This document shows positions 1 through 62,367 of a stretch of DNA of 62,367 nucleotides, piece by piece. Numbering within the stretch: position 1 is the stretch's first letter; every line of letters begins with the position of its first letter. Position numbers and translations under genes: made by a program. This DNA comes from Fimbriimonadaceae bacterium (GTDB lineage Bacteria > Armatimonadota > UBA10988). The notes under the pieces are model-generated. The model did not search any database. It saw only the letters and a list, made by a program, of their open reading frames with translations, and had not been told where the DNA came from. The stretch covers positions 1 through 62,367 of the forward strand of contig JADZEX010000025.1 of the NCBI GenBank assembly GCA_020850355.1. The letters are read 5' to 3'.

Positions 1-64
1 CAACGGCAACCAGAGCCAGGCCCGCATCAGCATCTCCGCCCACGCCTTCGGCGCCCGCTGGCGG

Positions 65-1804
65 CTACCTGCCGGCCTGCAACTCGTTGATCAGCGCCTC
101 GACCCGCTGCGCGTCGGCCTCGCGCTGTAACTGCCGAAACCCCTCCCGCGAGCGCGTCAGCACCGCCAGCGCCTCGTCAGGCTGGCCGGCGGACCAGAGG
201 AGCTGGCCGTGCAACACGCCGACGACGCTCAGGCCGTCGAGCCGCCCGGTGCGTTCCAGCAGCCGGTATGAGGTGGCCGCCAACGGCGCTGCGAGGGACG
301 GTTCGGACCGCCTGAGATGCAGTTGGGCCAGATCCCAACACGCCTCTGCTTGTCCGTCGGGGTCGCCGATCTCAGCGACGGCGCGGTACTGCTCTTGGTG
401 CAGGGCAAGAGCGATGTCGAACTCACCGCGGTCCGCCCGAAGCCTGGCGATCTTCGCAGTCGAGACGGCACGGGAGCGCACGTCGCCAAGCTGCCTAAAG
501 ACAGCGAGCGCCTCTTCATGAAGCGCCATCGCGGCGTCGACCTCGCCGCGGGCGGCGAGCAGGCTACCGATGTCTCCGAGGCAGATCGCGCGTGAGCGAG
601 CATCGCCAAGTCGCTCGGCAATCGCGAGCTTGTCCCGCTGAAGTGCCAAGGCGGCGTCAGCTTCACGCCGGCCAGCCATAATGCGGGCGATGTGACCAAG
701 GGTGACTGCCAGTGCGCGGCCGTCGCCGATCTGCTCATAGATCTTCCGCGATTCGCGGTGCAAACGCAGCGCTTCGTCGGTGTCACCGCGATCGGCACGG
801 AGATGGGCGATGTCGCCGAGGGTCACCGCGCGCGCGCGCTCGTCGCCGATCTGCTCGAAGACCCGCAGTTGCTCGGCGTACAGCGCCATTGCGGCGTCTT
901 TCTCGCCGCGGCTGCTCCTGAGGCGGGCGATGCCGCCGATGGCGCAGCCACGTTCGCGGAGGTCGCCGGCCTGCTCGGAGACGGCCAGTTGCTTCTCGAA
1001 CAGCGCCAGCGCGGCGTCGACCTCACCCCGGTCGGCGCGGAGGCGGGCGAGGTCGCCGAGGGCGACGGCGGCCTCTCCCGCCACCCCGCACTCGAGGAAC
1101 CCCTCTCGCGCCGCATCCAACCGTTCCAACGCCTCGTCCCACGCGCCCAGCGCGGCGCAGTGGCGGCCCAGTTGGTGCTGCCACCGGGCGCGGATGATTC
1201 GTTCGGTCAGGCTGGGCTCCGGCACCTGATCGGCCAACCGCTCGTGCAGTTCGGCGATTCGTGCGCGCCGCTGTGCGGCGGTCAGGTTGGCGTCGACCGT
1301 CGGCTGCCAGAGGTACTGGTCGACCCGCTCCAACTGCCCCGTGGCGAGTTCGGGGAAGGGCACCGTAACGCTGCGGATGGCGTAGAAGTCGGGGGCGTGG
1401 CGGGCTAGCAGGTTGGCGGCATACTCCGGCAGCCAGAAGACCACCGGGCGGCCGAGGCGTTGGCTGAAGAGAGGGCGTTGCAGGTTCAGGTTGAAGCAGA
1501 GCAGTTGCTGCGGATCGTCGCTGCGCAGGCACTGGTCGAAACCGTCGACCAGCACAGGGCCCTGCGGCTCCGGCACCTGCGCGAGAATCTCGTTGAGCAC
1601 GCCGATGCAGCCGGGCGGCAGGATCACCTCGTGCGCCGCGCCGGGCGCCAGGGCCGTCTGCAACATCGCACGGAAGCGGGCGCGCTCGGCGGGCACGTTG
1701 TGGACGGCCACCAGCAGCACAAACCCAGCGGCGCGCTGCAGGCTGCGCTGCAGCAGCCGCAGGGCGTCGGCGACGGCGGGGTCAGCGTTGTTGGAAGCGT
1801 TCAA
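65..1804 (-). CDS. TPR-repeat protein with N-terminal NTPase-like region lacking a P-loop
   Basis: The 579-residue protein has two parts. Residues about 20-165 look like an NTPase core without a Walker A motif: a strand (FVLLVAVHN), a Walker B-like strand (GPVLVDGFDQ), and the segment VVFWLPEYAANLLARHAPDF, a wording common at the N-terminus of bacterial TPR proteins. From about residue 215 to 565 come roughly 40-residue TPR units of the type RGEVDAALALFEKQLAVSEQ, similar enough at DNA level to give a visible 120-bp period. The start is TTG, 23 bp inside the end of the upstream ATPase gene, which implies translational coupling. It probably works as a scaffold or sensor with that ATPase. The substrate is unknown; TPR proteins of this sort are frequent in signalling and conflict systems, but a defence role is only inferred. 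Confidence 0.8.
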   Translation of the reverse strand: MNASNNADPAVADALRLLQRSLQRAAGFVLLVAVHNVPAERARFRAMLQTALAPGAAHEVILPPGCIGVLNEILAQVPEPQGPVLVDGFDQCLRSDDPQQLLCFNLNLQRPLFSQRLGRPVVFWLPEYAANLLARHAPDFYAIRSVTVPFPELATGQLERVDQYLWQPTVDANLTAAQRRARIAELHERLADQVPEPSLTERIIRARWQHQLGRHCAALGAWDEALERLDAAREGFLECGVAGEAAVALGDLARLRADRGEVDAALALFEKQLAVSEQAGDLRERGCAIGGIARLRSSRGEKDAAMALYAEQLRVFEQIGDERARAVTLGDIAHLRADRGDTDEALRLHRESRKIYEQIGDGRALAVTLGHIARIMAGRREADAALALQRDKLAIAERLGDARSRAICLGDIGSLLAARGEVDAAMALHEEALAVFRQLGDVRSRAVSTAKIARLRADRGEFDIALALHQEQYRAVAEIGDPDGQAEACWDLAQLHLRRSEPSLAAPLAATSYRLLERTGRLDGLSVVGVLHGQLLWSAGQPDEALAVLTRSREGFRQLQREADAQRVEALINELQAGR

Positions 1805-3071
1805 GCTGGGCGATCACCGGGTTGACTTCATACCACAGGTGGCCATTCAGATACTCGTAGATGTACTGCAGGAGCAGCATCATCTGGTGCGGCTCGTCCT
1901 GTGGCATGTCCTTCTGCGGCTTGGCGAAGCTGGCTAGCAGCGGCCAGAAGGCGTCAGGGACTTGCCGGGTGAAGTCGATCTTCTCGTACGTGAGCACCCG
2001 CTCGACCTCGCGCTCTCGCAGTGGCAGCGCCAGCACCATGTTGAGGGCCGACTGCAAGAACCGCAGGAGCGTTCGGGGGTGGCCGCCCGACATGAGGCAC
2101 AGCCGGCGCAGCAGACTGCGATCTTCGAACACCTCCTCGAGTGCGACCCCAGCCACCTGGCACCGGGCGGCGACGATCGCCTCGAGCAGGTCCAGGCCGG
2201 GCGAGCTGGCCGGCACACCCGCCTGGTCATAGCCCTTCAGCGGGATCATCGGCACACTGTGGGTCGTGCCGCCAAAAGCGTCCTTCAACTGCTGGCAGCG
2301 CGGTGAGTAGACCAGCGAGACGGGGGCCGTGTAGAGGACATGAGTGCGGAGCCCGGCGAGCTGGTCGGCCCGATCGAAGTACAAACGATCGTGGGTCGTG
2401 CGCCCATCGCCGGTGTCACGCAACTCGACCCGCTCCAGACCGTCAACGATGATCACCAGGCCCTTCTTGCCCTGGCGACGGAGCTGTTGGTTGGCCTTGT
2501 CAAGCAAGTCGTTGAGCGCCTCGCGGAGCTGGTTGTTATGCTGCTCAACGGCTGCCCGCAGGACCGAACGGCGGGTTGGCCGGTTGCGAATCTCGGCCGA
2601 CAGACCACCCCAGCCAGCCGACGTAATGACCTCCGCGCTGAGCGTCTCACGGACGCTGTCGTAGGCCTGTTGCAGCAGCGTGGTGGCAGTACCGAACCCG
2701 GGGACGTGCGAGTCGGCCAGTTGCTGCTGGCACTGCGCGGCCATCACGACCAGCAAGTCCGGAAAGTCGAGATCGCCGAGGTCGACGTGCTCGGTGAGGT
2801 CGATGAAGACCACCTGGAAGGGCGGTGGACCCTCCTCCAAAGCGCGCTGCAGTCGCCGCAACTCGGTGGACTTGCCTACGCCACGGTGGCCGGTGAACAG
2901 CCGGATGATGAACCGCTGCTCCCGCGCCCGTCGGAGCGTCAGCAGCATCTCGGCTTGGAGCGCGCTTTGGCGGACCGCGTCGCAGTTGACGTAGCGGGGA
3001 TCACCGGGCGCGAGCGGCTCGGTGGGATCGCAGCACTGCACGAGCCGCGTGATGGCCTCTTCTGTGCTCAT
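1782..3071 (-). CDS. P-loop ATPase, partner of the downstream TPR protein
   Basis: The protein has 429 residues. A clear Walker A motif (GHRGVGKST, residues 61-69) follows a short N-terminal helix region, and a Walker B-like strand ends KKGLVIIVDGLERV near residue 205. There is no signal peptide or membrane segment, so it is cytoplasmic. The family looks like the stand-alone AAA/STAND-like ATPases that sit beside TPR genes; no effector domain is visible in this polypeptide. Its stop codon lies inside the start of the TPR gene, so the two products are probably made together in similar amounts. It lies 31 bp downstream of a beta-helix gene on the same strand and could be cotranscribed with it, although the functions do not obviously match. 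Confidence 0.75.
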   Translation of the reverse strand: MSTEEAITRLVQCCDPTEPLAPGDPRYVNCDAVRQSALQAEMLLTLRRAREQRFIIRLFTGHRGVGKSTELRRLQRALEEGPPPFQVVFIDLTEHVDLGDLDFPDLLVVMAAQCQQQLADSHVPGFGTATTLLQQAYDSVRETLSAEVITSAGWGGLSAEIRNRPTRRSVLRAAVEQHNNQLREALNDLLDKANQQLRRQGKKGLVIIVDGLERVELRDTGDGRTTHDRLYFDRADQLAGLRTHVLYTAPVSLVYSPRCQQLKDAFGGTTHSVPMIPLKGYDQAGVPASSPGLDLLEAIVAARCQVAGVALEEVFEDRSLLRRLCLMSGGHPRTLLRFLQSALNMVLALPLREREVERVLTYEKIDFTRQVPDAFWPLLASFAKPQKDMPQDEPHQMMLLLQYIYEYLNGHLWYEVNPVIAQLERFQQR

Positions 3072-3102
3072 GCCCTCTTGATACCCCCTGCCTGCCCCTC
3101 CG

Positions 3103-5079
3103 TCAACCCCGCCGCCGGACCTCCGGTTGGCCGTCGCCGTTGGGGTCGCCGCGGCGGTAGGCGGCCAGGTCCAGCCGCGCGCCGAGCGGCTCCGCGGCCA
3201 GCTTCAGGGCCGGGCTGGTGGGGCGCGGCAGGAGGTCCAGGCGCAGCTCGGCAGCGCCGCGCCAGTTGAGGATCGTGGGCGCCTGCTCGGCCAACTCGGG
3301 GAGTGGCGGGGCCAGGTTCAGGCTGTCATCGCTGACGGCCGTGACCTGGCGGCGGACCCCATCGAAGCCGACTTCGACCGGGTCGCCGACCGCAAAGAGC
3401 TGGCGGGCGTCCGGGACGATCAGCCGCTCGGTGGTGAACTCCGGCAGCCGGCGGTTCTCGCTGCGCGCCGAGCAGAGCGGCGCGTTGACGAACAGCGGAT
3501 CGGTGAACTGCGAGTGGACGTCCTGCCCGCTCACCTTCTGGTAATCCGCCAGGTTGGACTGCCAACTGCGGCCCCACGAGAAGAGCGTGCCGCTGAGGCC
3601 CGGCGCGCGCCAGACCAGGTTCTGGTCGCTGACCAGCTCGCCGGCCGTCTGCACGCCAAACGCCGATGTCGGGCCGCCGGGGCAGAGGATGTTGCGCTCC
3701 AGGCGGCAAGCCTGGCCCGAGAAGCTGACGCAGCCCCAGCCGGTGTAGGCCACGGTGTTGCCGCGCAGCACGAAGCGATGGGTGTTGCCGTGCCCCAGAA
3801 TCAGGGCCACCGCTGCGGTCCCGATCACCAGGTTGCCGGCGATGGTGCAGTCCTCAGCGGCCTCCATCATGATCCCCTGCCCGCCGTGTAGCAGCACGTT
3901 GTCGACGATCTGCAGGTTGCGGACCGTGTTGTGGAGCTGCATGTTGTCGGGGTGGCCCCAGCGCGTGTGGTCGTGCAGGTAGTTCTGCCGAATCGTCAGG
4001 TCGGCGCTCTGGTGGCTGATCACCAGCCCGTCGACGGCGTTGTCGGCGACCTCGTTGGCCACGATGCTGCCCTGCCGGCAGGTCATCACCGCGATGCCGT
4101 TGTCGTTCCGCTCGACCAGGTTGCCCTCTACCGTCAGCCCCGTGACATTGCGGCAGTACAGCCCGATCCCCTGGTTGTCGTGGACCCAACAGCGCCGCAC
4201 GGTGATGCCCTGCGGCTGGCCCGACCAGGAACCGATCCCGTGGCTGGCCCCGCCGCGCACCTCAAAGCCCTCGATCACGACCTGCTGCGAGGCGCCCCAA
4301 TCGAGCACGAAGCGGTCGCGCCGCGCGGCCTCCACGGGGGTGGTCGCCGGATCCCAACCAACGGGTGGGTAGAGGTACAGCGTGCCGTCGACCACCGCCC
4401 ACTCGCCGGGCTCGTCGATCAACTCGAGCCGGTTCTGAACCCGGTAGCGGTCGACGTTGGCCTCGACAGTGCGGTCGCGGTAGATCCCGCCGTCCAGTTG
4501 CAGCTCGCCCTTGGTGGCATCGTGCGCGACGATCCGTCGGGTGAGCTGGGCGGTGATGTCGACGTCCCAGAAGAAGAGACTCCCGCCCGCCAGGTTGCCG
4601 GTCCCGAGGTGCGGCGGATCGAGCAGGGTGTTGGTCCCCCCACCGGCCGCCACGAACCAGCCAGCATCGGGCTCGCGGGCCAGCCGCAGCGGGTGGTCGC
4701 CCGCCAACAGCACGGGCGGCTGCCAGGCCAGCGCGGCCTGCCGCAGCTTGGCTTGGAGCGGATGCGCCGCGGCGCAGGGCTGCCAGTCGGTCACCCGATC
4801 GGCGCCGCTGAGTACCACGCCCGGGCCGCTGGCCCGCAGCGTCAGGGGCTGTCCCGGGGCACCGCCGCTGCGCAGCACGACGCTCTCGCGGTAGACGCCG
4901 GGCCGCACCAGGACGGTGTCGCCCGGCCTGGCCACCGCGACGGCGCGGGCGACCGACCGGAACGGCTGCGCGGCCGTCCCCGGCCCGGCCTCGGAGGCCG
5001 TCGGGGCGGCCTGGTCCACCAGCAGTTCAGCCGCGCCACCGGGGCGCAGCAGCAGCAGGATCAGCAGGGCACGCCGCAT
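3103..5079 (-). CDS. Secreted right-handed parallel beta-helix protein
   Basis: The 658-residue protein starts at the ATG at 5079, preceded by GGAG seven bases upstream; a longer in-frame extension to 5238 is open but lacks a signal peptide start. The N-terminus MRRALLILLLLRPGGAA is a signal peptide. Next comes the hallmark opening of secreted beta-helix proteins (AAQPFRSVARAVAVARPGD, then VLVRPGVYRESV), and from about residue 270 to 480 the asparagine-rich ladder repeats (VEGNLVERNDNGIAV, IRQNYLHDH, IAGNLVIG). Proteins of this fold include polysaccharide lyases and glycosidases, but no catalytic residues can be assigned. The C-terminus carries GDPNGDGQPEVRRRG, a calcium-loop-like DPNGDG motif. 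It is divergent from the GH74 gene across 115 bp, suggesting a shared regulatory region for polysaccharide use. Confidence 0.85.
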   Translation of the reverse strand: MRRALLILLLLRPGGAAELLVDQAAPTASEAGPGTAAQPFRSVARAVAVARPGDTVLVRPGVYRESVVLRSGGAPGQPLTLRASGPGVVLSGADRVTDWQPCAAAHPLQAKLRQAALAWQPPVLLAGDHPLRLAREPDAGWFVAAGGGTNTLLDPPHLGTGNLAGGSLFFWDVDITAQLTRRIVAHDATKGELQLDGGIYRDRTVEANVDRYRVQNRLELIDEPGEWAVVDGTLYLYPPVGWDPATTPVEAARRDRFVLDWGASQQVVIEGFEVRGGASHGIGSWSGQPQGITVRRCWVHDNQGIGLYCRNVTGLTVEGNLVERNDNGIAVMTCRQGSIVANEVADNAVDGLVISHQSADLTIRQNYLHDHTRWGHPDNMQLHNTVRNLQIVDNVLLHGGQGIMMEAAEDCTIAGNLVIGTAAVALILGHGNTHRFVLRGNTVAYTGWGCVSFSGQACRLERNILCPGGPTSAFGVQTAGELVSDQNLVWRAPGLSGTLFSWGRSWQSNLADYQKVSGQDVHSQFTDPLFVNAPLCSARSENRRLPEFTTERLIVPDARQLFAVGDPVEVGFDGVRRQVTAVSDDSLNLAPPLPELAEQAPTILNWRGAAELRLDLLPRPTSPALKLAAEPLGARLDLAAYRRGDPNGDGQPEVRRRG

Positions 5080-5194
5080 CGCCAGTCTCCATGACGCCGC
5101 TGGGAGCTTCGCGCTGCCTGGTCGGCTCCCTGCCGGAACCGCCCCCGCCGCGGGGCCGTCCCAGACCCGGGGGCAGCCGGTGAGGAGCGTGGTG

Positions 5195-7363
5195 ATGCTG
5201 CGTTGCGGTCTGCTGATCTGCCTGCTCGGTGTGCCCATCGCGCCAGCCTGGGCCGCACCAGCCGCGCCCTATGCCTTCCGCAACGCGACGATCGTCGCCG
5301 GTGGGTTCATGCCTGGCATCGTCTTCCACCCGACCATCGCCGGGCTGGCCTACATTCGGTCTGACATGGGCGGCGCCTATCGGCTGGATCCGGCCACCCG
5401 CCGCTGGCAGCCGCTGCTCGACTTCACCAAGGACTATGTCGAGACCGGCGTCGAGAGCATCGCCTTGGACGCCGCCCACCCGGACCGGGTCTACCTGGCC
5501 TGTGGCACCACCGTGGCGAGTTGGGCGCCCAACGGGTTCCTGCTCCGCAGTGACAACCGTGGCGAGACCTGGGAACGCCTGCCGCTGCCCTTCAAGTGCG
5601 GCGGCAACAGCGATGGCCGGTCGATTGGGGAACGGCTGCTGGTCGACCCCTTGGCCCCCGAGCAGCTCTGGCTGGGTAGCCGTCAGAAGGGCCTTTGGCG
5701 CAGCCGCGACCGGGGCACGACCTGGCAGCCGGTGACCTCGTTCCCGGTCGCCGAGACCAGCGCCGGACGGTGGCCCGGCAGCGGTGTCTGCTTCGTGCTG
5801 GCGGATCCCCGCGGCAGCGCGCCTGGCGGACCCACGCAGACGCTCTACGCCGGTGTCGCCACGCAGCCGCTGAGTCTCTACCGCAGTCGCGACAACGGTG
5901 GCACCTGGACTGCGCTGCCCGGCCAACCCACCGACTGGCTGCCGCACCATGGGGTGCTGGCCAGCAACGGTTGGTTGTACCTGACCTACTGCGACACGCC
6001 GGGACCGAACGGCGTGACCGACAGCCAGGTCTGGCGGCTCGACACCGCGACCGACGCCTGGACCAACATCACGCCGGCGGCCGTGGCCGGCCAGAAGCTC
6101 GGCTACGGCTACGCCGGGCTGGCCGTCGACCGGCGGCAGCCGGCGACGGTGATGGTCGGCACGACCTGTCGCTGGGCCGCCGGCGACGACCAGTGGCGCA
6201 GCATCGATGGCGGGGCTACCTGGCGCCAGGTCGGGCCGACGGCACTGCGCGACGTCAGTCGCAGCCCGTACCTGCGCTGGGGCAAGCCCGAGACGCAACG
6301 CGTCGGGGCCGGCAACTGGCAGGGCAGCATCGTGATCGACCCCTTCAACTCCAACCGCGTGCTCTACGTCACCGGCGCCACCGTCTGGGGTTGCGACGAC
6401 ATCACCAACGTCGACCGCGGGTTGCCGACGCACTGGGTGGTGCGCGGTGAGGGGATCGAGCAGACCGCGGTGCTCGATCTGATCAGCCCGCCCGAGGGGC
6501 CGCCGTTGATCAGCGGTTTGGGCGACATCGGCGGCTTCGTGCACGACGACCTGACCGTCTCGCCGCAGGCCGGCATGATGCGCCCCTACATGACCAACCG
6601 CGCGCTGGACTACGCTGGCGCCGCGCCGCGCCACGTCGTGCGGGTCGGCGATGGCATCGCCGTGCCGGGCTGTCTGTCCACCGACAGCGGCCAGACCTGG
6701 CAAGTCTTCGCGACGGCCCCGGTGGCCGGCGCCAAGAACGGCAGCGTCGCGCTGAGCGCCGATGGACGGGCGGTGCTCTGGTCACCGGGTGGCCAGCCGC
6801 CGTTCCGCAGCACCGACGGCGGGACCACCTGGGCGCGCTGCCAGGGTCTCGAGACTGCCGCCGTCGTGGTGGCCGACCGGGTCGATCCGCTGTTGCTCTA
6901 CGCCCTGCCGGTCAACCGCGACGACTCGCCCGCCCGGCTGCACCGCAGCACCGACGGGGGCGTCACCTTCCAGCCGGCCGCCGCCGGCCTGCGCGGGCGG
7001 CGCTTGCGGGCGGTGCCGGGTCTGACGCGGCAGCTCTGGCTGGCCGGCCCGACCGGCCTCTGGCGTTCAACCGACGCCGGGGAGACCTTCACGGCGCTCG
7101 CCGGCTGCAGTTCGGCGATGTCGGTCGGCTTCGGCCAGGCCGCGCCGGGCCAGACCCATCCGGCCGTCTTCACCGCCGCCACCCGCAGCGGGGTCACCGC
7201 GCTGTACCGCTCCGACGACCTGGGCGGCACCTGGCTCCGGCTGAACGACGAGCAGCACCTGTGGGGCGGGCTCTACGGCTGCCTGACCGGCGACCCGCGG
7301 GTCTACGGCCGGTTCTACCTGGGCACCAACGGCCGCGGCATCATCATCGGCGAGCCCCGCTGA
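5195..7363 (+). CDS. GH74 family xyloglucanase-like secreted hydrolase
   Basis: The 722-residue protein starts at the ATG at 5195, with GAGGAG seven bases upstream; the frame is open further upstream without purpose. Residues 1-21 form a signal peptide ending AWAAP. The sequence then follows the GH74 pattern: GGFMPGIVFHPT, the SDMGGAYRLDP motif with the presumed first catalytic Asp (D57), and LGDIGGFVHDD with the presumed second catalytic Asp (D444). Several Asp-box/BNR motifs (SxDxGxTW type, such as SRDRGTTW, STDSGQTW, STDGGTTW) mark the two seven-bladed propellers of this family. GH74 enzymes cut beta-1,4-glucan backbones of xyloglucan. The length is close to that of a GH74 catalytic module with no carbohydrate-binding domain. 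Substrate specificity cannot be read from sequence alone. Confidence 0.88.
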   Translation: MLRCGLLICLLGVPIAPAWAAPAAPYAFRNATIVAGGFMPGIVFHPTIAGLAYIRSDMGGAYRLDPATRRWQPLLDFTKDYVETGVESIALDAAHPDRVYLACGTTVASWAPNGFLLRSDNRGETWERLPLPFKCGGNSDGRSIGERLLVDPLAPEQLWLGSRQKGLWRSRDRGTTWQPVTSFPVAETSAGRWPGSGVCFVLADPRGSAPGGPTQTLYAGVATQPLSLYRSRDNGGTWTALPGQPTDWLPHHGVLASNGWLYLTYCDTPGPNGVTDSQVWRLDTATDAWTNITPAAVAGQKLGYGYAGLAVDRRQPATVMVGTTCRWAAGDDQWRSIDGGATWRQVGPTALRDVSRSPYLRWGKPETQRVGAGNWQGSIVIDPFNSNRVLYVTGATVWGCDDITNVDRGLPTHWVVRGEGIEQTAVLDLISPPEGPPLISGLGDIGGFVHDDLTVSPQAGMMRPYMTNRALDYAGAAPRHVVRVGDGIAVPGCLSTDSGQTWQVFATAPVAGAKNGSVALSADGRAVLWSPGGQPPFRSTDGGTTWARCQGLETAAVVVADRVDPLLLYALPVNRDDSPARLHRSTDGGVTFQPAAAGLRGRRLRAVPGLTRQLWLAGPTGLWRSTDAGETFTALAGCSSAMSVGFGQAAPGQTHPAVFTAATRSGVTALYRSDDLGGTWLRLNDEQHLWGGLYGCLTGDPRVYGRFYLGTNGRGIIIGEPR

Positions 7364-7456
7364 TCCAATCCGTCCCGCGTGGCCTCCGGCCCGTCCGGAC
7401 TCGTGGCACGTATGTTGACACTCGTGTTACGATCCTGGTCGGTCGGGAGAGTTGGC

Positions 7457-8188
7457 ATGGTGCGGCGGCGGGGCTTCACGTTGATCGAGCTGCTGGTGGT
7501 GATCGCGATCCTCGCGATTCTGGCAGCCATTCTGTTTCCGGTCTTTTCCAAGGCGCGCGAAAAGGCGCGCCAGGCGAGCTGTAGCGCGAACTTGCGGCAG
7601 TGGTCAGCGGCCTACCTGATGTACGCCCAGGACCACGACGAGGTCTTCCCGCCGGCCTACTGGGACTACTCCGGCAACGTCACGATGACCTGGCTCGGAT
7701 TCTGCGAGCCGTATGTCAAGAACGCCCAGTTGAAGCACTGCCCGAGCTTCCAGCCGAAGGCGGCGACGACCTACTACAATGTCGGGTATGGGGTCAACTA
7801 CCGCTGGTTCGGGTTCTCGGGCGACGCCACCGACAGTCGCAGTTGGAGCAAGTACTACGTGACATCGCTGGCCGTCGTGCAGGCCCCGGCCGAGACCATC
7901 CTGCTGGCCGATGCCGACTACTTCGTCTTCATCCCGATGCTGCAGCTCTCGACCAATGCCTGGCTGCGGGACAACCTGAAGGTCGACCCGCGCCACAACG
8001 GCGGCGCCAACCTGGCGTTTGCCGACGGGCACGTCAAGTGGCTGAAGCGCGAGGCATTCACCTGGGCCAGTCCCAGCAACCGCTACCTGTACACCCCCGA
8101 AGACGACCGCAGCAGCGACGACATCCAGGTCGATTTCGTCAACCCGTACCGCAGCTACTACTGCAACGGCGGACTGATCGACGGCTAG
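7457..8188 (+). CDS. Prepilin-type (DUF1559-like) H-x9-DG protein, copy 1
   Basis: The 243-residue protein starts at the ATG at 7457, preceded by GGGAG with an eight-base spacer. MVRRRG followed by [20 protein letters not shown] is a type IV prepilin/pseudopilin signal: cleavage after Gly, then Phe methylation and a hydrophobic helix with Glu at position +5. [15 protein letters not shown] is the Armatimonadota-type continuation. The globular part ends with [12 protein letters not shown], the H-x9-DG motif of these proteins. They are processed by prepilin peptidase and exported by type II secretion or type IV pilus machinery, none of which is encoded here. It lies 93 bp after the GH74 gene, and its stop codon overlaps the ribosome binding site of the next gene, so it is cotranscribed with the hydrolase-cupin gene. 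Confidence 0.9.
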
Positions 8189-8198
8189 GAGCGGGATG

Positions 8199-9764
8199 AT
8201 GCTGACCAGCCTGATGGCCTGCGTCTGCCTGGCCGTGCCCTTCGTGGAGCAGCCGGCCGAGGTGCTCAGCGAGGGCGTGCCGCTGCACGGCTGTTGGCTG
8301 TGGCCCAATGCTGCCAGCCGGGTGCCGCTGGTGCTGCTGGCCGGTGGCACCATGTCGCAGACTCGCGACGGCGGGCTGGAGAATGGCACGCCCGCGGGGC
8401 AGCAGCGCGACGCCCTGGGCCGCTTGGCGCGGCAACTGGCGGCGGCTGGTTACGGCAGTTTGCGGTGGGACAAACGCGGCCACGGCGCGACCCCGGCCGG
8501 CACGCGCCCGGCCGACAACGAGAGCGAGGCCGCTGACCTGCAGGCGCTGCTGGCGGCTGCCAGGGCGCACCCGCGGGTCACCGCGGTGGTGCTCGCCGGC
8601 GAGAGCGCCGGTGGCTACTTCGCCTGCCTGGCCGCGCGGGCCGGGTCGCTGGCCGACGGCTACGCGCTGCTGGGCTGCCTGGCGTCCAGTAGCCCCGAGC
8701 TGTTTGCCTACAACTACGGCCGGCTGCGTGATTGGGCTGCCGAGGCACCTGGCAACCGGGCCTGGTGCGACGAGCACTGCCTGGAGGCGCTGGCGGTGGG
8801 GCAGCACTACGAGGCGATGTTCGCGGCGGCGGCCCGGGGCGAGGAGACCTTCACCATCGAGTTCGCCGGCCGCCGCTGGCCCCGCGCCCTGGCCCGGCTG
8901 CGCACGGAGCTGGACCACCCGCCCGGGGAGCTGTTCCGATACCTCACTCGCCCGACCCTGGTGTTGCAGGGCGAGCGCGACATGAACGTCCCGCCGGGCG
9001 ACGCCGCCCGCATCGAGGAAGTGCTGCGCGCGGCGGGCCAGCGCGACGTGACGCGGGTCAACGTGCCGTTGGCCGACCACAGCTTCCAGTACGCCGCGGA
9101 TGAGGCCGACCAACGGTGGCGCGACCGTTACGACTTCGGGAGCTTCTACCGGCTCTACCACCCAGGCCTCTACTCGTCGCTGGTGACCTGGCTGCAGGCC
9201 CGCTGGCCTTCCCCGGTGGCGGCGACGGCGTGGGATGAACCGCGGCCGGGGATTGCCGCGTGGGAGCAGGTGCAGGTGATCGAGGACGTCGCCGACGCCC
9301 GTCGCAGCCCTGGCGTCGAGACGCTCGAGGGCCGTATCGGGCCACATCTCAAGGGTGCCGCCAGCCAGGCCCACTACATCGAGATGCCGGCTGGCCTGTA
9401 CCTGCACGAGCATCCGCACGCCACCGAGAGCCTGGTCTTCACGGTCCGCGGCTCCTGGGTGCTGTGCCACCGCGGCCGGCGGCAGTTGATGCGTCCCGGC
9501 AGCCTGTTCTGGTTCGCGCCAGACGCGCCGACTGGCTGGGAAGTGCCGTTCGACGAAACAGCCTATGTGCTGATCTTCAAGGGCACCCGCAGCGACTGGT
9601 CTGACGCCCGCTTCTACGAGTACCTGCGCGGGCTGGCGGACCGTTGCCGCGAGGAGCAGGCGGGCGGCGAGGCCTTCCGCTTCGATGTCCTGCCGGCAGA
9701 CCATCCGGCGCGCCTCTACGCGAGGCAGGTGAACCCGGCCTGGGAGCAGCGTCTGCCCCGCTGA
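8199..9764 (+). CDS. Alpha/beta hydrolase fused to a C-terminal cupin
   Basis: There are two candidate ATGs, 8196 and 8199; AGGAG at 8187-8191 fits 8199 better. The protein (521 residues) begins with a weak hydrophobic stretch that may be a short signal. Residues about 40-340 are an alpha/beta hydrolase: SLRWDKRGHGAT, nucleophile motif GESAGG (Ser136), an acid loop (VLQGERDMNVPPGD) and a His in LADHSFQYA. Residues about 375-470 are a cupin, shown by LHEHPHATESLVF, with metal-type His and Glu residues, and MRPGSLFWFAPDAPTGWE. Hydrolases of this shape cleave esters or peptides, and cupins bind sugars, metals or small acids. The fused pair may hydrolyse a substrate and sense or modify the product, but that is inference. 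A gap of about 50 bp separates it from the next gene. Confidence 0.8.
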   Translation: MLTSLMACVCLAVPFVEQPAEVLSEGVPLHGCWLWPNAASRVPLVLLAGGTMSQTRDGGLENGTPAGQQRDALGRLARQLAAAGYGSLRWDKRGHGATPAGTRPADNESEAADLQALLAAARAHPRVTAVVLAGESAGGYFACLAARAGSLADGYALLGCLASSSPELFAYNYGRLRDWAAEAPGNRAWCDEHCLEALAVGQHYEAMFAAAARGEETFTIEFAGRRWPRALARLRTELDHPPGELFRYLTRPTLVLQGERDMNVPPGDAARIEEVLRAAGQRDVTRVNVPLADHSFQYAADEADQRWRDRYDFGSFYRLYHPGLYSSLVTWLQARWPSPVAATAWDEPRPGIAAWEQVQVIEDVADARRSPGVETLEGRIGPHLKGAASQAHYIEMPAGLYLHEHPHATESLVFTVRGSWVLCHRGRRQLMRPGSLFWFAPDAPTGWEVPFDETAYVLIFKGTRSDWSDARFYEYLRGLADRCREEQAGGEAFRFDVLPADHPARLYARQVNPAWEQRLPR

Positions 9765-9815
9765 CGCCGCTTGACGTCGCGCCGGGCGCTCACTACCATC
9801 CGGCGGGAGACCGCC

Positions 9816-10685
9816 GTGTCCGCCTCTGGCCGCCGCGCGCTGCTGACGACCATCGCCATCGACGGCCAGGACCGCCGCACGGTCTACCAGACGGCCGAGC
9901 AGCTCGAGGCGCCGAACTGGTCGCCCGACGGCCGCTGGCTGGTCTACAACGCCGCCGGCGCCCTCTGGCGGATCCCGCCGGACGGGAGCGCTGCGCCGCA
10001 ACGGATCGACACCGGCGGCGTCGACCGCCTCAACAACGATCACGTGATCGCCGCCGATGGCGCCACGATCTACTTCAGCGCGGCCGGCCACCTCTACGCG
10101 GTGCCCTTCGCCGGCGGATCGCCGCGACGGATCTCCAACGACCAGGACCCGGCGCGCCGCTTTCAGTACTACCTCCACGGCGTCTCGCCTGACGGCACGA
10201 CCCTGGCCTACGTCGGCGTCGAACAGCGCGACGGCGCCACGCGGGCCGACCTCTGGACCATCCCCACCGCCGGCGGACCCGACACGCGGTTGACCGACTA
10301 CCCGGCCCCCGACGACGGTCCGGAGTACAGCCCCGATGGGGAGTGGATCTACTTCAACAGCGAGCGCGCCGCGACGGTGGCCGGTCACGCGCAGTGCTTC
10401 CGGATGCGGCCCGATGGCCGCGGCGTGGAGCAGTTGACGCACGACGAGCGCGTCAACTGGTTCCCCCACATCGCACCCGATGGCGCCTGGGTGGTCTACC
10501 TCAGCTTCCCGCCCGGCACCCTCGGCCATCCGGCGGACCGCGACGTGATCCTGCGCCGGATGCGGCCTGACGGCTCGGAGCAGCGCGACCTGCTGGCGTT
10601 CTGGGGCGGCCAGGGGACGATCAACGTCAATAGCTGGTCGCCGTGCAGCCAGCGGCTGGCGTTGGTGGTCTACGAGCGGGAGTGA
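9816..10685 (+). CDS. TolB-like WD40 beta-propeller protein
   Basis: The GTG at 9816, with GGGAG six bases upstream, is preferred over an upstream TTG at 9771, giving 289 residues. The protein consists of PD40-type blades: SPDGRWLVYNAAGALWRIPP, DGATIYFSAAGHLYAVPF, SPDGTTLAYV, SPDGEWIYFNSERA and APDGAWVVYLSF. No signal peptide or catalytic site is visible. The family includes TolB-like periplasmic and cytoplasmic propellers that bind proteins or oligosaccharides; cytoplasmic relatives such as oligogalacturonate lyase-like propellers also have the SPDG(R/E)W blades, so a polysaccharide link is possible. It shares a strand with the hydrolase-cupin gene and is probably in the same operon. Confidence 0.75.
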   Translation: MSASGRRALLTTIAIDGQDRRTVYQTAEQLEAPNWSPDGRWLVYNAAGALWRIPPDGSAAPQRIDTGGVDRLNNDHVIAADGATIYFSAAGHLYAVPFAGGSPRRISNDQDPARRFQYYLHGVSPDGTTLAYVGVEQRDGATRADLWTIPTAGGPDTRLTDYPAPDDGPEYSPDGEWIYFNSERAATVAGHAQCFRMRPDGRGVEQLTHDERVNWFPHIAPDGAWVVYLSFPPGTLGHPADRDVILRRMRPDGSEQRDLLAFWGGQGTINVNSWSPCSQRLALVVYERE

Positions 10686-10741
10686 CGGCCAGCCGGCCCG
10701 TGTGGAGTTGGTTCTGCCGGCCAGCGCGTCGCCCCTCCGCG

Positions 10742-11194
10742 TTAGATGCGCGGTTCGATGTTCTCCACCGCCACCGGCACCTGACCGGCCCGGATCTGCT
10801 CCGCCAGGCACTGCTCGTAGATGTTGAAGCCGTCCCAGATCGACTTGGCGACACGCTCCATGAGCCAACTCGCGGTGGCGCCGGGGGCGATGGCGATCTG
10901 GACGAAACGGTCGGGCGCGATCCGGTGCTCGTCCGAGCCGGTCGTGACGAAGCTGGTGCAGACCAGATTGGTCGGCTCGGCGATGTAGCGGTCGCCGGCG
11001 GTCTCGCCTTCGTCGATGCGGGCGATCCACAGGGCGTTGGTGAAGGGGTTGGTGAGGATCTCACCCCATGACAGGTAGAGCGGCCGGGCGGTCCGATTGG
11101 TCGCCTCAACTCGCCACTTGTTGGCGTTCGCGGTCCACATCAGCCGGTGCGGCGTGCGGACCTTGTGGACCACGATTAGGATGCGCTGCGACAT
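10742..11194 (-). CDS. Hypothetical protein, 150 residues
   Basis: No family was recognised. The ATG at 11194 follows GGGAGG with a five-base spacer, which supports translation. The protein has no signal peptide or membrane segment and has a mixed alpha/beta look (YLSWGEILTNPFTNALWIAR; FVQIAIAPGATASWLMERV), with two cysteines and several tryptophans. The middle reads like a beta-sandwich with the phrase APGATASW, often seen where a domain describes immunoglobulin-like or EF-Ts-like folds, but this is too weak to name. It runs convergently with the propeller gene and lies 45 bp downstream of the DUF1080 gene on the same strand, so it may be the last gene of that transcript. Confidence 0.65.
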   Translation of the reverse strand: MSQRILIVVHKVRTPHRLMWTANANKWRVEATNRTARPLYLSWGEILTNPFTNALWIARIDEGETAGDRYIAEPTNLVCTSFVTTGSDEHRIAPDRFVQIAIAPGATASWLMERVAKSIWDGFNIYEQCLAEQIRAGQVPVAVENIEPRI

Positions 11195-11239
11195 GGCCGC
11201 CTCCCAGGGCAGCAGGTTCGCCCGGCGCTCCGGGCCAGG

Positions 11240-12034
11240 CTACGGCAGCCGCTTCAGCCGCAGGTCCTTGAACTCCACCCACATCGGTGGGCCGGCGTGG
11301 ATTTGGAGGGCGAAGATGCCGTCCAGCAGGCGCCCCTGCGGGTCGTTGTCGGTCAGGTCGACGGTCTGGATCCCATTGATCCACTGTTGCAGGTGGGTGC
11401 CTTCGCAGCGGATGATGTACTCGTTCCAAGTCGCCTCGGCTTCGACCTTGCGGACCTGATAGCAGTTCTGGGCGGCTTTCAGGTCGCCCAGGATGCCGAC
11501 GACCTGCTTCTTGCCGTGCTCGTCCATCACCACTTGCTCGCCCGGCATGCCGATCCGCGCGCGGCCGCCCTCGTGGTAGAGCATCCCCGGCCGGTTGACC
11601 TCGTTGGCGACCTCCATCTGGTAGCCGCGCACGACCCACTCGTTCGGTGGCTTCGGATCGAGCTGCTTCGAGCGGTATTGCACGCCGCTGTTGCCGTGGT
11701 GGATCCGGACCTGCAGCCGCAGCTCGAAGTTGGCGGCTGCGGCGCCCTGGTCGTCGCCGGTCCAGATCAGGAAGGTGTTGCCCTTGGTCGGGTTCGCAGC
11801 GGTGGTCTCCCCCCGCAGGACGCCGTCCTTGACGCTCCACAGGCGCGGGTCGCCTTTCCAACCGGTCAGGTCACGGCCGTTGAACATCGCGACCATGCCA
11901 GCCGGCTCGGGCGGTGCCGGCACCGCCGGCACCACCGGCGGGGCGGCGGGAGCCGGCGCTGGCGGGTCGGCGGCCAGCAGGGCGGACAGCAGCACCGTCG
12001 TTGCGAGCAGCGGCCAACGCCAGGAGCGGGTCAT
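11240..12034 (-). CDS. Secreted DUF1080 (3-keto-disaccharide hydrolase-like) protein
   Basis: The start is placed at the second Met (12034), because GGAGG abuts the first ATG (12043) but lies nine bases before the second. The 264-residue protein has a signal peptide (about residues 1-22), a Pro/Ala-rich linker, then a DUF1080 concanavalin-like jelly roll: MFNGRDLTGWKGDPRLWSV, GNSGVQYRSKQ, WNEYIIRCEGTHLQQWING, and a last strand GPPMWVEFKDLRLKRLP. These features match the family well. DUF1080 proteins are abundant in Planctomycetes and Armatimonadota, and some act on 3-keto-glycosides. It lies just downstream of a beta-helix gene on the same strand, consistent with a carbohydrate-use cluster. 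Confidence 0.9.
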   Translation of the reverse strand: MTRSWRWPLLATTVLLSALLAADPPAPAPAAPPVVPAVPAPPEPAGMVAMFNGRDLTGWKGDPRLWSVKDGVLRGETTAANPTKGNTFLIWTGDDQGAAAANFELRLQVRIHHGNSGVQYRSKQLDPKPPNEWVVRGYQMEVANEVNRPGMLYHEGGRARIGMPGEQVVMDEHGKKQVVGILGDLKAAQNCYQVRKVEAEATWNEYIIRCEGTHLQQWINGIQTVDLTDNDPQGRLLDGIFALQIHAGPPMWVEFKDLRLKRLP

Positions 12035-12090
12035 CGAGTTCATCCTCCGAGTCTCTTTCGGTTTTCGACGACGGGCACCTGCCGCCAGGT

Positions 12091-14706
12091 TCAGCGGACC
12101 GCGAGGTCGACGTCATCGAGGTAGCAGGCGGTGGCGAGGTCGGCCAGGCTGACGAAGCCCAGCCACTCCAGCCGCCGGAAGGCCGGGTCGCAGGGCAGGT
12201 CGGTGGCCTGCACCGGCGGCCGCCCTGGTGCCGTGGCCTGCAGCGACCATTGGCCGCGGGCGCCGTCGCCGAGGGCGGCGGTGATCTCGAAAGCCACCCA
12301 GGTGTCGTCCGGGAAGCTGCCCAACAGCCGCGCGCCGGCCCGCAACTCACCGTTGGCTTCCCACCGCAGCGAGGGTCCCACGGCGTAGGGGTAACCGCCG
12401 CTGCGCCACTCGGTCCAGACGATGGCGCCTGGCGCCCGCCGCGCGGCGAAACGCAGCACCGCGGTGCCTCTGCGCAGGCCGGGCTGCCAGAAGCAGTGCG
12501 GCTGCCACGACGGCTGCAGCCCGGCCGCGTCCTGCAGCTTGAGGCACTGCTGGCCGCTGGCGGCCAACTCGGCGGTGACGCTGATGTCCCCGCCGCGGCC
12601 CTCGCCGCGGGAGACCACCAGTTGGTCGGGCGCGGCGCCGGGCGGGTAGCCCTCGAAGTCGTCGCGGTGCGGGCCGCTGCGACGATGGACCGGTGACGGT
12701 AGGGGCTGCTCGGGGTGCGCCACCGCGCGCGGGCCAGCGACCCAGGCGGGATCACCGTACAACCCGCAGGCGGTGTAGTCCCAGCGCTCGAAGCCGAGCC
12801 TGGTGACCGCCGGCGAGGTCGCCGCGAGGCGGTAGTCGTTGGCCGCCAGGTCGGCCACCAGGGGATCGGCCAGCAGCGACTGGCGGTCGATCCCAAGCTG
12901 CTGCCAGGCTGGCAGGTCGTCATCCATGAACAGCAGCTCCTCGCCGCCCGGCCGCCAGTAGAGGTTGCGGTCCCAGGTCGAGAGCGTGTCGGGTTTGGCG
13001 TCGAAGTAGAACAGGTCGCCCTGCGTCGAGAGGCAGATGTTGCGCTCGAAGACGTTCGGCACGGCGATGCTGGCGGGCGACCGCCAGATCAGGTGGTCGG
13101 CGCCCTTTGCGAAGAGGTTGTTGCGGATCACGTTCTGGTGCGCCCCGTTGTGCAGCATCAGGCCGCCGCTGGTGGTTTGGTAGACCAGGTTCTGCTCGAC
13201 CAGGTAGCCGTGCGTCTCGGCGTCGAGGTAGATGCCCCAGGCGATCCGCGGGGAGTCCCAGGCGTAAATGCCGTGGATCACGTTCCGCCGCAGCACCGAC
13301 CCGTCGCTGCGGCCGAGGGTGTAGATGCCGCCGGCGTCGCTGAGCCGACCCTTGACCAGGTGGTGAATGTGGTTGCCCTCGACCAGGTTGCGGCGCACGG
13401 CAGTGTCGGTGCGGCCCCAGTTCCAGCCCAGCGAGATGCCCGTGTACCAGCCGTCGTGCAGCTCGTTGCGGCGGATCACGCAGTCTGCCGCCTGGCCTAC
13501 CAGAATCCCACAGGCACCGTTGTAGACCTCGCCCCAGTGGTGAATCCAGCAGTTGTCGACCGTCACGCCGCTGGCCAGGTCGAGGGGCTGCGCGGGCAGG
13601 CTCATCTCGCCGATCCGCACCCCGCTGCCGCCGAGGTCGTCGAACTGGCAGCGCTCGACCCGGTTGCCGCGGCAGCCGCGGCGGAACCAGAGCGCATGGC
13701 GCCCGAGCCGGGTGAAGCGACAGTCGACGAAGCCGCCCTCGACGGCGCCGGTGGCGGTCAGCGCCGCGCCGAGCGACCAGACCGCCTGGCCGTCGCTGTG
13801 GCCGGTTGGCTCCAGCTCCCAGGCGGCGTCGGCAAAAGCGAGGCCGGCGAAGGTGACGTCGGTCACCGGCAGCCCGGCCGCCGGCTCACCAACGAGCTGG
13901 ACCAGGTCGCTGAGTTGGGGCAACGTCGCGACGGCCTCGGCCGGCTGCTCTCCGGGGCGCGGCAGGTAGGTCAGCAGGCCGTCCGGCGCGAGGTACCACT
14001 CGCCGGGGGCGTCGAGCCACTCGGGCCGGTTCTCGAGGTGGTAGCGCTGGCGGTTGCCGAAGTAGCCCATTGGCCAGTGGGTCGGTCCGCCCAGCAGCAG
14101 GCTGCGGCTGGCTGGTTCGAGCGCCTGCAGCGGCAGCAGCGAGGTCTCCCAGGAGTGGTAGACCACGACCATCGCTCCGTCGGGCGAGGCGATCCGCGGG
14201 AAGTCGTCCGGCGCGGCGACGAAGGCGGTGCGGGGCCGTTCGAGATCGAATCCGGCGATCCGCAGGGCCCCGTCGTTGGGGGTCCTCGCCCGCACCGCGC
14301 GGCGGCCGTTGACGAAGAGCTGGGTGGCCCGCGTGCCGGCCGGCCACTGCTGCGTCCAGCGGCCGTCGCGGACCTGCCAGCCGCGCCGCTGCGGCCCGCC
14401 TGCCAGCTCCACCAGGGCGCCCGGCGCCGCTTCCAGGCGCAGGTGCGAGTCGGCCGGCAGGAAGCGCAGCGGAGCCGCCAGTTCGTACCGTCCGGCGGCG
14501 AACTGGATGGTCCGCCGGCGGTCCTGGCCCAACCGGCGCGCCGCGGCGAGGGCGGCCGCCGGGCTGGCCAGCGGGCCATCGGTGCCAGCCGCATTGGCCG
14601 TCGGCAGGCGACCCGACCAGGCGTCGCGGCCGTGCGGCGCAACATAGACATCGGGCGCCGCCAGGGCGGCCGCAGCGGTCAGCAGGAAAGCCAGCGCACG
14701 GACCAT
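12091..14706 (-). CDS. Large secreted right-handed beta-helix protein with C-terminal sandwich domain
   Basis: The start at 14706 has GGAG seven bases upstream, and the N-terminus is a signal peptide (MVRALAFLLTAAAALAAPDV). The 871-residue protein opens with the diagnostic phrase VAPHGRDAWSGRLP, followed by GPLASPAAALAAARRL. A beta-helix region with many right-handed turns follows (residues about 290-590: IRRNELHDGWYTGISLGWNW, VEGNHIHHL, VIRNNLFAKG), then a C-terminal domain of about 200 residues resembling a laminin-G/concanavalin sandwich (DDFEGYPPGAAPDQ ... ACYLDDVDLAVR). Such proteins bind or cleave acidic or plant polysaccharides; no catalytic triad can be assigned by eye. It sits upstream of the DUF1080 gene, likely in one operon. 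Confidence 0.85.
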   Translation of the reverse strand: MVRALAFLLTAAAALAAPDVYVAPHGRDAWSGRLPTANAAGTDGPLASPAAALAAARRLGQDRRRTIQFAAGRYELAAPLRFLPADSHLRLEAAPGALVELAGGPQRRGWQVRDGRWTQQWPAGTRATQLFVNGRRAVRARTPNDGALRIAGFDLERPRTAFVAAPDDFPRIASPDGAMVVVYHSWETSLLPLQALEPASRSLLLGGPTHWPMGYFGNRQRYHLENRPEWLDAPGEWYLAPDGLLTYLPRPGEQPAEAVATLPQLSDLVQLVGEPAAGLPVTDVTFAGLAFADAAWELEPTGHSDGQAVWSLGAALTATGAVEGGFVDCRFTRLGRHALWFRRGCRGNRVERCQFDDLGGSGVRIGEMSLPAQPLDLASGVTVDNCWIHHWGEVYNGACGILVGQAADCVIRRNELHDGWYTGISLGWNWGRTDTAVRRNLVEGNHIHHLVKGRLSDAGGIYTLGRSDGSVLRRNVIHGIYAWDSPRIAWGIYLDAETHGYLVEQNLVYQTTSGGLMLHNGAHQNVIRNNLFAKGADHLIWRSPASIAVPNVFERNICLSTQGDLFYFDAKPDTLSTWDRNLYWRPGGEELLFMDDDLPAWQQLGIDRQSLLADPLVADLAANDYRLAATSPAVTRLGFERWDYTACGLYGDPAWVAGPRAVAHPEQPLPSPVHRRSGPHRDDFEGYPPGAAPDQLVVSRGEGRGGDISVTAELAASGQQCLKLQDAAGLQPSWQPHCFWQPGLRRGTAVLRFAARRAPGAIVWTEWRSGGYPYAVGPSLRWEANGELRAGARLLGSFPDDTWVAFEITAALGDGARGQWSLQATAPGRPPVQATDLPCDPAFRRLEWLGFVSLADLATACYLDDVDLAVR

Positions 14707-14841
14707 CGAGCAGCTCCAGGCGGCGCACTTCGCCTCGCCCGGCGGCAGCCCTGCCAGATGGCCGCGACCCGGACTCTGTTGCGCTGACTTTGCGGCGACA
14801 GGCTCCTGCAACCATCGCCGAAGCCGCGATTCCTAGCGACC

Positions 14842-15003
14842 ATGAGCAAGTTCCAGACGCCCCTGTTGGAGCATCGAGCGGCGCCGCTGGTGGTGCCCTG
14901 GCGGGCCTCCGCGCGGGGGCTGCTGGGCGACTGCGACCTGCGCTGGCTGGGCCTGAGTGCACTGCTCTGCGCACTGGTGCTGCGGCTGGTCGCCGGCCAT
15001 TGA
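14842..15003 (+). CDS. Possible 53-residue membrane microprotein
   Basis: A short open frame runs from the ATG at 14842 to the TGA at 15001-15003. The product is 53 residues, with a polar, basic N-terminal half and a C-terminal hydrophobic segment (WLGLSALLCALVLRLVAGH) that could span the membrane once. Codon use is GC-rich at third positions, like the neighbours. No convincing Shine-Dalgarno precedes the ATG, which lowers confidence. It lies 32 bp before the YfhO-like gene on the same strand and may be translated in the same transcript. No family was recognised, and it could also be a chance frame. Confidence 0.4.
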   Translation: MSKFQTPLLEHRAAPLVVPWRASARGLLGDCDLRWLGLSALLCALVLRLVAGH

Positions 15004-15034
15004 CAGCCGGCCGGATTGTTGTCACAACCGGGCG

Positions 15035-17203
15035 ATGAACTCTCGCACGGCACGTCGCACGGCGCTCTTGGCAGGGCTGCTGGCGGTTCTGGCGCTGGCG
15101 GCGCAGTACCGCGATGGACTGCTCGGGCGGCACTGGCTGGCCGGCGACAACGCCTTCCAGAACTACCCCTGGCACGTTTGGCTGGCGACGCACCCCGGCC
15201 CGACCAAGTACTTGCCCGTCGCGGCGATGTCGCTGGGCTACCCGCTCTGGGCCGAACCGCAAGTCGGCCTGGCCTACCCCCTCAACACCGCGCTCTGGCC
15301 GGGACTCGAGCCGCTCACGGGCTTCACCCTGAAACTGCTGCTGCATGTGGCGATCGGCGCGGTCGGGATGGCCTGGCTGGCGCGGCGGGAGGGGCTGGGG
15401 CCAGTCGGCGCGGCGGCCGCGGCGCTCTCGTTCGGGGCGGGCGGCTTCGTGGTCCACCGCATCGTCCACACGCCGCTGCTGCTGGCGGCGGCCTGGATCC
15501 CCTGGGTGGTTGCCGCCTACGGCCGGGCGCTGGCTGGGGGTGGCCTGCCGTGGGGCTTGCTGACGACCGGCCTGGCGGCGCTGCAGTTCCTGCCGGGCCA
15601 CCCGCAGATGAGCCTGGTGACCGCCCTGCTGGCCCTGCTGGTGGGGGCGGCGGCGCAGGATCCGGCGGTGCCTGCCTGGCGCCGGTGGGGCCGCTCAGCG
15701 GCCGGTTACGCGCTGGTGATCGGCGGCCAGTTGCTGCTCACGGCAACGGTCTGGATGCCGGCGCTGCGCCACGCCGCCAACGGTCCCCGGCTCGGCGACA
15801 CTTCGGTCGAGTTCGTGACGCAGTGGGGCGCGCAGTGGTGGGAAGCGGGCATCAACGTCTGCGCCGGGCTGCGCATTGCTGATGTCTGGGAGAAGACTGC
15901 CTTCGCCGGCACGCTGGCCCTGCTGGCGCTGCTGCTCGGTCGCGCCCTGCCGTGGGCGCGGCAACGGCTCTGGAGCCGCGTCGCGGCGCTCGGGCTGCTG
16001 CTGACCTGGGCGGTCGGCAACCCGCTCTACCACCTGGTGGTTTACCTGCCGCTGGCCAACCGCCTGCGGGGACCGTCGCGCTACGGGGTGCTCTACGCGG
16101 TCGCCGGGGCGCTGCTGGTCGGGGCGCTGGTGGAGCACGCCAGCCGCCTGGAGCGGCGAGCGGTCTGGCGTGGCGTGGCGGCCACCGCGGCGGTGGTGCT
16201 GCTGGCGGCGGCGGGCGGTGCCTGGCAGCAGGGGCCGCCGCCGCTGCGCGACCTCCTGCTGCAGCTCGCCGTGCTGCTGCTGGCCGGCGGCCTGCTTGGT
16301 GCCCGGCGGCCGTTCGCGGGGTCCTGGCTGGCGCCGAGTCTGCTGCTGCTGCTGGCCCTCGAGCTGCTCTGGTTCGGCCGCGGCGTGAATCCCGCGCTAA
16401 CCCGTGCCGAGTGGGCGGCCAGCGAGGAGAATGTCCTGTTCCGGGCCGCCGCGAGCGCCGCGCCGTCGGCCGGCAGCACGCTGTTCCAACTCGACCGCCT
16501 GCCCTCCAACGCGGCGCTCTGCTGGGGGGTGGCGCAGCCGACCAGCTTCACGCCGCTGGCGCTGCCCTACATGGACACAGTGAACGTGCTGCTGCATCGC
16601 CACGTGCCGCCGGGCGTGCTGCGGGCGTTCGGCGTCGGCCAGGTGATCACCCGCCCGGAGGCTGGCCTGGCGCAGGGGTTGCGGCCAGCCGAGCGGATCG
16701 CCGGCTGGCAGCGCTTCGAGCACCCGGCCCCGCTGCGGCTGCCGGCCTATCTGCCGCGCAGCGTGACGCTGCTGAGCGACGGCACCTGGCACCAGTTGCT
16801 GCAGACGCGCGCCGCCGACCCGACGCAGGCGGCGGTGACCGCCGAGCCGCCACCCGCGCTGCCGCCGGAGGGCGTCCGCGGTGAGGTGCTGGCCGTGCCG
16901 GTCGACCAGGCCGATCAAGTGGTGGTGCGCTACCGTGCGGCCAGCGTGGCGCAGGTCGTGGTGACGCGGGCCTGGGCCCCGGGCTGGCGCGCCACCGTGG
17001 CGGGACAGCCGGTGCCGCTGGCGCCCTGCAACCTGACCCTGCTGAGCGCCACCGTGCCGCCGGGCGAGCAGACCGTCGAGTTCCGCTACGCCGCCGAGCA
17101 TGACGAGGAGCTGGCCCTCAGCCAGCGCGCGGCGGCCTGCTGGCTACTGCTGCTGCTGGGCAGCCTGCTGCTGCCGCGGCGCCGACTCAGCTCGCCGGGC
17201 TGA
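15035..17203 (+). CDS. YfhO-like polytopic membrane protein
   Basis: The 722-residue protein, started at the ATG at 15035, has an N-terminal membrane segment (ALLAGLLAVLALAA), a large loop (GDNAFQNYPWHVWLATHPGP, then YLPVAAMSLGYPLWAEPQVG) and about ten further membrane segments. The extracytoplasmic loop opening and the late soluble domain ending RATVAGQPVPLAPCNLTLLS are the layout of the YfhO family (glycosyltransferase-like GT-C fold proteins that decorate lipoteichoic acid in Firmicutes). In Gram-negative relatives the acceptor is unknown. The last segment (ACWLLLLLGSLLL) is a C-terminal anchor. It overlaps the convergent PhyH gene by 17 bp. A role in envelope glycan decoration is the most likely reading. 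Confidence 0.8.
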   Translation: MNSRTARRTALLAGLLAVLALAAQYRDGLLGRHWLAGDNAFQNYPWHVWLATHPGPTKYLPVAAMSLGYPLWAEPQVGLAYPLNTALWPGLEPLTGFTLKLLLHVAIGAVGMAWLARREGLGPVGAAAAALSFGAGGFVVHRIVHTPLLLAAAWIPWVVAAYGRALAGGGLPWGLLTTGLAALQFLPGHPQMSLVTALLALLVGAAAQDPAVPAWRRWGRSAAGYALVIGGQLLLTATVWMPALRHAANGPRLGDTSVEFVTQWGAQWWEAGINVCAGLRIADVWEKTAFAGTLALLALLLGRALPWARQRLWSRVAALGLLLTWAVGNPLYHLVVYLPLANRLRGPSRYGVLYAVAGALLVGALVEHASRLERRAVWRGVAATAAVVLLAAAGGAWQQGPPPLRDLLLQLAVLLLAGGLLGARRPFAGSWLAPSLLLLLALELLWFGRGVNPALTRAEWAASEENVLFRAAASAAPSAGSTLFQLDRLPSNAALCWGVAQPTSFTPLALPYMDTVNVLLHRHVPPGVLRAFGVGQVITRPEAGLAQGLRPAERIAGWQRFEHPAPLRLPAYLPRSVTLLSDGTWHQLLQTRAADPTQAAVTAEPPPALPPEGVRGEVLAVPVDQADQVVVRYRAASVAQVVVTRAWAPGWRATVAGQPVPLAPCNLTLLSATVPPGEQTVEFRYAAEHDEELALSQRAAACWLLLLLGSLLLPRRRLSSPG

Positions 17204-17948
17204 GCAGCTCGCGGATCGCCGGCCACTCCAGCCAGATGTCGGTCATCGCCGCGGGGCGACAACTGCCGTGGTCGACGTGGTAGACCCGGTAGATGCAGGC
17301 GTACCGCACATGCGGCGAAAGGTTCGGCCCGGCCGCGTGCGCCACTTGATAGTGGCACAGCACCAGGTCGCCAGCCTGGCCAGTGATCTGCACCGGCTCG
17401 GGGTAGTCGATGGGCGGCATGCCGTCGAGAAGCGAGTCCGGACCGTGCTCCCGGAACCAGGCTTCGAACTGGTGGTGCGTGCCGGGCCAGACCGTGAAGT
17501 TGCCGCACCACGGGCCGGGCACGTCGCTCAGCAAGACCACCGCCAGCATCGTGAAGTTGCCGTAGGTGCCGGCTTTGACGCCATTCAGGGCGGAGTGCAT
17601 GCCGTCGAGGTGGCAGCCGATCCGCGGCGGCGGGTCGCCGACGCGGGGGAAGCGCAAGGCGATCTGCGCGCCCGTCACCGGGCGCAGTTGCCCCGCGCCG
17701 AGCAGCGACTCGGCCAGCGCACGGGCCGGCGAGTCGTTGAACAGCCCGACCAGCTCGGGGTGTCCCTGCAGCTCCGGACAGAACGACCGCGAGCGATAGA
17801 CCGGGACCTGCGCCGGGTCGATCCCCTCACCCAGCGCGGCGTTGATCTGGTTCAGCGCCGCGTCGATCATGACTTGCGGGACGACCCCGGGGATCACCGC
17901 GTAACCGTCACGCCGGATGCTCTGCCGTTGCTCCAAAGTCAGCTTCAC
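17187..17948 (-). CDS. Phytanoyl-CoA dioxygenase (PhyH) family protein
   Basis: The 253-residue protein starts with GTG at 17948, preceded by GGAGG at a six-base spacing. It is a 2-oxoglutarate/Fe(II) dioxygenase: the HxD motif is GCHLDGMHS (His113, Asp115), the distal His is in QVAHAAGPN (His204), and the 2-oxoglutarate-binding Arg is likely R215. The opening phrase RRDGYAVIPGVVP is typical of PhyH. Such proteins hydroxylate small molecules or lipids; the substrate is not visible here. In Armatimonadota and Planctomycetes many PhyH genes lie among carbohydrate genes. It faces the YfhO gene tail to tail, and no partner gene is on its own transcript. Confidence 0.85.
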   Translation of the reverse strand: MKLTLEQRQSIRRDGYAVIPGVVPQVMIDAALNQINAALGEGIDPAQVPVYRSRSFCPELQGHPELVGLFNDSPARALAESLLGAGQLRPVTGAQIALRFPRVGDPPPRIGCHLDGMHSALNGVKAGTYGNFTMLAVVLLSDVPGPWCGNFTVWPGTHHQFEAWFREHGPDSLLDGMPPIDYPEPVQITGQAGDLVLCHYQVAHAAGPNLSPHVRYACIYRVYHVDHGSCRPAAMTDIWLEWPAIRELLSPAS

Positions 17949-18034
17949 CAGCCGCCTCCACCGCTCTGCGGCCAGTATGCCGCGCCACCGGCGCGGGAGC
18001 ACCGTCATGACGCAAGAACTTCGCGGAATCGTCC

Positions 18035-18064
18035 TTGACACGCGGCTCGCGAATCGGGTACACC
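18035..18064 (+). promoter_or_regulatory. Predicted sigma-70-type promoter for prepilin copy 2
   Basis: TTGACA at 18035-18040 is a perfect -35 box, followed by an 18-bp spacer and TACACC at 18059-18064. The prepilin ATG is at 18105, which leaves a short leader containing AAGGAG. The -10 box matches only partly, so the assignment rests mainly on the -35 and the position. Confidence 0.5.
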
Positions 18065-18104
18065 TAGCGCGGGAGTCCAATGGGATTCCAAAGGAGTCAT
18101 CACC

Positions 18105-18767
18105 ATGCGCAAACGCGGCTTCACGCTCATCGAGCTTCTGGTCGTGATTGCGATCATCGCCATTCTGGCGGCGATCCTCTTCCCGGTGTTCGCCAAAGCT
18201 CGTGAGAAGGCGCGGCAGAGTTCCTGCTCCAGCAACATCAAGCAGCTCGCCCTCGGCATCCTGCAGTACGCGCAGGACTACGACGAGGCCTGCCCGCCGC
18301 GTTACTACCGTTACAACCCGTCCGTCGCCGGCGGCCCCAACATCTGGGACCAGTTGCTGCAGCCGTACGTCAAGAACCTCCAGGTGATCCGCTGCCCCAG
18401 CGACACCGCGATGTTCTACGGCTACGCCATGGACAACCTCAACTACGCGGCGATGGCGCTTTTCCAGTCGCCGGCCGAGACTGTCGCGCTGTGTGACGTC
18501 AAGCGCTGCTTCGACGCCAACGGAAACCTGTCCTACCCGCGCCACGTGCGCAACCCGAGCAACGTGCCGAGTCCGGGCGTGCAGCCGACCAACGACGCCG
18601 ACAACAACCCGGTCACCGGTGACGCCAACAGCGAGCAGTCTCGCCCGCGCGGCATCCACAACGAGGGCTGCAACGTCGGCTGGCTCGACGGTCACGTCAA
18701 GTGGCTGCGGACCGATGCTTTCTTCTACGGGCAGAATCCGGTCAACCGCACGTTCGACCGCAACTGA
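18105..18767 (+). CDS. Prepilin-type H-x9-DG protein, copy 2
   Basis: The 220-residue protein starts at the ATG at 18105, with AAGGAG upstream in a leader of about 35 bases. MRKRG precedes [20 protein letters not shown], the class III prepilin signal with Glu at position five of the mature protein. [15 protein letters not shown] and the [20 protein letters not shown] stretch follow, then a globular domain with few cysteines and a C-terminal [12 protein letters not shown] motif (H-x9-DG). It stands alone between a divergent PhyH gene and a convergent UroD-like gene with its own promoter and terminator, so it is a single-gene transcription unit. The role is presumably a pilin-like or secretion-associated surface protein. 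Confidence 0.9.
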
Positions 18768-18796
18768 ACTCGGTTCGAGCGACGAGTCGCTGACCG

Positions 18797-18834
18797 ACCG
18801 CCCGTCACCCCCGTGGTGGCGGGCGGTTTCGTTT
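18797..18834 (+). terminator. Rho-independent terminator after prepilin copy 2
   Basis: An 8-bp perfect stem, ACCGCCCG (18797-18804) with CGGGCGGT (18820-18827), is followed by TTCGTTT. It sits 30 bp after the prepilin stop and before the convergent UroD-like gene. Confidence 0.75.
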
Positions 18835-18846
18835 GGGTGGCGCCGC

Positions 18847-19995
18847 TCAGACTCGTACCGCGGGCGGCGCGGCCGACCAGTCGGGCTCCTCGTCGGGGAG
18901 CTGCGAGAGGTCGTAGTCGCGGGCGGTCTCGAACCACGCCAAGACGTTCTCGAGGGGGGTATCGGCCTGGATCACGTTCGACGGCATCAGCACCAGGCCA
19001 CCGTTCCAGGCGAGGAAGCGCAGCCGGTCGAGGACTTCGCGGCGGCAGTCCTCGGGCGTGCCCAGCGGCAGCGTGCGCTGGATGCTGCCGGTGCCGTGGA
19101 GCGTCACCTGCCGGCCGTACTGCTGCTTCAGCCGGAAGGGGTCCATGCACTCCGGCTGGATCGGGTTGAGCACGTCGAAGCCCAGCTCGAGCAGGTCGGG
19201 CAGGATGCTCTCGTAGTTGCCGTCGCTGTGGATGAACCAGTGCAGGTCCGGCTTGATCCGCCGGGCCTGGCCGATCAGGTAGCGCAGGCGCGGCTTGTCG
19301 ATCTCGCGCCAGCCGCGGGGTGACATCATCAGGCGGTCCTGCATCGAGATGTCGCCGACGATGCTGATCATGTCGACGCCGGCGCTGGCGAGGTGGCAGG
19401 CCATTGCCGTCAGCAGGCCGTAGACCTGGTCGTAGACGGCCTCCAGAAAGGGCCGGTTGGCGACGTAGTCCATCAAGGTCTGTTCCAGCCCGCGGAGATG
19501 CCAGACGTACTTGAACGCCGCGCCAAAGCCCCCGACGACGAACTTCTCGGCGGCCTGCTGCGCCGCCACGCGCTGCGCCAGGTCGGCCGGCACGCGGAGC
19601 CGGTCGACACCTGGGAAGACCGCCGCAGCCGGGTCGTCGAGGTCCTGCCAGGGGCCGCTGACCCATTCGACATACCGCCGGTCGCGGCCGACGCGCTGCC
19701 ACACGCCCCACTCGTCCTCAAAGGTGTCGGCATCGTGCAGCACGACTGGCCGATTGGCGTAGGGGAAGTCGCCCGGCAAGCGGTCGACAGCGCGCTCGCG
19801 CCAGCCCGGGAACTGGATCTCGACGCTGGCGGCGCCCCAGCCCTCGATCCCTAGCCGCTGATGCGCCTCGCCGACGGAACAGCCGAAGTGCGCGGCCAGG
19901 GCGCGGTCGACCTCGGGGCGGATCCAGGCGGTCAGCGGCACGCGGTCCGGGCGGCGGTGCTCCAAGCTGGCGACGATGCGCTCCCGTGGTGTCAT
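18847..19995 (-). CDS. Uroporphyrinogen decarboxylase (URO-D) family protein
   Basis: The 382-residue protein begins MTPRERIVASLEHRRPDRVP, the standard opening of the URO-D/methyltransferase family, with GGGGGAGGA upstream of its ATG. Other family signatures are the long VGGFGAAFKYVWHLRGLEQ helix, LASAGVDMISIVGDIS, and IKPDLHWFIHSDGNY, which carries the His-Ser-Asp seen in the metal-dependent methyltransferase branch. The sequence is closer to the many URO-D-like proteins found near carbohydrate genes in Armatimonadota than to true HemE, and no HemE-type N-terminal arginine pair is evident. The branch includes corrinoid-dependent methyltransferases, which is notable because a cobalamin riboswitch begins about 130 bp away, but on the other strand. 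Function is not settled. Confidence 0.8.
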   Translation of the reverse strand: MTPRERIVASLEHRRPDRVPLTAWIRPEVDRALAAHFGCSVGEAHQRLGIEGWGAASVEIQFPGWRERAVDRLPGDFPYANRPVVLHDADTFEDEWGVWQRVGRDRRYVEWVSGPWQDLDDPAAAVFPGVDRLRVPADLAQRVAAQQAAEKFVVGGFGAAFKYVWHLRGLEQTLMDYVANRPFLEAVYDQVYGLLTAMACHLASAGVDMISIVGDISMQDRLMMSPRGWREIDKPRLRYLIGQARRIKPDLHWFIHSDGNYESILPDLLELGFDVLNPIQPECMDPFRLKQQYGRQVTLHGTGSIQRTLPLGTPEDCRREVLDRLRFLAWNGGLVLMPSNVIQADTPLENVLAWFETARDYDLSQLPDEEPDWSAAPPAVRV

Positions 19996-20051
19996 CGGCA
20001 GTCCTCCCCCAGCGATTGCCGGGACGGCCGGCGAATCCTGCCCGCAGGTGG

Positions 20052-20080
20052 TTGACGGCGGGGCTGGAAAGGAGTATCAC
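20052..20080 (+). promoter_or_regulatory. Predicted promoter of the cobalamin riboswitch leader
   Basis: TTGACG at 20052-20057, a 17-bp spacer and TATCAC at 20075-20080 match the sigma-70 consensus well. Transcription would begin near 20087, about 40 bases before the P1 stem of the riboswitch, as expected if this promoter drives the riboswitch and the pilin gene behind it. Confidence 0.6.
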
Positions 20081-20123
20081 CAAGGCGGCGGGCAACCGCC
20101 GAGTACCCTGAGAGCAGCAAATA

Positions 20124-20296
20124 CCGGTCGCGGGCAAAGATGGCCGCCCGGCGCACAGGCGCCTGGGGCCGTCCTCGGAACACGGTGCAACTCCGTGGCT
20201 GTCCCGCAACTGTAACCGGCGACAACACCCCAGCGCCACGGCCTTGACCGGTCGGAAGGCGGGGTGGCGGATGACCCGGAAGCCAGGAGACGACCC
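20124..20296 (+). promoter_or_regulatory. Cobalamin riboswitch aptamer
   Basis: The conserved core is unmistakable: GGAACACGGTGCAACTCC at 20177-20194, then GTGGCTGTCCCGCAACTGTA from 20195 followed by ACCGG, and the 3' B12 box GAAGCCAGGAGAC at 20279-20291. P1 can close through GGTCG (20126-20130) with CGACC (20291-20295). The CCCGCAACTGTAA loop is the L5 element that pairs in the kissing-loop of class I cobalamin riboswitches. The aptamer reads on the plus strand, and the first gene behind it is the prepilin at 20342. Binding of a cobalamin (adenosylcobalamin or aquocobalamin) is expected to lower expression. Confidence 0.92.
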
Positions 20297-20312
20297 CGAC
20301 CGCCCTTTGCAG

Positions 20313-20334
20313 GCTCCCTGCGCGAGACAGGAGC
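20313..20334 (+). promoter_or_regulatory. Hairpin sequestering the pilin ribosome binding site
   Basis: GCTCCCTG (20313-20320) pairs with CAGGAGC (20328-20334) with a single bulge and a seven-base loop. The 3' arm contains the AGGAG Shine-Dalgarno (20329-20333) of the prepilin ATG at 20342. It lies 17 bases after the riboswitch aptamer and is not followed by a T-run, so it fits a translation-control expression platform. Pairing is judged by eye. Confidence 0.55.
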
Positions 20335-20341
20335 TGAGCGC

Positions 20342-21043
<702 letters not shown>

Positions 21044-21064
21044 GGGAAGCCTCGCGACGCTGGC

Positions 21065-21101
21065 GCATCGGCCCGGGAGCCTGCATCTCCCGGGCCGATG
21101 C
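21065..21101. terminator. Strong bidirectional hairpin between convergent genes
   Basis: A perfect 15-bp stem (GCATCGGCCCGGGAG at 21065-21079, CTCCCGGGCCGATGC at 21087-21101) with a seven-base loop lies between the riboswitch-controlled prepilin and the convergent flavin reductase gene. There is no T-run on either side, so it may act as a terminator of either transcript or as an mRNA-stabilising hairpin. Confidence 0.6.
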
Positions 21102-21105
21102 CTGG

Positions 21106-21621
21106 CTAGGACCGTGGCGTCGCGGGCGTGGCAGCGGAGTACCAGCCGCCGAAGTTGACGAGGTTGCTGACCGCCGGCTCGGCGATGTGCGCCGCGACCA
21201 CCTCACCGACGAAGATATTGTGATCGCCGCTGGGGTAGACGTGGCGCAGCTTGCACTCGAAGGCGCGGGCGCAACCGCTGATCAGGGGCGCGAAACCCAG
21301 CTTGCCCGGCGCGGTGGCGACTCGCAGCACCTCGAGCTTGTTGACGTCGCGTCCACTGACCGTGCCGGAGCGGGTGATCAGGTCGTGCTGCCCCTCGCCG
21401 CAGAAGTTGATGGCGAACTCGCCGGTGCGCTGAACCAGCGCCGCAGTGTGTCGACCGTGGCCCAGCGCGACCGCCAGCATGGGTGGCTCGCTGCTGCACA
21501 CCATGCACCAGCCGGCCGGCATGAAGTTGGGCGGGCCGTCGGGGTTGGCGGCGGTCACGAAAACCAGCCACTCCGGGTACTTGCCCGCCAACGCCTCGGC
21601 CGCTGGAACCTGTTTGAACAT
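21106..21621 (-). CDS. Flavin reductase-like FMN-binding protein
   Basis: The 171-residue protein starts at the ATG at 21621, with GAGGG upstream. It has the split-barrel flavin reductase pattern: VFVTAANPDGPPNFMPAGWC (the strand preceding the flavin-phosphate-binding loop), PMLAVALGHGRHTAALVQRT, GEFAINFCGEG, then ECKLRHVYPSGDHNIFVGEV near the end. Such proteins bind FMN and reduce it or related flavins with NAD(P)H, or act in the cytosol as oxidoreductases. It lies downstream of hcp on the same strand, separated by 144 bp with a 13-bp hairpin between, so it may be a separate transcript. A cooperative redox role with Hcp is plausible but inferred. Confidence 0.85.
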   Translation of the reverse strand: MFKQVPAAEALAGKYPEWLVFVTAANPDGPPNFMPAGWCMVCSSEPPMLAVALGHGRHTAALVQRTGEFAINFCGEGQHDLITRSGTVSGRDVNKLEVLRVATAPGKLGFAPLISGCARAFECKLRHVYPSGDHNIFVGEVVAAHIAEPAVSNLVNFGGWYSAATPATPRS

Positions 21622-21702
21622 GCCACCCTCGCTCACGATCCGCTTGCCGCGGGCCGCCGGTAGTATGCGACAACCGGCTGGCATTGGGCGGAGGGGTCAG
21701 GA

Positions 21703-21743
21703 CCAGACCGGCCGCCCGCGGGGAGTGCGAGCGGCCGGTCTGG
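21703..21743 (-). terminator. Hairpin downstream of hcp
   Basis: CCAGACCGGCCGC (21703-21715) pairs perfectly with GCGGCCGGTCTGG (21731-21743) across a 15-base loop. It lies just beyond the hcp stop and may end its transcript. There is no T-run, so termination efficiency is uncertain. Confidence 0.55.
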
Positions 21744-21765
21744 AAGCGCGACGAGTCCGCGGGGA

Positions 21766-23391
21766 TCAGCCGAGGATCGCCTTGAGATCGTTCTCCGGCG
21801 TGGTGATCGGCGCCAGCGCGAAGTTGTCGACCAGCACCCGCAGCACGGCCGGGCTGACGAACGCCGGCAGCGACGGCCCGAGGCGGATGTTCTTGATGCC
21901 CAGATGCAGCAGCGTCAGCAAGATCGCCACGGCCTTCTGCTCGTACCAACTGATCACCAGCGACAGCGGCAGGTCGTTGACCCCACAGCCGACCGCGTTG
22001 GCCAGCGCCACGGCGACCTGAATCGCCGAGTAGGCGTCGTTGCACTGACCCATGTCAAGCAGCCGCGGCAGCCCGCCGAGGGTCCCGAAGTCGTGCTTGT
22101 TGAAGCGGTACTTGCCGCAGGCCAGGGTCAGGATCAGGCAGTCTTCGGGCACCTGCTCGGCCAGCTCGGTGAAGTAGCTGCGGCCGGGCTTGGCGCCGTC
22201 GCAACCGCCGATCAGGAAGAAGTGCCGCAGCGCCCCGCTCTTGACGGCGTCGAGCACCTGCCCGGCGACGCTGAGCACCGTCTGGTGACCGAAGCCGACC
22301 AGGATGGTCTGATCCTCACCGTCGGCCGTGAACCCCGGCGCGGCCTGCGCCGCGGCGATCACCGGGGCGAAGTTGCCATCGCCGAGGTGCGGCACGCCCG
22401 GCCACTGCACCAGCCCGCTCGTGAAGATCCGCTCGGCGTACTCCGCCTGCGGCTCCTGAATGCAGTTCGTGGTCATCAGAATGGCGCCGGGGAAGTCGCT
22501 GAACTCGTCCCACTGCTCCTGCCAGGCGCCGCCGTAGTTGCCCACCAGGTGGGCGTACTTCTTGAGCTCGGGATAGCCGTGCGCCGGCAGCATCTCGCCG
22601 TGGGTGTAGACGTTGATGCCCAGCCCGGCGGTCTGCTGCAGCAGCAGCTCGAGGTCCTTCAGGTCGTGGCCCGAGACCAGGATGCACTTGCCGGCCAGCG
22701 GCGTGATGCGGACCGGCGTCGGCACCGGGTGGCCGTAGGTGCCGGTGTTCGCCGTGTCGAGCAATTCCATGACCCGCAGGTTGACTTCACCGCACTTCAG
22801 GCAGAGCGGCAGCAGCTCGTCGAGGCTCTGCTCAGTGCCACACAGATAGGCCAGCGCTTCGTGACAGTAAGCGTACACCGCGTCGTCTTCGTGGCCCAAC
22901 ACGAGGGCATGGTCGGCATAGGCGGCGAGGCCTTTGAGACCATAGGTGAGCAGTTCCTGCAACGAGGCGGCGTCAATCCCGAACTCGTCCTGCCGGGCCT
23001 CAATGCCGGCCTCCTCGCCCTGCTCGGCGAGCGCCTCGAGGTCGCTGGCGGGGACCCAATCGGCGATCCCGCCGAGTCGGTCGCCACCAACCCGGGCGCG
23101 GAGCGCATCGCGGGTCGCCACCACCGCAGCGATCCGTGTGGCGAGATCGGCGGGGTCAAAGTTGACGTTGGTGACCGTCGTGAAGAGCGCTTCGAGCATT
23201 GCCACGTCGGCGGTGTGGTCGACCACCCCGGCCTGCCGGGCGCGGTGCGCATAGGCTCCCAACCCCTTGGTCGCCAACACCAGTGCGTTCTGCAGATTCG
23301 CCGTCAGCGGGTCCTTCCCGCAGACCCCCACCACCTGGCAGCCCTGACCTTGATCGGCCTGCTCGCACTGGAAACACATCATCGAGTCCAT
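21766..23391 (-). CDS. hcp: Hydroxylamine reductase / hybrid cluster protein
   Basis: The 541-residue protein is started at the ATG at 23391, with AGGAG eight bases upstream. The N-terminal cysteine pattern C-x2-C-x8-C-x5-C (CFQCEQADQGQGCQVVGVC) is the class I Hcp cubane cluster signature. Further motifs place the hybrid Fe-S-O cluster ligands: LVSGHDLKDLELLLQQT, LMTTNCIQEP, FLIGGCDGAKPGRSYFTELA and LTLACGKYRFNKHDFGTLGG. Hcp reduces hydroxylamine in vitro and NO in vivo, and protects anaerobes or facultative anaerobes from nitrosative stress. The length is normal for class I. No Hcr partner is present, but a flavin reductase-like gene lies downstream. The divergent region (23392-23561) may hold its promoter; no FNR-type box was recognised. 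Confidence 0.95.
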   Translation of the reverse strand: MDSMMCFQCEQADQGQGCQVVGVCGKDPLTANLQNALVLATKGLGAYAHRARQAGVVDHTADVAMLEALFTTVTNVNFDPADLATRIAAVVATRDALRARVGGDRLGGIADWVPASDLEALAEQGEEAGIEARQDEFGIDAASLQELLTYGLKGLAAYADHALVLGHEDDAVYAYCHEALAYLCGTEQSLDELLPLCLKCGEVNLRVMELLDTANTGTYGHPVPTPVRITPLAGKCILVSGHDLKDLELLLQQTAGLGINVYTHGEMLPAHGYPELKKYAHLVGNYGGAWQEQWDEFSDFPGAILMTTNCIQEPQAEYAERIFTSGLVQWPGVPHLGDGNFAPVIAAAQAAPGFTADGEDQTILVGFGHQTVLSVAGQVLDAVKSGALRHFFLIGGCDGAKPGRSYFTELAEQVPEDCLILTLACGKYRFNKHDFGTLGGLPRLLDMGQCNDAYSAIQVAVALANAVGCGVNDLPLSLVISWYEQKAVAILLTLLHLGIKNIRLGPSLPAFVSPAVLRVLVDNFALAPITTPENDLKAILG

Positions 23392-23561
23392 ACGTCTCGC
23401 TCCTGTCTCTCCAAGCGTGCAATGGAGTTGCCCATCCAAATGGTCAGGTTCTCGCGGGTGGCGCCGAAATCCTGGACCTTGGTGTCCAACTATTCGACAG
23501 CCGCCGCGGGCGAGGAGGAGCGGACCGCCGGACGGCCAACCGAGTCGGGCGGAGATGCGGT

Positions 23562-24362
23562 ATGAAGTTGGGGTTTATCGCGCACAACCACCTCGAAGGG
23601 ATCGAGGCCGACTGCCGGTTCGCGGCGCTGCACGGCTACCGCGGCTTGGAGTTCAACTACTGGGGCGACTTCGCCAACGTCACGCCGGAGCACATCGCGG
23701 CGGTCGCCACGACGCTGCGGAGCCACGGGGTGCAATGCTCGACGCTGGGGATCTGGGGCTGGAACCACATCTCCGCCGACGCCGCCGAGCGCGAGCGGGC
23801 GCACGCCATGTTGGACCGCGCCATCGATTACGCCGTGACGCTCGGGGCGCCGGTGCTGATCACCGGGGGCGGGCGGATGGTGCCGGGTGATCTCGACGCC
23901 AACGTCGCCGAGTACGCCAAGGTGATGCCCCGCTATCTCGACCGCGCCGCCGAAAAGGGCCTGCAGGTGGCGCTTTACGGGTTCCACGGCGGCAGCTTCC
24001 TGGACACCATCGAGGGCTATGAGAAGCTCTGGGAGCTGCTCCCCAACGTCGGCGTGAAGTACGACGCCGCCAACATCGATCACGCCGGGCAGGACTATCT
24101 GCAACTGCTGCGCGACCACGCGGCGCAGGTCTACCACGTGCACATCAAGGATCATCTCAATCACGGCGGCACGGTCGCCTCGCAGCCGGCCGCCGGGATG
24201 GGCGACATCCAGTTCGGCAAGATCCTGGCCTTCTTGTACGAGGTCGACTACCAGGGCTACCTGACCGTCGAGCCGCACGGCCCGCTGTGGGGCCGCGAGC
24301 CGCTGCGCTCGAAGATGCTGGCCCTGACGAAGCAGCATCTGGCGCCGTATCTGCTGACCTGA
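23562..24362 (+). CDS. Sugar phosphate isomerase/epimerase family TIM-barrel protein
   Basis: The 266-residue protein starts at the ATG at 23562, with GGAG upstream. It has the AP-endonuclease-2/xylose isomerase-like TIM barrel layout: LGFIAHNHLEGIEADCRFAA, LGYRG-type LHGYRGLEFNYWG, VGVKYDAANIDHAGQDYL, VYHVHIKDHLNHGG, and YLTVEPHGPLWG (with metal-binding Glu, Asp and His candidates). Family members isomerise or epimerise sugars or inositol derivatives. It is divergent from hcp and 61 bp ahead of the cyclase-type pseudogene. No sugar catabolic genes directly flank it, so the substrate is unknown. Confidence 0.85.
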   Translation: MKLGFIAHNHLEGIEADCRFAALHGYRGLEFNYWGDFANVTPEHIAAVATTLRSHGVQCSTLGIWGWNHISADAAERERAHAMLDRAIDYAVTLGAPVLITGGGRMVPGDLDANVAEYAKVMPRYLDRAAEKGLQVALYGFHGGSFLDTIEGYEKLWELLPNVGVKYDAANIDHAGQDYLQLLRDHAAQVYHVHIKDHLNHGGTVASQPAAGMGDIQFGKILAFLYEVDYQGYLTVEPHGPLWGREPLRSKMLALTKQHLAPYLLT

Positions 24363-24423
24363 CTTGGGCCTGGCGCCGGGCGGTGGCAAGAGGGGCCCGC
24401 GGCCGGCTGGCCAACCAGGCGGC

Positions 24424-26603
24424 ATGTCCGGACGGCAGGGCCCGTTGGCCTTCATGTTCACCGATGTCGAGGGTTCGACGCGGCTCTGGGAGGCGTATCC
24501 CGAGCGCCTGCCGGCGGTGATTGCGCGGCACGACGAGTTGCTCACCGCCGCGGTCGACGCGGCCGGCGGGTCGGTCTTCAAGTTCGGTGGGGACTCCTGT
24601 CACGCGGTCTTCGAGCGCGTCGAGCAGGCCCTGGCGGCGGCCGTTGCCGGACAGCAGCGGCTGGCCGCCGAGCCGTGGCCGTTGCCACAGCCGTTGCGCG
24701 TCCGGATGGCGATCCACTGCGGCCCCGCCACCGCCCGCGACGGCGACTACTGGGGCACCACCTTGAACCGCCTGGCGCGGCTTCTGGCGCTTGGCCACGG
24801 CGGGCAGATCCTGGTCTCCGCAGCGGCCGTGACGGGCTGCGGCACGGCGCCGGCGGGGTGGCACCTGGCGCCGCTGGGCGAGTACCAACTGCGCGACCTG
24901 CGGCATCCCGAGCAGGTCAGCGAGCTCCGGCAAGCCAGTCAGCCGAGCGCCTTTCCAGCGCTGCGGGCGCCGACTCGCCAGCAGCACAACCTGCCGCCGC
25001 TGCCCACCGCCTGCCTCGGCCGCGAGGCCGACCTGGCCGCGCTGCAGGAGCTCCTGGCGCAGCACCGGCTGGTCTCGCTGGTCGGCTCGGGTGGTTGCGG
25101 CAAGACCCGTCTGGGACTCGAACTGGCCCACCGCGCCAGCGGCGCCGGCGTGCCCTGCTGGCTGGTTGAACTCGGGCCGCTGGCCGACGAACGCCACCTC
25201 GAGCAGGCCGTGGCGACGGTCCTGGGGGTCGTCGTAGCGCCCGGGCAGAGTCAGCTCGCCGCGACGCTGGAGTACCTTGGCGGCCGGGCGCTCTGGTTGC
25301 TGCTCGACAACTGCGAGCATCTCCTGGCCGGCGTCGCCGAGCTCTGTGACCAACTGCTGGCGCGGTGCCCCGGCGTGCGTCTGCTGGCTACCTCGCGCGA
25401 GCCGCTGGGCGTGGTTGGGGAGCAGGTCTATCGGGTGCCCTCCCTGCCGCTGCCCGCCGCCTCGGTGGACCTCGCCGAGCTGGCGGCCAACCCGGCGGTG
25501 GCGCTGTTCCTCGACCGGGCCGCCGCGGCCGGCTCGCCGCTGCCCGACGACGATGCCACCTTGAGCCTGGCGGCCGAGATCTGCCGCCGCTTGGACGGCC
25601 TACCGCTGGCCCTGGAGCTGGCCGCCGCGGCTACTGCCGGCTGCAGCACAACCTCGGCCGCGTCGCCCAGCGGCAGGACGACCTGGCCGAGGCCGAGCGG
25701 CTGATCCAGGCCAGCCTCACCGAGCAGCGCGGGCTGGACGACCCGGAGGGCTTCGCGATCAGTCTGCAGAGCCTGGGCAACCTGCACGCCGTGCAAGGCC
25801 GCCAGGAGGCCGCCCGCGGTCCGCTCGAGGCGGCCCTGGTCCAGATGCGCCAGCTCGGCGACGCCAGCGGCATCGCCTGGTGCCTGGCCAGTGCGGGCAA
25901 TGTCGCGCGGTTGCAGGGCCGTCTGGACGAAGCCCTGCGGCTGCTGCACGACAGTGCCACCCAGCAGTGGGATCTCGGCGACCGGCGCGGCCTGATGTTG
26001 GCGCTCGCCAACCTCGGCGTGGCGGCGCGCGCGGCCGACCAGACGCAACTGGCGCGGGACTGCTACGAAGAGGGCTACGACCTGGCGGTCGACCTGGGCG
26101 ACCGCGCCGCCGAGGCGGTCTTCCTCACCAACTTGGGCGCCGTGCTGGTCGATACGGGGGAGCACACCCCGGCCGAACAACGCCTGACCGCCAGCCTGGC
26201 CCTCTGCGACCAACTGGCGGCACCGCGCATCAAGGCCATCGCGCTGCGCAACCTGGGCACCCTGGCCCGCCACCGCGGCGAGTTGGCGACCGCCGTGCGG
26301 CGCTACCGCGAAAGCCTGCTGCTGCGCCACGAACTGGCCGACCGACCGGGCTACGCCGAACTCTGGGAAGCCCTCGCTCCGCTGCTGGACCCGCCCGTCG
26401 CCGCCCAACTCTGCGGCGCCGCCGACCGCCTGCGCAGCGAGCTCGGCCAGCCCCGCACGCCTTCCCAGGACCGCGACCTGGCTGCCGCCCTGACCACCGC
26501 GCAGGCCGCCCTCGACCCCGCCACCTGGCGAGCCGCGGTCGCCACCGGCGCCCGTTGGAGCGACGAGCAGGTCCTCCAACTGGTCCTCGGCGAGTGCCTC
26601 TGA
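24424..26603 (+). pseudogene. Adenylate cyclase - ATPase - TPR regulator, broken by internal deletion
   Basis: The first part (from the ATG at 24424) is a class III adenylate/guanylate cyclase domain, shown by FMFTDVEGSTRLWE, KFGGDSCHAVFE and NRLARLLALGHGGQILVS, followed by an NTPase with Walker A VGSGGCGKT, LLLDNCEHLL and LATSREPLGV. It runs to LDGLPLALELAAA near 25630, where the winged-helix and about 300-400 residues found in such regulators should follow. Instead the frame goes on as nonsense and stops at 25704, while a different frame from about 25625 encodes TPR units (GYCRLQHNLGRVAQRQDDLA, ALANLGVAARAADQTQLARD) to 26603. This fits a deletion of about 1 kb that also changed frame. An assembly collapse cannot be excluded. 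Confidence 0.8.
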
Positions 26604-26613
26604 CCGCCCGCCC

Positions 26614-27080
26614 TCAGCGCGGCACGGTCGCGTCACCGGGGTCGAACTGGCAGTTCTCGATGGTCACTGGCCGGCCCGGCGCCAGACTGAAGGCGCCCCC
26701 CCGGATTGCCGCGCAGGTCGCAGCCGGTGAGGCTGATCTGCGCCGTGTAGGGCATCGCCGGCAGTGCCAGGGCGGCTGGGCCGCTCACCCATGCGCCGGT
26801 CGCCCGGCCGGGCCTGCTCGCGGAGCCGTTCGAGCGCGCGGAGAACCGCGATGCGGGTCGGCCGGCGGGCGGCCTCGCGTTCGTCACTGGCGAGCAGCGT
26901 GACGTTCCGCGGCGGCACCCCGGCCGCCCGGAAGGCAGCCGCCACCGCCCGCGCGTCGGCGACGGCGTATTGCAAGCTGCTGATCCGCTCATCGTCGTAC
27001 TTCTCGACCCCCACGCTGAGCACCAGCGTGGCCGCCGAAAGCGGCCCGCAGAGCAAGACAGCCAACCACAGATGGCGCAT
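26614..27080 (-). pseudogene. Caspase-like gene remnant joined to a beta-helix-type C-terminal remnant
   Basis: From the ATG at 27080 the product reads MRHLWLAVLLCGPLSAATLV (signal peptide), then SVGVEKYDDERISSLQYAVA and a caspase-like (peptidase C14) beginning up to ERLREQARPGDR near 26796. The catalytic His and Cys regions that should follow are missing. The rest of the minus strand, in another frame, encodes a C-terminal fragment (MPYTAQISLTGCDLRGNPGG, then after a frameshift PVTIENCQFDPGDATVPR) ending at the stop at 26614. A G7/C7 run at 26696-26702 carries an extra base relative to the frame that makes sense. Two breaks in 470 bp mark this as dead. It lies directly behind the similarly broken cyclase gene. 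Confidence 0.7.
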
Positions 27081-27309
27081 CACAGGGCCCCCAGTGGTCG
27101 CCCAGACGAGCTGACCGGGAGCGCCATTCCGCCCGGCAGGTTGGCAACCTGCTGCGGCGGCGTAACGTGGCCGTTGCGCGGCAGGCCGGCAGGGCCCGGG
27201 GCGGGGAGGATCTGACGGCCTGTCGCGAACTGCACGCCCGGCCGGGCTGGCCTGGCCGGCCTCTCGGTCAGACGCGCGAGGCGCCGCCCGACGGAAAGCA
27301 GGTAGACCG

Positions 27310-28080
27310 ATGGCAGGCAGACTGGCCGGTAAGATCGCGGTGGTGACGGGTTCGACCAGCGGCATCGGCGCCGGCATCGTGCAACGCTTTGCGGCCGAAG
27401 GAGCGGCGGTCGTCGTGAGTGGCCGCCGCCCGGCCGAAGGCGAATCCGTGGTGGCCCAGATCCGCGCCGCTGGCGGCGAAGCCAGCTTCTGCCAGACCGA
27501 CGTCGCCGTCCCGGCCGACTGCCGCCACCTGATCGCGGCCGCCGGTGAGGCCTATGGCGGGCTCGACATCCTGGTCAACAACGCCGGCATCTTCCCGCGC
27601 TGTCGCTTCTTGGACACGACCGTCGAGTTCTGGGACGAGGTCCTGAACATCAATGTCCGCGGCGCCTTCCTGTGTTGCCAGGCGGCGGTCCCGCTGATGC
27701 AGGCCGGCGGCGGCGGCAGCATCATCAACGTCGGCTCCTGCAACGCCTTCACGACGGGCGACGCGTTGTTCGCCTACGGCGTGTCGAAGGGTGCGCTCTG
27801 GACGTTGACCCAGAACCTCGCCAAGAACCTGGCGCCGCTGCGGATCCGGGCGAACTGGATCTCGGTCGGCTGGGTGCTCACCGAGAAGGAGCTGGAGGTC
27901 CAGGCCAAAGAGGGCCGCACCCCCGACGACCTCCAGGCCGGCGCCGCACAGCGGCCGATGGGTGAGTACAACACGGTGGACGACATTGCCTGGGCGGCGG
28001 TCTACCTGGCCTCCGACGAGGCGATTCGCGTCAGCGGCTCGGACCTCAACGCCAGCGCCGGGATGCGCATCCGGGCCTGA
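27310..28080 (+). CDS. Short-chain dehydrogenase/reductase (SDR)
   Basis: The 256-residue protein has the classical SDR layout: NAD(P)-binding TGSTSGIG (residues 13-20), NNAG (90-93), and catalytic Ser143, Tyr156 and Lys160 (YGVSK). Length and motif spacing are those of a classical SDR oxidoreductase such as a sugar or ketone reductase. The basic residues following the first strand (SGRRPAEG) suggest NADP(H) preference, which is inference. No substrate can be assigned. It is followed by a beta-helix gene 34 bp downstream on the same strand, and the two probably form a small operon. The region 27081-27309 upstream has no recognisable gene. Confidence 0.92.
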   Translation: MAGRLAGKIAVVTGSTSGIGAGIVQRFAAEGAAVVVSGRRPAEGESVVAQIRAAGGEASFCQTDVAVPADCRHLIAAAGEAYGGLDILVNNAGIFPRCRFLDTTVEFWDEVLNINVRGAFLCCQAAVPLMQAGGGGSIINVGSCNAFTTGDALFAYGVSKGALWTLTQNLAKNLAPLRIRANWISVGWVLTEKELEVQAKEGRTPDDLQAGAAQRPMGEYNTVDDIAWAAVYLASDEAIRVSGSDLNASAGMRIRA

Positions 28081-28114
28081 GCGGCGGGGGTCAGAGTAGG
28101 GTCAGGAGCCGGGC

Positions 28115-29836
28115 ATGACGAGCGCTCGCGGGACCTGGCTGGTCTTGCTCTGGATGGTGGGCCGGGCCGGTGCCGCGGTCTGGTGGGTCAGCCCGGCGGG
28201 GTCGGATCAGGCGGCCGGCACCGCAACGCAGCCGTGGCGGACGGTCCAGGCTGCCGCCAGCCGGGCGAGGGCGGGGGACACCGTCTTCGTCACCGCCGGG
28301 CAGTATCCCGAGCGGGTCCGTCTGACCAGCGGCGGGGCGGCCGGCGCGCCGCTCAGCCTGGTGGCGCGTGGTGCGGTGCAGGTGGCCGGGTTCGATCTCG
28401 AGCAGGTCAGCCATGTGCGGCTGGTCGGCTTCGAGATCACCGGGGTCGCGCCTGGCAATTACGGGATCTTCCTGGCCGACGCCCACCACTGCGAGCTGCT
28501 CCACAACACCATCCATCACGTCCCGCTCGGCGCACTGCGGTTCTACCAGGGCCGGCCGTGCCACCACAACGTCGTGCGCGGCAACCGCATCAGCTACACC
28601 GGCCACGGTGGACGCGGCGAGCTGGCGCTGACCATCAGCGGCGACCAGAATCTGATCGAGCACAACGACCTCTCGCACGTCTTCGACTTCGTGGTGATTT
28701 TCGGGCAGCGGAATATCGTGCGTAACAACTACTGGCATGACGCTTATTGGGCCGATCATCCGGGCCAGCAGCCGCACATCGATGGGATCCAACACTACGT
28801 CGGCACCAACTACTTCCCGCGGGTGCTGCAGCGGGCGGTGGTGGAGGCCAATCTGATGGAGGACGTGCCTGACCAGCACACCCACTTCGCGATGCTGGAG
28901 GAAGGCGCCCGGCTGGGGAGTGGTGACCTGCTGTTCCGCCGCAACGTTGGCCGGCGCCTGGGGGGCTACGCGTTGCTGATCGAGGAAGTGCAGCGCGTGC
29001 GGGTGGTCCACAACACCTTTGTCGATCTGTTCCTGGCGGGCCCGCAGCGAGCCTGGTACTGTCTCGGCTACACCGGTGGCGCCGTTGGCGGGCAGGTGCA
29101 GCACAACCTGTTCGTCAACGCCGCACGTCCCGGGGGCCAGGTCTACTTTGCTGACGAGGCCTCGCGGCCGGGCCTGGTGGGCGACTACAACCTGGTCTTT
29201 GGCGGCGGCAACCCGCGCGAGGTGCACGGTCTGGTCGACCGCGATCCGCTGCTGACCGGCGTCGCGGAGGGCGATTTCGCACCCGCCGCGGGCTCTCCCG
29301 CAAGCGATGCCGGTGGTTCGCTGACGACCACCACCCGCGGCGGCACCGGGACGCTGGTGCCGGTGGTCGACGCCGGCTGCTTCTGCGACGGCTACGGCCT
29401 GGTTGAGGGCGACCGCGTCCGGATCGGCGACGTCGCGGCGGAGCTGGTGCAGGTCGACTACGCGGCCAACACTCTGACCCTCAGCGACCCGGTCGGCTTC
29501 GCAGCGGGCACGCCGGTGACCTACGACTACGCCGGCGCCGGCCCCGACCTAGGCGCGGTGGAGGTCGGCGAGAGCCGCGCGCCGCTGCGCCTGACCGCGG
29601 TCACCGCACGCCGCACCGCGGGCGGGCTGGAGGTCACCGCGCAGTTGCCGCGCCCGGCGGCCGCGCGCCATGTCGAGTTGTGGGCCAACGGCCGCCCGGT
29701 CGCCCGCAGCCGGCCCGAGGCAGTGCTGCTCCGCTGGGACGACCGCGCCGAGCCGGCGGCCGACCTGCTGCTCCGCGCCTACGCCGCCGAACCGAGCCGG
29801 GTGCTCTGGGTCGATGCCCCGGTGCCGGGGTCGTGA
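28115..29836 (+). CDS. Secreted right-handed parallel beta-helix protein, third copy
   Basis: The 573-residue protein starts at the ATG at 28115, with AGGAG about nine bases upstream. The signal peptide (MTSARGTWLVLLWMVGRAGA) precedes the beta-helix opening WWVSPAGSDQAAGTATQPWR and ADTVFVTAGQYPERV-like text. Parallel helix repeats (CELLHNTIHHVPLGALRFYQ, NLIEHNDLSHVFDFVVIF, NIVRNNYWHDAYW, VEANLMEDVPDQH) run to about residue 330, and a C-terminal immunoglobulin-like region follows. The protein is similar in layout to the two others in this window but not a close duplicate. It is likely exported and binds or processes polysaccharide; no catalytic residues can be assigned. Confidence 0.88.
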   Translation: MTSARGTWLVLLWMVGRAGAAVWWVSPAGSDQAAGTATQPWRTVQAAASRARAGDTVFVTAGQYPERVRLTSGGAAGAPLSLVARGAVQVAGFDLEQVSHVRLVGFEITGVAPGNYGIFLADAHHCELLHNTIHHVPLGALRFYQGRPCHHNVVRGNRISYTGHGGRGELALTISGDQNLIEHNDLSHVFDFVVIFGQRNIVRNNYWHDAYWADHPGQQPHIDGIQHYVGTNYFPRVLQRAVVEANLMEDVPDQHTHFAMLEEGARLGSGDLLFRRNVGRRLGGYALLIEEVQRVRVVHNTFVDLFLAGPQRAWYCLGYTGGAVGGQVQHNLFVNAARPGGQVYFADEASRPGLVGDYNLVFGGGNPREVHGLVDRDPLLTGVAEGDFAPAAGSPASDAGGSLTTTTRGGTGTLVPVVDAGCFCDGYGLVEGDRVRIGDVAAELVQVDYAANTLTLSDPVGFAAGTPVTYDYAGAGPDLGAVEVGESRAPLRLTAVTARRTAGGLEVTAQLPRPAAARHVELWANGRPVARSRPEAVLLRWDDRAEPAADLLLRAYAAEPSRVLWVDAPVPGS

Positions 29837-29979
29837 AGTGGTTGCCCGTCGGTCCAGGCACTCGGTAGTCTGCCCGCCTTTGTGACGGCCGCCATACTGT
29901 GCCGTCCCCGCCGCCACCCTACGCGCAAGCGCGCGCGGCGTCAGCATAGCAGTGCGGCCGACCTGGCCGGGGATGCTCG

Positions 29980-32793
29980 ATGGCGGAGCGGATCGAGGAA
30001 CTGGGCAGCCACAGTCTGGCCTTCGTGGAGGGCCTCTGGGCGGAGTGGGCGGCCGACCCCGCGGCGGTGCCGTTGCGTTGGCGCGAGTACTTCGAAAGCC
30101 AGGTGCAGCCCGGCGGCCAGGTGCCACGCCAGACCGGGCCGAGCCACGCCCCGCGGAGTCTCTTCAACCCTCCGAGCGCTGCGACCAATGGCTACGCCGC
30201 CGGCAGCCACGAGGGCGTCGCCGAGCGGCAGTACCGCGTCGACGAGCTGATCCGCAGCTATCGCGCCCGCGGCCACATGATTGCGCACCTCGACCCGCTG
30301 CAACTTCCGCGGCCGCGGCCACCGGAGCTGGATCCGGCGTACTACGGCTTCACCGCCGAAGACCTTGACCGGCGGGTCGCCACCGCGACCATGGAGGGCG
30401 CTCGCGAGCGGACCCTGCGGGAGGTGCTGGAGACCCTTTACAACACCTACTGCCGCTTCATCGGCGTGCAGTTCATGCACATCGACGACCTCGAGATCCG
30501 GCGCTGGCTGCAGCGCCGCATGGAGGGCACCGAGAACCGCCTGAAGCTGGAGCATCGCGAGCAACTACGGATCCTGACCCGGCTGAACGACGCGGTGATC
30601 TTCGAGGAGTTCGTCCAGAAGAAGTTCCTCGGCGCCAAGAGCTTCAGCCTGGAGGGCGGCGAGAGCCTGATTCCGCTGCTCGGCCTGGCGATCGAAAAAG
30701 CCGGCGCGCAGGGCGTGCAGACGATTGTGATTGGCATGGCCCACCGCGGGCGGCTGAACGTGCTGGCCAACATCATGGGCAAGAGCGCGCAGCAGATCTT
30801 CCGCGAGTTCCAGGACGCCGACCCCGAGCTGCACAAGGGCGGCGGCGACGTCAAGTACCATCTCGGGCACTCCACCACCTGGACCACCAGCGCGGGCCAG
30901 CAGGTTCATCTCAGCCTCTGCTTCAACCCCAGCCACCTGGAGTTCGTCAACCCCGTGGTGCTGGGCCGCGTGCGCGCCAAGCAGGACCGCCGGGGCGACA
31001 CCGCGCGGCAGCGGGGGATGGCGATTCTGATCCACGGCGACGCCGCCTTTGCCGGCGAGGGGGTCAGCCAGGAGACGCTGAACCTCAGCCAGCTCGCCGG
31101 CTACGACACCGGCGGGGCGCTGCACGTGGTGGTCAACAACCAGATCGGCTTCACCACGCAGCCGGCGCAGGGCCGTTCGACGGTCTACGCCACCGACGTC
31201 GCCAAGATGCTGCAGATCCCGATCTTTCACGTCAATGGCGAGGACAGCGAGGCGGTGGCGCAGGTGGTCCGGCTGGCGCTCGACTTCCGCAGCGAGTTCC
31301 GCCGCGATGTTGTGATCGACATGTACTGCTACCGCCGCCGCGGGCACAATGAGGGCGACGAGCCGGCCTTCACCCAGCCGTTGCTGTACGCCGCCATCGA
31401 GCAGCGCAAGTCGGTGCGCGACAGCTTTCTGACCCACCTGCTGCGCCAGGGCGAGGTGACGCGGGAGGAGGCCGCCGCGATCGAAGAGGAGCGGCGGCAG
31501 CGCCTGGAGGCCGAGCTGGCGCGGGCCAAGGCGGACGAGCCCGTGCCGGTGCTGCACCAGTGGTCGGGGAGCTGGAACAACTTCCACGGCGGGCCCGAGA
31601 GCACCGCCGAGCCGGTCGCCACGGCCGTGCCGCTGGAGCGCCTGGCGGCCCTCACCGAGCGGCTGGCGCGGGTGCCGGCGGGCTTCCAGGTGAATCCCAA
31701 GCTGGCCCGTATTCTCGACCAACGCCGCGACATGGGCGCCGGGCAGCGGCCCTGCGACTGGGCCTTGGGCGAGGCCCTGGCCTATGCCACGCTGGCGACC
31801 GAGGGCGTCAAGATCCGCTTGACCGGCCAGGACTGCGAGCGGGGGACGTTCAGCCACCGCCACGCGGTCTGGCACGACGTCGAGGACGACCAGCGGCACT
31901 GCATCTTCAGCGACCTGGATCCGCAGCAGGCGACGGTCGAGCTGCACAACAGCCCGCTCAGCGAGGTCGGGGTGCTCGGCTTCGAGTACGGCTACAGCCT
32001 CAACTGGCCCGAAGGGCTGGTGCTTTGGGAGGCCCAGTTCGGCGACTTTGCCAATGTCGCGCAGGTGATCATCGACCAGTTCCTGTGCAGCGCCGAGGAC
32101 AAGTGGGGCCGGCTGAGCGGACTGGTGATGCTCCTGCCACACGGCTTCGAGGGCATGGGGCCGGAGCACAGCAGCGCGCGGCTGGAGCGCTTCCTGATGT
32201 TGACCGCCGAGGACAACATCCAGATCTGCAACCTCACCACGCCGGCCCAGATCTTCCACGTCCTCCGGCGGCAGGCGTTGCGGAAGTGGCGCAAGCCGCT
32301 GGTGATCATGACCCCCAAGAGCCTGTTGCGGAATCCAGCCGCGACCTGCCCGATCGGCGACCTGGCGACCGGCGGCTTCCAGAAGGTGATCCCCGACCGC
32401 GGCGCCGACCCGGCCAAGGTGCAACGGATCTTGCTCTGCTCGGGCAAGGTCTACTACGATCTGGCCGAGCGCCGGCAGCAGTTGCAGCAGGACAGCGTGG
32501 CGATCGTGCGGGTCGAGCAGCTCTACCCGCACCCGGTCGCCGAACTGGAGGCCGTGCTGGCGCCGTATGCCGCCGGCTGCGAGTGCTGCTGGGTGCAGGA
32601 AGAACCGTCCAACATGGGCGCCTGGCGGTTCATCTGGTTGTCGCACGGCGAACGGCTGGGGCAGCGGTTCCGGTTCCGGGGCATCGCCCGCGAGGAATCG
32701 GCCAGCCCGGCGACCGGCTCGGCGACAGCCCACCGGTTGGAGCAGGAAGCGATCATCGCCGCGGCGGTGGGCACCGCGGCCGGGTCGCGGTAG
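29980..32793 (+). CDS. sucA: 2-oxoglutarate dehydrogenase E1 (ThDP-dependent decarboxylase)
   Basis: The 937-residue protein is a complete SucA. It begins with the E2-binding N-terminal segment (EGLWAEWAADPAAVPLRWRE), then shows the ThDP-dependent core: GMAHRGRLNVLANIMGKS, HSTTWTTSAGQ, FNPSHLEFVNPVV, HGDAAFAGEGVSQETLNLSQ (around residue 352), NNQIGFTTQP, VNGEDSEAVAQVV, and the C-terminal transketolase-like half (SHRHAVWHD, LPHGFEGMGPEHSSARLERF). It oxidatively decarboxylates 2-oxoglutarate and reductively succinylates the lipoyl group of E2 in the TCA cycle. It starts at 29980 behind a weak ribosome binding site. sucB follows 18 bp later in the same operon. Confidence 0.97.
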   Translation: MAERIEELGSHSLAFVEGLWAEWAADPAAVPLRWREYFESQVQPGGQVPRQTGPSHAPRSLFNPPSAATNGYAAGSHEGVAERQYRVDELIRSYRARGHMIAHLDPLQLPRPRPPELDPAYYGFTAEDLDRRVATATMEGARERTLREVLETLYNTYCRFIGVQFMHIDDLEIRRWLQRRMEGTENRLKLEHREQLRILTRLNDAVIFEEFVQKKFLGAKSFSLEGGESLIPLLGLAIEKAGAQGVQTIVIGMAHRGRLNVLANIMGKSAQQIFREFQDADPELHKGGGDVKYHLGHSTTWTTSAGQQVHLSLCFNPSHLEFVNPVVLGRVRAKQDRRGDTARQRGMAILIHGDAAFAGEGVSQETLNLSQLAGYDTGGALHVVVNNQIGFTTQPAQGRSTVYATDVAKMLQIPIFHVNGEDSEAVAQVVRLALDFRSEFRRDVVIDMYCYRRRGHNEGDEPAFTQPLLYAAIEQRKSVRDSFLTHLLRQGEVTREEAAAIEEERRQRLEAELARAKADEPVPVLHQWSGSWNNFHGGPESTAEPVATAVPLERLAALTERLARVPAGFQVNPKLARILDQRRDMGAGQRPCDWALGEALAYATLATEGVKIRLTGQDCERGTFSHRHAVWHDVEDDQRHCIFSDLDPQQATVELHNSPLSEVGVLGFEYGYSLNWPEGLVLWEAQFGDFANVAQVIIDQFLCSAEDKWGRLSGLVMLLPHGFEGMGPEHSSARLERFLMLTAEDNIQICNLTTPAQIFHVLRRQALRKWRKPLVIMTPKSLLRNPAATCPIGDLATGGFQKVIPDRGADPAKVQRILLCSGKVYYDLAERRQQLQQDSVAIVRVEQLYPHPVAELEAVLAPYAAGCECCWVQEEPSNMGAWRFIWLSHGERLGQRFRFRGIAREESASPATGSATAHRLEQEAIIAAAVGTAAGSR

Positions 32794-32811
32794 CAGCAGA
32801 CGGGAGTAACC

Positions 32812-34011
32812 ATGGCGGTCGAACTGATGGTCCCGGAGGTCGGCGAGTCGATCTCCGAGGTGGTGATCTCGAAGTGGCTGGTGGAGCCGGGGAGCTTCGT
32901 CGCCAAAGATGCGCCAGTCGTCGAGATCGAGACCGATAAGGTCACCTTCGAGCTGCCGGCCCCGGCCGACGGCTTCCTGGCCACCATCCTGAAGCCCAAC
33001 GGCAGCGCCGCCGCCGTCGGCGAGGTGATCGGCAGCCTGCAAGAGGCCGACACCGCGGCCGATCCGGCGCCGCCCACGCCGCCCGAGACCCCCGCCACGG
33101 TGATGCCCGCCGCGCGCCGGGCGCTGGCCGCCCACGGGCTGGCCGCCGAGGAGGTCCCCGCCAGCGGCCCCGGCGGCCGGCTGCTCAAGGAAGACGTCGA
33201 ACGCCACGCCGCTGCCCCACCCGCGCCGCCCGTGCCGCCGGTCCCAGCGACACCAGCCACGCCAGCGACGCCGCCCACGCCGCCCGCGGCAGCGCCGGCC
33301 GCCGGCGGTCCGCGCGACACCGAGACCGTGCCGCTGACGCCGATGCGGCGGCGGATCGCCGAGCGGCTGGTGCAGGCGCAACAGACCGCCGCGATGCTGA
33401 CGACCTTCAACGAGATCGATATGTCCGCGGCGATGGCCCTGCGCAAGGAGCAGCAGGAGGCCTTCCAGCAGCGCTACGGCATCAAGCTGGGCTTCATGTC
33501 GTTCTTCGTGAAGGCCGCGGTGGACGCCCTCAAGCGCTTCCCCGAGCTGAACGCCGAGCTCCAGGGCAATGACATCGTCTACCACCATTACTACGACATC
33601 GGGATCGCGGTCAGCGGCAAGAAGGGCCTCGCGGTGCCCGTGCTGCGGAACGCCGAGCGGTTGAGCTTCTCCGAGGTCGAGCTGAAGATCGCCGACTTCG
33701 GGGCCCGTGCCCGTGACAACAAGCTGGAGCTCGACGAACTGGTCGGCGGGACCTTCACCATCACCAACGGCGGCGTCTTCGGCTCGCTGCTGTCGACACC
33801 CATCCTGAACCCGCCCCAGAGCGGCATTCTGGGAATGCACGGCATCAACGACCGCCCGGTCGCCGTCAACGGCCAGGTGGTGATCCGGCCAATGATGTAC
33901 ATCGCCCTGACCTACGACCACCGCATCGTCGACGGCCGCGAGGCGGTGACCTTCCTACGCCGCGTCAAAGAGTGCGTCGAGAACCCTGTGCGGATGCTGG
34001 TGGAGGTGTGA
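32812..34011 (+). CDS. sucB: Dihydrolipoyllysine succinyltransferase (E2)
   Basis: The 399-residue protein contains an N-terminal lipoyl domain (residues 1-77) with lipoyl-lysine in ETDKVTFEL (Lys43), a Pro/Ala linker with the E3-binding subunit domain ([20 protein letters not shown], then [12 protein letters not shown]), a further low-complexity Pro/Ala linker, and a catalytic acyltransferase domain with the HRIVDG motif (His370, Asp374). It transfers succinyl from the lipoyl arm to CoA. GGGAG precedes the ATG. In most organisms lpdA follows directly; here a two-gene insertion separates them, with a gap of only 22 bp between the stop of sucB and the first inserted gene. Confidence 0.96.
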
Positions 34012-34033
34012 GCGGCAGCTCAGGAGAGTGTCG

Positions 34034-35182
34034 GTGAGACTACTAGAACTTACTATTAGTGGCTTCCGTGCGCTTGATAGCATTGCGCTACCGCTTTGCG
34101 ATGACTTCGGCGCGCCACGGCCGCTGACCGTACTGGCAGGACCCAATGGCAGCGGAAAGACGTCGATCCTCTTCGCAATCGTCCAGACGCTGCGAGGTCT
34201 GCTCCGCTACCAGACGGCGCGAGTGCCCCTGCCAGACGACCTCGATGTTCGGCGCACCCGCGCCGATCTCTTGGCGGCGCGGCCTGACGAGGCGCTCTGT
34301 CATCTGACACTGCAGTTCGATGCCGACGAAGTCAGTGCGATCCGCGAGCTGTGGGATCTCTCTGCCGACCAGCACCGTGACAATGAGCAGCAGGCTATCC
34401 GCAACGTGCCGGACCTGCCGAATGGCCGGGTGCAGATCACCTGGGGCTACCCGCCGGAGCGAACGCCCGTCGGTGTGCGGCCGTCCTGGTGGGCTAGGGA
34501 CATCAGTCCGCGCGGCGCCCATCCCTGGCTGTGGGGTTACGGGCTGTTGATCCGCCTCTGGACCAGAGGCCGTCTAGTTGAGCCCAGGCGCTATTTCCAG
34601 GCCGTTGGCGGGTTGCGCTTCTACGGCCAACACCGCGATCTGGCCTCGGAAGTCCAACCGCCCGACGATGCCGACGATGGCCAAATCACGACAGAGCGCA
34701 GCGTCAACTCCGCGGACCTGTCTCTCCGGGAGGTACTGCTCTCCGTTGACCGCCGTCCCGTGAGTGGCGGTGGGTCAGCCGCGCCTGACTCCCCAACAAT
34801 TGCCGAGCTGATCACATCGAAGTTCAACCAGGTATGTGCGCCTCGACGCTACATAGGTGTTAGGTATCCCGGTGGCGGGCCTGTCGGGCACCCATATCTT
34901 GAGCACAACGACAGAACGTATCCGTTGCACTATGCGTCGGCAGGCGAGCAAGTGGTCCTGGACCACCTGGCGCGGCTTAGCTACCCGAGTCCCCTCGGCA
35001 ACGGGATTGTTCTGATGGATGAACCTGATCTGCACCTGCATCCAACTTGGCTTCGACGTTGGTTCCAATTGCTGCCAGAGATTGGCGGGGACAATCAGTA
35101 CATCGTGACCACACAGTCGCCAGTCCTGCGCGAACTCGCGGTCCGGGACAACATTCTGTTTGATCTTGGGGAGCTGGGATGA
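34034..35182 (+). CDS. AAA/ABC-type ATPase of a PARIS-like (AriA-like) pair
   Basis: The GTG at 34034 fits the AGGAG at 34022-34026 (seven-base spacer) better than the GTG six bases earlier. The 382-residue protein has the ABC-type ATPase layout of AAA15/AAA21 and SMC-like proteins: MRLLELTISGFRALDSIALP, Walker A GPNGSGKT (36-43), a degenerate signature SAGEQ (302-306), Walker B MDEPDLHLHP (328-337), and a switch region YIVTTQSP. No nuclease domain is present; the partner encoded next supplies one. It overlaps that partner by ATGA. Third-position GC, judged by eye, is clearly lower than in sucB and lpdA. Similar ATPase-TOPRIM pairs occur as the AriA/AriB anti-phage system PARIS. A defence function is inferred. 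Confidence 0.85.
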   Translation: MRLLELTISGFRALDSIALPLCDDFGAPRPLTVLAGPNGSGKTSILFAIVQTLRGLLRYQTARVPLPDDLDVRRTRADLLAARPDEALCHLTLQFDADEVSAIRELWDLSADQHRDNEQQAIRNVPDLPNGRVQITWGYPPERTPVGVRPSWWARDISPRGAHPWLWGYGLLIRLWTRGRLVEPRRYFQAVGGLRFYGQHRDLASEVQPPDDADDGQITTERSVNSADLSLREVLLSVDRRPVSGGGSAAPDSPTIAELITSKFNQVCAPRRYIGVRYPGGGPVGHPYLEHNDRTYPLHYASAGEQVVLDHLARLSYPSPLGNGIVLMDEPDLHLHPTWLRRWFQLLPEIGGDNQYIVTTQSPVLRELAVRDNILFDLGELG

Positions 35183-36180
35183 CTCCGACGCAGCTCTACA
35201 GATCCAGCTATCCCAGAACTGGCGATGCAGCGCTGCTCTGTGAAGGCGATCTCCTAGGGTTCGAGGTCGCCGTGTTGCAGCGCTGGTTGCCGACTGCCGT
35301 GGTCGGTGGTGAGGCGGTGGACATTTGGCCCTGTGGCACGAAGGACGCTGTTCGGGGTATGCTGGACAGCATCGGCCGCGCCCGGCCGGTCGCGGGCATC
35401 GTCGATCGTGACTGGATCTCCTATCCAACGGTGCGTGCCAAGCTGGAGTCGGAGGCCAAGGGGCTGCAGGCGCGCGCGGTTCAGGTGGCCTTCTACGGGG
35501 CATGGGAACGCCCAGAAATTGAAAATTACCTGCTGGATGAGTGCGTTCTACTCCCGGTCCTGACCAGCCAATTCGGAGTCAGCGAGGACCAGGTGCGGCG
35601 GGTTTTCCAAGACCTCGGGGACTCCGAAGTGGCACGTGCGCAGGTGGACCAACTGCTCCAGTGGATCCGGTCTGTTGGCGGCGATGTCGCCCGGTCGTAT
35701 GAGGGCTGGCTGCGCGGGGACGAGCAGTTGGGGCCGTGGTGCAAGCCGAAGTGGGAGGCCGGCGGATGGCAGCGAGGCGGCCGGGAAGCGATCCAAGACT
35801 GCGTCGACAGGGCTCTCGAACGGCTCCCTGAGTGGAGTGAGCAGAAACTGAAGGACAGGCCCCTGACCCCTGACCGAATCAGTCGAACCTGGCACGACTG
35901 GCAGGCCGGGGAGCGCGGTGTGCAGGATGTGCCCGGCAAAGAGCTGCTACAGTGTGTGTGCGCGGAGGTGGCCTTCGGTGCTCAATGGAGGGCCAACAGC
36001 TTGGGGGCCGCCGAGCCAGGGTCACCGGAGTACGTGCGAACGCTGCTGCGTCTTCTTCAGCCAGCACTTGCTGCGCAATTGGTGAAGACCCTGGCCGAAC
36101 ATGAACATGCGGCTTCGGATGAGTGGTGGGCGTTGGCAGACACGTGCGCAAAGATGGTGATCCCCCATGCCGGACTATGA
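35179..36180 (+). CDS. TOPRIM-containing DUF4435-like protein (AriB-like)
   Basis: The 333-residue protein starts ATG in an ATGA overlap with the ATPase. It has TOPRIM-type motifs: LLCEGDLLGFEVAVL (Glu22), then GIVDRDW (Asp76, Asp78), followed by ERPEIENYLLDECVLLPV, a segment characteristic of DUF4435 proteins. No other known domain is visible; the C-terminal half is helical. DUF4435 TOPRIM proteins paired with an ABC-type ATPase are the effector of the PARIS anti-phage system, where the nuclease is released on sensing a phage anti-restriction protein. That mechanism is known for the family, not shown here. Its last 14 bp overlap the start of lpdA, so it could act as a coupled part of the operon. 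Confidence 0.8.
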   Translation: MTPTQLYRSSYPRTGDAALLCEGDLLGFEVAVLQRWLPTAVVGGEAVDIWPCGTKDAVRGMLDSIGRARPVAGIVDRDWISYPTVRAKLESEAKGLQARAVQVAFYGAWERPEIENYLLDECVLLPVLTSQFGVSEDQVRRVFQDLGDSEVARAQVDQLLQWIRSVGGDVARSYEGWLRGDEQLGPWCKPKWEAGGWQRGGREAIQDCVDRALERLPEWSEQKLKDRPLTPDRISRTWHDWQAGERGVQDVPGKELLQCVCAEVAFGAQWRANSLGAAEPGSPEYVRTLLRLLQPALAAQLVKTLAEHEHAASDEWWALADTCAKMVIPHAGL

Positions 36181-37552
36181 CCTGATCGTGATCGGTGCCG
36201 GGCCGGGCGGCTATGTGGCCGCCATCCGCGGTGCGCAGTTGGGCTTGAGTGTGGCCGTGGTCGAACAGGAGAAGGCCCTCGGCGGGACCTGCCTGCGGGT
36301 CGGCTGCATTCCCTCCAAGGCGTTGCTCGAATCGAGTGAGCAGTATGAGCAGGCCCGCACGCGGCTCGCCGAGCACGGCGTGATCGTCGGCGAGGTGGCG
36401 CTCGACCTGGGCGCGCTGCTACAGCGCAAGACCAAGACCGTCAGCATCCTCACCAAAGGCATCGAGGGGCTCTTCAAGAAGCACGGCGTGACCCGCCTGA
36501 CCGGCCGTGGCGTGCTGACCGCGCCGGGCACCGTCGAGGTGCGGGGCGAGCGGGAGACCAGCAGCGTCACCGCCAGCCACGTGCTGCTGGCGACCGGCAG
36601 CGTGCCCGTCTCGCTGCCCGGAGTGGCGCTGGATGGCGACCGGATCGGCACGTCGACCGAGGCGCTCGCCTACCCCACGGTGCCGAAGCACCTGATCGTG
36701 ATTGGGGCCGGCTACATCGGGCTCGAGCTCGGCTCGGTCTGGCGGCGCCTCGGCGCGCGGGTGACGGTGGTCGAGTACCTCGACCGCATTCTGCCCGGCA
36801 CCGACGGCGAGCTGGCCGCCGACGCGCTGAAGCTGTTCCGCAAGCAGGGGCTGGAGTTCCGGCTCGGGGCGAAGGTCAGCGGCGCCAGCGTCGAGGGCGA
36901 GAGCTGCACCGTGACCACCGCGGGCGGCGAGCCGCTGACCGGCGACCGCGTCCTGGTGGCCGTCGGCCGCCGCGCCAACACCGGGGACCTGGGGCTGGAG
37001 ACCGTCGGCATCACCGTCGACGAGCGGGGTCGGATCCCGGTCGATGCGCACTTCCGGACCAACCTGCCGGGCCATTACGCCATCGGCGACGTGATCCCCG
37101 GCCCGCTGCTGGCGCACGTCGCCGAAGAAGAGGGCATCGCCTGCGTCGAGGCCATCGTCACCGGCTACGGGCACGTCAACTACGCCACCGTGCCGGGCGT
37201 CTGCTACACCCACCCCGAAGTCGCCGGGGTGGGGCAGACCGAGGAGCAGCTCACCGCCGCTGGCACGGCCTACCGCCGGGGCGTCTTCCCGTTCCTGGCC
37301 AACGGCCGGGCCCGCTCGCTGGGCGAGACCGACGGCAAGGTCAAGATCCTGGCCGACGCCGCCACCGACCGCCTGCTGGGCGTCCACATCCTCGGCCCGC
37401 GGGCCGGCGACCTGATCGCCGAGGCGGTCGTGGCGATGGAGTACGGCGCCACCGCCGAGGACCTCGCCCGCAGCTTCCACGCCCACCCGACGCTCGCCGA
37501 GACGCTCAAAGAAGCGGCCCTGGCGGTCGATGGGCGCGCCATCCATATGTAA
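36167..37552 (+). CDS. lpdA: Dihydrolipoyl dehydrogenase (E3)
   Basis: The 461-residue flavoprotein has the FAD-binding GxGxxG motif (IGAGPGG), the redox-active disulfide in GGTCLRVGCIPSK (Cys42, Cys47), a NAD-binding motif IGAGYIGLELG, and the catalytic His-Glu dyad in AHPTLAETLKE near the end. It reoxidises dihydrolipoyl groups of 2-oxoglutarate (and possibly other) dehydrogenase complexes with NAD+. The start ATG lies 14 bp inside the end of the DUF4435-like gene and has only a weak Shine-Dalgarno, suggesting that its translation is now coupled to the inserted gene or relies on a fairly cryptic site. Confidence 0.97.
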   Translation: MPDYDLIVIGAGPGGYVAAIRGAQLGLSVAVVEQEKALGGTCLRVGCIPSKALLESSEQYEQARTRLAEHGVIVGEVALDLGALLQRKTKTVSILTKGIEGLFKKHGVTRLTGRGVLTAPGTVEVRGERETSSVTASHVLLATGSVPVSLPGVALDGDRIGTSTEALAYPTVPKHLIVIGAGYIGLELGSVWRRLGARVTVVEYLDRILPGTDGELAADALKLFRKQGLEFRLGAKVSGASVEGESCTVTTAGGEPLTGDRVLVAVGRRANTGDLGLETVGITVDERGRIPVDAHFRTNLPGHYAIGDVIPGPLLAHVAEEEGIACVEAIVTGYGHVNYATVPGVCYTHPEVAGVGQTEEQLTAAGTAYRRGVFPFLANGRARSLGETDGKVKILADAATDRLLGVHILGPRAGDLIAEAVVAMEYGATAEDLARSFHAHPTLAETLKEAALAVDGRAIHM

Positions 37553-37567
37553 TAAGGTCGACCCGGC

Positions 37568-39172
37568 TCAGTCCGGGTCGATCAACCCGTGGTAGCGGCC
37601 GAGCCAGTAGGGCAGCAGCCAGAAGGTCCCGCACTCCTCGCTGTGGCCGCTGCCGCCGGCCAGGCGGAAGGGGTTGCCGTTCCACTTGTGCAGCGGCCGC
37701 TCCCGCCACGGCAGCGGGGTGCCGAGCTGCTGGCGGCCAAACCGATCGACCGCTGGGTCGAACTCCAGGTCGACCCGCGCGCGATGGTCGGTCGGCCAGT
37801 CGATCAGGTCCAACGGGATCTCGTGCAGCGCTTCCAGGGTCACCTCCAGGTCGCCCGGCCGGCCGCTGAGGGCGCTGTAGACCAGGTTCCAGAGCGGACA
37901 GCGCTGGCGCCTGACGAGCTGCCAGGTGCGCTCCAGGCTGGCCAGGTAGAGCGGTCGCCGGGCCTCGTCGCGGGTCTGGCGGAGCAGCGCATAGTAGGCC
38001 AGGAAGGCCAGTTCGTCGTCGCTGAAGTTCTCCTCGGCGCCGGCGAAGTCGCCCGGCCGCACCTTCTGCTCCACCGTGTTCAGCGCGTAATGGTGCTGCT
38101 CCACCAGCTCGCGCGTCGCCGCGGCGTAGCGGGCGTCGCCGCAGAGGTACTCAGCCACCGCCAGGTAGCCCAGGATCTCCAGCGAGTTGAGCCCCCGCTC
38201 GGCCCGCCAGCGCGGGTCGTCGTTCAGCCGCTGCGGCGACCAGACACCCCAGCGGGTGGGCTGGCCATCCAGGTCGACCAGGTGCAGGCCGTGGTCCAGC
38301 AGATGGTCGGTGACCCGCCGCACGGTCGCCACAATCGCCTGCCGCTCCGCCGCGTCAGCCACCAGATCGTGCAGCAGCGGCCAGGCGAAGTAGTGGCCGT
38401 CCAGCTCGTCCGACGAGGTGTCGCCCTTCCACTCCCACTCGCCGCCTGCCGCGAGATGCCACTCGCCGTCGTCGTGTCGCCCGAACTCCGGCTCGCTGCA
38501 ATGCGTCACCGCCCGCGCCGGGTAGCCCGCCAGCGGGGTGATCTGCTCCAGAAGCAGCAACGCCCGCAACGACTCCCGGGCCTTCTCCCGCGCGTCGGTC
38601 GCCCCGGTCACGGCAAACCGTAGCGCCTCGGCGGCGGCGTACATCGCCGTCCAGAGCCCGTCGTTGTCCTCGATGTTCGGCCGCCACGAGGTCAGGTCGC
38701 CGAGCCGTTCGAGCGTACAGGCCGTGACATACCCCCGCCGCCGGTGTCGCGCGTCGGTCAGCCGCTCGTAATGCTCCGCCCGCGCCGCCAGCGACCACGG
38801 CTCGAAGCTCAACCGCACCGCCCCGGCCGCGGTGAAGACGTCACACCCGCCACCGTCGCCCGCCCGCAGCGCCAGCACGGCGTCGCTCGGCAGCCAGCGT
38901 GGCCCGCTGTAAACCTCCCACCGCCCGGCCACCCACCGCGCCACGCCCTGCGCGCTGCCGACCCACAGACTGCCGTCCCCACCCGCCGCCAGACACCCCG
39001 GCGCCGCGAACGGCAGCCCCGCCAGCACCAGCTCACCGCCCTGCCCCTCCAGCCGCACCACCGCGCCGTCAATCCGCGCCCGCAACCCGCCCCGCCACTC
39101 GACTTCCGTGGCAGCCCCCGGCGGCGTGGCATCCAACGGCTGGCGGATGGGGTAGAGCGGGGTTTGACGCAT
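37568..39172 (-). CDS. Hypothetical protein with partial propeller and alpha-helical (alpha/alpha-barrel-like) domain
   Basis: The 534-residue protein starts at the ATG at 39172, with AGGAG ten bases upstream; a longer in-frame extension upstream is not supported. Residues 1-130 contain strands of a two-component-regulator-propeller kind (GDGSLWVGSAQGVARWVAGR). Residues 130-500 form a helical region with conserved phrases (NIEDNDGLWTAMYAAAEALR, YFAWPLLHDLVADAAERQAI, CPLWNLVYSALSG, WNGNPFRLAGGSGHSEECG). These resemble the alpha/alpha-barrel proteins that process sugars (GH-type or epimerases), but no catalytic acid can be named. There is no signal peptide, so it is likely cytoplasmic. It is convergent with lpdA across 15 bp and divergent from the exported-protein cluster. 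Confidence 0.65.
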   Translation of the reverse strand: MRQTPLYPIRQPLDATPPGAATEVEWRGGLRARIDGAVVRLEGQGGELVLAGLPFAAPGCLAAGGDGSLWVGSAQGVARWVAGRWEVYSGPRWLPSDAVLALRAGDGGGCDVFTAAGAVRLSFEPWSLAARAEHYERLTDARHRRRGYVTACTLERLGDLTSWRPNIEDNDGLWTAMYAAAEALRFAVTGATDAREKARESLRALLLLEQITPLAGYPARAVTHCSEPEFGRHDDGEWHLAAGGEWEWKGDTSSDELDGHYFAWPLLHDLVADAAERQAIVATVRRVTDHLLDHGLHLVDLDGQPTRWGVWSPQRLNDDPRWRAERGLNSLEILGYLAVAEYLCGDARYAAATRELVEQHHYALNTVEQKVRPGDFAGAEENFSDDELAFLAYYALLRQTRDEARRPLYLASLERTWQLVRRQRCPLWNLVYSALSGRPGDLEVTLEALHEIPLDLIDWPTDHRARVDLEFDPAVDRFGRQQLGTPLPWRERPLHKWNGNPFRLAGGSGHSEECGTFWLLPYWLGRYHGLIDPD

Positions 39173-39301
39173 CGGTTGGGGGCTCCTGAGTGGGTGGGAG
39201 TTCGCGGCGGGGTGGGGGGAGTCCTTGATGATGGGCAGGCTGTCTGCTGCCGGCCCTGGCGGCAGTCGGCCGGGAGCGCGCAAGTAAATCGGACGCACCT
39301 C

Positions 39302-39331
39302 TTGACACCCCCCCCGGCGGTGTGCTACAAC
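39302..39331 (+). promoter_or_regulatory. Predicted promoter of the exported-protein cluster
   Basis: TTGACA at 39302-39307, an 18-bp spacer and TACAAC at 39326-39331 form a good sigma-70-type promoter. The first gene starts at 39386 with GGGAGG upstream. The spacer includes a C8 run, which could make promoter strength sensitive to slippage. Confidence 0.6.
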
Positions 39332-39385
39332 GCAGTTGGTTGGGTCGCCCACCGGCGAGTCCGGGTAGGGCGTGGGAGGCGCAGG

Positions 39386-40459
39386 ATGGTCGGACGGTGC
39401 AGTTGGTTGCTGCTTTGGTTGGCGGTGGCGCCGCTGGGGGCCCAAGATTTCCGCGCGCAGGCGTTGGAGTTGCGGCAGGCCGGCAAGCCGGTTGAGGCGT
39501 TGGCGCTGATCGACCAGGCCTTCCGCGGCCAACTGGCCGTCGCCACAGCCGCGTCGCTGATTGCTCTGGCCGACCAGATTGCCTACCAGGACGTCCCCGC
39601 GCCGCAGCGCTTCGAGTACTACCAGCGGGTCTTCGAGCAGCAGGTCGACCGGCCCGCCTACTACTTGTTCGGTGCGACACTCTACGTCGAATCGCTGGCG
39701 CTGATGGGCGAGCGCAGTCAGCCCGACCGCGGCGTCACCGTGGCGGATCAGGCGCTGGCGGCGACGGCCAGCCTGCAGCCGGCGGACCAGTACTACCTGC
39801 AACGGCTGCGGCTGGCGAAGCTGCTGTGCCTGGCCAAGACCAAGCGGCTGGACGAGGCCCGCGCCTACGGCGGGCAGTTGGTCGAGACCTGGCCCGTGCT
39901 GTTGGGCAACCGCAACTGGCACCGCGCCCTGGCCGAGTACGCCGCGGCGGTGGGCACGCCGGAGGCGCTGGTCGGCGCGGCGCGGTCGATCTACCTGACG
40001 GCCGACTACACCGACACCGAGGTGCGCGAGGCGCTGCGGCGAGTCAACGCGGCGCTGGCGGCGACCGGTGGACCGGGCGTGGCGCTGCAGTTTGCGCGGG
40101 CGCAAGAGGATCTGACGGTGGCCAATCCGCTGCGGGCGCACCCGCCGCTGCTGCTGGGCGACCCCGACCGCATGTTGGCGGCCGCTGGCGAGCAATACGG
40201 CGCGCGCATGGTCGTTTTGCTGCAGCTCGGTCGCGTGACCGAGGCCTTGGCCGCGGCCAAGCAGCAGATGAGCCGCTCGGCGGCCGAGCCAGCCAACCTG
40301 GCTCAGGCTCTGAAGGACCTGGCGCGCTGCTTCCGGGCGCAGGATCTGAGTCTGCTGCGCGCCAACGCGTTCTTGGAGTTCCACCGCACCGGCGAGGGTG
40401 ACAACCCGTTGCCGGCCCTCGAAAAGGAACTCGCCGCAGCCGCCGCGGCGCAGCCTTAG
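39386..40459 (+). CDS. Exported TPR-like protein
   Basis: The 357-residue protein starts at the ATG at 39386, with GGGAGG upstream. The N-terminus MVGRCSWLLLWLAVAPLGAQ is a signal peptide. The remainder is alpha-helical with repeated helical pairs reminiscent of TPRs (GKPVEALALIDQAFRGQLAV, ARAYGGQLVETWPVLLGNRN, ALVGAARSIYLTADYTDTEV), and TPR-like spacing is judged by eye. No catalytic domain is visible. It is the first gene of a run of exported proteins reading the same way, and its stop lies nine bases before the next gene. Base composition is as high-GC as the surrounding genome. Confidence 0.8.
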   Translation: MVGRCSWLLLWLAVAPLGAQDFRAQALELRQAGKPVEALALIDQAFRGQLAVATAASLIALADQIAYQDVPAPQRFEYYQRVFEQQVDRPAYYLFGATLYVESLALMGERSQPDRGVTVADQALAATASLQPADQYYLQRLRLAKLLCLAKTKRLDEARAYGGQLVETWPVLLGNRNWHRALAEYAAAVGTPEALVGAARSIYLTADYTDTEVREALRRVNAALAATGGPGVALQFARAQEDLTVANPLRAHPPLLLGDPDRMLAAAGEQYGARMVVLLQLGRVTEALAAAKQQMSRSAAEPANLAQALKDLARCFRAQDLSLLRANAFLEFHRTGEGDNPLPALEKELAAAAAAQP

Positions 40460-40468
40460 GAGAACGCT

Positions 40469-42097
40469 GTGGGACCGACTTACCGCCGTTGGCTGGTCTC
40501 GGGAGCCGTCGCCGCAGGGCTGCTGCTGGGCTGCGCCGCGCCGGTGGCGGCCCAGGAGATCGGTGCGCCGCGTTTGGACCCCGAGTTGCCGCTCTGTCTG
40601 CAACTGCCGCACCTCGACCCGCGGGTGGTGGAGGTGCTGTGGGGCGTCAATCTGGTGGCGCCCGCCAGCGATCTGCCGGCGCCGGTCACCGTGCGCCCGC
40701 CCGTCGTGGCCGGGCCGGGTGGGGTGCGGTCCGACCAGCCCGTCGCCACCGTGCCCGGGGCGGTGCGGTTGCCGCTGGGCGCGAGCGGCAGCCAGACCGG
40801 GGCCGTGGCAGCCAGCACCGCCGGGGACCGCGGTCCGGCGGGCGTGGCGGTCGGGCCAGTCCCCACCTCCGGGCCGGCCGGGGTCGCCGTCGGGGCGTTC
40901 GACACGGGCGCTCCCGCGGCGGTCACCGTTGGCGGCACGAGCAGTTCCCTGGCGTCGCTGCCCGTGCCCGCGACGACCCAGTTGCTGGTGCTGCGGCTGG
41001 TCGCCGGGGACCGTGACCCGGCGCTCCTGGCCCGGCTGCCGCAGCTTCCGACCGCGGACCTGATCGGCCTGCTGCCAGGCCTCTCGCGCTGGCGAGCGGA
41101 CGAGCGCGCTGCGGCCGACCTGCTGGCCCTGGAGCTGCTCCGGCGTCCGGAGACCCCGTCCGGCCCGGCCGACCTGCCGGCGGCCGTCGGCCTGGCCATC
41201 GCCGACGCCCTCGCTCGGCAGGGCGACGAGCGGTGCGTGGGGTGGTACGAGGGGCTGCTTCTGCGGTACAGAACCAGGGTGCCGGAGCCAGTGACAGCCC
41301 TGCTAGGGCTAGCCGCGTTCTACCGGCTCCGTGGCGAGCATCTTCTAGCGGCAACGACCTTCCTGCGACATGATCAGTTCTCAACGAACGCAGACGAGAT
41401 GGCGTGCTGCTACGTAGAGGCTGCTCGCTGCTTCGGCGCTGCCGGTAACGCGCCAGGGCGCCACGCCTGCCTGGACCGCGCGGCGTCGGCTTCGTACGGC
41501 TGGGCCGCAGGAGTGGCTCGAATCGACCAAGCCCGGACACTGCTTGGTGCCGGTCGGCTGGCCGAGGCAATCGAGGTGCTGCGTCTGCCTGCTAGTGGCC
41601 GCTGGTCTGAGCGTCTTGACCTGGGTCGGAGATCGCTGCTAGGGATCTGCTTCGCTCTAGTCGGGCAGGCCGCTGCCGCGAGAGAGATGCTATCCGAGGC
41701 GCTGGCAGCGCGCAGCCAGAGCGACATGCCAGTCGACTGGGAAGGCATTGATAGCCTCATGGCGGAGGCGCTGCAGGTCTTGCTGCAACTCGATGCATGG
41801 GAGGCCGAACCTCTTCGAGTGATGCCACGGGAGATCACCCTACACGGTCGGTCGCCGCGCCGGCATGTTGTTCGAGCGTTGGTTACCACTATGCGTCCTC
41901 CGAAGCTGGTGATCCATCTCATCGGCCTGCGCGGACGTGCAACCACGGCAGTGACCGGAGTATCACCAGCCGGTTGGCAGAGCTCAGTAGCAGTGAGTAT
42001 CGAGGGCGTGGTAGAGGGCGCAGAGCAAATGGCGGTACGTATCGACAATGCCGAGAACCGGGGAAAGCCGGCCTTGGTGCGGGTGTACATTCAATAG
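40469..42097 (+). CDS. Predicted lipoprotein with mixed base composition
   Basis: The GTG start at 40469 has GGAG upstream (542 residues). VAAGLLLGCAAP is a signal peptide with a lipobox (LLGC), so the protein is probably a lipoprotein. An Ala/Gly/Val/Thr-rich low-complexity segment with a GPAGVAVG repeat lies near residues 130-150. The middle is helical (TPR-like); the C-terminus ends with a beta-sandwich-type domain (HVVRALVTTMRPPKLVIHLI, VSPAGWQSSVAVSIEGVVEG). The first two thirds of the frame have high third-position GC, but from about 41240 the codon use shifts to a lower-GC style, without a break in the frame. Function unknown. Confidence 0.75.
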   Translation: MGPTYRRWLVSGAVAAGLLLGCAAPVAAQEIGAPRLDPELPLCLQLPHLDPRVVEVLWGVNLVAPASDLPAPVTVRPPVVAGPGGVRSDQPVATVPGAVRLPLGASGSQTGAVAASTAGDRGPAGVAVGPVPTSGPAGVAVGAFDTGAPAAVTVGGTSSSLASLPVPATTQLLVLRLVAGDRDPALLARLPQLPTADLIGLLPGLSRWRADERAAADLLALELLRRPETPSGPADLPAAVGLAIADALARQGDERCVGWYEGLLLRYRTRVPEPVTALLGLAAFYRLRGEHLLAATTFLRHDQFSTNADEMACCYVEAARCFGAAGNAPGRHACLDRAASASYGWAAGVARIDQARTLLGAGRLAEAIEVLRLPASGRWSERLDLGRRSLLGICFALVGQAAAAREMLSEALAARSQSDMPVDWEGIDSLMAEALQVLLQLDAWEAEPLRVMPREITLHGRSPRRHVVRALVTTMRPPKLVIHLIGLRGRATTAVTGVSPAGWQSSVAVSIEGVVEGAEQMAVRIDNAENRGKPALVRVYIQ

Positions 42098-42111
42098 CAG
42101 AGGAGACCAGA

Positions 42112-42573
42112 ATGCAGAAGAGAGCATCGCTGCAGTTGGCCGCGCAAGCCATCGTCATAGTCGTTGCGCTTGCAGGCCCGTCGGCTTCGACCTGCGCTGC
42201 AGTCACAGTCAGCGACGAGGAGGCCGCGCTCGTAAGCGGACTCGCGAGCACAAAGAACTGCAAGTGCCAATCGCATCATGCAGGCTGTGCAAGCGTGACT
42301 TGCGCACCCGAGCCAGGAACCCCGATACGTTGGTGCTACAGCCTGACGGGCTACGGCTACTATACTTGCATGGACGGCTGGTCCTCGGGTTGGTACTGCA
42401 AGGATGTTCCGGCGCAATCGAGCTGTTCGAGTGGCGACACCAAGAGCCTATGCGCCTGCTACAAGGACAGCTACCCAGCCAACCCCGAAGGTGGTCCTTG
42501 CGACACCGACTGCCATGGCAACCCTGGTAGTAGGACCTGCGTTTCCAGCGTGACAGGCTGCGCCAGCGGTTGA
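42112..42573 (+). CDS. Small exported cysteine-rich protein
   Basis: The ATG at 42112 is preceded by AGGAG with a six-base spacer. The 153-residue product has a signal peptide (AQAIVIVVALAGPSASTCA), then VSDEEAALVSGLAS, and a mature region with about 14 cysteines, rich in Ser, Gly, Thr, Tyr and Trp (NCKCQSHHAGCASVTCAPEP, YYTCMDGWSSGWYCKD, SLCACYKDSYPANPEGGPCD). Cys pairs such as CKC and CAC suggest disulfides, metal binding or post-translational modification. SDEEAALVSG resembles the leader pattern of some exported peptide precursors; with the C39-like gene downstream this invites a processing hypothesis, which is an inference. No family was recognised. Confidence 0.75.
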   Translation: MQKRASLQLAAQAIVIVVALAGPSASTCAAVTVSDEEAALVSGLASTKNCKCQSHHAGCASVTCAPEPGTPIRWCYSLTGYGYYTCMDGWSSGWYCKDVPAQSSCSSGDTKSLCACYKDSYPANPEGGPCDTDCHGNPGSRTCVSSVTGCASG

Positions 42574-42649
42574 TGTTGGAAGGGTGGCTGGATCGGCTGC
42601 GGCGGCACCGCCGACCGCGAATGCAAGCGATCTTCACGGAGTGCTACAC

Positions 42650-43657
42650 ATGGACAACGCAAAGGAACTGTTAGACAAGCGTCGCCTTTGCAGCTTAATG
42701 CGGCGGTTATGGTTGCTGCTAGGCTCCCTGTGCTGCAGCGCAGCACAGGGAGCACCGGTCATCCGACCCGAGGAACGGTTAGCGATTGTCCAGGCCGCAG
42801 TGCGCCTTCGACTCGATCGTCAGCGTGCGTTCTATGCTTGGTTTGCCGAGGAGCGCTATTACCTAGAGCCCGCACGTAGGGCGCGGCCAGAGCCCATACA
42901 GGATCATCTGTGGCACATCTTCTTCACCACCGGACCGCGAGGCTGGCGCGAAGACAGTGTGCGATGGAGCACTGCTGGTGATCGTGAACATATGATTCGT
43001 AAGTCGTTTGATGGCAGCCAGTACAGAGAGTACGATAGCCAGGCTGGCAATGTGGTCAGGTGGGTGCAGACAAGTGCTCCGGAGGCTTCGACATTCCTGG
43101 ATTACGCCCGATGGAAGGAGCGCCGTCTGCCGTCCGAGGGACTGCTGGCGGTTGGCGATGGCGTTGTTGTCGCCGAGATAGTCGGCGATTGGAGTTGTCT
43201 TCGTGTGGACGCGCCACGCATCGACGGCGGCGTGTCATCTTGGTGGGTCTGCCCTGCACTGGACTACCTTGTAGTAAAGGCCTGGCACCGCTGGCCTGTC
43301 GGCGACGGGTCGGCGAGACGCGGCTCCGGTTACAGAGTTATGGACTCCGTACAGCTACACGGTGATCGCTGGGTTCCTATGCAGCAGAGGATCCTCACTG
43401 GGGTCCTTGGTGAGGACGACCGATTCGAACTGTGGGAGGCACAGCGCTTCACTACTATCGAGTGGCACGAAAACGACGACGCTCACGACATACTGCTTGC
43501 ATGGCTGGGTTGGACCACTGGCATGGAGTACAACGACGGGTCGAACGAGAGGCACCTACTCGGGGGAGATCCATGGCTCTTTCTAGAGCGGCTGAGGAAC
43601 GGTGTAGACGCTGGCCTGAGGGCGTTGCAGCCGCAGACGGATGGCGCGCAACCGTGA
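42650..43657 (+). CDS. LolA/outer-membrane lipoprotein carrier-like hypothetical protein
   Basis: The ATG at 42650 has GGAG eight bases upstream (335 residues); a second ATG at 42698 would put the signal peptide at the very N-terminus. A hydrophobic segment with a Cys pair (LWLLLGSLCCSAAQGA) is the signal. The mature part looks like an antiparallel beta structure with repeating charged strands (DSVRWSTAGDREHMIRKSFD, VVAEIVGDWSCLRVDAPRID, YRVMDSVQLHGDRWVPMQQR, DRFELWEAQRFTTIEWHEND), the kind of half-barrel found in LolA-like, lipid-binding periplasmic proteins. No catalytic motif. It is joined to the next gene by a GTGA overlap. Confidence 0.65.
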   Translation: MDNAKELLDKRRLCSLMRRLWLLLGSLCCSAAQGAPVIRPEERLAIVQAAVRLRLDRQRAFYAWFAEERYYLEPARRARPEPIQDHLWHIFFTTGPRGWREDSVRWSTAGDREHMIRKSFDGSQYREYDSQAGNVVRWVQTSAPEASTFLDYARWKERRLPSEGLLAVGDGVVVAEIVGDWSCLRVDAPRIDGGVSSWWVCPALDYLVVKAWHRWPVGDGSARRGSGYRVMDSVQLHGDRWVPMQQRILTGVLGEDDRFELWEAQRFTTIEWHENDDAHDILLAWLGWTTGMEYNDGSNERHLLGGDPWLFLERLRNGVDAGLRALQPQTDGAQP

Positions 43658-45057
43658 ACGCCTGGTTGGCGGCAGCACTAGGCGGTCGGCGAACACGGAT
43701 GGTGCTTTTGGTCGCTGCGTGTTGGCTATGGCCAATGCGCTGGGCCGCTGCTGGTGAGGGGGCCAGCGAAGGCCGAATGGGGTGCGCCGCCCGTTGTGTG
43801 TGGGGTGTGGCTGTACTGTGCGGGGTCCCCACGCAACGGTGCGAGGAGGTGGGTTGGGGCAGCTCTGCAACAACCTTGTTGAGTGTCAAAGAACTGGCAG
43901 TCGGGCTTGGCCTCGAAATGGAGCTTGAGCGGATCACTGTCTCGGAGGCCACCGCCAGTCAACTTCCTGTTATCGTGCATCTGCTGCACGATGGCGGGAA
44001 TGGTCACTTCGCCATCCTGACAGGCTTCGGGTCTGGCTATGTGCAGCTTTGGGATGGTCCCGGTGTGTCTGTCCAGGTGATGGCTACCGGCAGCTTCTCC
44101 ACTCTCTTCTCGGGCTTTGTCGCACGTCCGCGAGTTGCTGCGGCGCATGGGCCCAGCGTGGTGCTGGAGCCGGCTGTAGTTGATGTGGGTGTAGTGGCTG
44201 CCGGCCAGGATGTTGACTGCACGGTAAGGGTGCGCAATGTCGGTCGGGCGAATGCTCGCGTCTCCGTTCTGCGGACCAGTTGCGGGTGTACGATGGCATC
44301 CCTGAGCGCTCAGTCGATTGTCGGAGGTGGGGAGGCCGTGCTGAAGGTTCGGGTCAGCCCTCCGGATGGAGGCGAGTTTTCACAGATAGTTGAGCTGGCC
44401 ACCGACGCGGCCGGCAAGAGGTTATGTTTCGTTACGGTGCGCGGAGAGGCGCGGGTGAGACAGGTGGTCGCATTGCCTGGACGCTTGCGGCTGAGTGGCG
44501 TCCAGGGCGCGGTGCTAGGAGCAATGCTGGTTGTCGTCGTGCCTGCTGGCTCGGTAATTGTCGACGCGGAGGCGACATGCTCGGTGGTTGAAGCCCTTGT
44601 GGTAGGGCGGTCAGAGCACCGGGGTATCTCTCGAGTCTTTCTGAATGTCACCGCTGCCTCCGATCAGCTGGCATCTGGAAGATGCGAACTGCTATTGCGC
44701 TTCCGAGATGGGCCTATCGGCCCGCTCAAGGTTCCGGTGGACTACGAGGTGCGCTCGGCATGGCGGCCGCAGCCTAGTGGTATTGTTCTTCCTGAGGTGC
44801 AGGTGGGCAGCAGGAAAGAGGTCGTCGTGGTGTTGGAGCGGAACGATGGTCAGCAGAGGGGCTTGAGTGCTGTTCGCTCGACTGTCCGCGACACGGCCGT
44901 GAGTGTCATAGGCGATGGCAGGGGGTCTGCAATTCGGTTGAGCGTTGTTATCAGCCCATCGCGCGCAGGGCTGTATAGCGGTGTGATTGAGGTGATCGGT
45001 GCGGCCGGCCTGGTTGAGGTTTCCATCCCTGTTACAGCTCTGGCGGTCGATGGATAG
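43654..45057 (+). CDS. Exported C39-like peptidase domain plus DUF1573 protein
   Basis: A GTG at 43654 overlaps the upstream stop (GTGA), giving 467 residues. LVAACWLWPMRWAAAG is the signal segment. Residues about 43-145 are like the C39-type (bacteriocin-processing-peptidase-like) domain: GCAARCVWGVAVLCGVPTQR with a candidate Cys44, HFAILTGFGSG with His and QLWDGPG with Asp, the expected Cys-His-Asp order. Then DUF1573 (VVLEPAVVDVGVVAAGQDVD, SVLRTSCGCTMAS) and further Ig-like repeats run to the end. An exported protein with a C39-like domain could cleave a secreted precursor; a small Cys-rich precursor-like gene lies upstream. Activity is unproven. Its end overlaps the cytochrome gene by 8 bp. 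Confidence 0.75.
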   Translation: MNAWLAAALGGRRTRMVLLVAACWLWPMRWAAAGEGASEGRMGCAARCVWGVAVLCGVPTQRCEEVGWGSSATTLLSVKELAVGLGLEMELERITVSEATASQLPVIVHLLHDGGNGHFAILTGFGSGYVQLWDGPGVSVQVMATGSFSTLFSGFVARPRVAAAHGPSVVLEPAVVDVGVVAAGQDVDCTVRVRNVGRANARVSVLRTSCGCTMASLSAQSIVGGGEAVLKVRVSPPDGGEFSQIVELATDAAGKRLCFVTVRGEARVRQVVALPGRLRLSGVQGAVLGAMLVVVVPAGSVIVDAEATCSVVEALVVGRSEHRGISRVFLNVTAASDQLASGRCELLLRFRDGPIGPLKVPVDYEVRSAWRPQPSGIVLPEVQVGSRKEVVVVLERNDGQQRGLSAVRSTVRDTAVSVIGDGRGSAIRLSVVISPSRAGLYSGVIEVIGAAGLVEVSIPVTALAVDG

Positions 45058-46327
45058 ATCCTTGCCATACACCGTAAGTAACGCATGGAAGACGACGCAG
45101 CAGGTCGTCGCGGCTGTTCTCGTAGCGGTGTGTGCCGGAAGTGGCCAGGTAGGTGATGAGCCTTCGGTGAGGACCCTTGCCATCGCCCGCACGGACGGCT
45201 ATCTGGAGCCGTGTGGTTGCGGTGGGCAGCAGGCTGGGGGGCTGGCGCGGCGGGCCCAGTTGCTGCGCGACTGGAGGGCCGAGGCAGCGGACCTGGTGGC
45301 GCTCGACCTGGGCAACTTCGGGTCGCAACCGGCCGCGGTGCCGGTGGTGGCGCGGGCGCTGGGGGCGATGGGCGTGCTGGCCTGCGGCACCGCGGCGGAG
45401 GACCTGGCCGACTACCCCACCTTCACGACGGCCTGCCGCGAGGCTGGTCTCGCCCACACCAGCCTGGTGCCGCCGCTAGAATCGGGCGCGGCGCCACCGG
45501 CCGCCATCGTGGTGAGCGGGCCGGGCGGCCCGGTCTGCGGCCTGCTTTCGCTGTGCTTCGGATCGCTGGCCAACGCCGCGCTGACGGCACGGGCGGTCGA
45601 CGAGCTGGAGCGCCTGCACGCTGCACAGCCAGCGCTGCCGGTGCTGCTGATCAGTCACCGCAACGTGGCCACCACGGAGCGCCTGGTCGCGGCGATCCCC
45701 GGGGCGCTGCGGCCGGTGGCGGTGCTGGCGGCGAGTGACAGCAACGAGCCGGCCCCAGCTTGGGAGCGCGACGGGCTGTGGTGGGTGCCTGTCGCCCAGC
45801 GCGGCCGGGCGCTGGTTCGCCTCCGGTTGGTCCGTGCCGCGGCCGGCTGGGAGGTCCGAGCCACCGCCGTGTTGGTGGCCGACGGGCCGCGCGATGTGGC
45901 CGTGCAGGCGATGGTGGACGACTACCACCGGTCGACCGCGCCACCGCCGGTGGCCAGCACCCCGGCCCCCTACCCGCCGGTGACCGCCTGCGTGCCGTGT
46001 CACAGCGGGGCCGTCAAGGCCTGGCGGCAGCAGCCGCACGCCCATGCCGTCGAGACGTTGGAGCAGGCCGGCCGGCTGCAGGCGGGTTGTCTACGTTGTC
46101 ATGACGAGCGCTTCCGCCGCGACGGCCAACGGTCGCCAGCCGGTGACCGCGGCATCGAGTGCGCCACCTGCCACGACGCTCTCGCCGACCACCTGGCCAA
46201 CACCCAGCGGCGACCGTCCAGTGGCGCGCGCGCCGCCTGCGAAGGTTGCCACACCGCTGAGAACAGTCCCCACTGGGACCACCCGACCTACCTCACCAAG
46301 ATCCTGGCCGCCTGCCGCGCCCGCTGA
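45050..46327 (+). CDS. Exported multiheme cytochrome c with CGC-motif N-terminal domain
   Basis: The ATG at 45050 lies inside the end of the previous gene (425 residues). It has a signal segment (TQQVVAAVLVAVCAGSGQ). The N-terminal domain has DGYLEPCGCGGQQAGGLARR, the CGC...GGLARR pattern of the UshA-like calcineurin phosphatase relatives linked to cytochromes in Planctomycetes. The C-terminal quarter has four CxxCH haem-binding motifs (CVPCH, CLRCH, CATCH, CEGCH), a cytochrome c554-like arrangement. It would carry electrons in the periplasm, or on the outer face of a membrane. The first ~180 bp are compositionally like the genes upstream, while the rest has the high GC of the genome. Partner reductase unknown. 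Confidence 0.82.
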   Translation: MDRSLPYTVSNAWKTTQQVVAAVLVAVCAGSGQVGDEPSVRTLAIARTDGYLEPCGCGGQQAGGLARRAQLLRDWRAEAADLVALDLGNFGSQPAAVPVVARALGAMGVLACGTAAEDLADYPTFTTACREAGLAHTSLVPPLESGAAPPAAIVVSGPGGPVCGLLSLCFGSLANAALTARAVDELERLHAAQPALPVLLISHRNVATTERLVAAIPGALRPVAVLAASDSNEPAPAWERDGLWWVPVAQRGRALVRLRLVRAAAGWEVRATAVLVADGPRDVAVQAMVDDYHRSTAPPPVASTPAPYPPVTACVPCHSGAVKAWRQQPHAHAVETLEQAGRLQAGCLRCHDERFRRDGQRSPAGDRGIECATCHDALADHLANTQRRPSSGARAACEGCHTAENSPHWDHPTYLTKILAACRAR

Positions 46328-46336
46328 CCGCTCCCC

Positions 46337-49300
46337 TCAGAACCTCGCCCCCACTCCCGCGTTGAAGAGGTGGGCGGTGTAGCTGTTGTCGGTCTGTTCC
46401 TGGCGGTTCTTGTAGTCGGTGAAGTCGTAGCTCAGGCGGAGGCCGATCACCGAGGTGATGCGGTAGTCGAAGCCGGTGGTGAACTGGCGCCGGCTGAAGT
46501 TCTGCGAGGAGCCGCCGCTGTTCTTGTCGTTGCGGAGGGTCGTGAAGATGGCGTGGCCGCCGCGGCCGGGGAGTTGCCAGCGCAGGTCGGCACCCCAGGA
46601 CGAGTAGGTGGTGCGCGGATCGATCCCCTCGCTGGGGTCGGCTTCGCCCTCTTCGCGGGGGCCGAAGGTGTTCTTGGTGCCCATCGATTGCCAGTCGAAG
46701 CGCATGTCGAGGTGGTTCGAGAGGCGCCAGTCGAAGTTGAGGTTGAAGATGCCGGTGTCGGTCTGGTCGCCGGTGTCGCTGTACTTCAGGCCCTGCAGGC
46801 TGTAGCCCAGGCCGAAGCCGATGCGGTCGTTGATCTGGTACTGCGAGTTGAGCTGCAGGCTATCGGAGGTGCTGCCAGCCAGGCGGCCGTTGTCGGTGAC
46901 GTTGTGGCCCCAGGTGAAGTTGAAGCTGAGCCGCTCCATCGGCGTCAGCAGCGCGCCGATGGTGGTGTTCTGGGTCTTCGAGTTGGTCAGGTTGGGGTTG
47001 TTGATGTTGCCGCCGGTGAGCGGGTCGGTGGGCACCGTGACGCTGGTCTGGCGGCGCTGGTTCTCGAGGTCCAGGCGGTAGAGCAGGTAGTCGACGGTGC
47101 CCGGCCGCGGGACGCGGTCCCAGGTGCGGCCGGTCAGCGATTCGTTGCGGCTGTCGCTGAGCTGGTGCGAGAACTGCAGGCTGAGCATCTTGAAGGGCTG
47201 CCAGTTGAGCGAGCCCATCATGCTGGTGGCACTGTTTCGCGCGGCGCTCGACTTGGTGCCGCTGAAGCTGTAGTCGAAGCGCATCCCGAAGCGGCCGCCG
47301 GAGCTGTTGTAGCCGATCCCGGCGCGGCCGGCGGTGGTGTCGCTGTCGTTGGAGATGGTGGTGTCTTCGGACCCGCCATTGCCGGTGGTCTGGGACGAGG
47401 CGTGGTCGAAACCGACGTTGGCGCTGATCTGGTCGGTGAAGTTGTGGCTAAGCTGCACCGCCTGCCGCGAGAGCTGGTTGCCCGATCCCGCCCCGTCATT
47501 GCTCTGGCTGTTCCAGGTGGCGGTGAGCGACGACCGCGGGCCAAAGCGCCAGGACATCCCCAGCAGCGTCAGGCCGCTGCTGACGCGGCTGGCGTTGCCC
47601 TCGGTGTCGTAGAAGGGCCGCTCGTAGCGGTCCATCTGCAGGCCGAGGTTGAACCGTGAGCCGGGGGCGTAGGTGGCCTGGGCGGAGTAGCCGCGCTCGT
47701 TTTGGAAGAAGCCGGTGCTGTCGATGCGGCTGAACGAGTCGCTGATGCTCTTGTACTGCAGCCCTAGCGAAAAGTCGCCGAAGCGCGAGGCGGCCTGCAT
47801 CTTGAAGGCGGTGCCGCCGTCGCCGCGAGGGGTCTGGGTGCCATCGCCCTGGCGAGTCAGAGCGTCCCAGCCGCGGGCCACGGAGTCGCCGCGCTCGCGG
47901 CCGGTGCGGCTGCGGTACGACCCGAACATGCTGCCGCCGGTGCTCCCGCTGCCGAAGCCGCTGTTGTAACTGCTGCCGCTGTTGTAGCCGCTGCCGAAGC
48001 TGCCGGTGGAGCCGCTGCCGAAGCCGCCGGAGCCGAAGCCGTCGTAGTAACCGCCGCCCAGCCCGCCGGTGCCGGAGCCGCCGAAGCTGAAGGGGTTGCT
48101 GGTGCTGCCGCCCTCGCCGCTGCTGCTGGCGAACTCGAAGCGCAGGCCGAGGGCGTCGCCGAGGGACCAGTCGGCGTCGAACCCGAAGATGCTGCGGTCG
48201 CCGGAGCCCAGGTCGAGGGCCTCGACGACGCTGAAGCGGACCAGGATGCTGGCGCCTTCGGGCAGCACCTGGAAGAACCGCAGCTCGCCCGATTCGTAGG
48301 CGATTTCGTAGTCGACGTCACGCTGCTGCAGCAGGCCGTTGACCTGCACCGCCTCGCTGCCCGGCACAATCGGCCGCGGCCGGATGGTGAACGGCCCGCT
48401 GGAGGGCGTCGGCACGGTGATGGTGTCGGTGACGCGCCGCTCGACCGGACCGGAGAGGTCCTCGGTGCTGGCCAACTGGGTGATGTACTGCAGCCCCAGC
48501 CGCAGGTTGCCGGTGGGCGTGTAGCGGAGCTGCCCGCCCATCAGCAGGTCTTTCGGGCCCCCGACCCCGAGGGTTTCGTAGCGCACCTCGATGCGGCTGG
48601 TCGGCGGAATGATCCGCGTGCCGTTGAAGATCAGCTCGCCGGTGGAAGGGTTGAGCGTGTAGTCGCCGGTCTCGCCGTAGCCAGCCTGCTGGATCACGCC
48701 GTCGACCAGCACCACCGCCGAGCCATCGACGATGGGCACGAACGTCAGGTAGTACGGCCCGGGCGTGCCGTCGCCGACGAAGGTCTGGGTGCGGATGCTG
48801 CCGCCGACTTGCGACCCGAAGGCGAGGTACTCGAAGCGGTTGCCGATCTTGCCGACCGCCTCAAGGCCCTTCAGCCGGCGGCTGAACGGCACAAACTCGT
48901 TGCTGTCGCCGACGGTTGGGCTGATGTCGCCAAACGTGACGCGGGCGTTCTGGTCTTCCCAGAAGACGCGCCAGACGGGTTTGGTGTCGTTGAACCCGAA
49001 GCTGCGCTGCTCGATTTGCGCGTGCACGCCGAGCCCGAGCTGTTTCCAGAGCGTGCCGCTGACCAGCAGGCTGGCGTTTTGGCTGAATGTCTGGTCCTTG
49101 CCGTACTGGTCCTGCGAGAAGGTCTCGGCGGCGCCCTTGACCGACCGTAGCGAGAGCCCCAGGTCGGCGAAGCCGGAGAAGCTGAGCGGCTGCCGCCCGC
49201 GGTAGGTCTCGCGCCGCAGGCTGCCCCCTTCACGACCCTGGAACGGCCGCGGCGCGTCGGTGTAGGCGGTGCCGCCGAACAGCCCGCCGAGGGAGTTGCC

Positions 49301-49477
49301 GTAATACTCGCCGTGCCCCTGCGGCGGCCAGAGCTCGGCCGGCGGCGCGCCCGCGGGCGGCTGGCCGGGCCCACCGTCGGGCGGAGGCTGCTGCCCCCCG
49401 ACGCGCAAGTCCGGGACCTGGGCCCAGGCCGGACCCAGCACCAGCAAGACCGCCGTCAGCCAGCGCCAACGCGCCAT
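46337..49477 (-). CDS. Large outer-membrane beta-barrel protein
   Basis: The 1046-residue protein starts at the ATG at 49477, with GAGGAG upstream. MARWRWLTAVLLVLGPAWAQ is a signal peptide. A Pro/Gly-rich N-terminal region is followed by long alternating strands with aromatic girdles and loops (SFGFNDTKPVWRVFWEDQNA, RVTFGDISPTVGDSNEFVPF, LGVGGPKDLLMGGQLRYTPT). About residues 460-560 form a Gly/Ser/Tyr-rich insert (GLGGGYYDGFGSGGFGSGST), perhaps a surface loop or linker. The C-terminus ends in aromatic Phe (LFNAGVGARF), the usual outer-membrane barrel signature. It suggests a Gram-negative envelope. It is convergent with the cytochrome gene across 9 bp. No function could be recognised; transport or surface attachment is possible. 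Confidence 0.85.
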   Translation of the reverse strand: MARWRWLTAVLLVLGPAWAQVPDLRVGGQQPPPDGGPGQPPAGAPPAELWPPQGHGEYYGNSLGGLFGGTAYTDAPRPFQGREGGSLRRETYRGRQPLSFSGFADLGLSLRSVKGAAETFSQDQYGKDQTFSQNASLLVSGTLWKQLGLGVHAQIEQRSFGFNDTKPVWRVFWEDQNARVTFGDISPTVGDSNEFVPFSRRLKGLEAVGKIGNRFEYLAFGSQVGGSIRTQTFVGDGTPGPYYLTFVPIVDGSAVVLVDGVIQQAGYGETGDYTLNPSTGELIFNGTRIIPPTSRIEVRYETLGVGGPKDLLMGGQLRYTPTGNLRLGLQYITQLASTEDLSGPVERRVTDTITVPTPSSGPFTIRPRPIVPGSEAVQVNGLLQQRDVDYEIAYESGELRFFQVLPEGASILVRFSVVEALDLGSGDRSIFGFDADWSLGDALGLRFEFASSSGEGGSTSNPFSFGGSGTGGLGGGYYDGFGSGGFGSGSTGSFGSGYNSGSSYNSGFGSGSTGGSMFGSYRSRTGRERGDSVARGWDALTRQGDGTQTPRGDGGTAFKMQAASRFGDFSLGLQYKSISDSFSRIDSTGFFQNERGYSAQATYAPGSRFNLGLQMDRYERPFYDTEGNASRVSSGLTLLGMSWRFGPRSSLTATWNSQSNDGAGSGNQLSRQAVQLSHNFTDQISANVGFDHASSQTTGNGGSEDTTISNDSDTTAGRAGIGYNSSGGRFGMRFDYSFSGTKSSAARNSATSMMGSLNWQPFKMLSLQFSHQLSDSRNESLTGRTWDRVPRPGTVDYLLYRLDLENQRRQTSVTVPTDPLTGGNINNPNLTNSKTQNTTIGALLTPMERLSFNFTWGHNVTDNGRLAGSTSDSLQLNSQYQINDRIGFGLGYSLQGLKYSDTGDQTDTGIFNLNFDWRLSNHLDMRFDWQSMGTKNTFGPREEGEADPSEGIDPRTTYSSWGADLRWQLPGRGGHAIFTTLRNDKNSGGSSQNFSRRQFTTGFDYRITSVIGLRLSYDFTDYKNRQEQTDNSYTAHLFNAGVGARF

Positions 49478-49510
49478 CGTCGCTCCTCGCAAGCGCCTCA
49501 GCTTACCATG

Positions 49511-50896
49511 CTACCGGGCCGGGGTATCGAACAACCCCGGCAGAAACACGCCCAGGATCAGGAGCTGCAGCAGACCCAGCCACAGCGGCAGCAGCGCCAG
49601 GCCCCAGCGCCAGCCGGCCGCGCCGCGCCGCCAGAGCCGGCTCGGGCCGGCGGTCAGCGCCAGCGCCCAGGCCGGCAAAGCCAGGAACAGGTAGCGCCCC
49701 TGCGCCTGGAAGTAGACCGTGTTGAACTGCCACAGCAGCAGCACGGTCAGCAACGCCGCCGCCGCCAGCAGCAGGGCCGCCGCGCTGCCGGGATCCCAGC
49801 CGCGGGTGCGCACCCGCCAGCCCCAGCCGCCGGCCGAGGCCAGCAGAGCCGCCAGCAGCAGGCCATTGTGCAGCGGCGCGACGCCCAGCGGCAGCCGCAC
49901 CAGATCGTGCCCGACGTAGATCACCGCGCTGCGGCTGATCCACTCGGCGACATACGGCCAGTACGCCAGATGTTGCCCCCGCGCGGCGAACTCCGCGAGC
50001 AGCCGCGCGCGGGTCATGCGGGTGGTTAGGAAGCGCTCCTGAAAGGCCTGCTGGGCCAGCAGGTCGCCGTAGACCACCTGGTTGCGCAGGTACCACCAGC
50101 CCGCCAGCAGGCCGGCCACCGCCAAAGTGATCGCCGCCTGTTCGCCCGCCAGCCGCCAGTTGCGCCGCGGCAGACCAGACAACAGGGCGGTCAGCAGCAC
50201 CAGCGGCAGCAGCGCCACGCTGCTGGCCTTGGTCAGCAGCGCCGCCCCGAGCGCCAGGCCGGCCCACAGCCCGGCGCGGCGCGACGGCCCGTCGCGCAGA
50301 GAAAGCACCCAGCGCCACAGCAGCAGCGCCCAGCAGAGGTTGGCCAGCGGATCGTTGTTGACCCGCGACGCCAGGAAGACGTTCATCGGCAGCAACGCCA
50401 CCACCGCGGCGGCGGCCACCGCGAGGTCCTCGCCCGCCACGGCACGCACCAGTGCCCAGGTCACCCAGACCAGCGCCAGACCGCCCAGCAGGTTCAGCAG
50501 CCGTACCGCCGGCAAGCCGCCAAGTCGCCAGGCCACGGTCGCCAGGACGTAGTAGAGCGGCGGCTGATGCACCTCGAAGTTCGGGTCGTCGCCTGAGGTC
50601 TGCAGCAGCGGCAGCCCCCAGGCCCAGCCGGCGCTGGCGGTCTGCTCGCCGCTGAGGGTCTGGATGAACAGCAGGTGCGACTCTTCGTCGGGCCCGTAGC
50701 CGTGGGGCACCAGCGCCCAGTAGCCGCCGGCGGCCAGCACGAACAGCAGCGACAACAGCAGCAGCGGACCAGGCACCCACCGGCTCGTCACCTCAGAGCC
50801 CGCGGTGGGCAGTCGCTCCCCGCGCTGCCCGCCCGCGTGCTTCGGCGTTTCAACGCCGGGCGGGCGGACGTTCTTCACCGGTCGCTTGGCAGGCAT
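49511..50896 (-). CDS. GT-C (ArnT/PMT-like, GT39-type) membrane glycosyltransferase
   Basis: The 461-residue protein, from the ATG at 50896, has an N-terminal membrane anchor (PLLLLSLLFVLAAGGYW), a periplasmic loop with HGYGPDEESHLLFIQTL, where the Asp-Glu pair is the catalytic type seen in ArnT/PMT_2 enzymes, and at least nine further membrane segments. The family transfers sugars from a polyprenyl phosphate donor to proteins or lipids. Upstream the frame is open for another 86 residues but lacks a start with a ribosome binding site; the start chosen has only weak support. It lies 40 bp downstream of the aminotransferase gene on the same strand and may be in one operon. Confidence 0.82.
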   Translation of the reverse strand: MPAKRPVKNVRPPGVETPKHAGGQRGERLPTAGSEVTSRWVPGPLLLLSLLFVLAAGGYWALVPHGYGPDEESHLLFIQTLSGEQTASAGWAWGLPLLQTSGDDPNFEVHQPPLYYVLATVAWRLGGLPAVRLLNLLGGLALVWVTWALVRAVAGEDLAVAAAAVVALLPMNVFLASRVNNDPLANLCWALLLWRWVLSLRDGPSRRAGLWAGLALGAALLTKASSVALLPLVLLTALLSGLPRRNWRLAGEQAAITLAVAGLLAGWWYLRNQVVYGDLLAQQAFQERFLTTRMTRARLLAEFAARGQHLAYWPYVAEWISRSAVIYVGHDLVRLPLGVAPLHNGLLLAALLASAGGWGWRVRTRGWDPGSAAALLLAAAALLTVLLLWQFNTVYFQAQGRYLFLALPAWALALTAGPSRLWRRGAAGWRWGLALLPLWLGLLQLLILGVFLPGLFDTPAR

Positions 50897-50936
50897 CGCG
50901 GCCCATGATACCAGAGCCGGGCCGCTGGCCGACCGC

Positions 50937-52247
50937 CTAACCGCCCGCCACCGCGGCCAACGCGCCGTCGATCGCCACCACCGCCGCGGCGATGTCGGCC
51001 GCGGTGTGCGCCGCGCTCCAGCCGTGGTGGCAGGGACTGCCGCCGTAGTCGTGGAACCAGACCCCGCGCTCCCAGCAGGCCCGCACGAAGGCCAGGAAGC
51101 GCGCCCGGTCGTGGGCCAGCACGTCGTCGTAACGACGCAGCGGGCCGGGGGCAAAGACCAGGCCGAAGCGCGCCCCGTGGCGTGGTGCGGTGAGCGTCAC
51201 GCCGTGCCGCGTGGCGGCGGCCTGCAGGCCGCCCAGCAGTTGGTCGCCCAGCGCGGCGAGGTGTCCGTAGAAGCCGGGCCGGGTGATCTCGTCGAGAAAC
51301 GCCAGCGCCGCCAGGACGTTCAGTAGCGGAGCGTTGAAGGTGCCGGAGTGCTGCACCGGGCCGGTCGGCTTGAACTGCCCCAGCAGCTCGGCCCGGCCGC
51401 AGATCGCCGACAGCGGCAGCCCCCCGCCGAGAGCCTTGCCGATGGTGCACAGGTCGGGCGTCACCCCAAAGTCGACCTGCGCCCCGCCGGGGCTGGCCTT
51501 GAAGCTGGTCTGCACCTCGTCGAAGAAGAGCAGCACGCCGCTGGCGGTACACAGCTCGCGCAGCCGCGCCAGGTAGCCCGGCTGCGGCAGCAACCCGCCG
51601 CTGTTGAAGTTGACCGGCTCCAGAATCAGGCAGCAGGCCTCGTGCGCGTGGGCGGCCAGGCAGCGCTCGACTGCTGGGAGATCGTTGAAGGGCACCGGTA
51701 GAATCAGCTTGGCGAAACTGGCTGGAATGCCCGCCGACTCGATGTACGGGTCGCGGGCGTTGCTGGCCAGTCGCTCGGCCGGCGGGTGGCCACCGATGTA
51801 GAGCCCCTCGTGGTAGCCGTGGAAGTGGCCCTCGACGCGGATCACCTTGTCGCGCCCGGTGACGCCTCGACACAGCCGCAGAGCGTGCAGCGTCGCCTCC
51901 GAGCCCGAGTTGGTGAAGCGCACCATCTCGGCACACGGGATCAGCTCGCTCAGCCGCGCCGCCAGTTCGCCCTGGTAGGCCGTCTCGCTGGCGCACAGCT
52001 GCCCCCGCCGCGAAGCCTCGGTGAGAGCCGCGGCGATCGCCGGGTGGCCGTGCCCCAACAATGCCGCGCCATGACCGCAGCAGAGGTCGATCAGCTCGCG
52101 CCCATCGACATCCCAGACCCGCCCGCCGGCGCCGCGGTCCAGGATCACCGGGAACCCCAACCCCTGGTTGAGGCGGGTGGAACTGCACACGCCCCCCGGC
52201 AGGTGCTGGCTGGCGCGGTCCCAGAGTTCCTTACTGCGCGGCCCCAT
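50937..52247 (-). CDS. Glutamate-1-semialdehyde aminomutase-family class III aminotransferase
   Basis: The 436-residue PLP enzyme has the class III pattern: LWDRASQHLPGGVCSSTRLN, GRVWDVDGRELIDLCCGHGA, FTNSGSEATLHALRL, HFHGYHEGLYIG, LFFDEVQTSFK, and the Schiff-base Lys in TIGKALGGG (Lys271). It is closest to glutamate-1-semialdehyde 2,1-aminomutase and its relatives used in sugar or amino acid chemistry. The signature does not separate HemL from these paralogues, so no gene symbol is given. Together with a glycosyltransferase downstream it may serve glycan modification rather than tetrapyrrole synthesis, but this is inference. Confidence 0.85.
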   Translation of the reverse strand: MGPRSKELWDRASQHLPGGVCSSTRLNQGLGFPVILDRGAGGRVWDVDGRELIDLCCGHGAALLGHGHPAIAAALTEASRRGQLCASETAYQGELAARLSELIPCAEMVRFTNSGSEATLHALRLCRGVTGRDKVIRVEGHFHGYHEGLYIGGHPPAERLASNARDPYIESAGIPASFAKLILPVPFNDLPAVERCLAAHAHEACCLILEPVNFNSGGLLPQPGYLARLRELCTASGVLLFFDEVQTSFKASPGGAQVDFGVTPDLCTIGKALGGGLPLSAICGRAELLGQFKPTGPVQHSGTFNAPLLNVLAALAFLDEITRPGFYGHLAALGDQLLGGLQAAATRHGVTLTAPRHGARFGLVFAPGPLRRYDDVLAHDRARFLAFVRACWERGVWFHDYGGSPCHHGWSAAHTAADIAAAVVAIDGALAAVAGG

Positions 52248-52299
52248 CGGCGGCTCCCGGCGGCAGCGTGGCAGAGCCGGCGATTGGCGTCAAGGCGGC

Positions 52300-52328
52300 T
52301 TGACAGCGCCACGGCGGCGTCCGACACT
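52300..52328 (+). promoter_or_regulatory. Predicted promoter of the DUF488 operon
   Basis: TTGACA at 52300-52305, a 17-bp spacer and GACACT at 52323-52328 resemble a sigma-70 promoter with a weak -10. The first gene begins at 52358 with GGGGAG upstream. Confidence 0.45.
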
Positions 52329-52357
52329 GCCAGTGTTGTCACGAGACGGGGAGTTGG

Positions 52358-52960
52358 ATGCCGCCCCTGTTCACCATCGGCCACTCCAATCACGACCTGG
52401 AGGCCTTCCTGGCGCTGCTTCGGCAGCACGCTGTTGGGCATCTGGTCGATGTGCGGTCCAGTCCCTACAGCGCCTGGGCCACCTGGTTCAACCGCGAAGC
52501 GCTGGCCGCGGCGCTGCGGGCGGCACGGGTCGACTACACCTTCGCCGGCGCCGAGTTGGGGGCGCGGCGGAGCGAGGCGGGGATCTATCGGTCGGGCAGG
52601 GCCAGCTACACCCAGATCGCCGCGCTGCCGGCGTTTCGGCAGGGGCTGGCGCGGGTGCTGGCCTGCGCTGCCGAGCAGCCGACCGCGTTGCTCTGTGCCG
52701 AGGCCGACCCGGCGACCTGTCACCGGGCGGTGCTGGTGGCGCGCGAGCTCGACCTGCTGGCGGAGCGGCCGCCGCTGAGTCACATCCTCGGTAGTGGTGA
52801 GCTGGAGACGCAGCGCGAGCTGGGCCAGCGCCTGGTTCGGATGCACCGCCTGCAGTACGACTTGTTTGAGCTGACCGACGAGGCCAGCCTGGTGGCGCGG
52901 GCGTTCGAGCTGCAGGGCCAGAAGATCGCGCATCGGCGGGAGGAGGAGCCAGCGGAATGA
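52358..52960 (+). CDS. DUF488 family protein, first copy
   Basis: The 200-residue protein starts at the ATG at 52358. It has the DUF488 phrases LFTIGHSNHDLEAFLALL, LVDVRSSPYSAWATWFNREA, and LLCAEADPATCHRAVLVARE with the conserved Cys-Glu-Cys-His-Arg set. DUF488 is a widespread small cytoplasmic domain of unknown chemistry, often near nucleic-acid modification or defence genes. The three genes here (two DUF488 then an OB-fold-like protein) overlap or nearly touch and form an operon. The second copy is shorter and differs in the middle, so the two may form a heteromer or act in sequence. Confidence 0.88.
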   Translation: MPPLFTIGHSNHDLEAFLALLRQHAVGHLVDVRSSPYSAWATWFNREALAAALRAARVDYTFAGAELGARRSEAGIYRSGRASYTQIAALPAFRQGLARVLACAAEQPTALLCAEADPATCHRAVLVARELDLLAERPPLSHILGSGELETQRELGQRLVRMHRLQYDLFELTDEASLVARAFELQGQKIAHRREEEPAE

Positions 52961-53391
52961 GGCTGTTCACGATCGGCTTCACGCAGTCGTCGGCGGAGCA
53001 CTTCTTCGAGCGGCTGCGCGCTGCCGGGGTGCGGCGGGTGGTCGATGTACGGCTCAACAACAGCTCGCAGTTGGCCGGGTTTGCGAAAGGCGGCGACCTG
53101 CCCTACTTCCTACAGGCGATCGCCGGGATTGCCTACGCCGCCGAGCCGCGCCTGGCGCCGACCGCCGCGATTCTGGACGCGTACAAGAAGGGCGGCGGCG
53201 ACTGGAGCGTCTACGAGGCGGCCTTCGGCGCGCTGTTGGTGGAGCGCGCCGCGGCGACCGTGGCCGCGGCGGTGCTGCGTGATGGCGATTGCCTGCTCTG
53301 CAGCGAGGCCACCCCGGAGCACTGCCACCGGCGGCTGGTGGCCGAGTACGTGGCGGCACAGCAACCAGAGGTCGAGGTGGTTCACCTGTAG
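52957..53391 (+). CDS. DUF488 family protein, second copy (short)
   Basis: The 144-residue protein starts in an ATGA overlap with the first DUF488 gene. It shows RLFTIGFTQSSAEHFFERLR, VVDVRLNNSSQLAGFAKGGD, and LLCSEATPEHCHRRLVAEYV, matching the family. The RLNNSSQLAGF stretch is characteristic of the short DUF488 branch. Its relation to the first copy is more distant than tandem duplication would leave, so the pair has been together for long. No substrate known. Confidence 0.88.
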   Translation: MRLFTIGFTQSSAEHFFERLRAAGVRRVVDVRLNNSSQLAGFAKGGDLPYFLQAIAGIAYAAEPRLAPTAAILDAYKKGGGDWSVYEAAFGALLVERAAATVAAAVLRDGDCLLCSEATPEHCHRRLVAEYVAAQQPEVEVVHL

Positions 53392-53414
53392 GATCAGCCG
53401 GAAGGGAGTTGGTG

Positions 53415-54125
53415 ATGGACCGAGCGGCGATTCTGGCGCGCTACCCACGGCAGCGCTACCGCGCGGTGCTGTTGACCGAGTGCACCCGGATGCACCAGGG
53501 GCGGTACTGCCTGGCCGGCTGGGACCTCCGCGACGAGCGCATGGTGCGGCCCGACCTGCCGCACCGCGCGACGTTCCACAGCCCGCTACCGGTCGGCACG
53601 TTGCTTGACTGCCGCGCCAGTGGGCGCCGGCCGACCAGCGCACCGCCGCACTGCGTCGAGGATCTGCCGTTGCAGGTGCCGCCGCAGACGCTGGAGCAGA
53701 TCCCCGCGGCCGCGACCTACGCCCTGCTCCGGCCGACCTGCTGCGGCGCGATCGCACTGTGCTTCGGCGAACCGCTGGTGGACGGGCACTGGTTGCCCGA
53801 AGGCAGCGGCGCCCGCAGCCTGGCCGGCGTCTGTCGCCCGGCCGCGGCGGCGAGTTTCGTGGTGACGCGTTACGGCAAGCTGCGCTGCCGGATCGAGGAC
53901 GTCGACGGCCAGACCTACGACTGGCCCGTAACCGGCGATGAGCTGCAGCAGGAGTTTGCCCGTGGGGGCGCGACCGCACTGAATCGACGGCTGCACCAGT
54001 TGCCCGGCGACCAGGATCTGCTCCTGCGGGTTGGCCTGACCCGCGGCTGGGACGGCGGCGAGGACGAGTGCTGGAACCCGCTGCGCTGCTTCGCGCAGCT
54101 CAACGGCGTGCTCTGGCCGGACTGA
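53415..54125 (+). CDS. Dual OB-fold-like protein of the DUF488 operon
   Basis: The 236-residue protein starts at the ATG at 53415, with GGGAG upstream, 23 bp after the second DUF488 gene. Its opening, YRAVLLTECTRMHQGRYCLA followed by GWDLRDERMVRP, resembles the dual OB-fold domains whose genes are found beside DUF488 genes. Cys and Trp residues are spread across the protein; a second beta unit begins near residue 155 (VVTRYGKLRCRIEDVDGQTY). OB folds bind nucleic acids, so a nucleic-acid-binding partner for DUF488 is plausible but inferred. It ends adjacent (0 bp) to the convergent membrane-protein gene. Confidence 0.65.
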   Translation: MDRAAILARYPRQRYRAVLLTECTRMHQGRYCLAGWDLRDERMVRPDLPHRATFHSPLPVGTLLDCRASGRRPTSAPPHCVEDLPLQVPPQTLEQIPAAATYALLRPTCCGAIALCFGEPLVDGHWLPEGSGARSLAGVCRPAAAASFVVTRYGKLRCRIEDVDGQTYDWPVTGDELQQEFARGGATALNRRLHQLPGDQDLLLRVGLTRGWDGGEDECWNPLRCFAQLNGVLWPD

Positions 54126-56012
54126 TCACGCCCCCCAGAAGCTGTACGTCGGGATCCCCAGCAGCGCGCCGACCAGGGCCCAGAAGCTGCCCATCAGGCA
54201 GTCGCCGAGGATCAGGCCCAGGAAGAACGGCCGCAGCCGCGTGTAGCCGCTGAGGCCGGACCAGCGAATGGTCCCCGTCTTGAGCGCCCAGGCCAGCAGC
54301 AGGGGGAGCCAGACCAGGTTGATCGACCAACTGCTGGCGATGGCGAAGCCGATGGGGTGGAACGGCCAGCCCAGGAAGCGTAGCCGCAACAACAGCAGCA
54401 AGCTGCTGAAGGCGAAGCCGACGCCGATTGCCGCGGTGGCGGCGTGGTCCGGCGGCGTCGGGCGGCTGAGCCAGGCGAAGAGCTGGCCGAAGTTGGCCCA
54501 GCCGTAGCCGAAGCCGCTGTGGAAGCCGGCGGCGGCGCCCTTCTCGAAGGCCAGCGCGAGGTAAGCGACCAGCGCGGTGGCGGCGCCAATCACGCCGGCC
54601 AGCCAGAGCCCGGCCTGGTACCAGCCGAGCGGCACGCCGGTCTCGACGGCGGCCTTGAGGCCCTCGGCCTGGTGCGCCATCGGCAGGCCGCGGTAGGCGC
54701 GGTTGAACCACCAGAACAGGCTGAGCACCCCACAATCGCGCGGCGAGAGGTTCTGGCTGCCAAGCGATTGGCTGAGCATCAGCTCGGGCCCCATGCGGTG
54801 GAAGTCGTGGACCGGCGGGCCGAGCTCGGCCCGCATCCGGGTGACCACCAGCACGACGGTCGCGTAGAGCCCCCAGAACAGGATCAGGATCGGCCAACTG
54901 AGCCCGGCCAGGCGCGTGAAACCGACCAGGTAGGCCGCCCCCAACAGCGTCGCGCCGACGGCCCAGCGGAACTCGCCGCAGAGCGCCGCACTGGGGCCCT
55001 GGCGGCGCAGGCCGGCCAGCAACTCGCGCAGATAGCCGCGGCTGGTCCAGGTGAGGTAGCCCACCAGCGCCAGGCAGGCGCCGAGGGCTTGCTGGCTGGG
55101 GTACGGCATCAGCGGGTTGACATCCCATGCCAACAGCGCGCAGACCGCCGCTTCCGCTTTCCAGAAGAGGTAGAAGAACCAGGCCGAGAAGAGCAGGTCG
55201 GTGGGCAGGAAGTAGCCCAGGCCGATGGCGAAGGGGAAGAAGGTCACCGGCATCCAGACCATCGCCTTGAGTGGTCTGGCCGTGGCGCCCTCGACCAGAT
55301 CGAACGGTCGCACTGGGATCTCGGGCACGCCGGGGTAGAGGAAGTGCAGGCCGTTCAGCCCGCCCCACAACAGCGGGATCGCCAGACCGGCCAGAAACAC
55401 CGGCTGCCGGAAGAAGCGGTCCGACTCCCGGACCACCGCCAGCGGCATCTCCAAAGTCGGGTAGGTCAGCCGCTCGCGCTCGATCCACGGCCGCGCCAGC
55501 AGCGAGTTGACCCCCTGCATCGTCAACAGCAGCGCCGCCACGAAGGTCATCCAGGCCACCGACGGCACCAGGTAAGGGTGCCAGTTCTCGCGTAGCCAGA
55601 GGCTGGAGTGGCCGCTGTGGTAACGAGCCAGCGCCTCGGGATCCCAGACCAGCAGCCAGCGCGGCAGGAAGACGAAGAAGCTCTCCCAGCCGTTCTCGGG
55701 CGTCGCGAACTGCTTGGCATGGCCCAGGATCATCACCAGGACCTGCATGAAGTCCATCCCGGCGACGCCGCTGGCCAGGCAGACCATGCTGTAGACCAAC
55801 AGCAGCTCGCCCGGCTGCAGCGCCGCGGCCGGGCGCCAGCGGCGAACCACGCGGTTGCCGGCGCTCAGCAGCGTCAGCAGGAACACGGCGTTGGCAAACA
55901 GCGAGATGCTGGTAACGTACGGGCCGGCCCGCACGCGTTCCATGTGGACTACCCACCAGGCGTTGGCCGGTGTCAGCAGCAGTCCCAGCAGCAGCGCCCG
56001 GAACCAGCGCAC
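54126..56012 (-). CDS. DUF6785-like polytopic membrane protein
   Basis: The 628-residue protein, started at GTG 56012 with GGAGG upstream, has about a dozen membrane segments. MRWFRALLLGLLLTPANAWW, the opening ISLFANAVFLLTLLSAGNRV, and the loop RPAAALQPGELLLVYSMVCL with GHSSLWLRENWHPYLVPSVA are characteristic of the large DUF6785/DUF6784 integral membrane family found in Armatimonadota, Planctomycetes and Verrucomicrobia. Function is unknown; the family has been suggested to transport peptides or related metabolites (OPT-like), which is not demonstrated. It lies 12 bp downstream of the MOSC gene and shares its strand. Confidence 0.8.
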   Translation of the reverse strand: MRWFRALLLGLLLTPANAWWVVHMERVRAGPYVTSISLFANAVFLLTLLSAGNRVVRRWRPAAALQPGELLLVYSMVCLASGVAGMDFMQVLVMILGHAKQFATPENGWESFFVFLPRWLLVWDPEALARYHSGHSSLWLRENWHPYLVPSVAWMTFVAALLLTMQGVNSLLARPWIERERLTYPTLEMPLAVVRESDRFFRQPVFLAGLAIPLLWGGLNGLHFLYPGVPEIPVRPFDLVEGATARPLKAMVWMPVTFFPFAIGLGYFLPTDLLFSAWFFYLFWKAEAAVCALLAWDVNPLMPYPSQQALGACLALVGYLTWTSRGYLRELLAGLRRQGPSAALCGEFRWAVGATLLGAAYLVGFTRLAGLSWPILILFWGLYATVVLVVTRMRAELGPPVHDFHRMGPELMLSQSLGSQNLSPRDCGVLSLFWWFNRAYRGLPMAHQAEGLKAAVETGVPLGWYQAGLWLAGVIGAATALVAYLALAFEKGAAAGFHSGFGYGWANFGQLFAWLSRPTPPDHAATAAIGVGFAFSSLLLLLRLRFLGWPFHPIGFAIASSWSINLVWLPLLLAWALKTGTIRWSGLSGYTRLRPFFLGLILGDCLMGSFWALVGALLGIPTYSFWGA

Positions 56013-56024
56013 CGTGGCCCTCCG

Positions 56025-56663
56025 TTACCCGGCCCGCGCCAGCAACTCGGACAGGTCGCGGCGCCACTCGTCGCTAAGGGCATCGACCGCCAGCAGCCGC
56101 AGCAGACCAGCGCGGTGCGGCGTCGCCGCGTAGCGCACTTCGTTGGCCTCCCGAACGGTGATCGCCGCCGGGTGCGCCTGCCGCAAGCTGACCGCGTCGC
56201 CGGCTCGCAGGTCACCGGGCGCCAGCACGCGGACGTACCAGCCGGTCCAACCGACCTCGAGGCAGACCTTCACGAAGTCGGGCAGCCCGACCCGCCCGGC
56301 CAGCGTGGCGCAGGGACCGCGGGGCTGGCTGACTTGCAGCACCACCGCGCCGATCTGCCAGACGTCGCCCAGGTGCACCATGTCCTCGGTCAAGCCCGCC
56401 ACGGTGAGGTTTTCGCCGAACGTGCCGGCGGCCCAGGTGCCGTCGGGGTAGCGTTCGGCCCAGCCGGGGTAATGGTCGCCGCTGTAGCAGCAGAGCGCCT
56501 TCGAGGGCATCCCGTGGTGCTGCCGGTCGCAGACCACGTCGCCCGCGACGCCGACCGGCGTCACCGTCAGCACCGCCACCGGCTCCTTGTAGATGCCGGT
56601 CTGCCGCCCGTTCCCGCGCGGATGCGGCCGCGCCCCGCCCTGGTTGACACTCAGCAGGTGCAT
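56025..56663 (-). CDS. MOSC domain protein (YiiM-like)
   Basis: The 212-residue protein has the MOSC pattern: GDVVCDRQHHGMPSKALCCY, GTFGENLTVAGLTEDMVHLG, and SQPRGPCATLAGRVGLPDFV with the conserved Cys118. MOSC proteins are molybdenum-cofactor-binding enzymes that detoxify N-hydroxylated compounds or carry sulfur; YiiM-type proteins also act on 6-hydroxylaminopurine. The C-terminal helical tail (LLRLLAVDALSDEWRRDLSE) matches the YiiM group. It starts at the ATG at 56663, seven bases downstream of the TMEM43-like stop, so the two are probably cotranscribed. Confidence 0.9.
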   Translation of the reverse strand: MHLLSVNQGGARPHPRGNGRQTGIYKEPVAVLTVTPVGVAGDVVCDRQHHGMPSKALCCYSGDHYPGWAERYPDGTWAAGTFGENLTVAGLTEDMVHLGDVWQIGAVVLQVSQPRGPCATLAGRVGLPDFVKVCLEVGWTGWYVRVLAPGDLRAGDAVSLRQAHPAAITVREANEVRYAATPHRAGLLRLLAVDALSDEWRRDLSELLARAG

Positions 56664-56669
56664 CGTGGC

Positions 56670-57794
56670 CTACCCTTCGCGCGGCCGCCGCTTCGCGACG
56701 CTGACCACCAGCACCGTCAACCCGACGGTCATCGCCAGGGCGAAGATCGCCAGCAGGATCGGGTTGGTCAGGATCTTCGCGACCACCGTGGTGACGATCG
56801 CCAGCACCAGGGCGATGGGGAAGGTCACGCAGCCGATCGCCTTGCCGGTCAGATTGCCGATGAACGGAATGATGTCGGCCACCGCCTGCAGCGGACCGAA
56901 GACGGCCGTCATGCCGAGCCACATCAGGAAGAAGCCGCCCACGCCGATCATCCAGCCGAGCATCTTGAACTCGGTCTTCATCTGCTCGATCGCCGCCTCG
57001 CGGGTGCTGCTGAAGACCCGGAAGAAGGTCGGCTTCTTGCCCTTGTAGACGTGCGGCACGATGCTGTCGCCCTGGGTCTGGCCGAAGATCGTGACCTCGC
57101 CGCCGGGTTCGAGCGCCAGATAGCTGACCTTCAGGTCGCCGACGCGGGGCTCGCCGTGGACGCCATAGCCAACATAGATCCACTGCCCCTGAATCTCAGC
57201 CGGCTTGCCGATCTTCGGCTTGATGGCATTCTCGGGCGTCAGCTCCAGGGCCTGTCCGCCCGGCAGGCTGCACTCGCCAGGGGCGAAGCTGAAGGCGCCG
57301 ATCGTGGCCTTCGAGACCGTCTGCTGATGGCTCTGGATCGCCATCGTCGGGTTCTCGTGGCCCGACGAGACCTTGAAGCCCGACGAATCCTCGGGACTCG
57401 CGGTCCAGTCCTTGCGGTACTTGTACTCGGTGGTCGTGGTGGTGCTGCCGCCGACATTCTTGCGCTCGTGGCTTTCGCTCTCTTCGATCCAGGCGTACAT
57501 CTCGACGCGCCGTTCGAGTGAGACGTAGCGCCCCGGCCGCAGGAAGTCGTCGCTCAACTTCTCGGTGGTCTCCAGCTTGCCGCTGACCGAGACGAACTGG
57601 CCGTCACCGGCCGGCGAGGTCACCGCGACGCTGGCCTTCTCGGCAATCGCGCCGGGGTTGGGCCGGGTCTGGTTCCAGAACAGCAAAGGGAACGAAGCCA
57701 GGAACATCAGCACGCCGAACACGGCGCCGCCGATGCTGCCCATCAGGTTGCTGCCAAACCCGCGGCGCGTGACCTCGGTGTAGGTGTCGGACAT
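56670..57794 (-). CDS. TMEM43 family membrane protein
   Basis: The 374-residue protein starts at the second Met (57794) with GGAGA upstream. SIGGAVFGVLMFLASFPLLF is an N-terminal membrane segment; a large extracytoplasmic region follows (DGQFVSVSGKLETTEKLSDD, FLRPGRYVSLERRVEMYAWI, RPNPGAIAEKASVAV), then three or four C-terminal membrane segments (MLGWMIGVGGFFLMWLGMTA, FPIALVLAIVTTVVAKILTN). This is the layout of the TMEM43/DUF1625 family, present in bacteria and animals. The function in bacteria is not known. A basic tail (KRRPREG) ends the protein on the cytoplasmic side. Confidence 0.85.
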   Translation of the reverse strand: MSDTYTEVTRRGFGSNLMGSIGGAVFGVLMFLASFPLLFWNQTRPNPGAIAEKASVAVTSPAGDGQFVSVSGKLETTEKLSDDFLRPGRYVSLERRVEMYAWIEESESHERKNVGGSTTTTTEYKYRKDWTASPEDSSGFKVSSGHENPTMAIQSHQQTVSKATIGAFSFAPGECSLPGGQALELTPENAIKPKIGKPAEIQGQWIYVGYGVHGEPRVGDLKVSYLALEPGGEVTIFGQTQGDSIVPHVYKGKKPTFFRVFSSTREAAIEQMKTEFKMLGWMIGVGGFFLMWLGMTAVFGPLQAVADIIPFIGNLTGKAIGCVTFPIALVLAIVTTVVAKILTNPILLAIFALAMTVGLTVLVVSVAKRRPREG

Positions 57795-57903
57795 CGGTCT
57801 CTCCGCCAGCAAGTCTGACGCAGCTCACGTTTGCTGCCGGCGGCGGCGGCCTGGCCGCAAGGAGCCGGCCGCGGATCGCCGTACCTGCCACCTGGAGACC
57901 ACG

Positions 57904-58731
57904 ATGATCGTGCGGATCGGCCACCAGCAGTGCGTTTGCCATCCTGGCGACTTCGACCGCAACCTGCAGACTGTGGTTGCTGGCCTGCAGCGGGCCGCTG
58001 AGCTGCAGATTGCCATTCAGTGCTTCCCGGAGGTCATCCTCGGCGGCTACTGGCGCCGCCGCGAGGCGGCCTGGAAAGCCGGCTGGCCGCTCGACAGCCC
58101 CGAGACTCGCGAACTGCTGCGGGCCACCGCGCCGTTCGACTCCACCGCGCTGGTCGGCTTCAACGAACGCCGCGGCGACGATCTCTACGACACCGTGCTG
58201 GTGATCCGCCGCGGCGAGCTGCGCGGCAGCTACTCGAAGTGCTGGCCGGCGATGCCCTATTTCACGCCCAGCCGCGCCACGCCGGTCTTCGACCACGACG
58301 GCGTCACCTTCGGCGTGCTGATCTGCGCCGACGGCGGCTACGTCGAGCCGGCCCGGCTGCTCGTGATGAAGGGCGCCCGGATCCTCTTCGCACCGCACTA
58401 CAACTACATCGCGCCCGAACGGCTGATCGACCATTACGTCCACGTGCGGTCCGACCACGTCGCGCGGGCCGTCGAGAACGGCGTCTTCTTCGTCCGCGGC
58501 AACAACGTCGAGGTCGGGGAGCAGCCGAGCTTGGAGTCGAGCGGGGTCGGCTATGGAGACAGCTACATCCTGGACCCCAACGGCCAGGTGATCGCCGCCG
58601 CCGGCCTGCACGACGAGTGCCTGATCTGGGCCGACGTCGACCTCGACCGGCGGTACTGGGCGGGCCCCAACAAGAACGGCCCGGCGGCGCTGGCCTTCTG
58701 GGAGCAGTACCGCGATTTGAGCGCAGTCTGA
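57904..58731 (+). CDS. Carbon-nitrogen hydrolase (nitrilase superfamily)
   Basis: The 275-residue enzyme starts at the ATG at 57904 with GGAG six bases upstream. The nitrilase-superfamily catalytic triad is visible as Glu43 (FPEVILGGYW), Lys112 (GSYSKCWP) and Cys141 (GVLICADGG). The rest follows the family (TFGVLICADGGYVEPARLLV, APHYNYIAPERLIDHYVHVR, SDHVARAVENGVFFVRGNNV). Members hydrolyse nitriles, amides or carbamoyl compounds. The branch here is of the C-N hydrolase type with an unknown amide substrate. It is divergent from the TMEM43-like gene across 109 bp. Confidence 0.93.
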   Translation: MIVRIGHQQCVCHPGDFDRNLQTVVAGLQRAAELQIAIQCFPEVILGGYWRRREAAWKAGWPLDSPETRELLRATAPFDSTALVGFNERRGDDLYDTVLVIRRGELRGSYSKCWPAMPYFTPSRATPVFDHDGVTFGVLICADGGYVEPARLLVMKGARILFAPHYNYIAPERLIDHYVHVRSDHVARAVENGVFFVRGNNVEVGEQPSLESSGVGYGDSYILDPNGQVIAAAGLHDECLIWADVDLDRRYWAGPNKNGPAALAFWEQYRDLSAV

Positions 58732-58801
58732 AGATCGACGGAACCGCCCGCGCGCCGGACCGTCTGGGCAGCCGACACGAGGGTTTGGGCGGAGGTGCAG
58801 G

Positions 58802-59308
58802 ATGTTGAAGCGAAGCGGTCTGGCGATCTTGGCGGCGCTGGCGATCCCGCTGGCGGTCTGGGCTCAGGGGTACGGACAGGGGCAGGGACAAGGGGGCGGC
58901 CCGTGGTGGCAGTCGGCGGAGTCGGCGGCGCTGCAGCAGCAGGTCCGCGCGGCGAGCTGGGAACTGGCGGCTCTGGAGACCGCCGTCCCGCGTGACGAGG
59001 CGGCCATTGCCGCGAAGCAGGCCGCCCGTGAGGCGCTGCGGCAGCAGTTGGTCGCGGCTCGCACGGCCGAACGGCCGAGCTGGTGCACCGGCCAGGGCAA
59101 CTGCGGCGCCAACTGCGGCGCCAACTGCGGTCTGAACTGCGGCCAGGGTCAGGGCGCCTGCCGGCGGCAGGGCCAGGGTCAGGGCGCCGGCCAGGGTCAG
59201 ATGCGGCGCGGCCAGGGTGGCGGCGGCCACGGCCGCGGGCCAGGTGGTGGCCGGGGACCGGGCAACGGCAGCGGCCCGAACCCGAACTGCCCGAACCGCT
59301 CGAACTGA
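58802..59308 (+). CDS. Spy/CpxP-like periplasmic protein with Cys and Gln-Gly repeats
   Basis: The 168-residue protein, started at the ATG at 58802 with GGAGG upstream, has a signal peptide (LAILAALAIPLAVWAQ), a short QGQGQ linker, a helical hairpin (QQQVRAASWELAALETAVPR, EAAIAAKQAAREALRQQLVA) like Spy/CpxP-type metal-stress chaperones, then a CGANCGANCGLNCGQGQGAC run with cysteines at four-residue spacing, and a Gly/Gln/Arg-rich tail. It is likely periplasmic and could bind metals or unfolded proteins. It heads an operon with a sigma factor, anti-sigma factor and RseB-like protein, which suggests envelope- or metal-stress control. Confidence 0.8.
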   Translation: MLKRSGLAILAALAIPLAVWAQGYGQGQGQGGGPWWQSAESAALQQQVRAASWELAALETAVPRDEAAIAAKQAAREALRQQLVAARTAERPSWCTGQGNCGANCGANCGLNCGQGQGACRRQGQGQGAGQGQMRRGQGGGGHGRGPGGGRGPGNGSGPNPNCPNRSN

Positions 59309-59315
59309 GCACCCG

Positions 59316-59867
59316 ATGGGCGGCGCGGCCACCGACAACTCGACCGGGCTCCTGGTAGCCCAAGCCCGAGCCGGCGACCGCGCCGCCCAGCGGCAGCTCT
59401 TCGAACAGTGGCAACGCCCGATCTACGGGTATCTGCGCCAAATGGTCCGCGACGACGAGCTCGCCGCGGACCTGACGCAAGAGACCTTCGTGAAAGCCCT
59501 GCGAAACCTGCCGCGGTTGAGTGACCCGGAGGCCTTCCGGAGCTGGCTCTTCCGGATCGCCGTGAACCTGGTTCGGGACCGCCGCAGCACCGTCGTCGAG
59601 CCGCTCGAGGCGGCGGGGGAGCCGGTCGACCCGCAGGGCGAACCGAGCCGGCAAGTGCTCCGCGACGAGCTCCGCGCGGCGGTCGACCAGGCCGTCGCGC
59701 AGCTCAGCGCGGAGCATCGCGAGGTGGTCGTGCTGCACCACCTGCAGGGGTTGGACCTGCCGGCCATCAGCCGCCTGCTGCGGCTGCCGGCAGGCACCGT
59801 CAAGTCGCGCCTGGCGCGGGCGAGGGATGTCCTGCGGCGCAAGTTGGCGCCGTACGTGGAGGAGTGA
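59316..59867 (+). CDS. ECF-family RNA polymerase sigma factor
   Basis: The 183-residue protein starts at 59316 (ATG, eight bases after the previous stop, weak Shine-Dalgarno). Region 2 is LFEQWQRPIYGYLRQMVRDD with DLTQETFVKALRNLP, and region 4 is LSAEHREVVVLHHLQGLDLP with LPAGTVKSRLARARDVLRRK. This is the ECF architecture with regions 2 and 4 only. It is followed by an anti-sigma factor and an RseB-like protein, so its release probably depends on periplasmic stress. The stop codon lies two bases before the next ATG, and GGAGG is shared with the sigma gene's end. Confidence 0.93.
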   Translation: MGGAATDNSTGLLVAQARAGDRAAQRQLFEQWQRPIYGYLRQMVRDDELAADLTQETFVKALRNLPRLSDPEAFRSWLFRIAVNLVRDRRSTVVEPLEAAGEPVDPQGEPSRQVLRDELRAAVDQAVAQLSAEHREVVVLHHLQGLDLPAISRLLRLPAGTVKSRLARARDVLRRKLAPYVEE

Positions 59868-59868
59868 G

Positions 59869-60288
59869 ATGAACTGCGAAGTGTGCCAGCGCGAGCTGGC
59901 CGCCCATGACCTGCCGGACCAGCCGGCGCGTCGCCAGGCGGCGGTCGAAGCGCACCTGGCGCAGTGCCCAGAGTGCCGGCACGAACTGGCCGTCCTGCGG
60001 CGGACCGCGGCCCTGCTGGCGTCGCAACCGCTCGACGAGCCGCCGGCCGGCCTCTGGCAGGGCGTCGAGGCCCGCCTCGCGCAGCCGACTCCCTGGCGGC
60101 TGCCGCGCTGGACTTACGCCGGGGCGGCGGCGCTAGTTGCGGTGCTGGCGGTGGCGGTCTGGCCGCCGGCCGAGGAGTTCCGCGCGACGCCGTACCTCCG
60201 CGACCATTACCGCGTCAGCCTGGGCGGGCCGCTGGGCGATGCGGCCACCGGCGATGTCTTGGCGGCCCTGGCGGAGGAAACGCAGTGA
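59869..60288 (+). CDS. Zinc-finger anti-sigma factor
   Basis: The 139-residue protein starts MNCEVCQRELAAHDL and has the zinc-binding HxxxCxxC motif (HLAQCPEC), then a helical linker and one membrane segment (YAGAAALVAVLAVAVW) and a short periplasmic tail. It is an anti-sigma factor of the ZAS type for the upstream ECF sigma factor. It overlaps the next gene by GTGA. The small periplasmic domain (about 45 residues) suggests that stress sensing relies on the RseB-like protein that follows. Confidence 0.93.
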   Translation: MNCEVCQRELAAHDLPDQPARRQAAVEAHLAQCPECRHELAVLRRTAALLASQPLDEPPAGLWQGVEARLAQPTPWRLPRWTYAGAAALVAVLAVAVWPPAEEFRATPYLRDHYRVSLGGPLGDAATGDVLAALAEETQ

Positions 60289-61262
60289 AGGCTGCCGGGC
60301 TGCTGCTCTTGCTGACTCTGCGGGGCGCCGTCGCCGACGACCTGGCGCTGCTCCGGCTGGCCCTGACTGCGGAGACCAAAGTCGCGCGGCGGGGTACCCA
60401 GACCGTTCAAGTGCAGCCGGCCAACACCCTGGTCAGCAGCAGCGTGGACTTCGCCTGCGACGGTCAGGGGCATAGCCGCCGCGAGCACCGCACTGGCCCC
60501 TCGGCGGGGCTGGTGGTCCTGTCGGCGGCGCCCTGGGAATACCGCCGTCAGGGCAGCAGCGGATCCTGGTTCCGCCAGCCGTTGACCGCCGGCGCGCTCA
60601 ACGACCTCACCTTGGCCAGCCGCATCGCCACCAACTACACCCTCAGCAGCGCGGCCGGTCCGACCCTCGCCGGGCGGCCGACGACCCGCCTCAACCTGAC
60701 CCCGAAGCGCAGCGGCAACCCCCGCCGGCGGCTCTGGCTCGACCGCGCCAGCGGACTCGTGCTGCAAAGCGAGACCGACAACCGCGACGGCCAGTTCATT
60801 GCGCGGACGCGCTACGAGGCAATCACCTTTGGCCCGGTCGACGCCGCGCAGGTGCGCCTGCCGGCGGACGCGGCGGTCGACCGCTCGACCCCGCCGACCG
60901 CCCTCGTGCGTTACGACTCCGTCGCCGCCGCCGAGGCCCGGCTCGGTCACCGGATCGACCTGCCGAGCACCCCGCCGGCGGGCTACAAGCTGGCCGAAGT
61001 CTACCTCCGCGCCTGCCGCCAGGGCGGCTGGACCCCGGTCACCACCTGGTCCGACGGCGTCAACCGCCTGACCCTGATGGCGACCAGCGGGCGCGGCCAA
61101 TCGCGCGGCCGCGGCTGGCGCTGGGGCCAACGCCGACAGTGCGAGGTGCAACCCAGCCGTCTGCAACTGGTGGTCCGTCTGGCCCACGGCCCCGGCGAAG
61201 CGGTGCTGGTCGGCGACCTGGCCCGCGCCCAACTCGAAACGATGCTGCGCTCGCTGCCCTGA
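60285..61262 (+). CDS. RseB/MucB-like periplasmic sigma-factor regulator
   Basis: The GTG at 60285 overlaps the anti-sigma stop; GGAGG lies ten bases upstream (325 residues). It has a signal segment (AAGLLLLLTLRGAVA), a LolA-like N-terminal domain (LTAETKVARRGTQTVQVQPA, YNTLSSAAGPT-type strands, RRLWLDRASGLVLQSETDNR) and a second domain (VRYDSVAAAEARLGHRIDLP). This is the layout of RseB/MucB, which binds lipopolysaccharide or lipid and shields the anti-sigma factor from proteolysis. Thus 58802-61262 probably form one stress-response operon. Confidence 0.88.
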   Translation: MKAAGLLLLLTLRGAVADDLALLRLALTAETKVARRGTQTVQVQPANTLVSSSVDFACDGQGHSRREHRTGPSAGLVVLSAAPWEYRRQGSSGSWFRQPLTAGALNDLTLASRIATNYTLSSAAGPTLAGRPTTRLNLTPKRSGNPRRRLWLDRASGLVLQSETDNRDGQFIARTRYEAITFGPVDAAQVRLPADAAVDRSTPPTALVRYDSVAAAEARLGHRIDLPSTPPAGYKLAEVYLRACRQGGWTPVTTWSDGVNRLTLMATSGRGQSRGRGWRWGQRRQCEVQPSRLQLVVRLAHGPGEAVLVGDLARAQLETMLRSLP

Positions 61263-61275
61263 CGGCGGCGCCGCG

Positions 61276-62367
61276 ATGGGCGGGAGGAGCCGGCGAGCGG
61301 CTGCCGAAACCGCTTGCTCTGTGGTGCTACTCCAGAACGCCTGGTTCGACGTCATGGTCGCGTCTGACTTGCGTGACGTCGTCCAGACGAACACGAAGGC
61401 AATCGAACGCTGCCTCTTCAAGGCCACCGATCCCGGCGACCTGGTGCTCGACCCGACGTGTGTGCGGGCGGGGACGGGGGTCTGGGTGGTTGGGGGACGA
61501 CCCCCCTGTAGTCCCCCCGAAATCGGGGGGACGGGACCGGCGACTGTGGCAGCGACCGCGCCAGACGCTGTTGGCACAAGACCCCCCTGTAGTCCCCCCG
61601 AAATCGGGGGGACGGGCCCGGAGATCGCGGCGGCGGCTGCGGCGGTGACCGCAGGCGGCCTGACTCCCTCCCCGATTTCGGGGAGGGCCGGGGAGGGGTT
61701 ATCCCTCCGCGCCATCGAAACCATACAGCCCGGCGATCAGGTCCTCACCCACGACGGCCAGCCACACCGCGTGCTCCGCGTGATGGCGCGGCGCCACGCC
61801 GGACCGATGGTCGGCCTGCGCTGCGAGCACGGCCCGGTGCTTTGGCTGACCGGCGAGCATCGCGTGCTCTGCCGCAAACGCCACCTCGACCGCGGGGCGG
61901 CGCGGCAATGGACGCGCGGGCAGGTAGGCCACTTCGCTCGTGCCCGAGAGCTGCGCCGCGACAGCACGCCGGCCGAGCAGCGCCTCTGGCCACGGCTCCG
62001 GCGCGCCGCGCTGGGGGCCAAGTTCAGGCGGCAGCACCCGCTCGGGCCCTTCATCGTCGACTTCTACTGCTTCGAGCGCGGCCTCGTGGTCGAGGTCGAT
62101 GGCGACAGTCACTACACGCCCGAGGGCCTGGAGTCCGACAGCGCACGCGACACCTACCTCGCCGGACTTGGTCTCGACGTGCTGCACGTCACCAACGCCG
62201 AGGTGCACGACTCGCTCGAGGCGGTCGTCGAGGCTATCGAGGAGGCGGACCGTGCCGCCGAGCCGATCGAGCGTGGCGACCGGTGCTGGCGCCGTGCCGA
62301 CACGCTCCAGGTCGGCGACATCATCTACCACGGCCCGCACCTCGAACCCGCCGAGCTCACGGCACTG
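61276..62367 (+). CDS. DNA methyltransferase fragment interrupted by an intein with DUF559 endonuclease (runs off the right edge)
   Basis: One frame is open from the ATG at 61276 to the window edge (364 codons, no stop). Residues about 20-61 match the motif I side of a D21/N6_N4-type adenine methyltransferase: VVQTNTKAIERCLFKATDPG then DLVLDPT, where GSGTT should follow. At residue 62 (61459) comes Cys and an intein-type start, CVRAGTGVWVVGG. Hint motifs follow (AIETIQPGDQVLTHDG at residue 146; LTGEHRVLC with His195). Residues about 218-325 are a DUF559/Vsr-like endonuclease: FIVDFYC (Asp262), VVEVDGDSHY (Glu273, Asp275). ADTLQVGDIIYHG then resumes Hint-like text. The methyltransferase's N-terminal motif IV (DPPY) is missing here, so the gene is 5'-truncated or split. 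The intein's end lies outside the window. Confidence 0.8.
   Translation, partial: MGGRSRRAAAETACSVVLLQNAWFDVMVASDLRDVVQTNTKAIERCLFKATDPGDLVLDPTCVRAGTGVWVVGGRPPCSPPEIGGTGPATVAATAPDAVGTRPPCSPPEIGGTGPEIAAAAAAVTAGGLTPSPISGRAGEGLSLRAIETIQPGDQVLTHDGQPHRVLRVMARRHAGPMVGLRCEHGPVLWLTGEHRVLCRKRHLDRGAARQWTRGQVGHFARARELRRDSTPAEQRLWPRLRRAALGAKFRRQHPLGPFIVDFYCFERGLVVEVDGDSHYTPEGLESDSARDTYLAGLGLDVLHVTNAEVHDSLEAVVEAIEEADRAAEPIERGDRCWRRADTLQVGDIIYHGPHLEPAELTAL
61499..61535. repeat. Palindromic repeat, copy 1, inside the intein frame
   Basis: A 37-bp unit, GACCCCCCTGTAGTCCCCCC then GAAATCGGGGGGACGGG, contains the palindromic core CCCCCCGAAATCGGGGGG. It is translated in frame (PPCSPPEIGGTG) between the intein start and the next Hint motif. 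Confidence 0.85.
61580..61616. repeat. Palindromic repeat, copy 2, inside the intein frame
   Basis: Identical over 37 bp to the copy at 61499-61535, in the same orientation, 81 bp (27 codons) downstream, so both keep the same reading frame and the same peptide. Confidence 0.85.
61664..61687. repeat. Related palindromic repeat in inverted orientation
   Basis: CTCCCTCCCCGATTTCGGGG continues AGGG. Its core CCCCGATTTCGGGG is the reverse complement of the core of the two upstream copies (CCCCGAAATCGGGG). It too lies in frame inside the intein, just before the Hint motif at 61711. Confidence 0.75.

Follow-up and report, generated by a model that had tools for sequence, protein, structure and literature searches.

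C39 peptidases that cut at double-glycine leaders are textbook enzymes, but their action is coupled to ABC exporters and the peptidase works in the cytosol. The substrates of PCAT1 share the consensus L(-12)xxxE(-8)L(-7)xxxxG(-2)G(-1), in which position -4 is a specificity site (PMC6959990). C39 leaders end in GG, GA or GS and carry hydrophobic residues at -4, -7 and -12, and the review giving this rule also sees a use for stand-alone C39 domains of different specificity (PMC10885120). The locus described here, from a Fimbriimonadaceae bacterium of the Armatimonadota, is likely to be a Sec-exported double-glycine maturation module, in which a precursor exported through Sec would have its leader cut by a C39 enzyme that is itself exported.

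Gene order and its recurrence

Our window is the whole stretch of DNA that was analysed, 62,367 nucleotides in length. Reading of the plus strand from 42112 to 46327 confirmed the four co-directional genes of the initial annotation, which encode Cys-rich, LolA-like, C39-DUF1573 and CGC/tetraheme proteins, all with signal-like N-termini as judged by eye (Table 1). Three of the genes had been described as joined by overlaps, and two of the three joints are indeed of this kind: the LolA-like and C39-DUF1573 genes overlap in GTGA, and the C39-DUF1573 and tetraheme genes by 8 bases. The Cys-rich gene stands apart, with its stop codon ending at 42573 and LolA-like starts possible from 42584. A TPR-like gene, absent from the initial annotation, is part of the likely operon; its end lies 14 bases upstream of the Cys-rich start, and a homologue (L043:2487-4427; 5e-41) occupies the same position in another module. 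The Cys-rich, LolA-like and C39 genes (42112-45057) may be recent horizontal arrivals, since their G+C content is 60–62% compared with 70% in the window.

Table 1. Positions of the genes and of the leader segment in the window.
Feature	Position	Strand	Remarks
TPR-like exported protein	40469-42097	+	First gene, likely operon
Cys-rich precursor	42112-42573	+	153 aa: Sec signal, degenerate double-glycine leader (predicted), 109-residue Cys-rich part
Leader segment VTVSDEEAALVSGL, positions -14 to -1	42202-42243	+	Gap-free alignment with 32 other leaders
LolA/LolB-fold exported protein (predicted fold)	42698-43657	+	319 aa; ATG at 42698 is the most likely start
Exported C39 peptidase domain and DUF1573 Ig-like domains	43654-45057	+	GTG start, 467 aa
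UshA-like CGC domain and four CxxCH haem motifs, accessory	45050-46327	+	ATG start

A second copy of the module is present on another contig of the source genome (L003), where the order is LolA-like, Cys-rich, LolA-like, C39-DUF1573, tetraheme. C39-DUF1573 relatives from elsewhere in the phylum have flanks that repeat the order TPR, Cys-rich, LolA-like, C39-DUF1573, and at intact loci the C39 gene lies within about 300 bases after the LolA-like gene. A chance neighbourhood is ruled out by the same order in L003 and in many other genomes. The co-occurrence expected for all four families across the Armatimonadota holds for three of them: the Cys-rich, LolA-like and C39-DUF1573 genes form a core that recurs in about 17 of 291 genomes, with the tetraheme gene joining it only in a minority of cases.

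The leader itself leads back to the same genes. A model of the signal and leader (A5) gave 34 matches in 17 of the 291 Armatimonadota genomes, and every match with readable flanks adjoins LolA-like or C39 genes, although only a handful of the leader loci are truly independent because C39 had served to find most of the loci used for training. Matches from outside the training set also adjoin LolA-like genes (three on G083:C5, and those on G288:C130, G072:C257 and G094:C121). Up to E 1e-3 no leader-bearing relative was found away from the module in the 291 genomes, the match on G015:C107 being at a contig end. The initial annotation had named relatives of the Cys-rich protein that are never near such genes as the outcome that would count against it, and the reverse was seen wherever flanks could be read. 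A contig scan with the pattern AHLW[GRN][ND]HF, which is specific to one subgroup, returned Armatimonadota only, and a set of 397 relatives added no other strong match.

Several modules have other genes of interest beside them. At L003, two radical SAM/SPASM genes (603-2998; AhbC/AhbD-like by eye) point away from the paralogous module and may be ordinary haem biosynthesis genes. Thioredoxin-like and DsbD/CcdA-like membrane genes lie beside modules at L037 (962-2110), L044 (8879-10357) and L042 (5517-6106), the one at L044 being joined in frame to an ECF sigma factor. At L053 (G124:C23:12000-28000), positions 3351-13566 hold radical SAM genes and four Tat-signal WD40 proteins with a common Cys-rich tail, CTCNQVHYWHPN, together with a C39-like/DUF1573 protein that lacks the catalytic Cys and His; this looks like another modified-protein cluster.

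The leader of the Cys-rich precursors

The SDEEAALVSG segment noted earlier in the Cys-rich protein is present, with 14 cysteines behind it. Across about 39 Cys-rich homologues the common feature, besides the cysteines, is L(S/T)xEEMxxVxGG directly after the Sec signal peptide, and a hydrophobic signal segment precedes every leader (signal peptides judged by eye). The canonical register is kept in 32 of 35 precursors, with L-12 in 26/33, E/D-8 in 20/33, M/L-7 in 25/33, V/I-4 in 25/33 and G-2 in 28/33, as well as S/T at -11 and G/A/S/T at -1 in nearly all of the proteins. The leader is gap-free while the rest of these proteins is highly variable, and its register agrees both with the PCAT1-substrate consensus (PMC6959990) and with the GG/GA/GS rule (PMC10885120). 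By comparison, SDEEAALVSG in the window protein probably represents a degenerate leader of the double-glycine type that follows a Sec signal.

Leaders were scored with each genome omitted from its own matrix, using 409 proteins of the same loci as controls. At least 20 precursors outscore all 409 controls, as does the paralogue leader, EALSDEEAGKVRGS. The window leader, VTVSDEEAALVSGL, has V-12, A-7, V-4, G-2 and L-1, and ends in GL, not GG; 28 of the 409 controls score at least as high. A full-length model trained without the source genome still finds the window precursor (3.9e-4) and its paralogue (1.8e-5), and on this basis we assign the window protein to the family, as a member with a worn leader.

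The cargo behind the leader spans 70–150 residues with 7–16 Cys across the family. Mature parts alone gave weak detection, and the cysteine column counts from MAFFT, which are inflated by the aligner, are not taken as proof of a common fold. Comparison of the Cys-rich protein with Pfam, NCBIfam and the PDB gave no family match apart from weak GG-leader models; the TIGR04149 GG precursors match three family members weakly (8e-4). A literature search found no paper naming NVEALA. Our guess is that the mature protein is a secreted antagonistic or surface protein.

The C39-DUF1573 protein and its partners

Both domains previously proposed for the third protein of the cluster are over their Pfam cut-offs, Peptidase_C39 (PF03412) at 5.6e-5 and DUF1573 (PF07610) at 1.7e-11 (44.4 bits against a cut-off of 26.1), the latter cut-off being passed by all 14 homologues. 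A predicted model of a 450-residue construct, of moderate quality because its mean pLDDT is 73, has ComA (5xe8; Z 13.8, rmsd 2.8, 121 aligned) and PCAT1 (8vp5; Z 13.7) as the best matches to residues 22–144, so the region on whose C39 fold the initial annotation depended is predicted to have that fold. A C39 profile compared with PDB sequences likewise finds PCAT1 (1.4e-16), ComA (1.7e-16) and LahT (6e-16). The catalytic Cys44 and His118 (467-aa numbering) are invariant in 14/14 homologues, the window protein included. Asp134 is present in the window protein, at a position occupied by D/E/N/S/Q/G in the family, and the oxyanion-hole Gln at -6 is Ser in the window protein, being absent from 12/14 homologues and retained in 2/14. 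At the equivalents of the PCAT1 groove residues A55 and I59 the family has Leu/Met throughout and mostly Arg/Lys/Gln, respectively. The source genome (assembly 95% complete) contains exactly two C39 domains, both of the exported C39-DUF1573 kind, and no C39-ABC exporter was found in it. In a plasmid collection the matches were limited to C39 exporters and one DUF1573 protein, with no C39-DUF1573 fusion at 80% coverage, and a literature search found no paper joining DUF1573 with C39.

The missing Gln and variable Asp would suit a C39 domain that binds the leader without cutting it, as the C39-like domain of HlyB does, the module then serving to retain or sort Cys-rich proteins beyond the inner membrane. 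The C39 profile also reaches HlyB, and the Leu at -1 of the window leader is a poor cleavage residue. We nevertheless regard binding alone as unlikely, since it needs neither Cys nor His, and every leader-bearing locus retains the two residues, which disappear jointly at other loci. Tabulation of all C39-derived domains showed no case in which one of them occurred without the other. About 25 loci combine a leader-bearing Cys-rich gene with an intact Cys and His. At L101 and L103, leaderless Cys-rich genes adjoin C39 remnants without either residue, and at L107 a leaderless gene is found where the C39 domain itself is gone; at L053, L094 and L106 the C39 domain is also dead and there is no leader gene nearby. 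The resulting table of leader against Cys and His (25/0/0/3) has a chance value of 3e-4 without correction for kinship, and the family tree is too poorly supported for such a correction or for a count of independent losses.

Two further C39 proteins were noted. At L094 (3318-6305) a 995-residue exported protein has a C39-like domain that retains Cys and His, and the C39 remnant of the downstream DUF1573 protein has Ser at both places. At L111 (6037-9099) the C39 domain of a 1020-residue protein follows an apparent cyclic-nucleotide-binding domain, and this is probably a peptidase exporter of the ordinary kind.

The predicted model of the LolA-like protein (mean pLDDT 63) has the half-barrel LolA/LolB fold and matches DUF1329 (4z48; Z 12.1), LolA3 (9tp6; Z 11.8), 3bk5 (Z 11.8) and LolB (9tpm; Z 11.3). 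LolA and C39 parts are fused in one protein at L104, L108 (two) and L109, and the two functions are therefore tied together. Where a locus has two or three Cys-rich genes (L036, L037, L151 and L156), each is followed by its own LolA-like gene and there is still only one C39 gene. This pairing with single precursors suggests a dedicated role, and the LolA-fold protein probably holds or carries its cognate precursor.

The last gene matches its earlier description, with CGC at residue 55 and CxxCH motifs at 314, 347, 371 and 397. Its product matches Pfam Cytochrome_C554 at 2.4e-6 and NF041198 at 4.9e-21, the latter with 74.9 bits and thus under the curated cut-off of 275. Its overlap with the C39 gene, and its presence in L003, L038, L043, L101, L103 and L155, would fit an ordinary envelope redox operon, as would the CxxC/DsbD-like genes seen close to some of the modules. 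On that reading the tetraheme protein would have the Cys-rich protein as its electron-transfer or metal-binding partner, and the resemblance to a leader would be incidental. Such an operon is improbable, given that cytochrome genes are absent from most modules in other families and that the leader has been conserved while the remainder of the Cys-rich protein has not. With only these six modules and the window carrying the gene among those read, the tetraheme protein is an optional partner present at a minority of loci.

Proposed maturation and relation to known systems

In the maturation pathway that we favour, Sec would export the Cys-rich precursor unfolded, and signal peptidase would leave an N-terminal stub of about 12–15 residues, L(S/T)xEEMxxVxGG. 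The stub would be bound by the exported C39 domain in the manner of PCAT/ComA peptidases with their leaders, and a cut behind the small -1 residue would release the Cys-rich domain; we infer this step from sequence, fold and co-variation. The DUF1573 Ig-like repeats would probably serve as the part that keeps the peptidase in place, the LolA-fold protein, one per precursor, as the probable cognate holder or carrier, and the tetraheme protein as an optional redox accessory. Cutting probably takes place outside the inner membrane, not during export, because the adjoining protease is exported and comes without any transporter. The initial suggestion that the C39-like domain may process the Cys-rich product thus gains support from the leader, the predicted C39 fold and their co-variation. 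A C39 transpeptidase, whose acyl-enzyme, formed at the GG site, would attach a second molecule to the leader part or to a partner, as in the anchoring of a protein on the surface, would suit a papain-like fold outside the cell with attached Ig-like repeats but is very improbable, since no second conserved acceptor motif is seen and a GG cut would leave the leader, not the cargo, on the enzyme.

If the proposed maturation by cutting is true, an exported C39 acting on Sec-delivered precursors separates cutting from transport and provides a family of stand-alone proteases that may be of practical use. It would also name a secreted disulfide-rich protein family of the Armatimonadota, a phylum with almost no genetics. 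Because leader and catalytic residues co-vary, the model is directly testable in vitro. More tentatively, and with somewhat less than even confidence, we suggest a separate maturation and secretion pathway, in which double-glycine processing has moved from ABC exporters to a place behind Sec and each disulfide-rich cargo has its own dedicated LolA-fold chaperone, the cargo possibly being an unrecognised secreted antagonistic or surface class of the Armatimonadota.

The C39 domains of PCAT/AMS exporters (ComA, PCAT1 and LahT) share with the window protein the predicted fold and the catalytic Cys and His, and across the family the neighbouring precursors have a leader of the same double-glycine type and register, to which the window precursor conforms in part. 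The window C39 differs in being exported, with a signal-like N-terminus, in its fusion to DUF1573 without an ABC transporter, in lacking the catalytic Gln and in its proposed action on a precursor that leaves through Sec. Class II bacteriocin/microcin and TIGR04149 precursors have the same short leader (L-12/E-8/L-7/V-4/G-2/G-1), the same variable Cys-rich cargo and an adjoining leader-specific processing gene, whereas here the leader stands behind a Sec signal and not at the very N-terminus, there is no exporter, and a cargo of the size given above has a LolA-fold partner. That partner has the same predicted fold as the LolA/LolB/RseB superfamily (Z up to 12) but is paired one-to-one with Cys-rich precursors and has a sequence identity of 7–9%. 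Finally, the tetraheme protein shares the CxC motif and multihaem C-terminus of the UshA-like PCGU (seleno)protein with C-terminal haem motifs (NF041198), while having Cys instead of Sec and scoring under the family cut-off.

Follow-up and report, generated by a model that had tools for sequence, protein, structure and literature searches.

Does the open reading frame at the end of this contig encode an intein with a DUF559 nuclease and, if so, in what kind of gene does it reside? The window, that is, the whole stretch of 62,367 nucleotides that was analysed, is the whole of contig C26 in a bin of 117 contigs and 6.67 Mb (95% complete) from a Fimbriimonadaceae bacterium. An earlier note, made from the sequence alone, had described here a DUF559/Vsr-like nuclease intein within motif I of a DNA methyltransferase gene whose other half might lie elsewhere. 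The frame of 364 codons on which it was based is present (61276-62367, plus strand), without a stop and open up to the contig end. The start given to it holds for the open frame but not for the methyltransferase, homology to which spans only from about residue 16 (nt 61321) to VLDPT.

Features of the window

60285-61262, plus strand: intact neighbour gene, 3' of a sigma factor and an anti-sigma factor; RseB-like in our reading
61321-61458, plus strand: what is left of the N-extein, 46 codons that end in VLDPT and come from a type III-like N6/N4 DNA methyltransferase (intein-less homologue; PADLOC MTase_III)
61459-61494, plus strand: intein block A, CVRAGTGVWVVG, with the Cys1 codon at 61459-61461 (aligned to CVRKGTGVWV of the homologues and to the Mtu RecA mini-intein)
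61500-61535, no strand: palindrome 1, CCCCCCTGTAGTCCCCCCGAAATCGGGGGGACGGG; its core occurs 3 times in the window against an expectation of 0.02
61581-61616, no strand: palindrome 2, a copy of palindrome 1
61666-61698, no strand: palindrome 3, CCCTCCCCGATTTCGGGGAGGG plus CCGGGGAGGGG
61711-61900, plus strand: Hint N-terminal half, with block B TxxH (TGEH) at 61849-61860 (Hint_2; family alignment)
61936-62244, plus strand: DUF559 (EDxHD/Vsr-like) nuclease, in the homing-endonuclease position (Pfam, PDB 3hrl, conserved columns)
62287-62367, plus strand: Hint C-terminal half, start only; the contig ends before block G (HN/C) (family alignment from column ~216)

Profile searches bear out this composition: Pfam DUF559 matches residues 221-323 (2.1e-27), the PADLOC type III methyltransferase profile MTase_III matches residues 34-71 (1e-6), and Hint_2 is found at 1.3e-4, under its curated cut-off. 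An intein-less homologue matches the N-extein remnant over its residues 420-474 with 55% identity, and the DUF559 domain, in which the E, D, E and D of the EDxHD type are conserved, matches PDB 3hrl (5.9e-15). The Cys at 61459 follows VLDPT immediately, as expected for position 1 of an intein, block B reads TGEH, and a single reading frame joins Cys1, the Hint N-terminal half, DUF559 and the first part of the Hint C-terminal half. The AlphaFold model of the window part alone, predicted from a single sequence, had a pLDDT of 41 and was left out of the fold search.

An intein family with a DUF559 nuclease

With the part before DUF559 as a query, complete homologues were found in a search of 201 genomes, and a family profile built from eight copies detected 11 intein copies in 10 genomes among 291 genomes of the phylum, where a clear gap in score set the intein copies (183-440 bits) apart from free DUF559 genes, none of which exceeded 129 bits. 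The junctions in G063 and G060 read VLDPT or VFDPT/CVRKGTG...DUF559...VVHN/CGSGTTAYCAEKWGRRW in one frame. Since the complete homologues pass from VLDPT into the intein Cys and from VVHN into CGSGTT, the site is DPT/CGSG of type III-like N6/N4 methyltransferases. The same intein is found in G074 inside a second methyltransferase family, at LDCF/CGSGTT. The terminal HN and the C-terminal junction (block G), before which the window ends, are found in G063, G060, G074, G025, G198, G269 and G274; the TIGR01443 intein C-terminus profile scores above its cut-off in loci L031 and L032, and the return to the host protein 3' of the intein is seen in L031-L035. Chains of the Mtu RecA mini-intein align with family profile columns 6-77, from Cys1 (column 6) to block B, and again with columns 216-274, from block F to the terminal HN; DUF559 falls between columns 77 and 216, the usual homing-endonuclease slot. 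The complete homologues and this alignment confirm the earlier identification of a DUF559/Vsr-like nuclease intein in motif I.

Weak matches to Hint_2 and PT-HINT were obtained, and they would fit a Hint domain that belongs to a polymorphic toxin with a nuclease rather than to an intein, but methyltransferase text resumes after HN/C in the homologues and no toxin delivery context was seen; we hold this alternative to be extremely improbable, and for the family as such L031-L033 refute it.

The family profile matches PDB 3hrl (4e-25) and, at 5e-5, 3r3p, whose entry describes a mobile intron protein and which we take to be I-Bth0305I. Nuclease columns E110, D138, E149, D164 and R167 are invariant in the 8 copies, and the predicted nuclease residues are kept even in the splicing-dead copy of G001. 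Over Hint and DUF559, pN is 0.15-0.28 against a pS of 0.68-0.95 (G063, G025, G060) with synonymous sites near saturation, and subject to that caveat the comparison indicates constraint on both domains. Intein-less homologues of the host methyltransferase occur in many genomes. On the question of a single origin of the intein DUF559, the tree needs 4 label changes, but one clade is not rejected by the AU test (p 0.29). Searches of IMG/VR, phages and plasmids for such inteins gave DUF559-type matches only. Separately, we noted an unrelated intein with a longer insert and without DUF559 in a DNA polymerase III alpha-like gene (L044, G022:C39).

We favour a lineage of homing inteins into which DUF559 was recruited, found here in a broken or chimeric gene. 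The intein would lie between the Thr and the Cys of the SAM-binding motif DPT/CGSG of a type III-like methyltransferase, and splicing by Hint would follow the standard route of Cys1, TxxH and HN-Cys; the residues of this route that fall within the window are intact, and the others are seen in homologues. DUF559 would be the homing nuclease, cutting intein-less methyltransferase genes, and the GC-rich palindromes in the A-B loop of Hint are part of the element. From its anatomy, mobility of the window intein is plausible; neither homing nor a cut site was seen. Degenerate members of the family (G001, G048) and the spacer frame changes in others, both described below, count against this reading.

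The host gene

The host gene is not whole in the assembly, with 46 N-extein codons left and its 3' part past the contig end, and the intein is therefore read as stranded: the window probably carries the N-terminal two thirds of a DUF559 intein at the DPT/CGSG methyltransferase site, left behind either in a gene that is broken or at the end of a chimeric contig. The absence of motif IV upstream, as the earlier note had it, is real, since the RseB-like gene found there is intact and ends at 61262. The orthologues from G001 and G003 can be aligned with it to the end of its C-terminus, and a gap of 59 nt separates its end from the methyltransferase remnant. Genes downstream of the RseB-like gene, compared with the aim of probing the junction, vary between relatives, and an exact-overlap search of the contig end for a continuation found none.

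The earlier proposal of a fractured gene fared less well. Such a gene would consist of two halves, each with half an intein, and the window would be one of them, with its partner elsewhere in the genome. Searches of the bin, which may be incomplete, with the full-length intein-less homologue and PF01555 found no separate N-terminal half and no other part of the host methyltransferase, and the window is continuous in a single frame from Cys1 through the start of the Hint C-terminal half. The spacer frame changes in G025, G198 and G274 do show that splits at the A-B loop could arise, and in our reading of the sequence a GTG codon follows the frame break of G025. Nevertheless, with no partner half found, we consider a fractured gene very unlikely, and prefer to see in the window a stranded intein whose host gene is broken or chimeric; a fractured gene with a split intein is not demonstrated by it. 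In G025 itself (L100, a single contig) the intein is in two frames, separated in the spacer ~11 conserved residues after Cys1; either a frameshift or a naturally split intein whose N part is very short could account for this.

The junction at 61262-61321 could instead be an assembly error, with an intact methyltransferase-intein gene left unassembled elsewhere. The copy does lie at the very end of a contig of a metagenome-assembled genome, intein repeats break assemblies (the G269 contig also ends there), and neither half of the host is in the bin. On the other hand, no repeat was seen at the junction, and an intact host gene is missing in 5 of the 11 copies, namely the window, G198, both copies of G048 and G001. 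The N-extein of G198 is down to ~45 residues and its C-extein is cut by a repeat; one of the two G048 copies has a stop, and HN has become HV; in G001, Cys1 is replaced by Met, TxxH by TPAT, HN is lost and there is no extein. The copies without host parts in G001 and G048 sit well inside their contigs. We therefore regard a chimeric contig end as rather unlikely. These copies show inteins that outlast the decay of their host gene.

Palindromes in and around the intein

The three GC-rich palindromes take up the stretch between 61500 and 61700, which the earlier note did not mention. Perfect hairpins reach 8.9 per kb in the spacer between blocks A and B, against 0.5-0.6 in the remaining intein and the flanks, and at least one spacer palindrome is present in 8 of 9 measured copies, the ninth (G274) having an imperfect one. 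The window's own genome has 11 sites that match CCCTCCCCGNNNNCGGGGAGGG with no more than 2 mismatches, and 5 of these sites lie at its only two DUF559 genes; the sole occurrence in G025 (a complete genome in a single contig of 3.4 Mb, 1 mismatch) falls within the intein, and all 4 copies of G060 are on the intein contig. Scattered palindromes number 114 in G074 and 71 in G274. A blast comparison of intein spacers with the flanks of free DUF559 genes of the same genomes found no shared copies, so that the link between DUF559 and palindromes is one of type and not of identical sequence.

The other DUF559 gene of the window's genome (L004, G000:C71, 1489-2068) is flanked by a second palindrome family, two further copies of which lie at the start of contig C97 (L136, G000:C97, 53-142); it seems that each DUF559 gene of this genome is accompanied by a repeat type of its own. 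Locus L098 of G074 contains, at 3443-3515 and 5672-5746, methyltransferase fragments of ~73 nt between palindromes, one upstream of the methyltransferase gene and one within the intein, both corresponding to the region just after the intein site and 90-92% identical to the local gene.

DUF559 outside inteins

Of 42 free DUF559 genes, 35 have a hairpin no more than 150 nt away, as against 22 of 55 other ORFs. Flanking inverted repeats, defined by a score of at least 16 within 300 nt of DUF559, were detected at 19 of the 35 DUF559 loci that had not been picked for long frames, viral contigs included, and at 10 of 26 once the viral contigs, which include near-copies, were removed; controls gave 1 in 122 other ORFs, 1.9% for mismatched pairs and none among 305 positions chosen at random. 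In other phyla, 1 of 6 DUF559 loci had them.

DUF559 was also found embedded in ordinary genes, in cases that came from long frames and so speak to existence, not frequency. YbeY is usually essential. The ybeY gene of G274 (L126, G274:C28:2000-4300) carries an in-frame, palindrome-bounded DUF559 cassette between TDVLSF and LGDIVIS, and its relatives in G267, G275 and G276 have no cassette. HsdM of a type I system in G040 (L140, G040:C26, at a contig end) is interrupted in frame by a DUF559 cassette whose inverted ends read GCCTCACCCCC...GGGGGTGAGGC, and the uninterrupted HsdM of G063 represents the empty site. In G262, MurD leads into a DUF559 cassette that continues up to the contig end, and at that site MurD of G267 has just a short palindrome-coded peptide (L160/L161 pair). 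N6/Eco57I-type methyltransferases of G126, G275 and G267 (L127, L128, L130) contain DUF559 in frame, adjoining motif I or falling between motifs I and IV. By our reading of the sequences, DUF559 would also be fused to a HAD phosphatase (G050) and to a CCA-adding enzyme (G168, G152).

These observations hint at a little-noticed mobile element, as they tie DUF559 to palindromic repeats and in-frame insertion: DUF559 travels with GC-rich palindromes and can sit in ordinary genes. It could then be primarily the nuclease of a palindrome-bounded cassette, for which the intein is one in-frame home among several; the A-B palindromes would then be related to the cassette ends, but short and non-autonomous. 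The inverted repeats at free loci (19/35, or 10/26 non-viral, versus 1/122 other genes), the cassettes in YbeY and HsdM with uninterrupted homologues, and the distribution of palindromes in the window's genome, G025 and G060 all agree with this. However, the DUF559 of the intein has no palindromes at its own edges and occupies exactly the homing-endonuclease slot, colinear across members; the scattered palindromes of G074 and G274 and the low count in other phyla also argue against it, and neither excision nor target-site duplication was seen. We consider it doubtful as an account of the intein, and continue to favour a homing intein lineage that recruited the nuclease.

DUF559 is nonetheless a candidate mobiliser of palindromes. 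We put forward only tentatively, as slightly less doubtful, a scheme in which DUF559 proteins would be the enzymes of widespread palindrome- or TIR-bounded elements that enter genes in frame, essential ones included, with short GC-rich palindromes as their non-autonomous offspring, and in which the methyltransferase inteins captured the nuclease. Such elements may be a new mobile class. If DUF559 mobilises palindromes, it would provide the enzyme that has been lacking for repeats described decades ago, and a nuclease-coding member would join the Rickettsia-type in-frame palindromic elements.

Comparison with known systems

DUF559 is a common domain whose function is unknown according to Pfam, and it is seen here in a coherent intein family. 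The idea of a DUF559 intein is not wholly new, since a Thermosynechococcus gene containing DUF559 was assigned to the EDxHD family in the intein section of a genome paper (PMC9403480). VsrA, a DUF559 protein of Caulobacter, is required for the DNA damage response in cells without a cytosine methyltransferase (PMC12907096). Judging from titles and abstracts, none of 14 papers that name DUF559 links it to palindromes.

The nuclease families of inteins all occupy one site (PMC6801210). Like canonical inteins with a homing endonuclease, such as Mtu RecA, the present family has Cys1, TxxH and, in the homologues, HN/Cys, with the nuclease slot between the Hint halves; those inteins have a LAGLIDADG nuclease, whereas here we find DUF559 and palindrome arrays in the A-B loop. 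EDxHD enzymes have been described for phage group I introns (PMC3943268). By profile, I-Bth0305I (PDB 3r3p, 5e-5) has a related EDxHD nuclease fold, but the nuclease of the present family is nested within a continuous intein. The known EDxHD cases are reportedly a group I intron (I-Bth0305I) and nucleases between split halves, in the fractured-gene inteins that Dassa et al. are said to have described in 2009 (cited in PMC6801210).

The Rickettsia palindromic elements, which insert in frame in genes, and REP/RAYT and TIRYT (PMC10969869, PMC3733652) share with the palindromes described here the ability of palindromic repeats to enter genes in frame, and in REP/RAYT or TIRYT a dedicated enzyme gene is likewise flanked by repeats or TIRs. 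In those systems the enzyme is a tyrosine transposase, whereas here it would be the DUF559 nuclease, as the putative agent of mobilisation.
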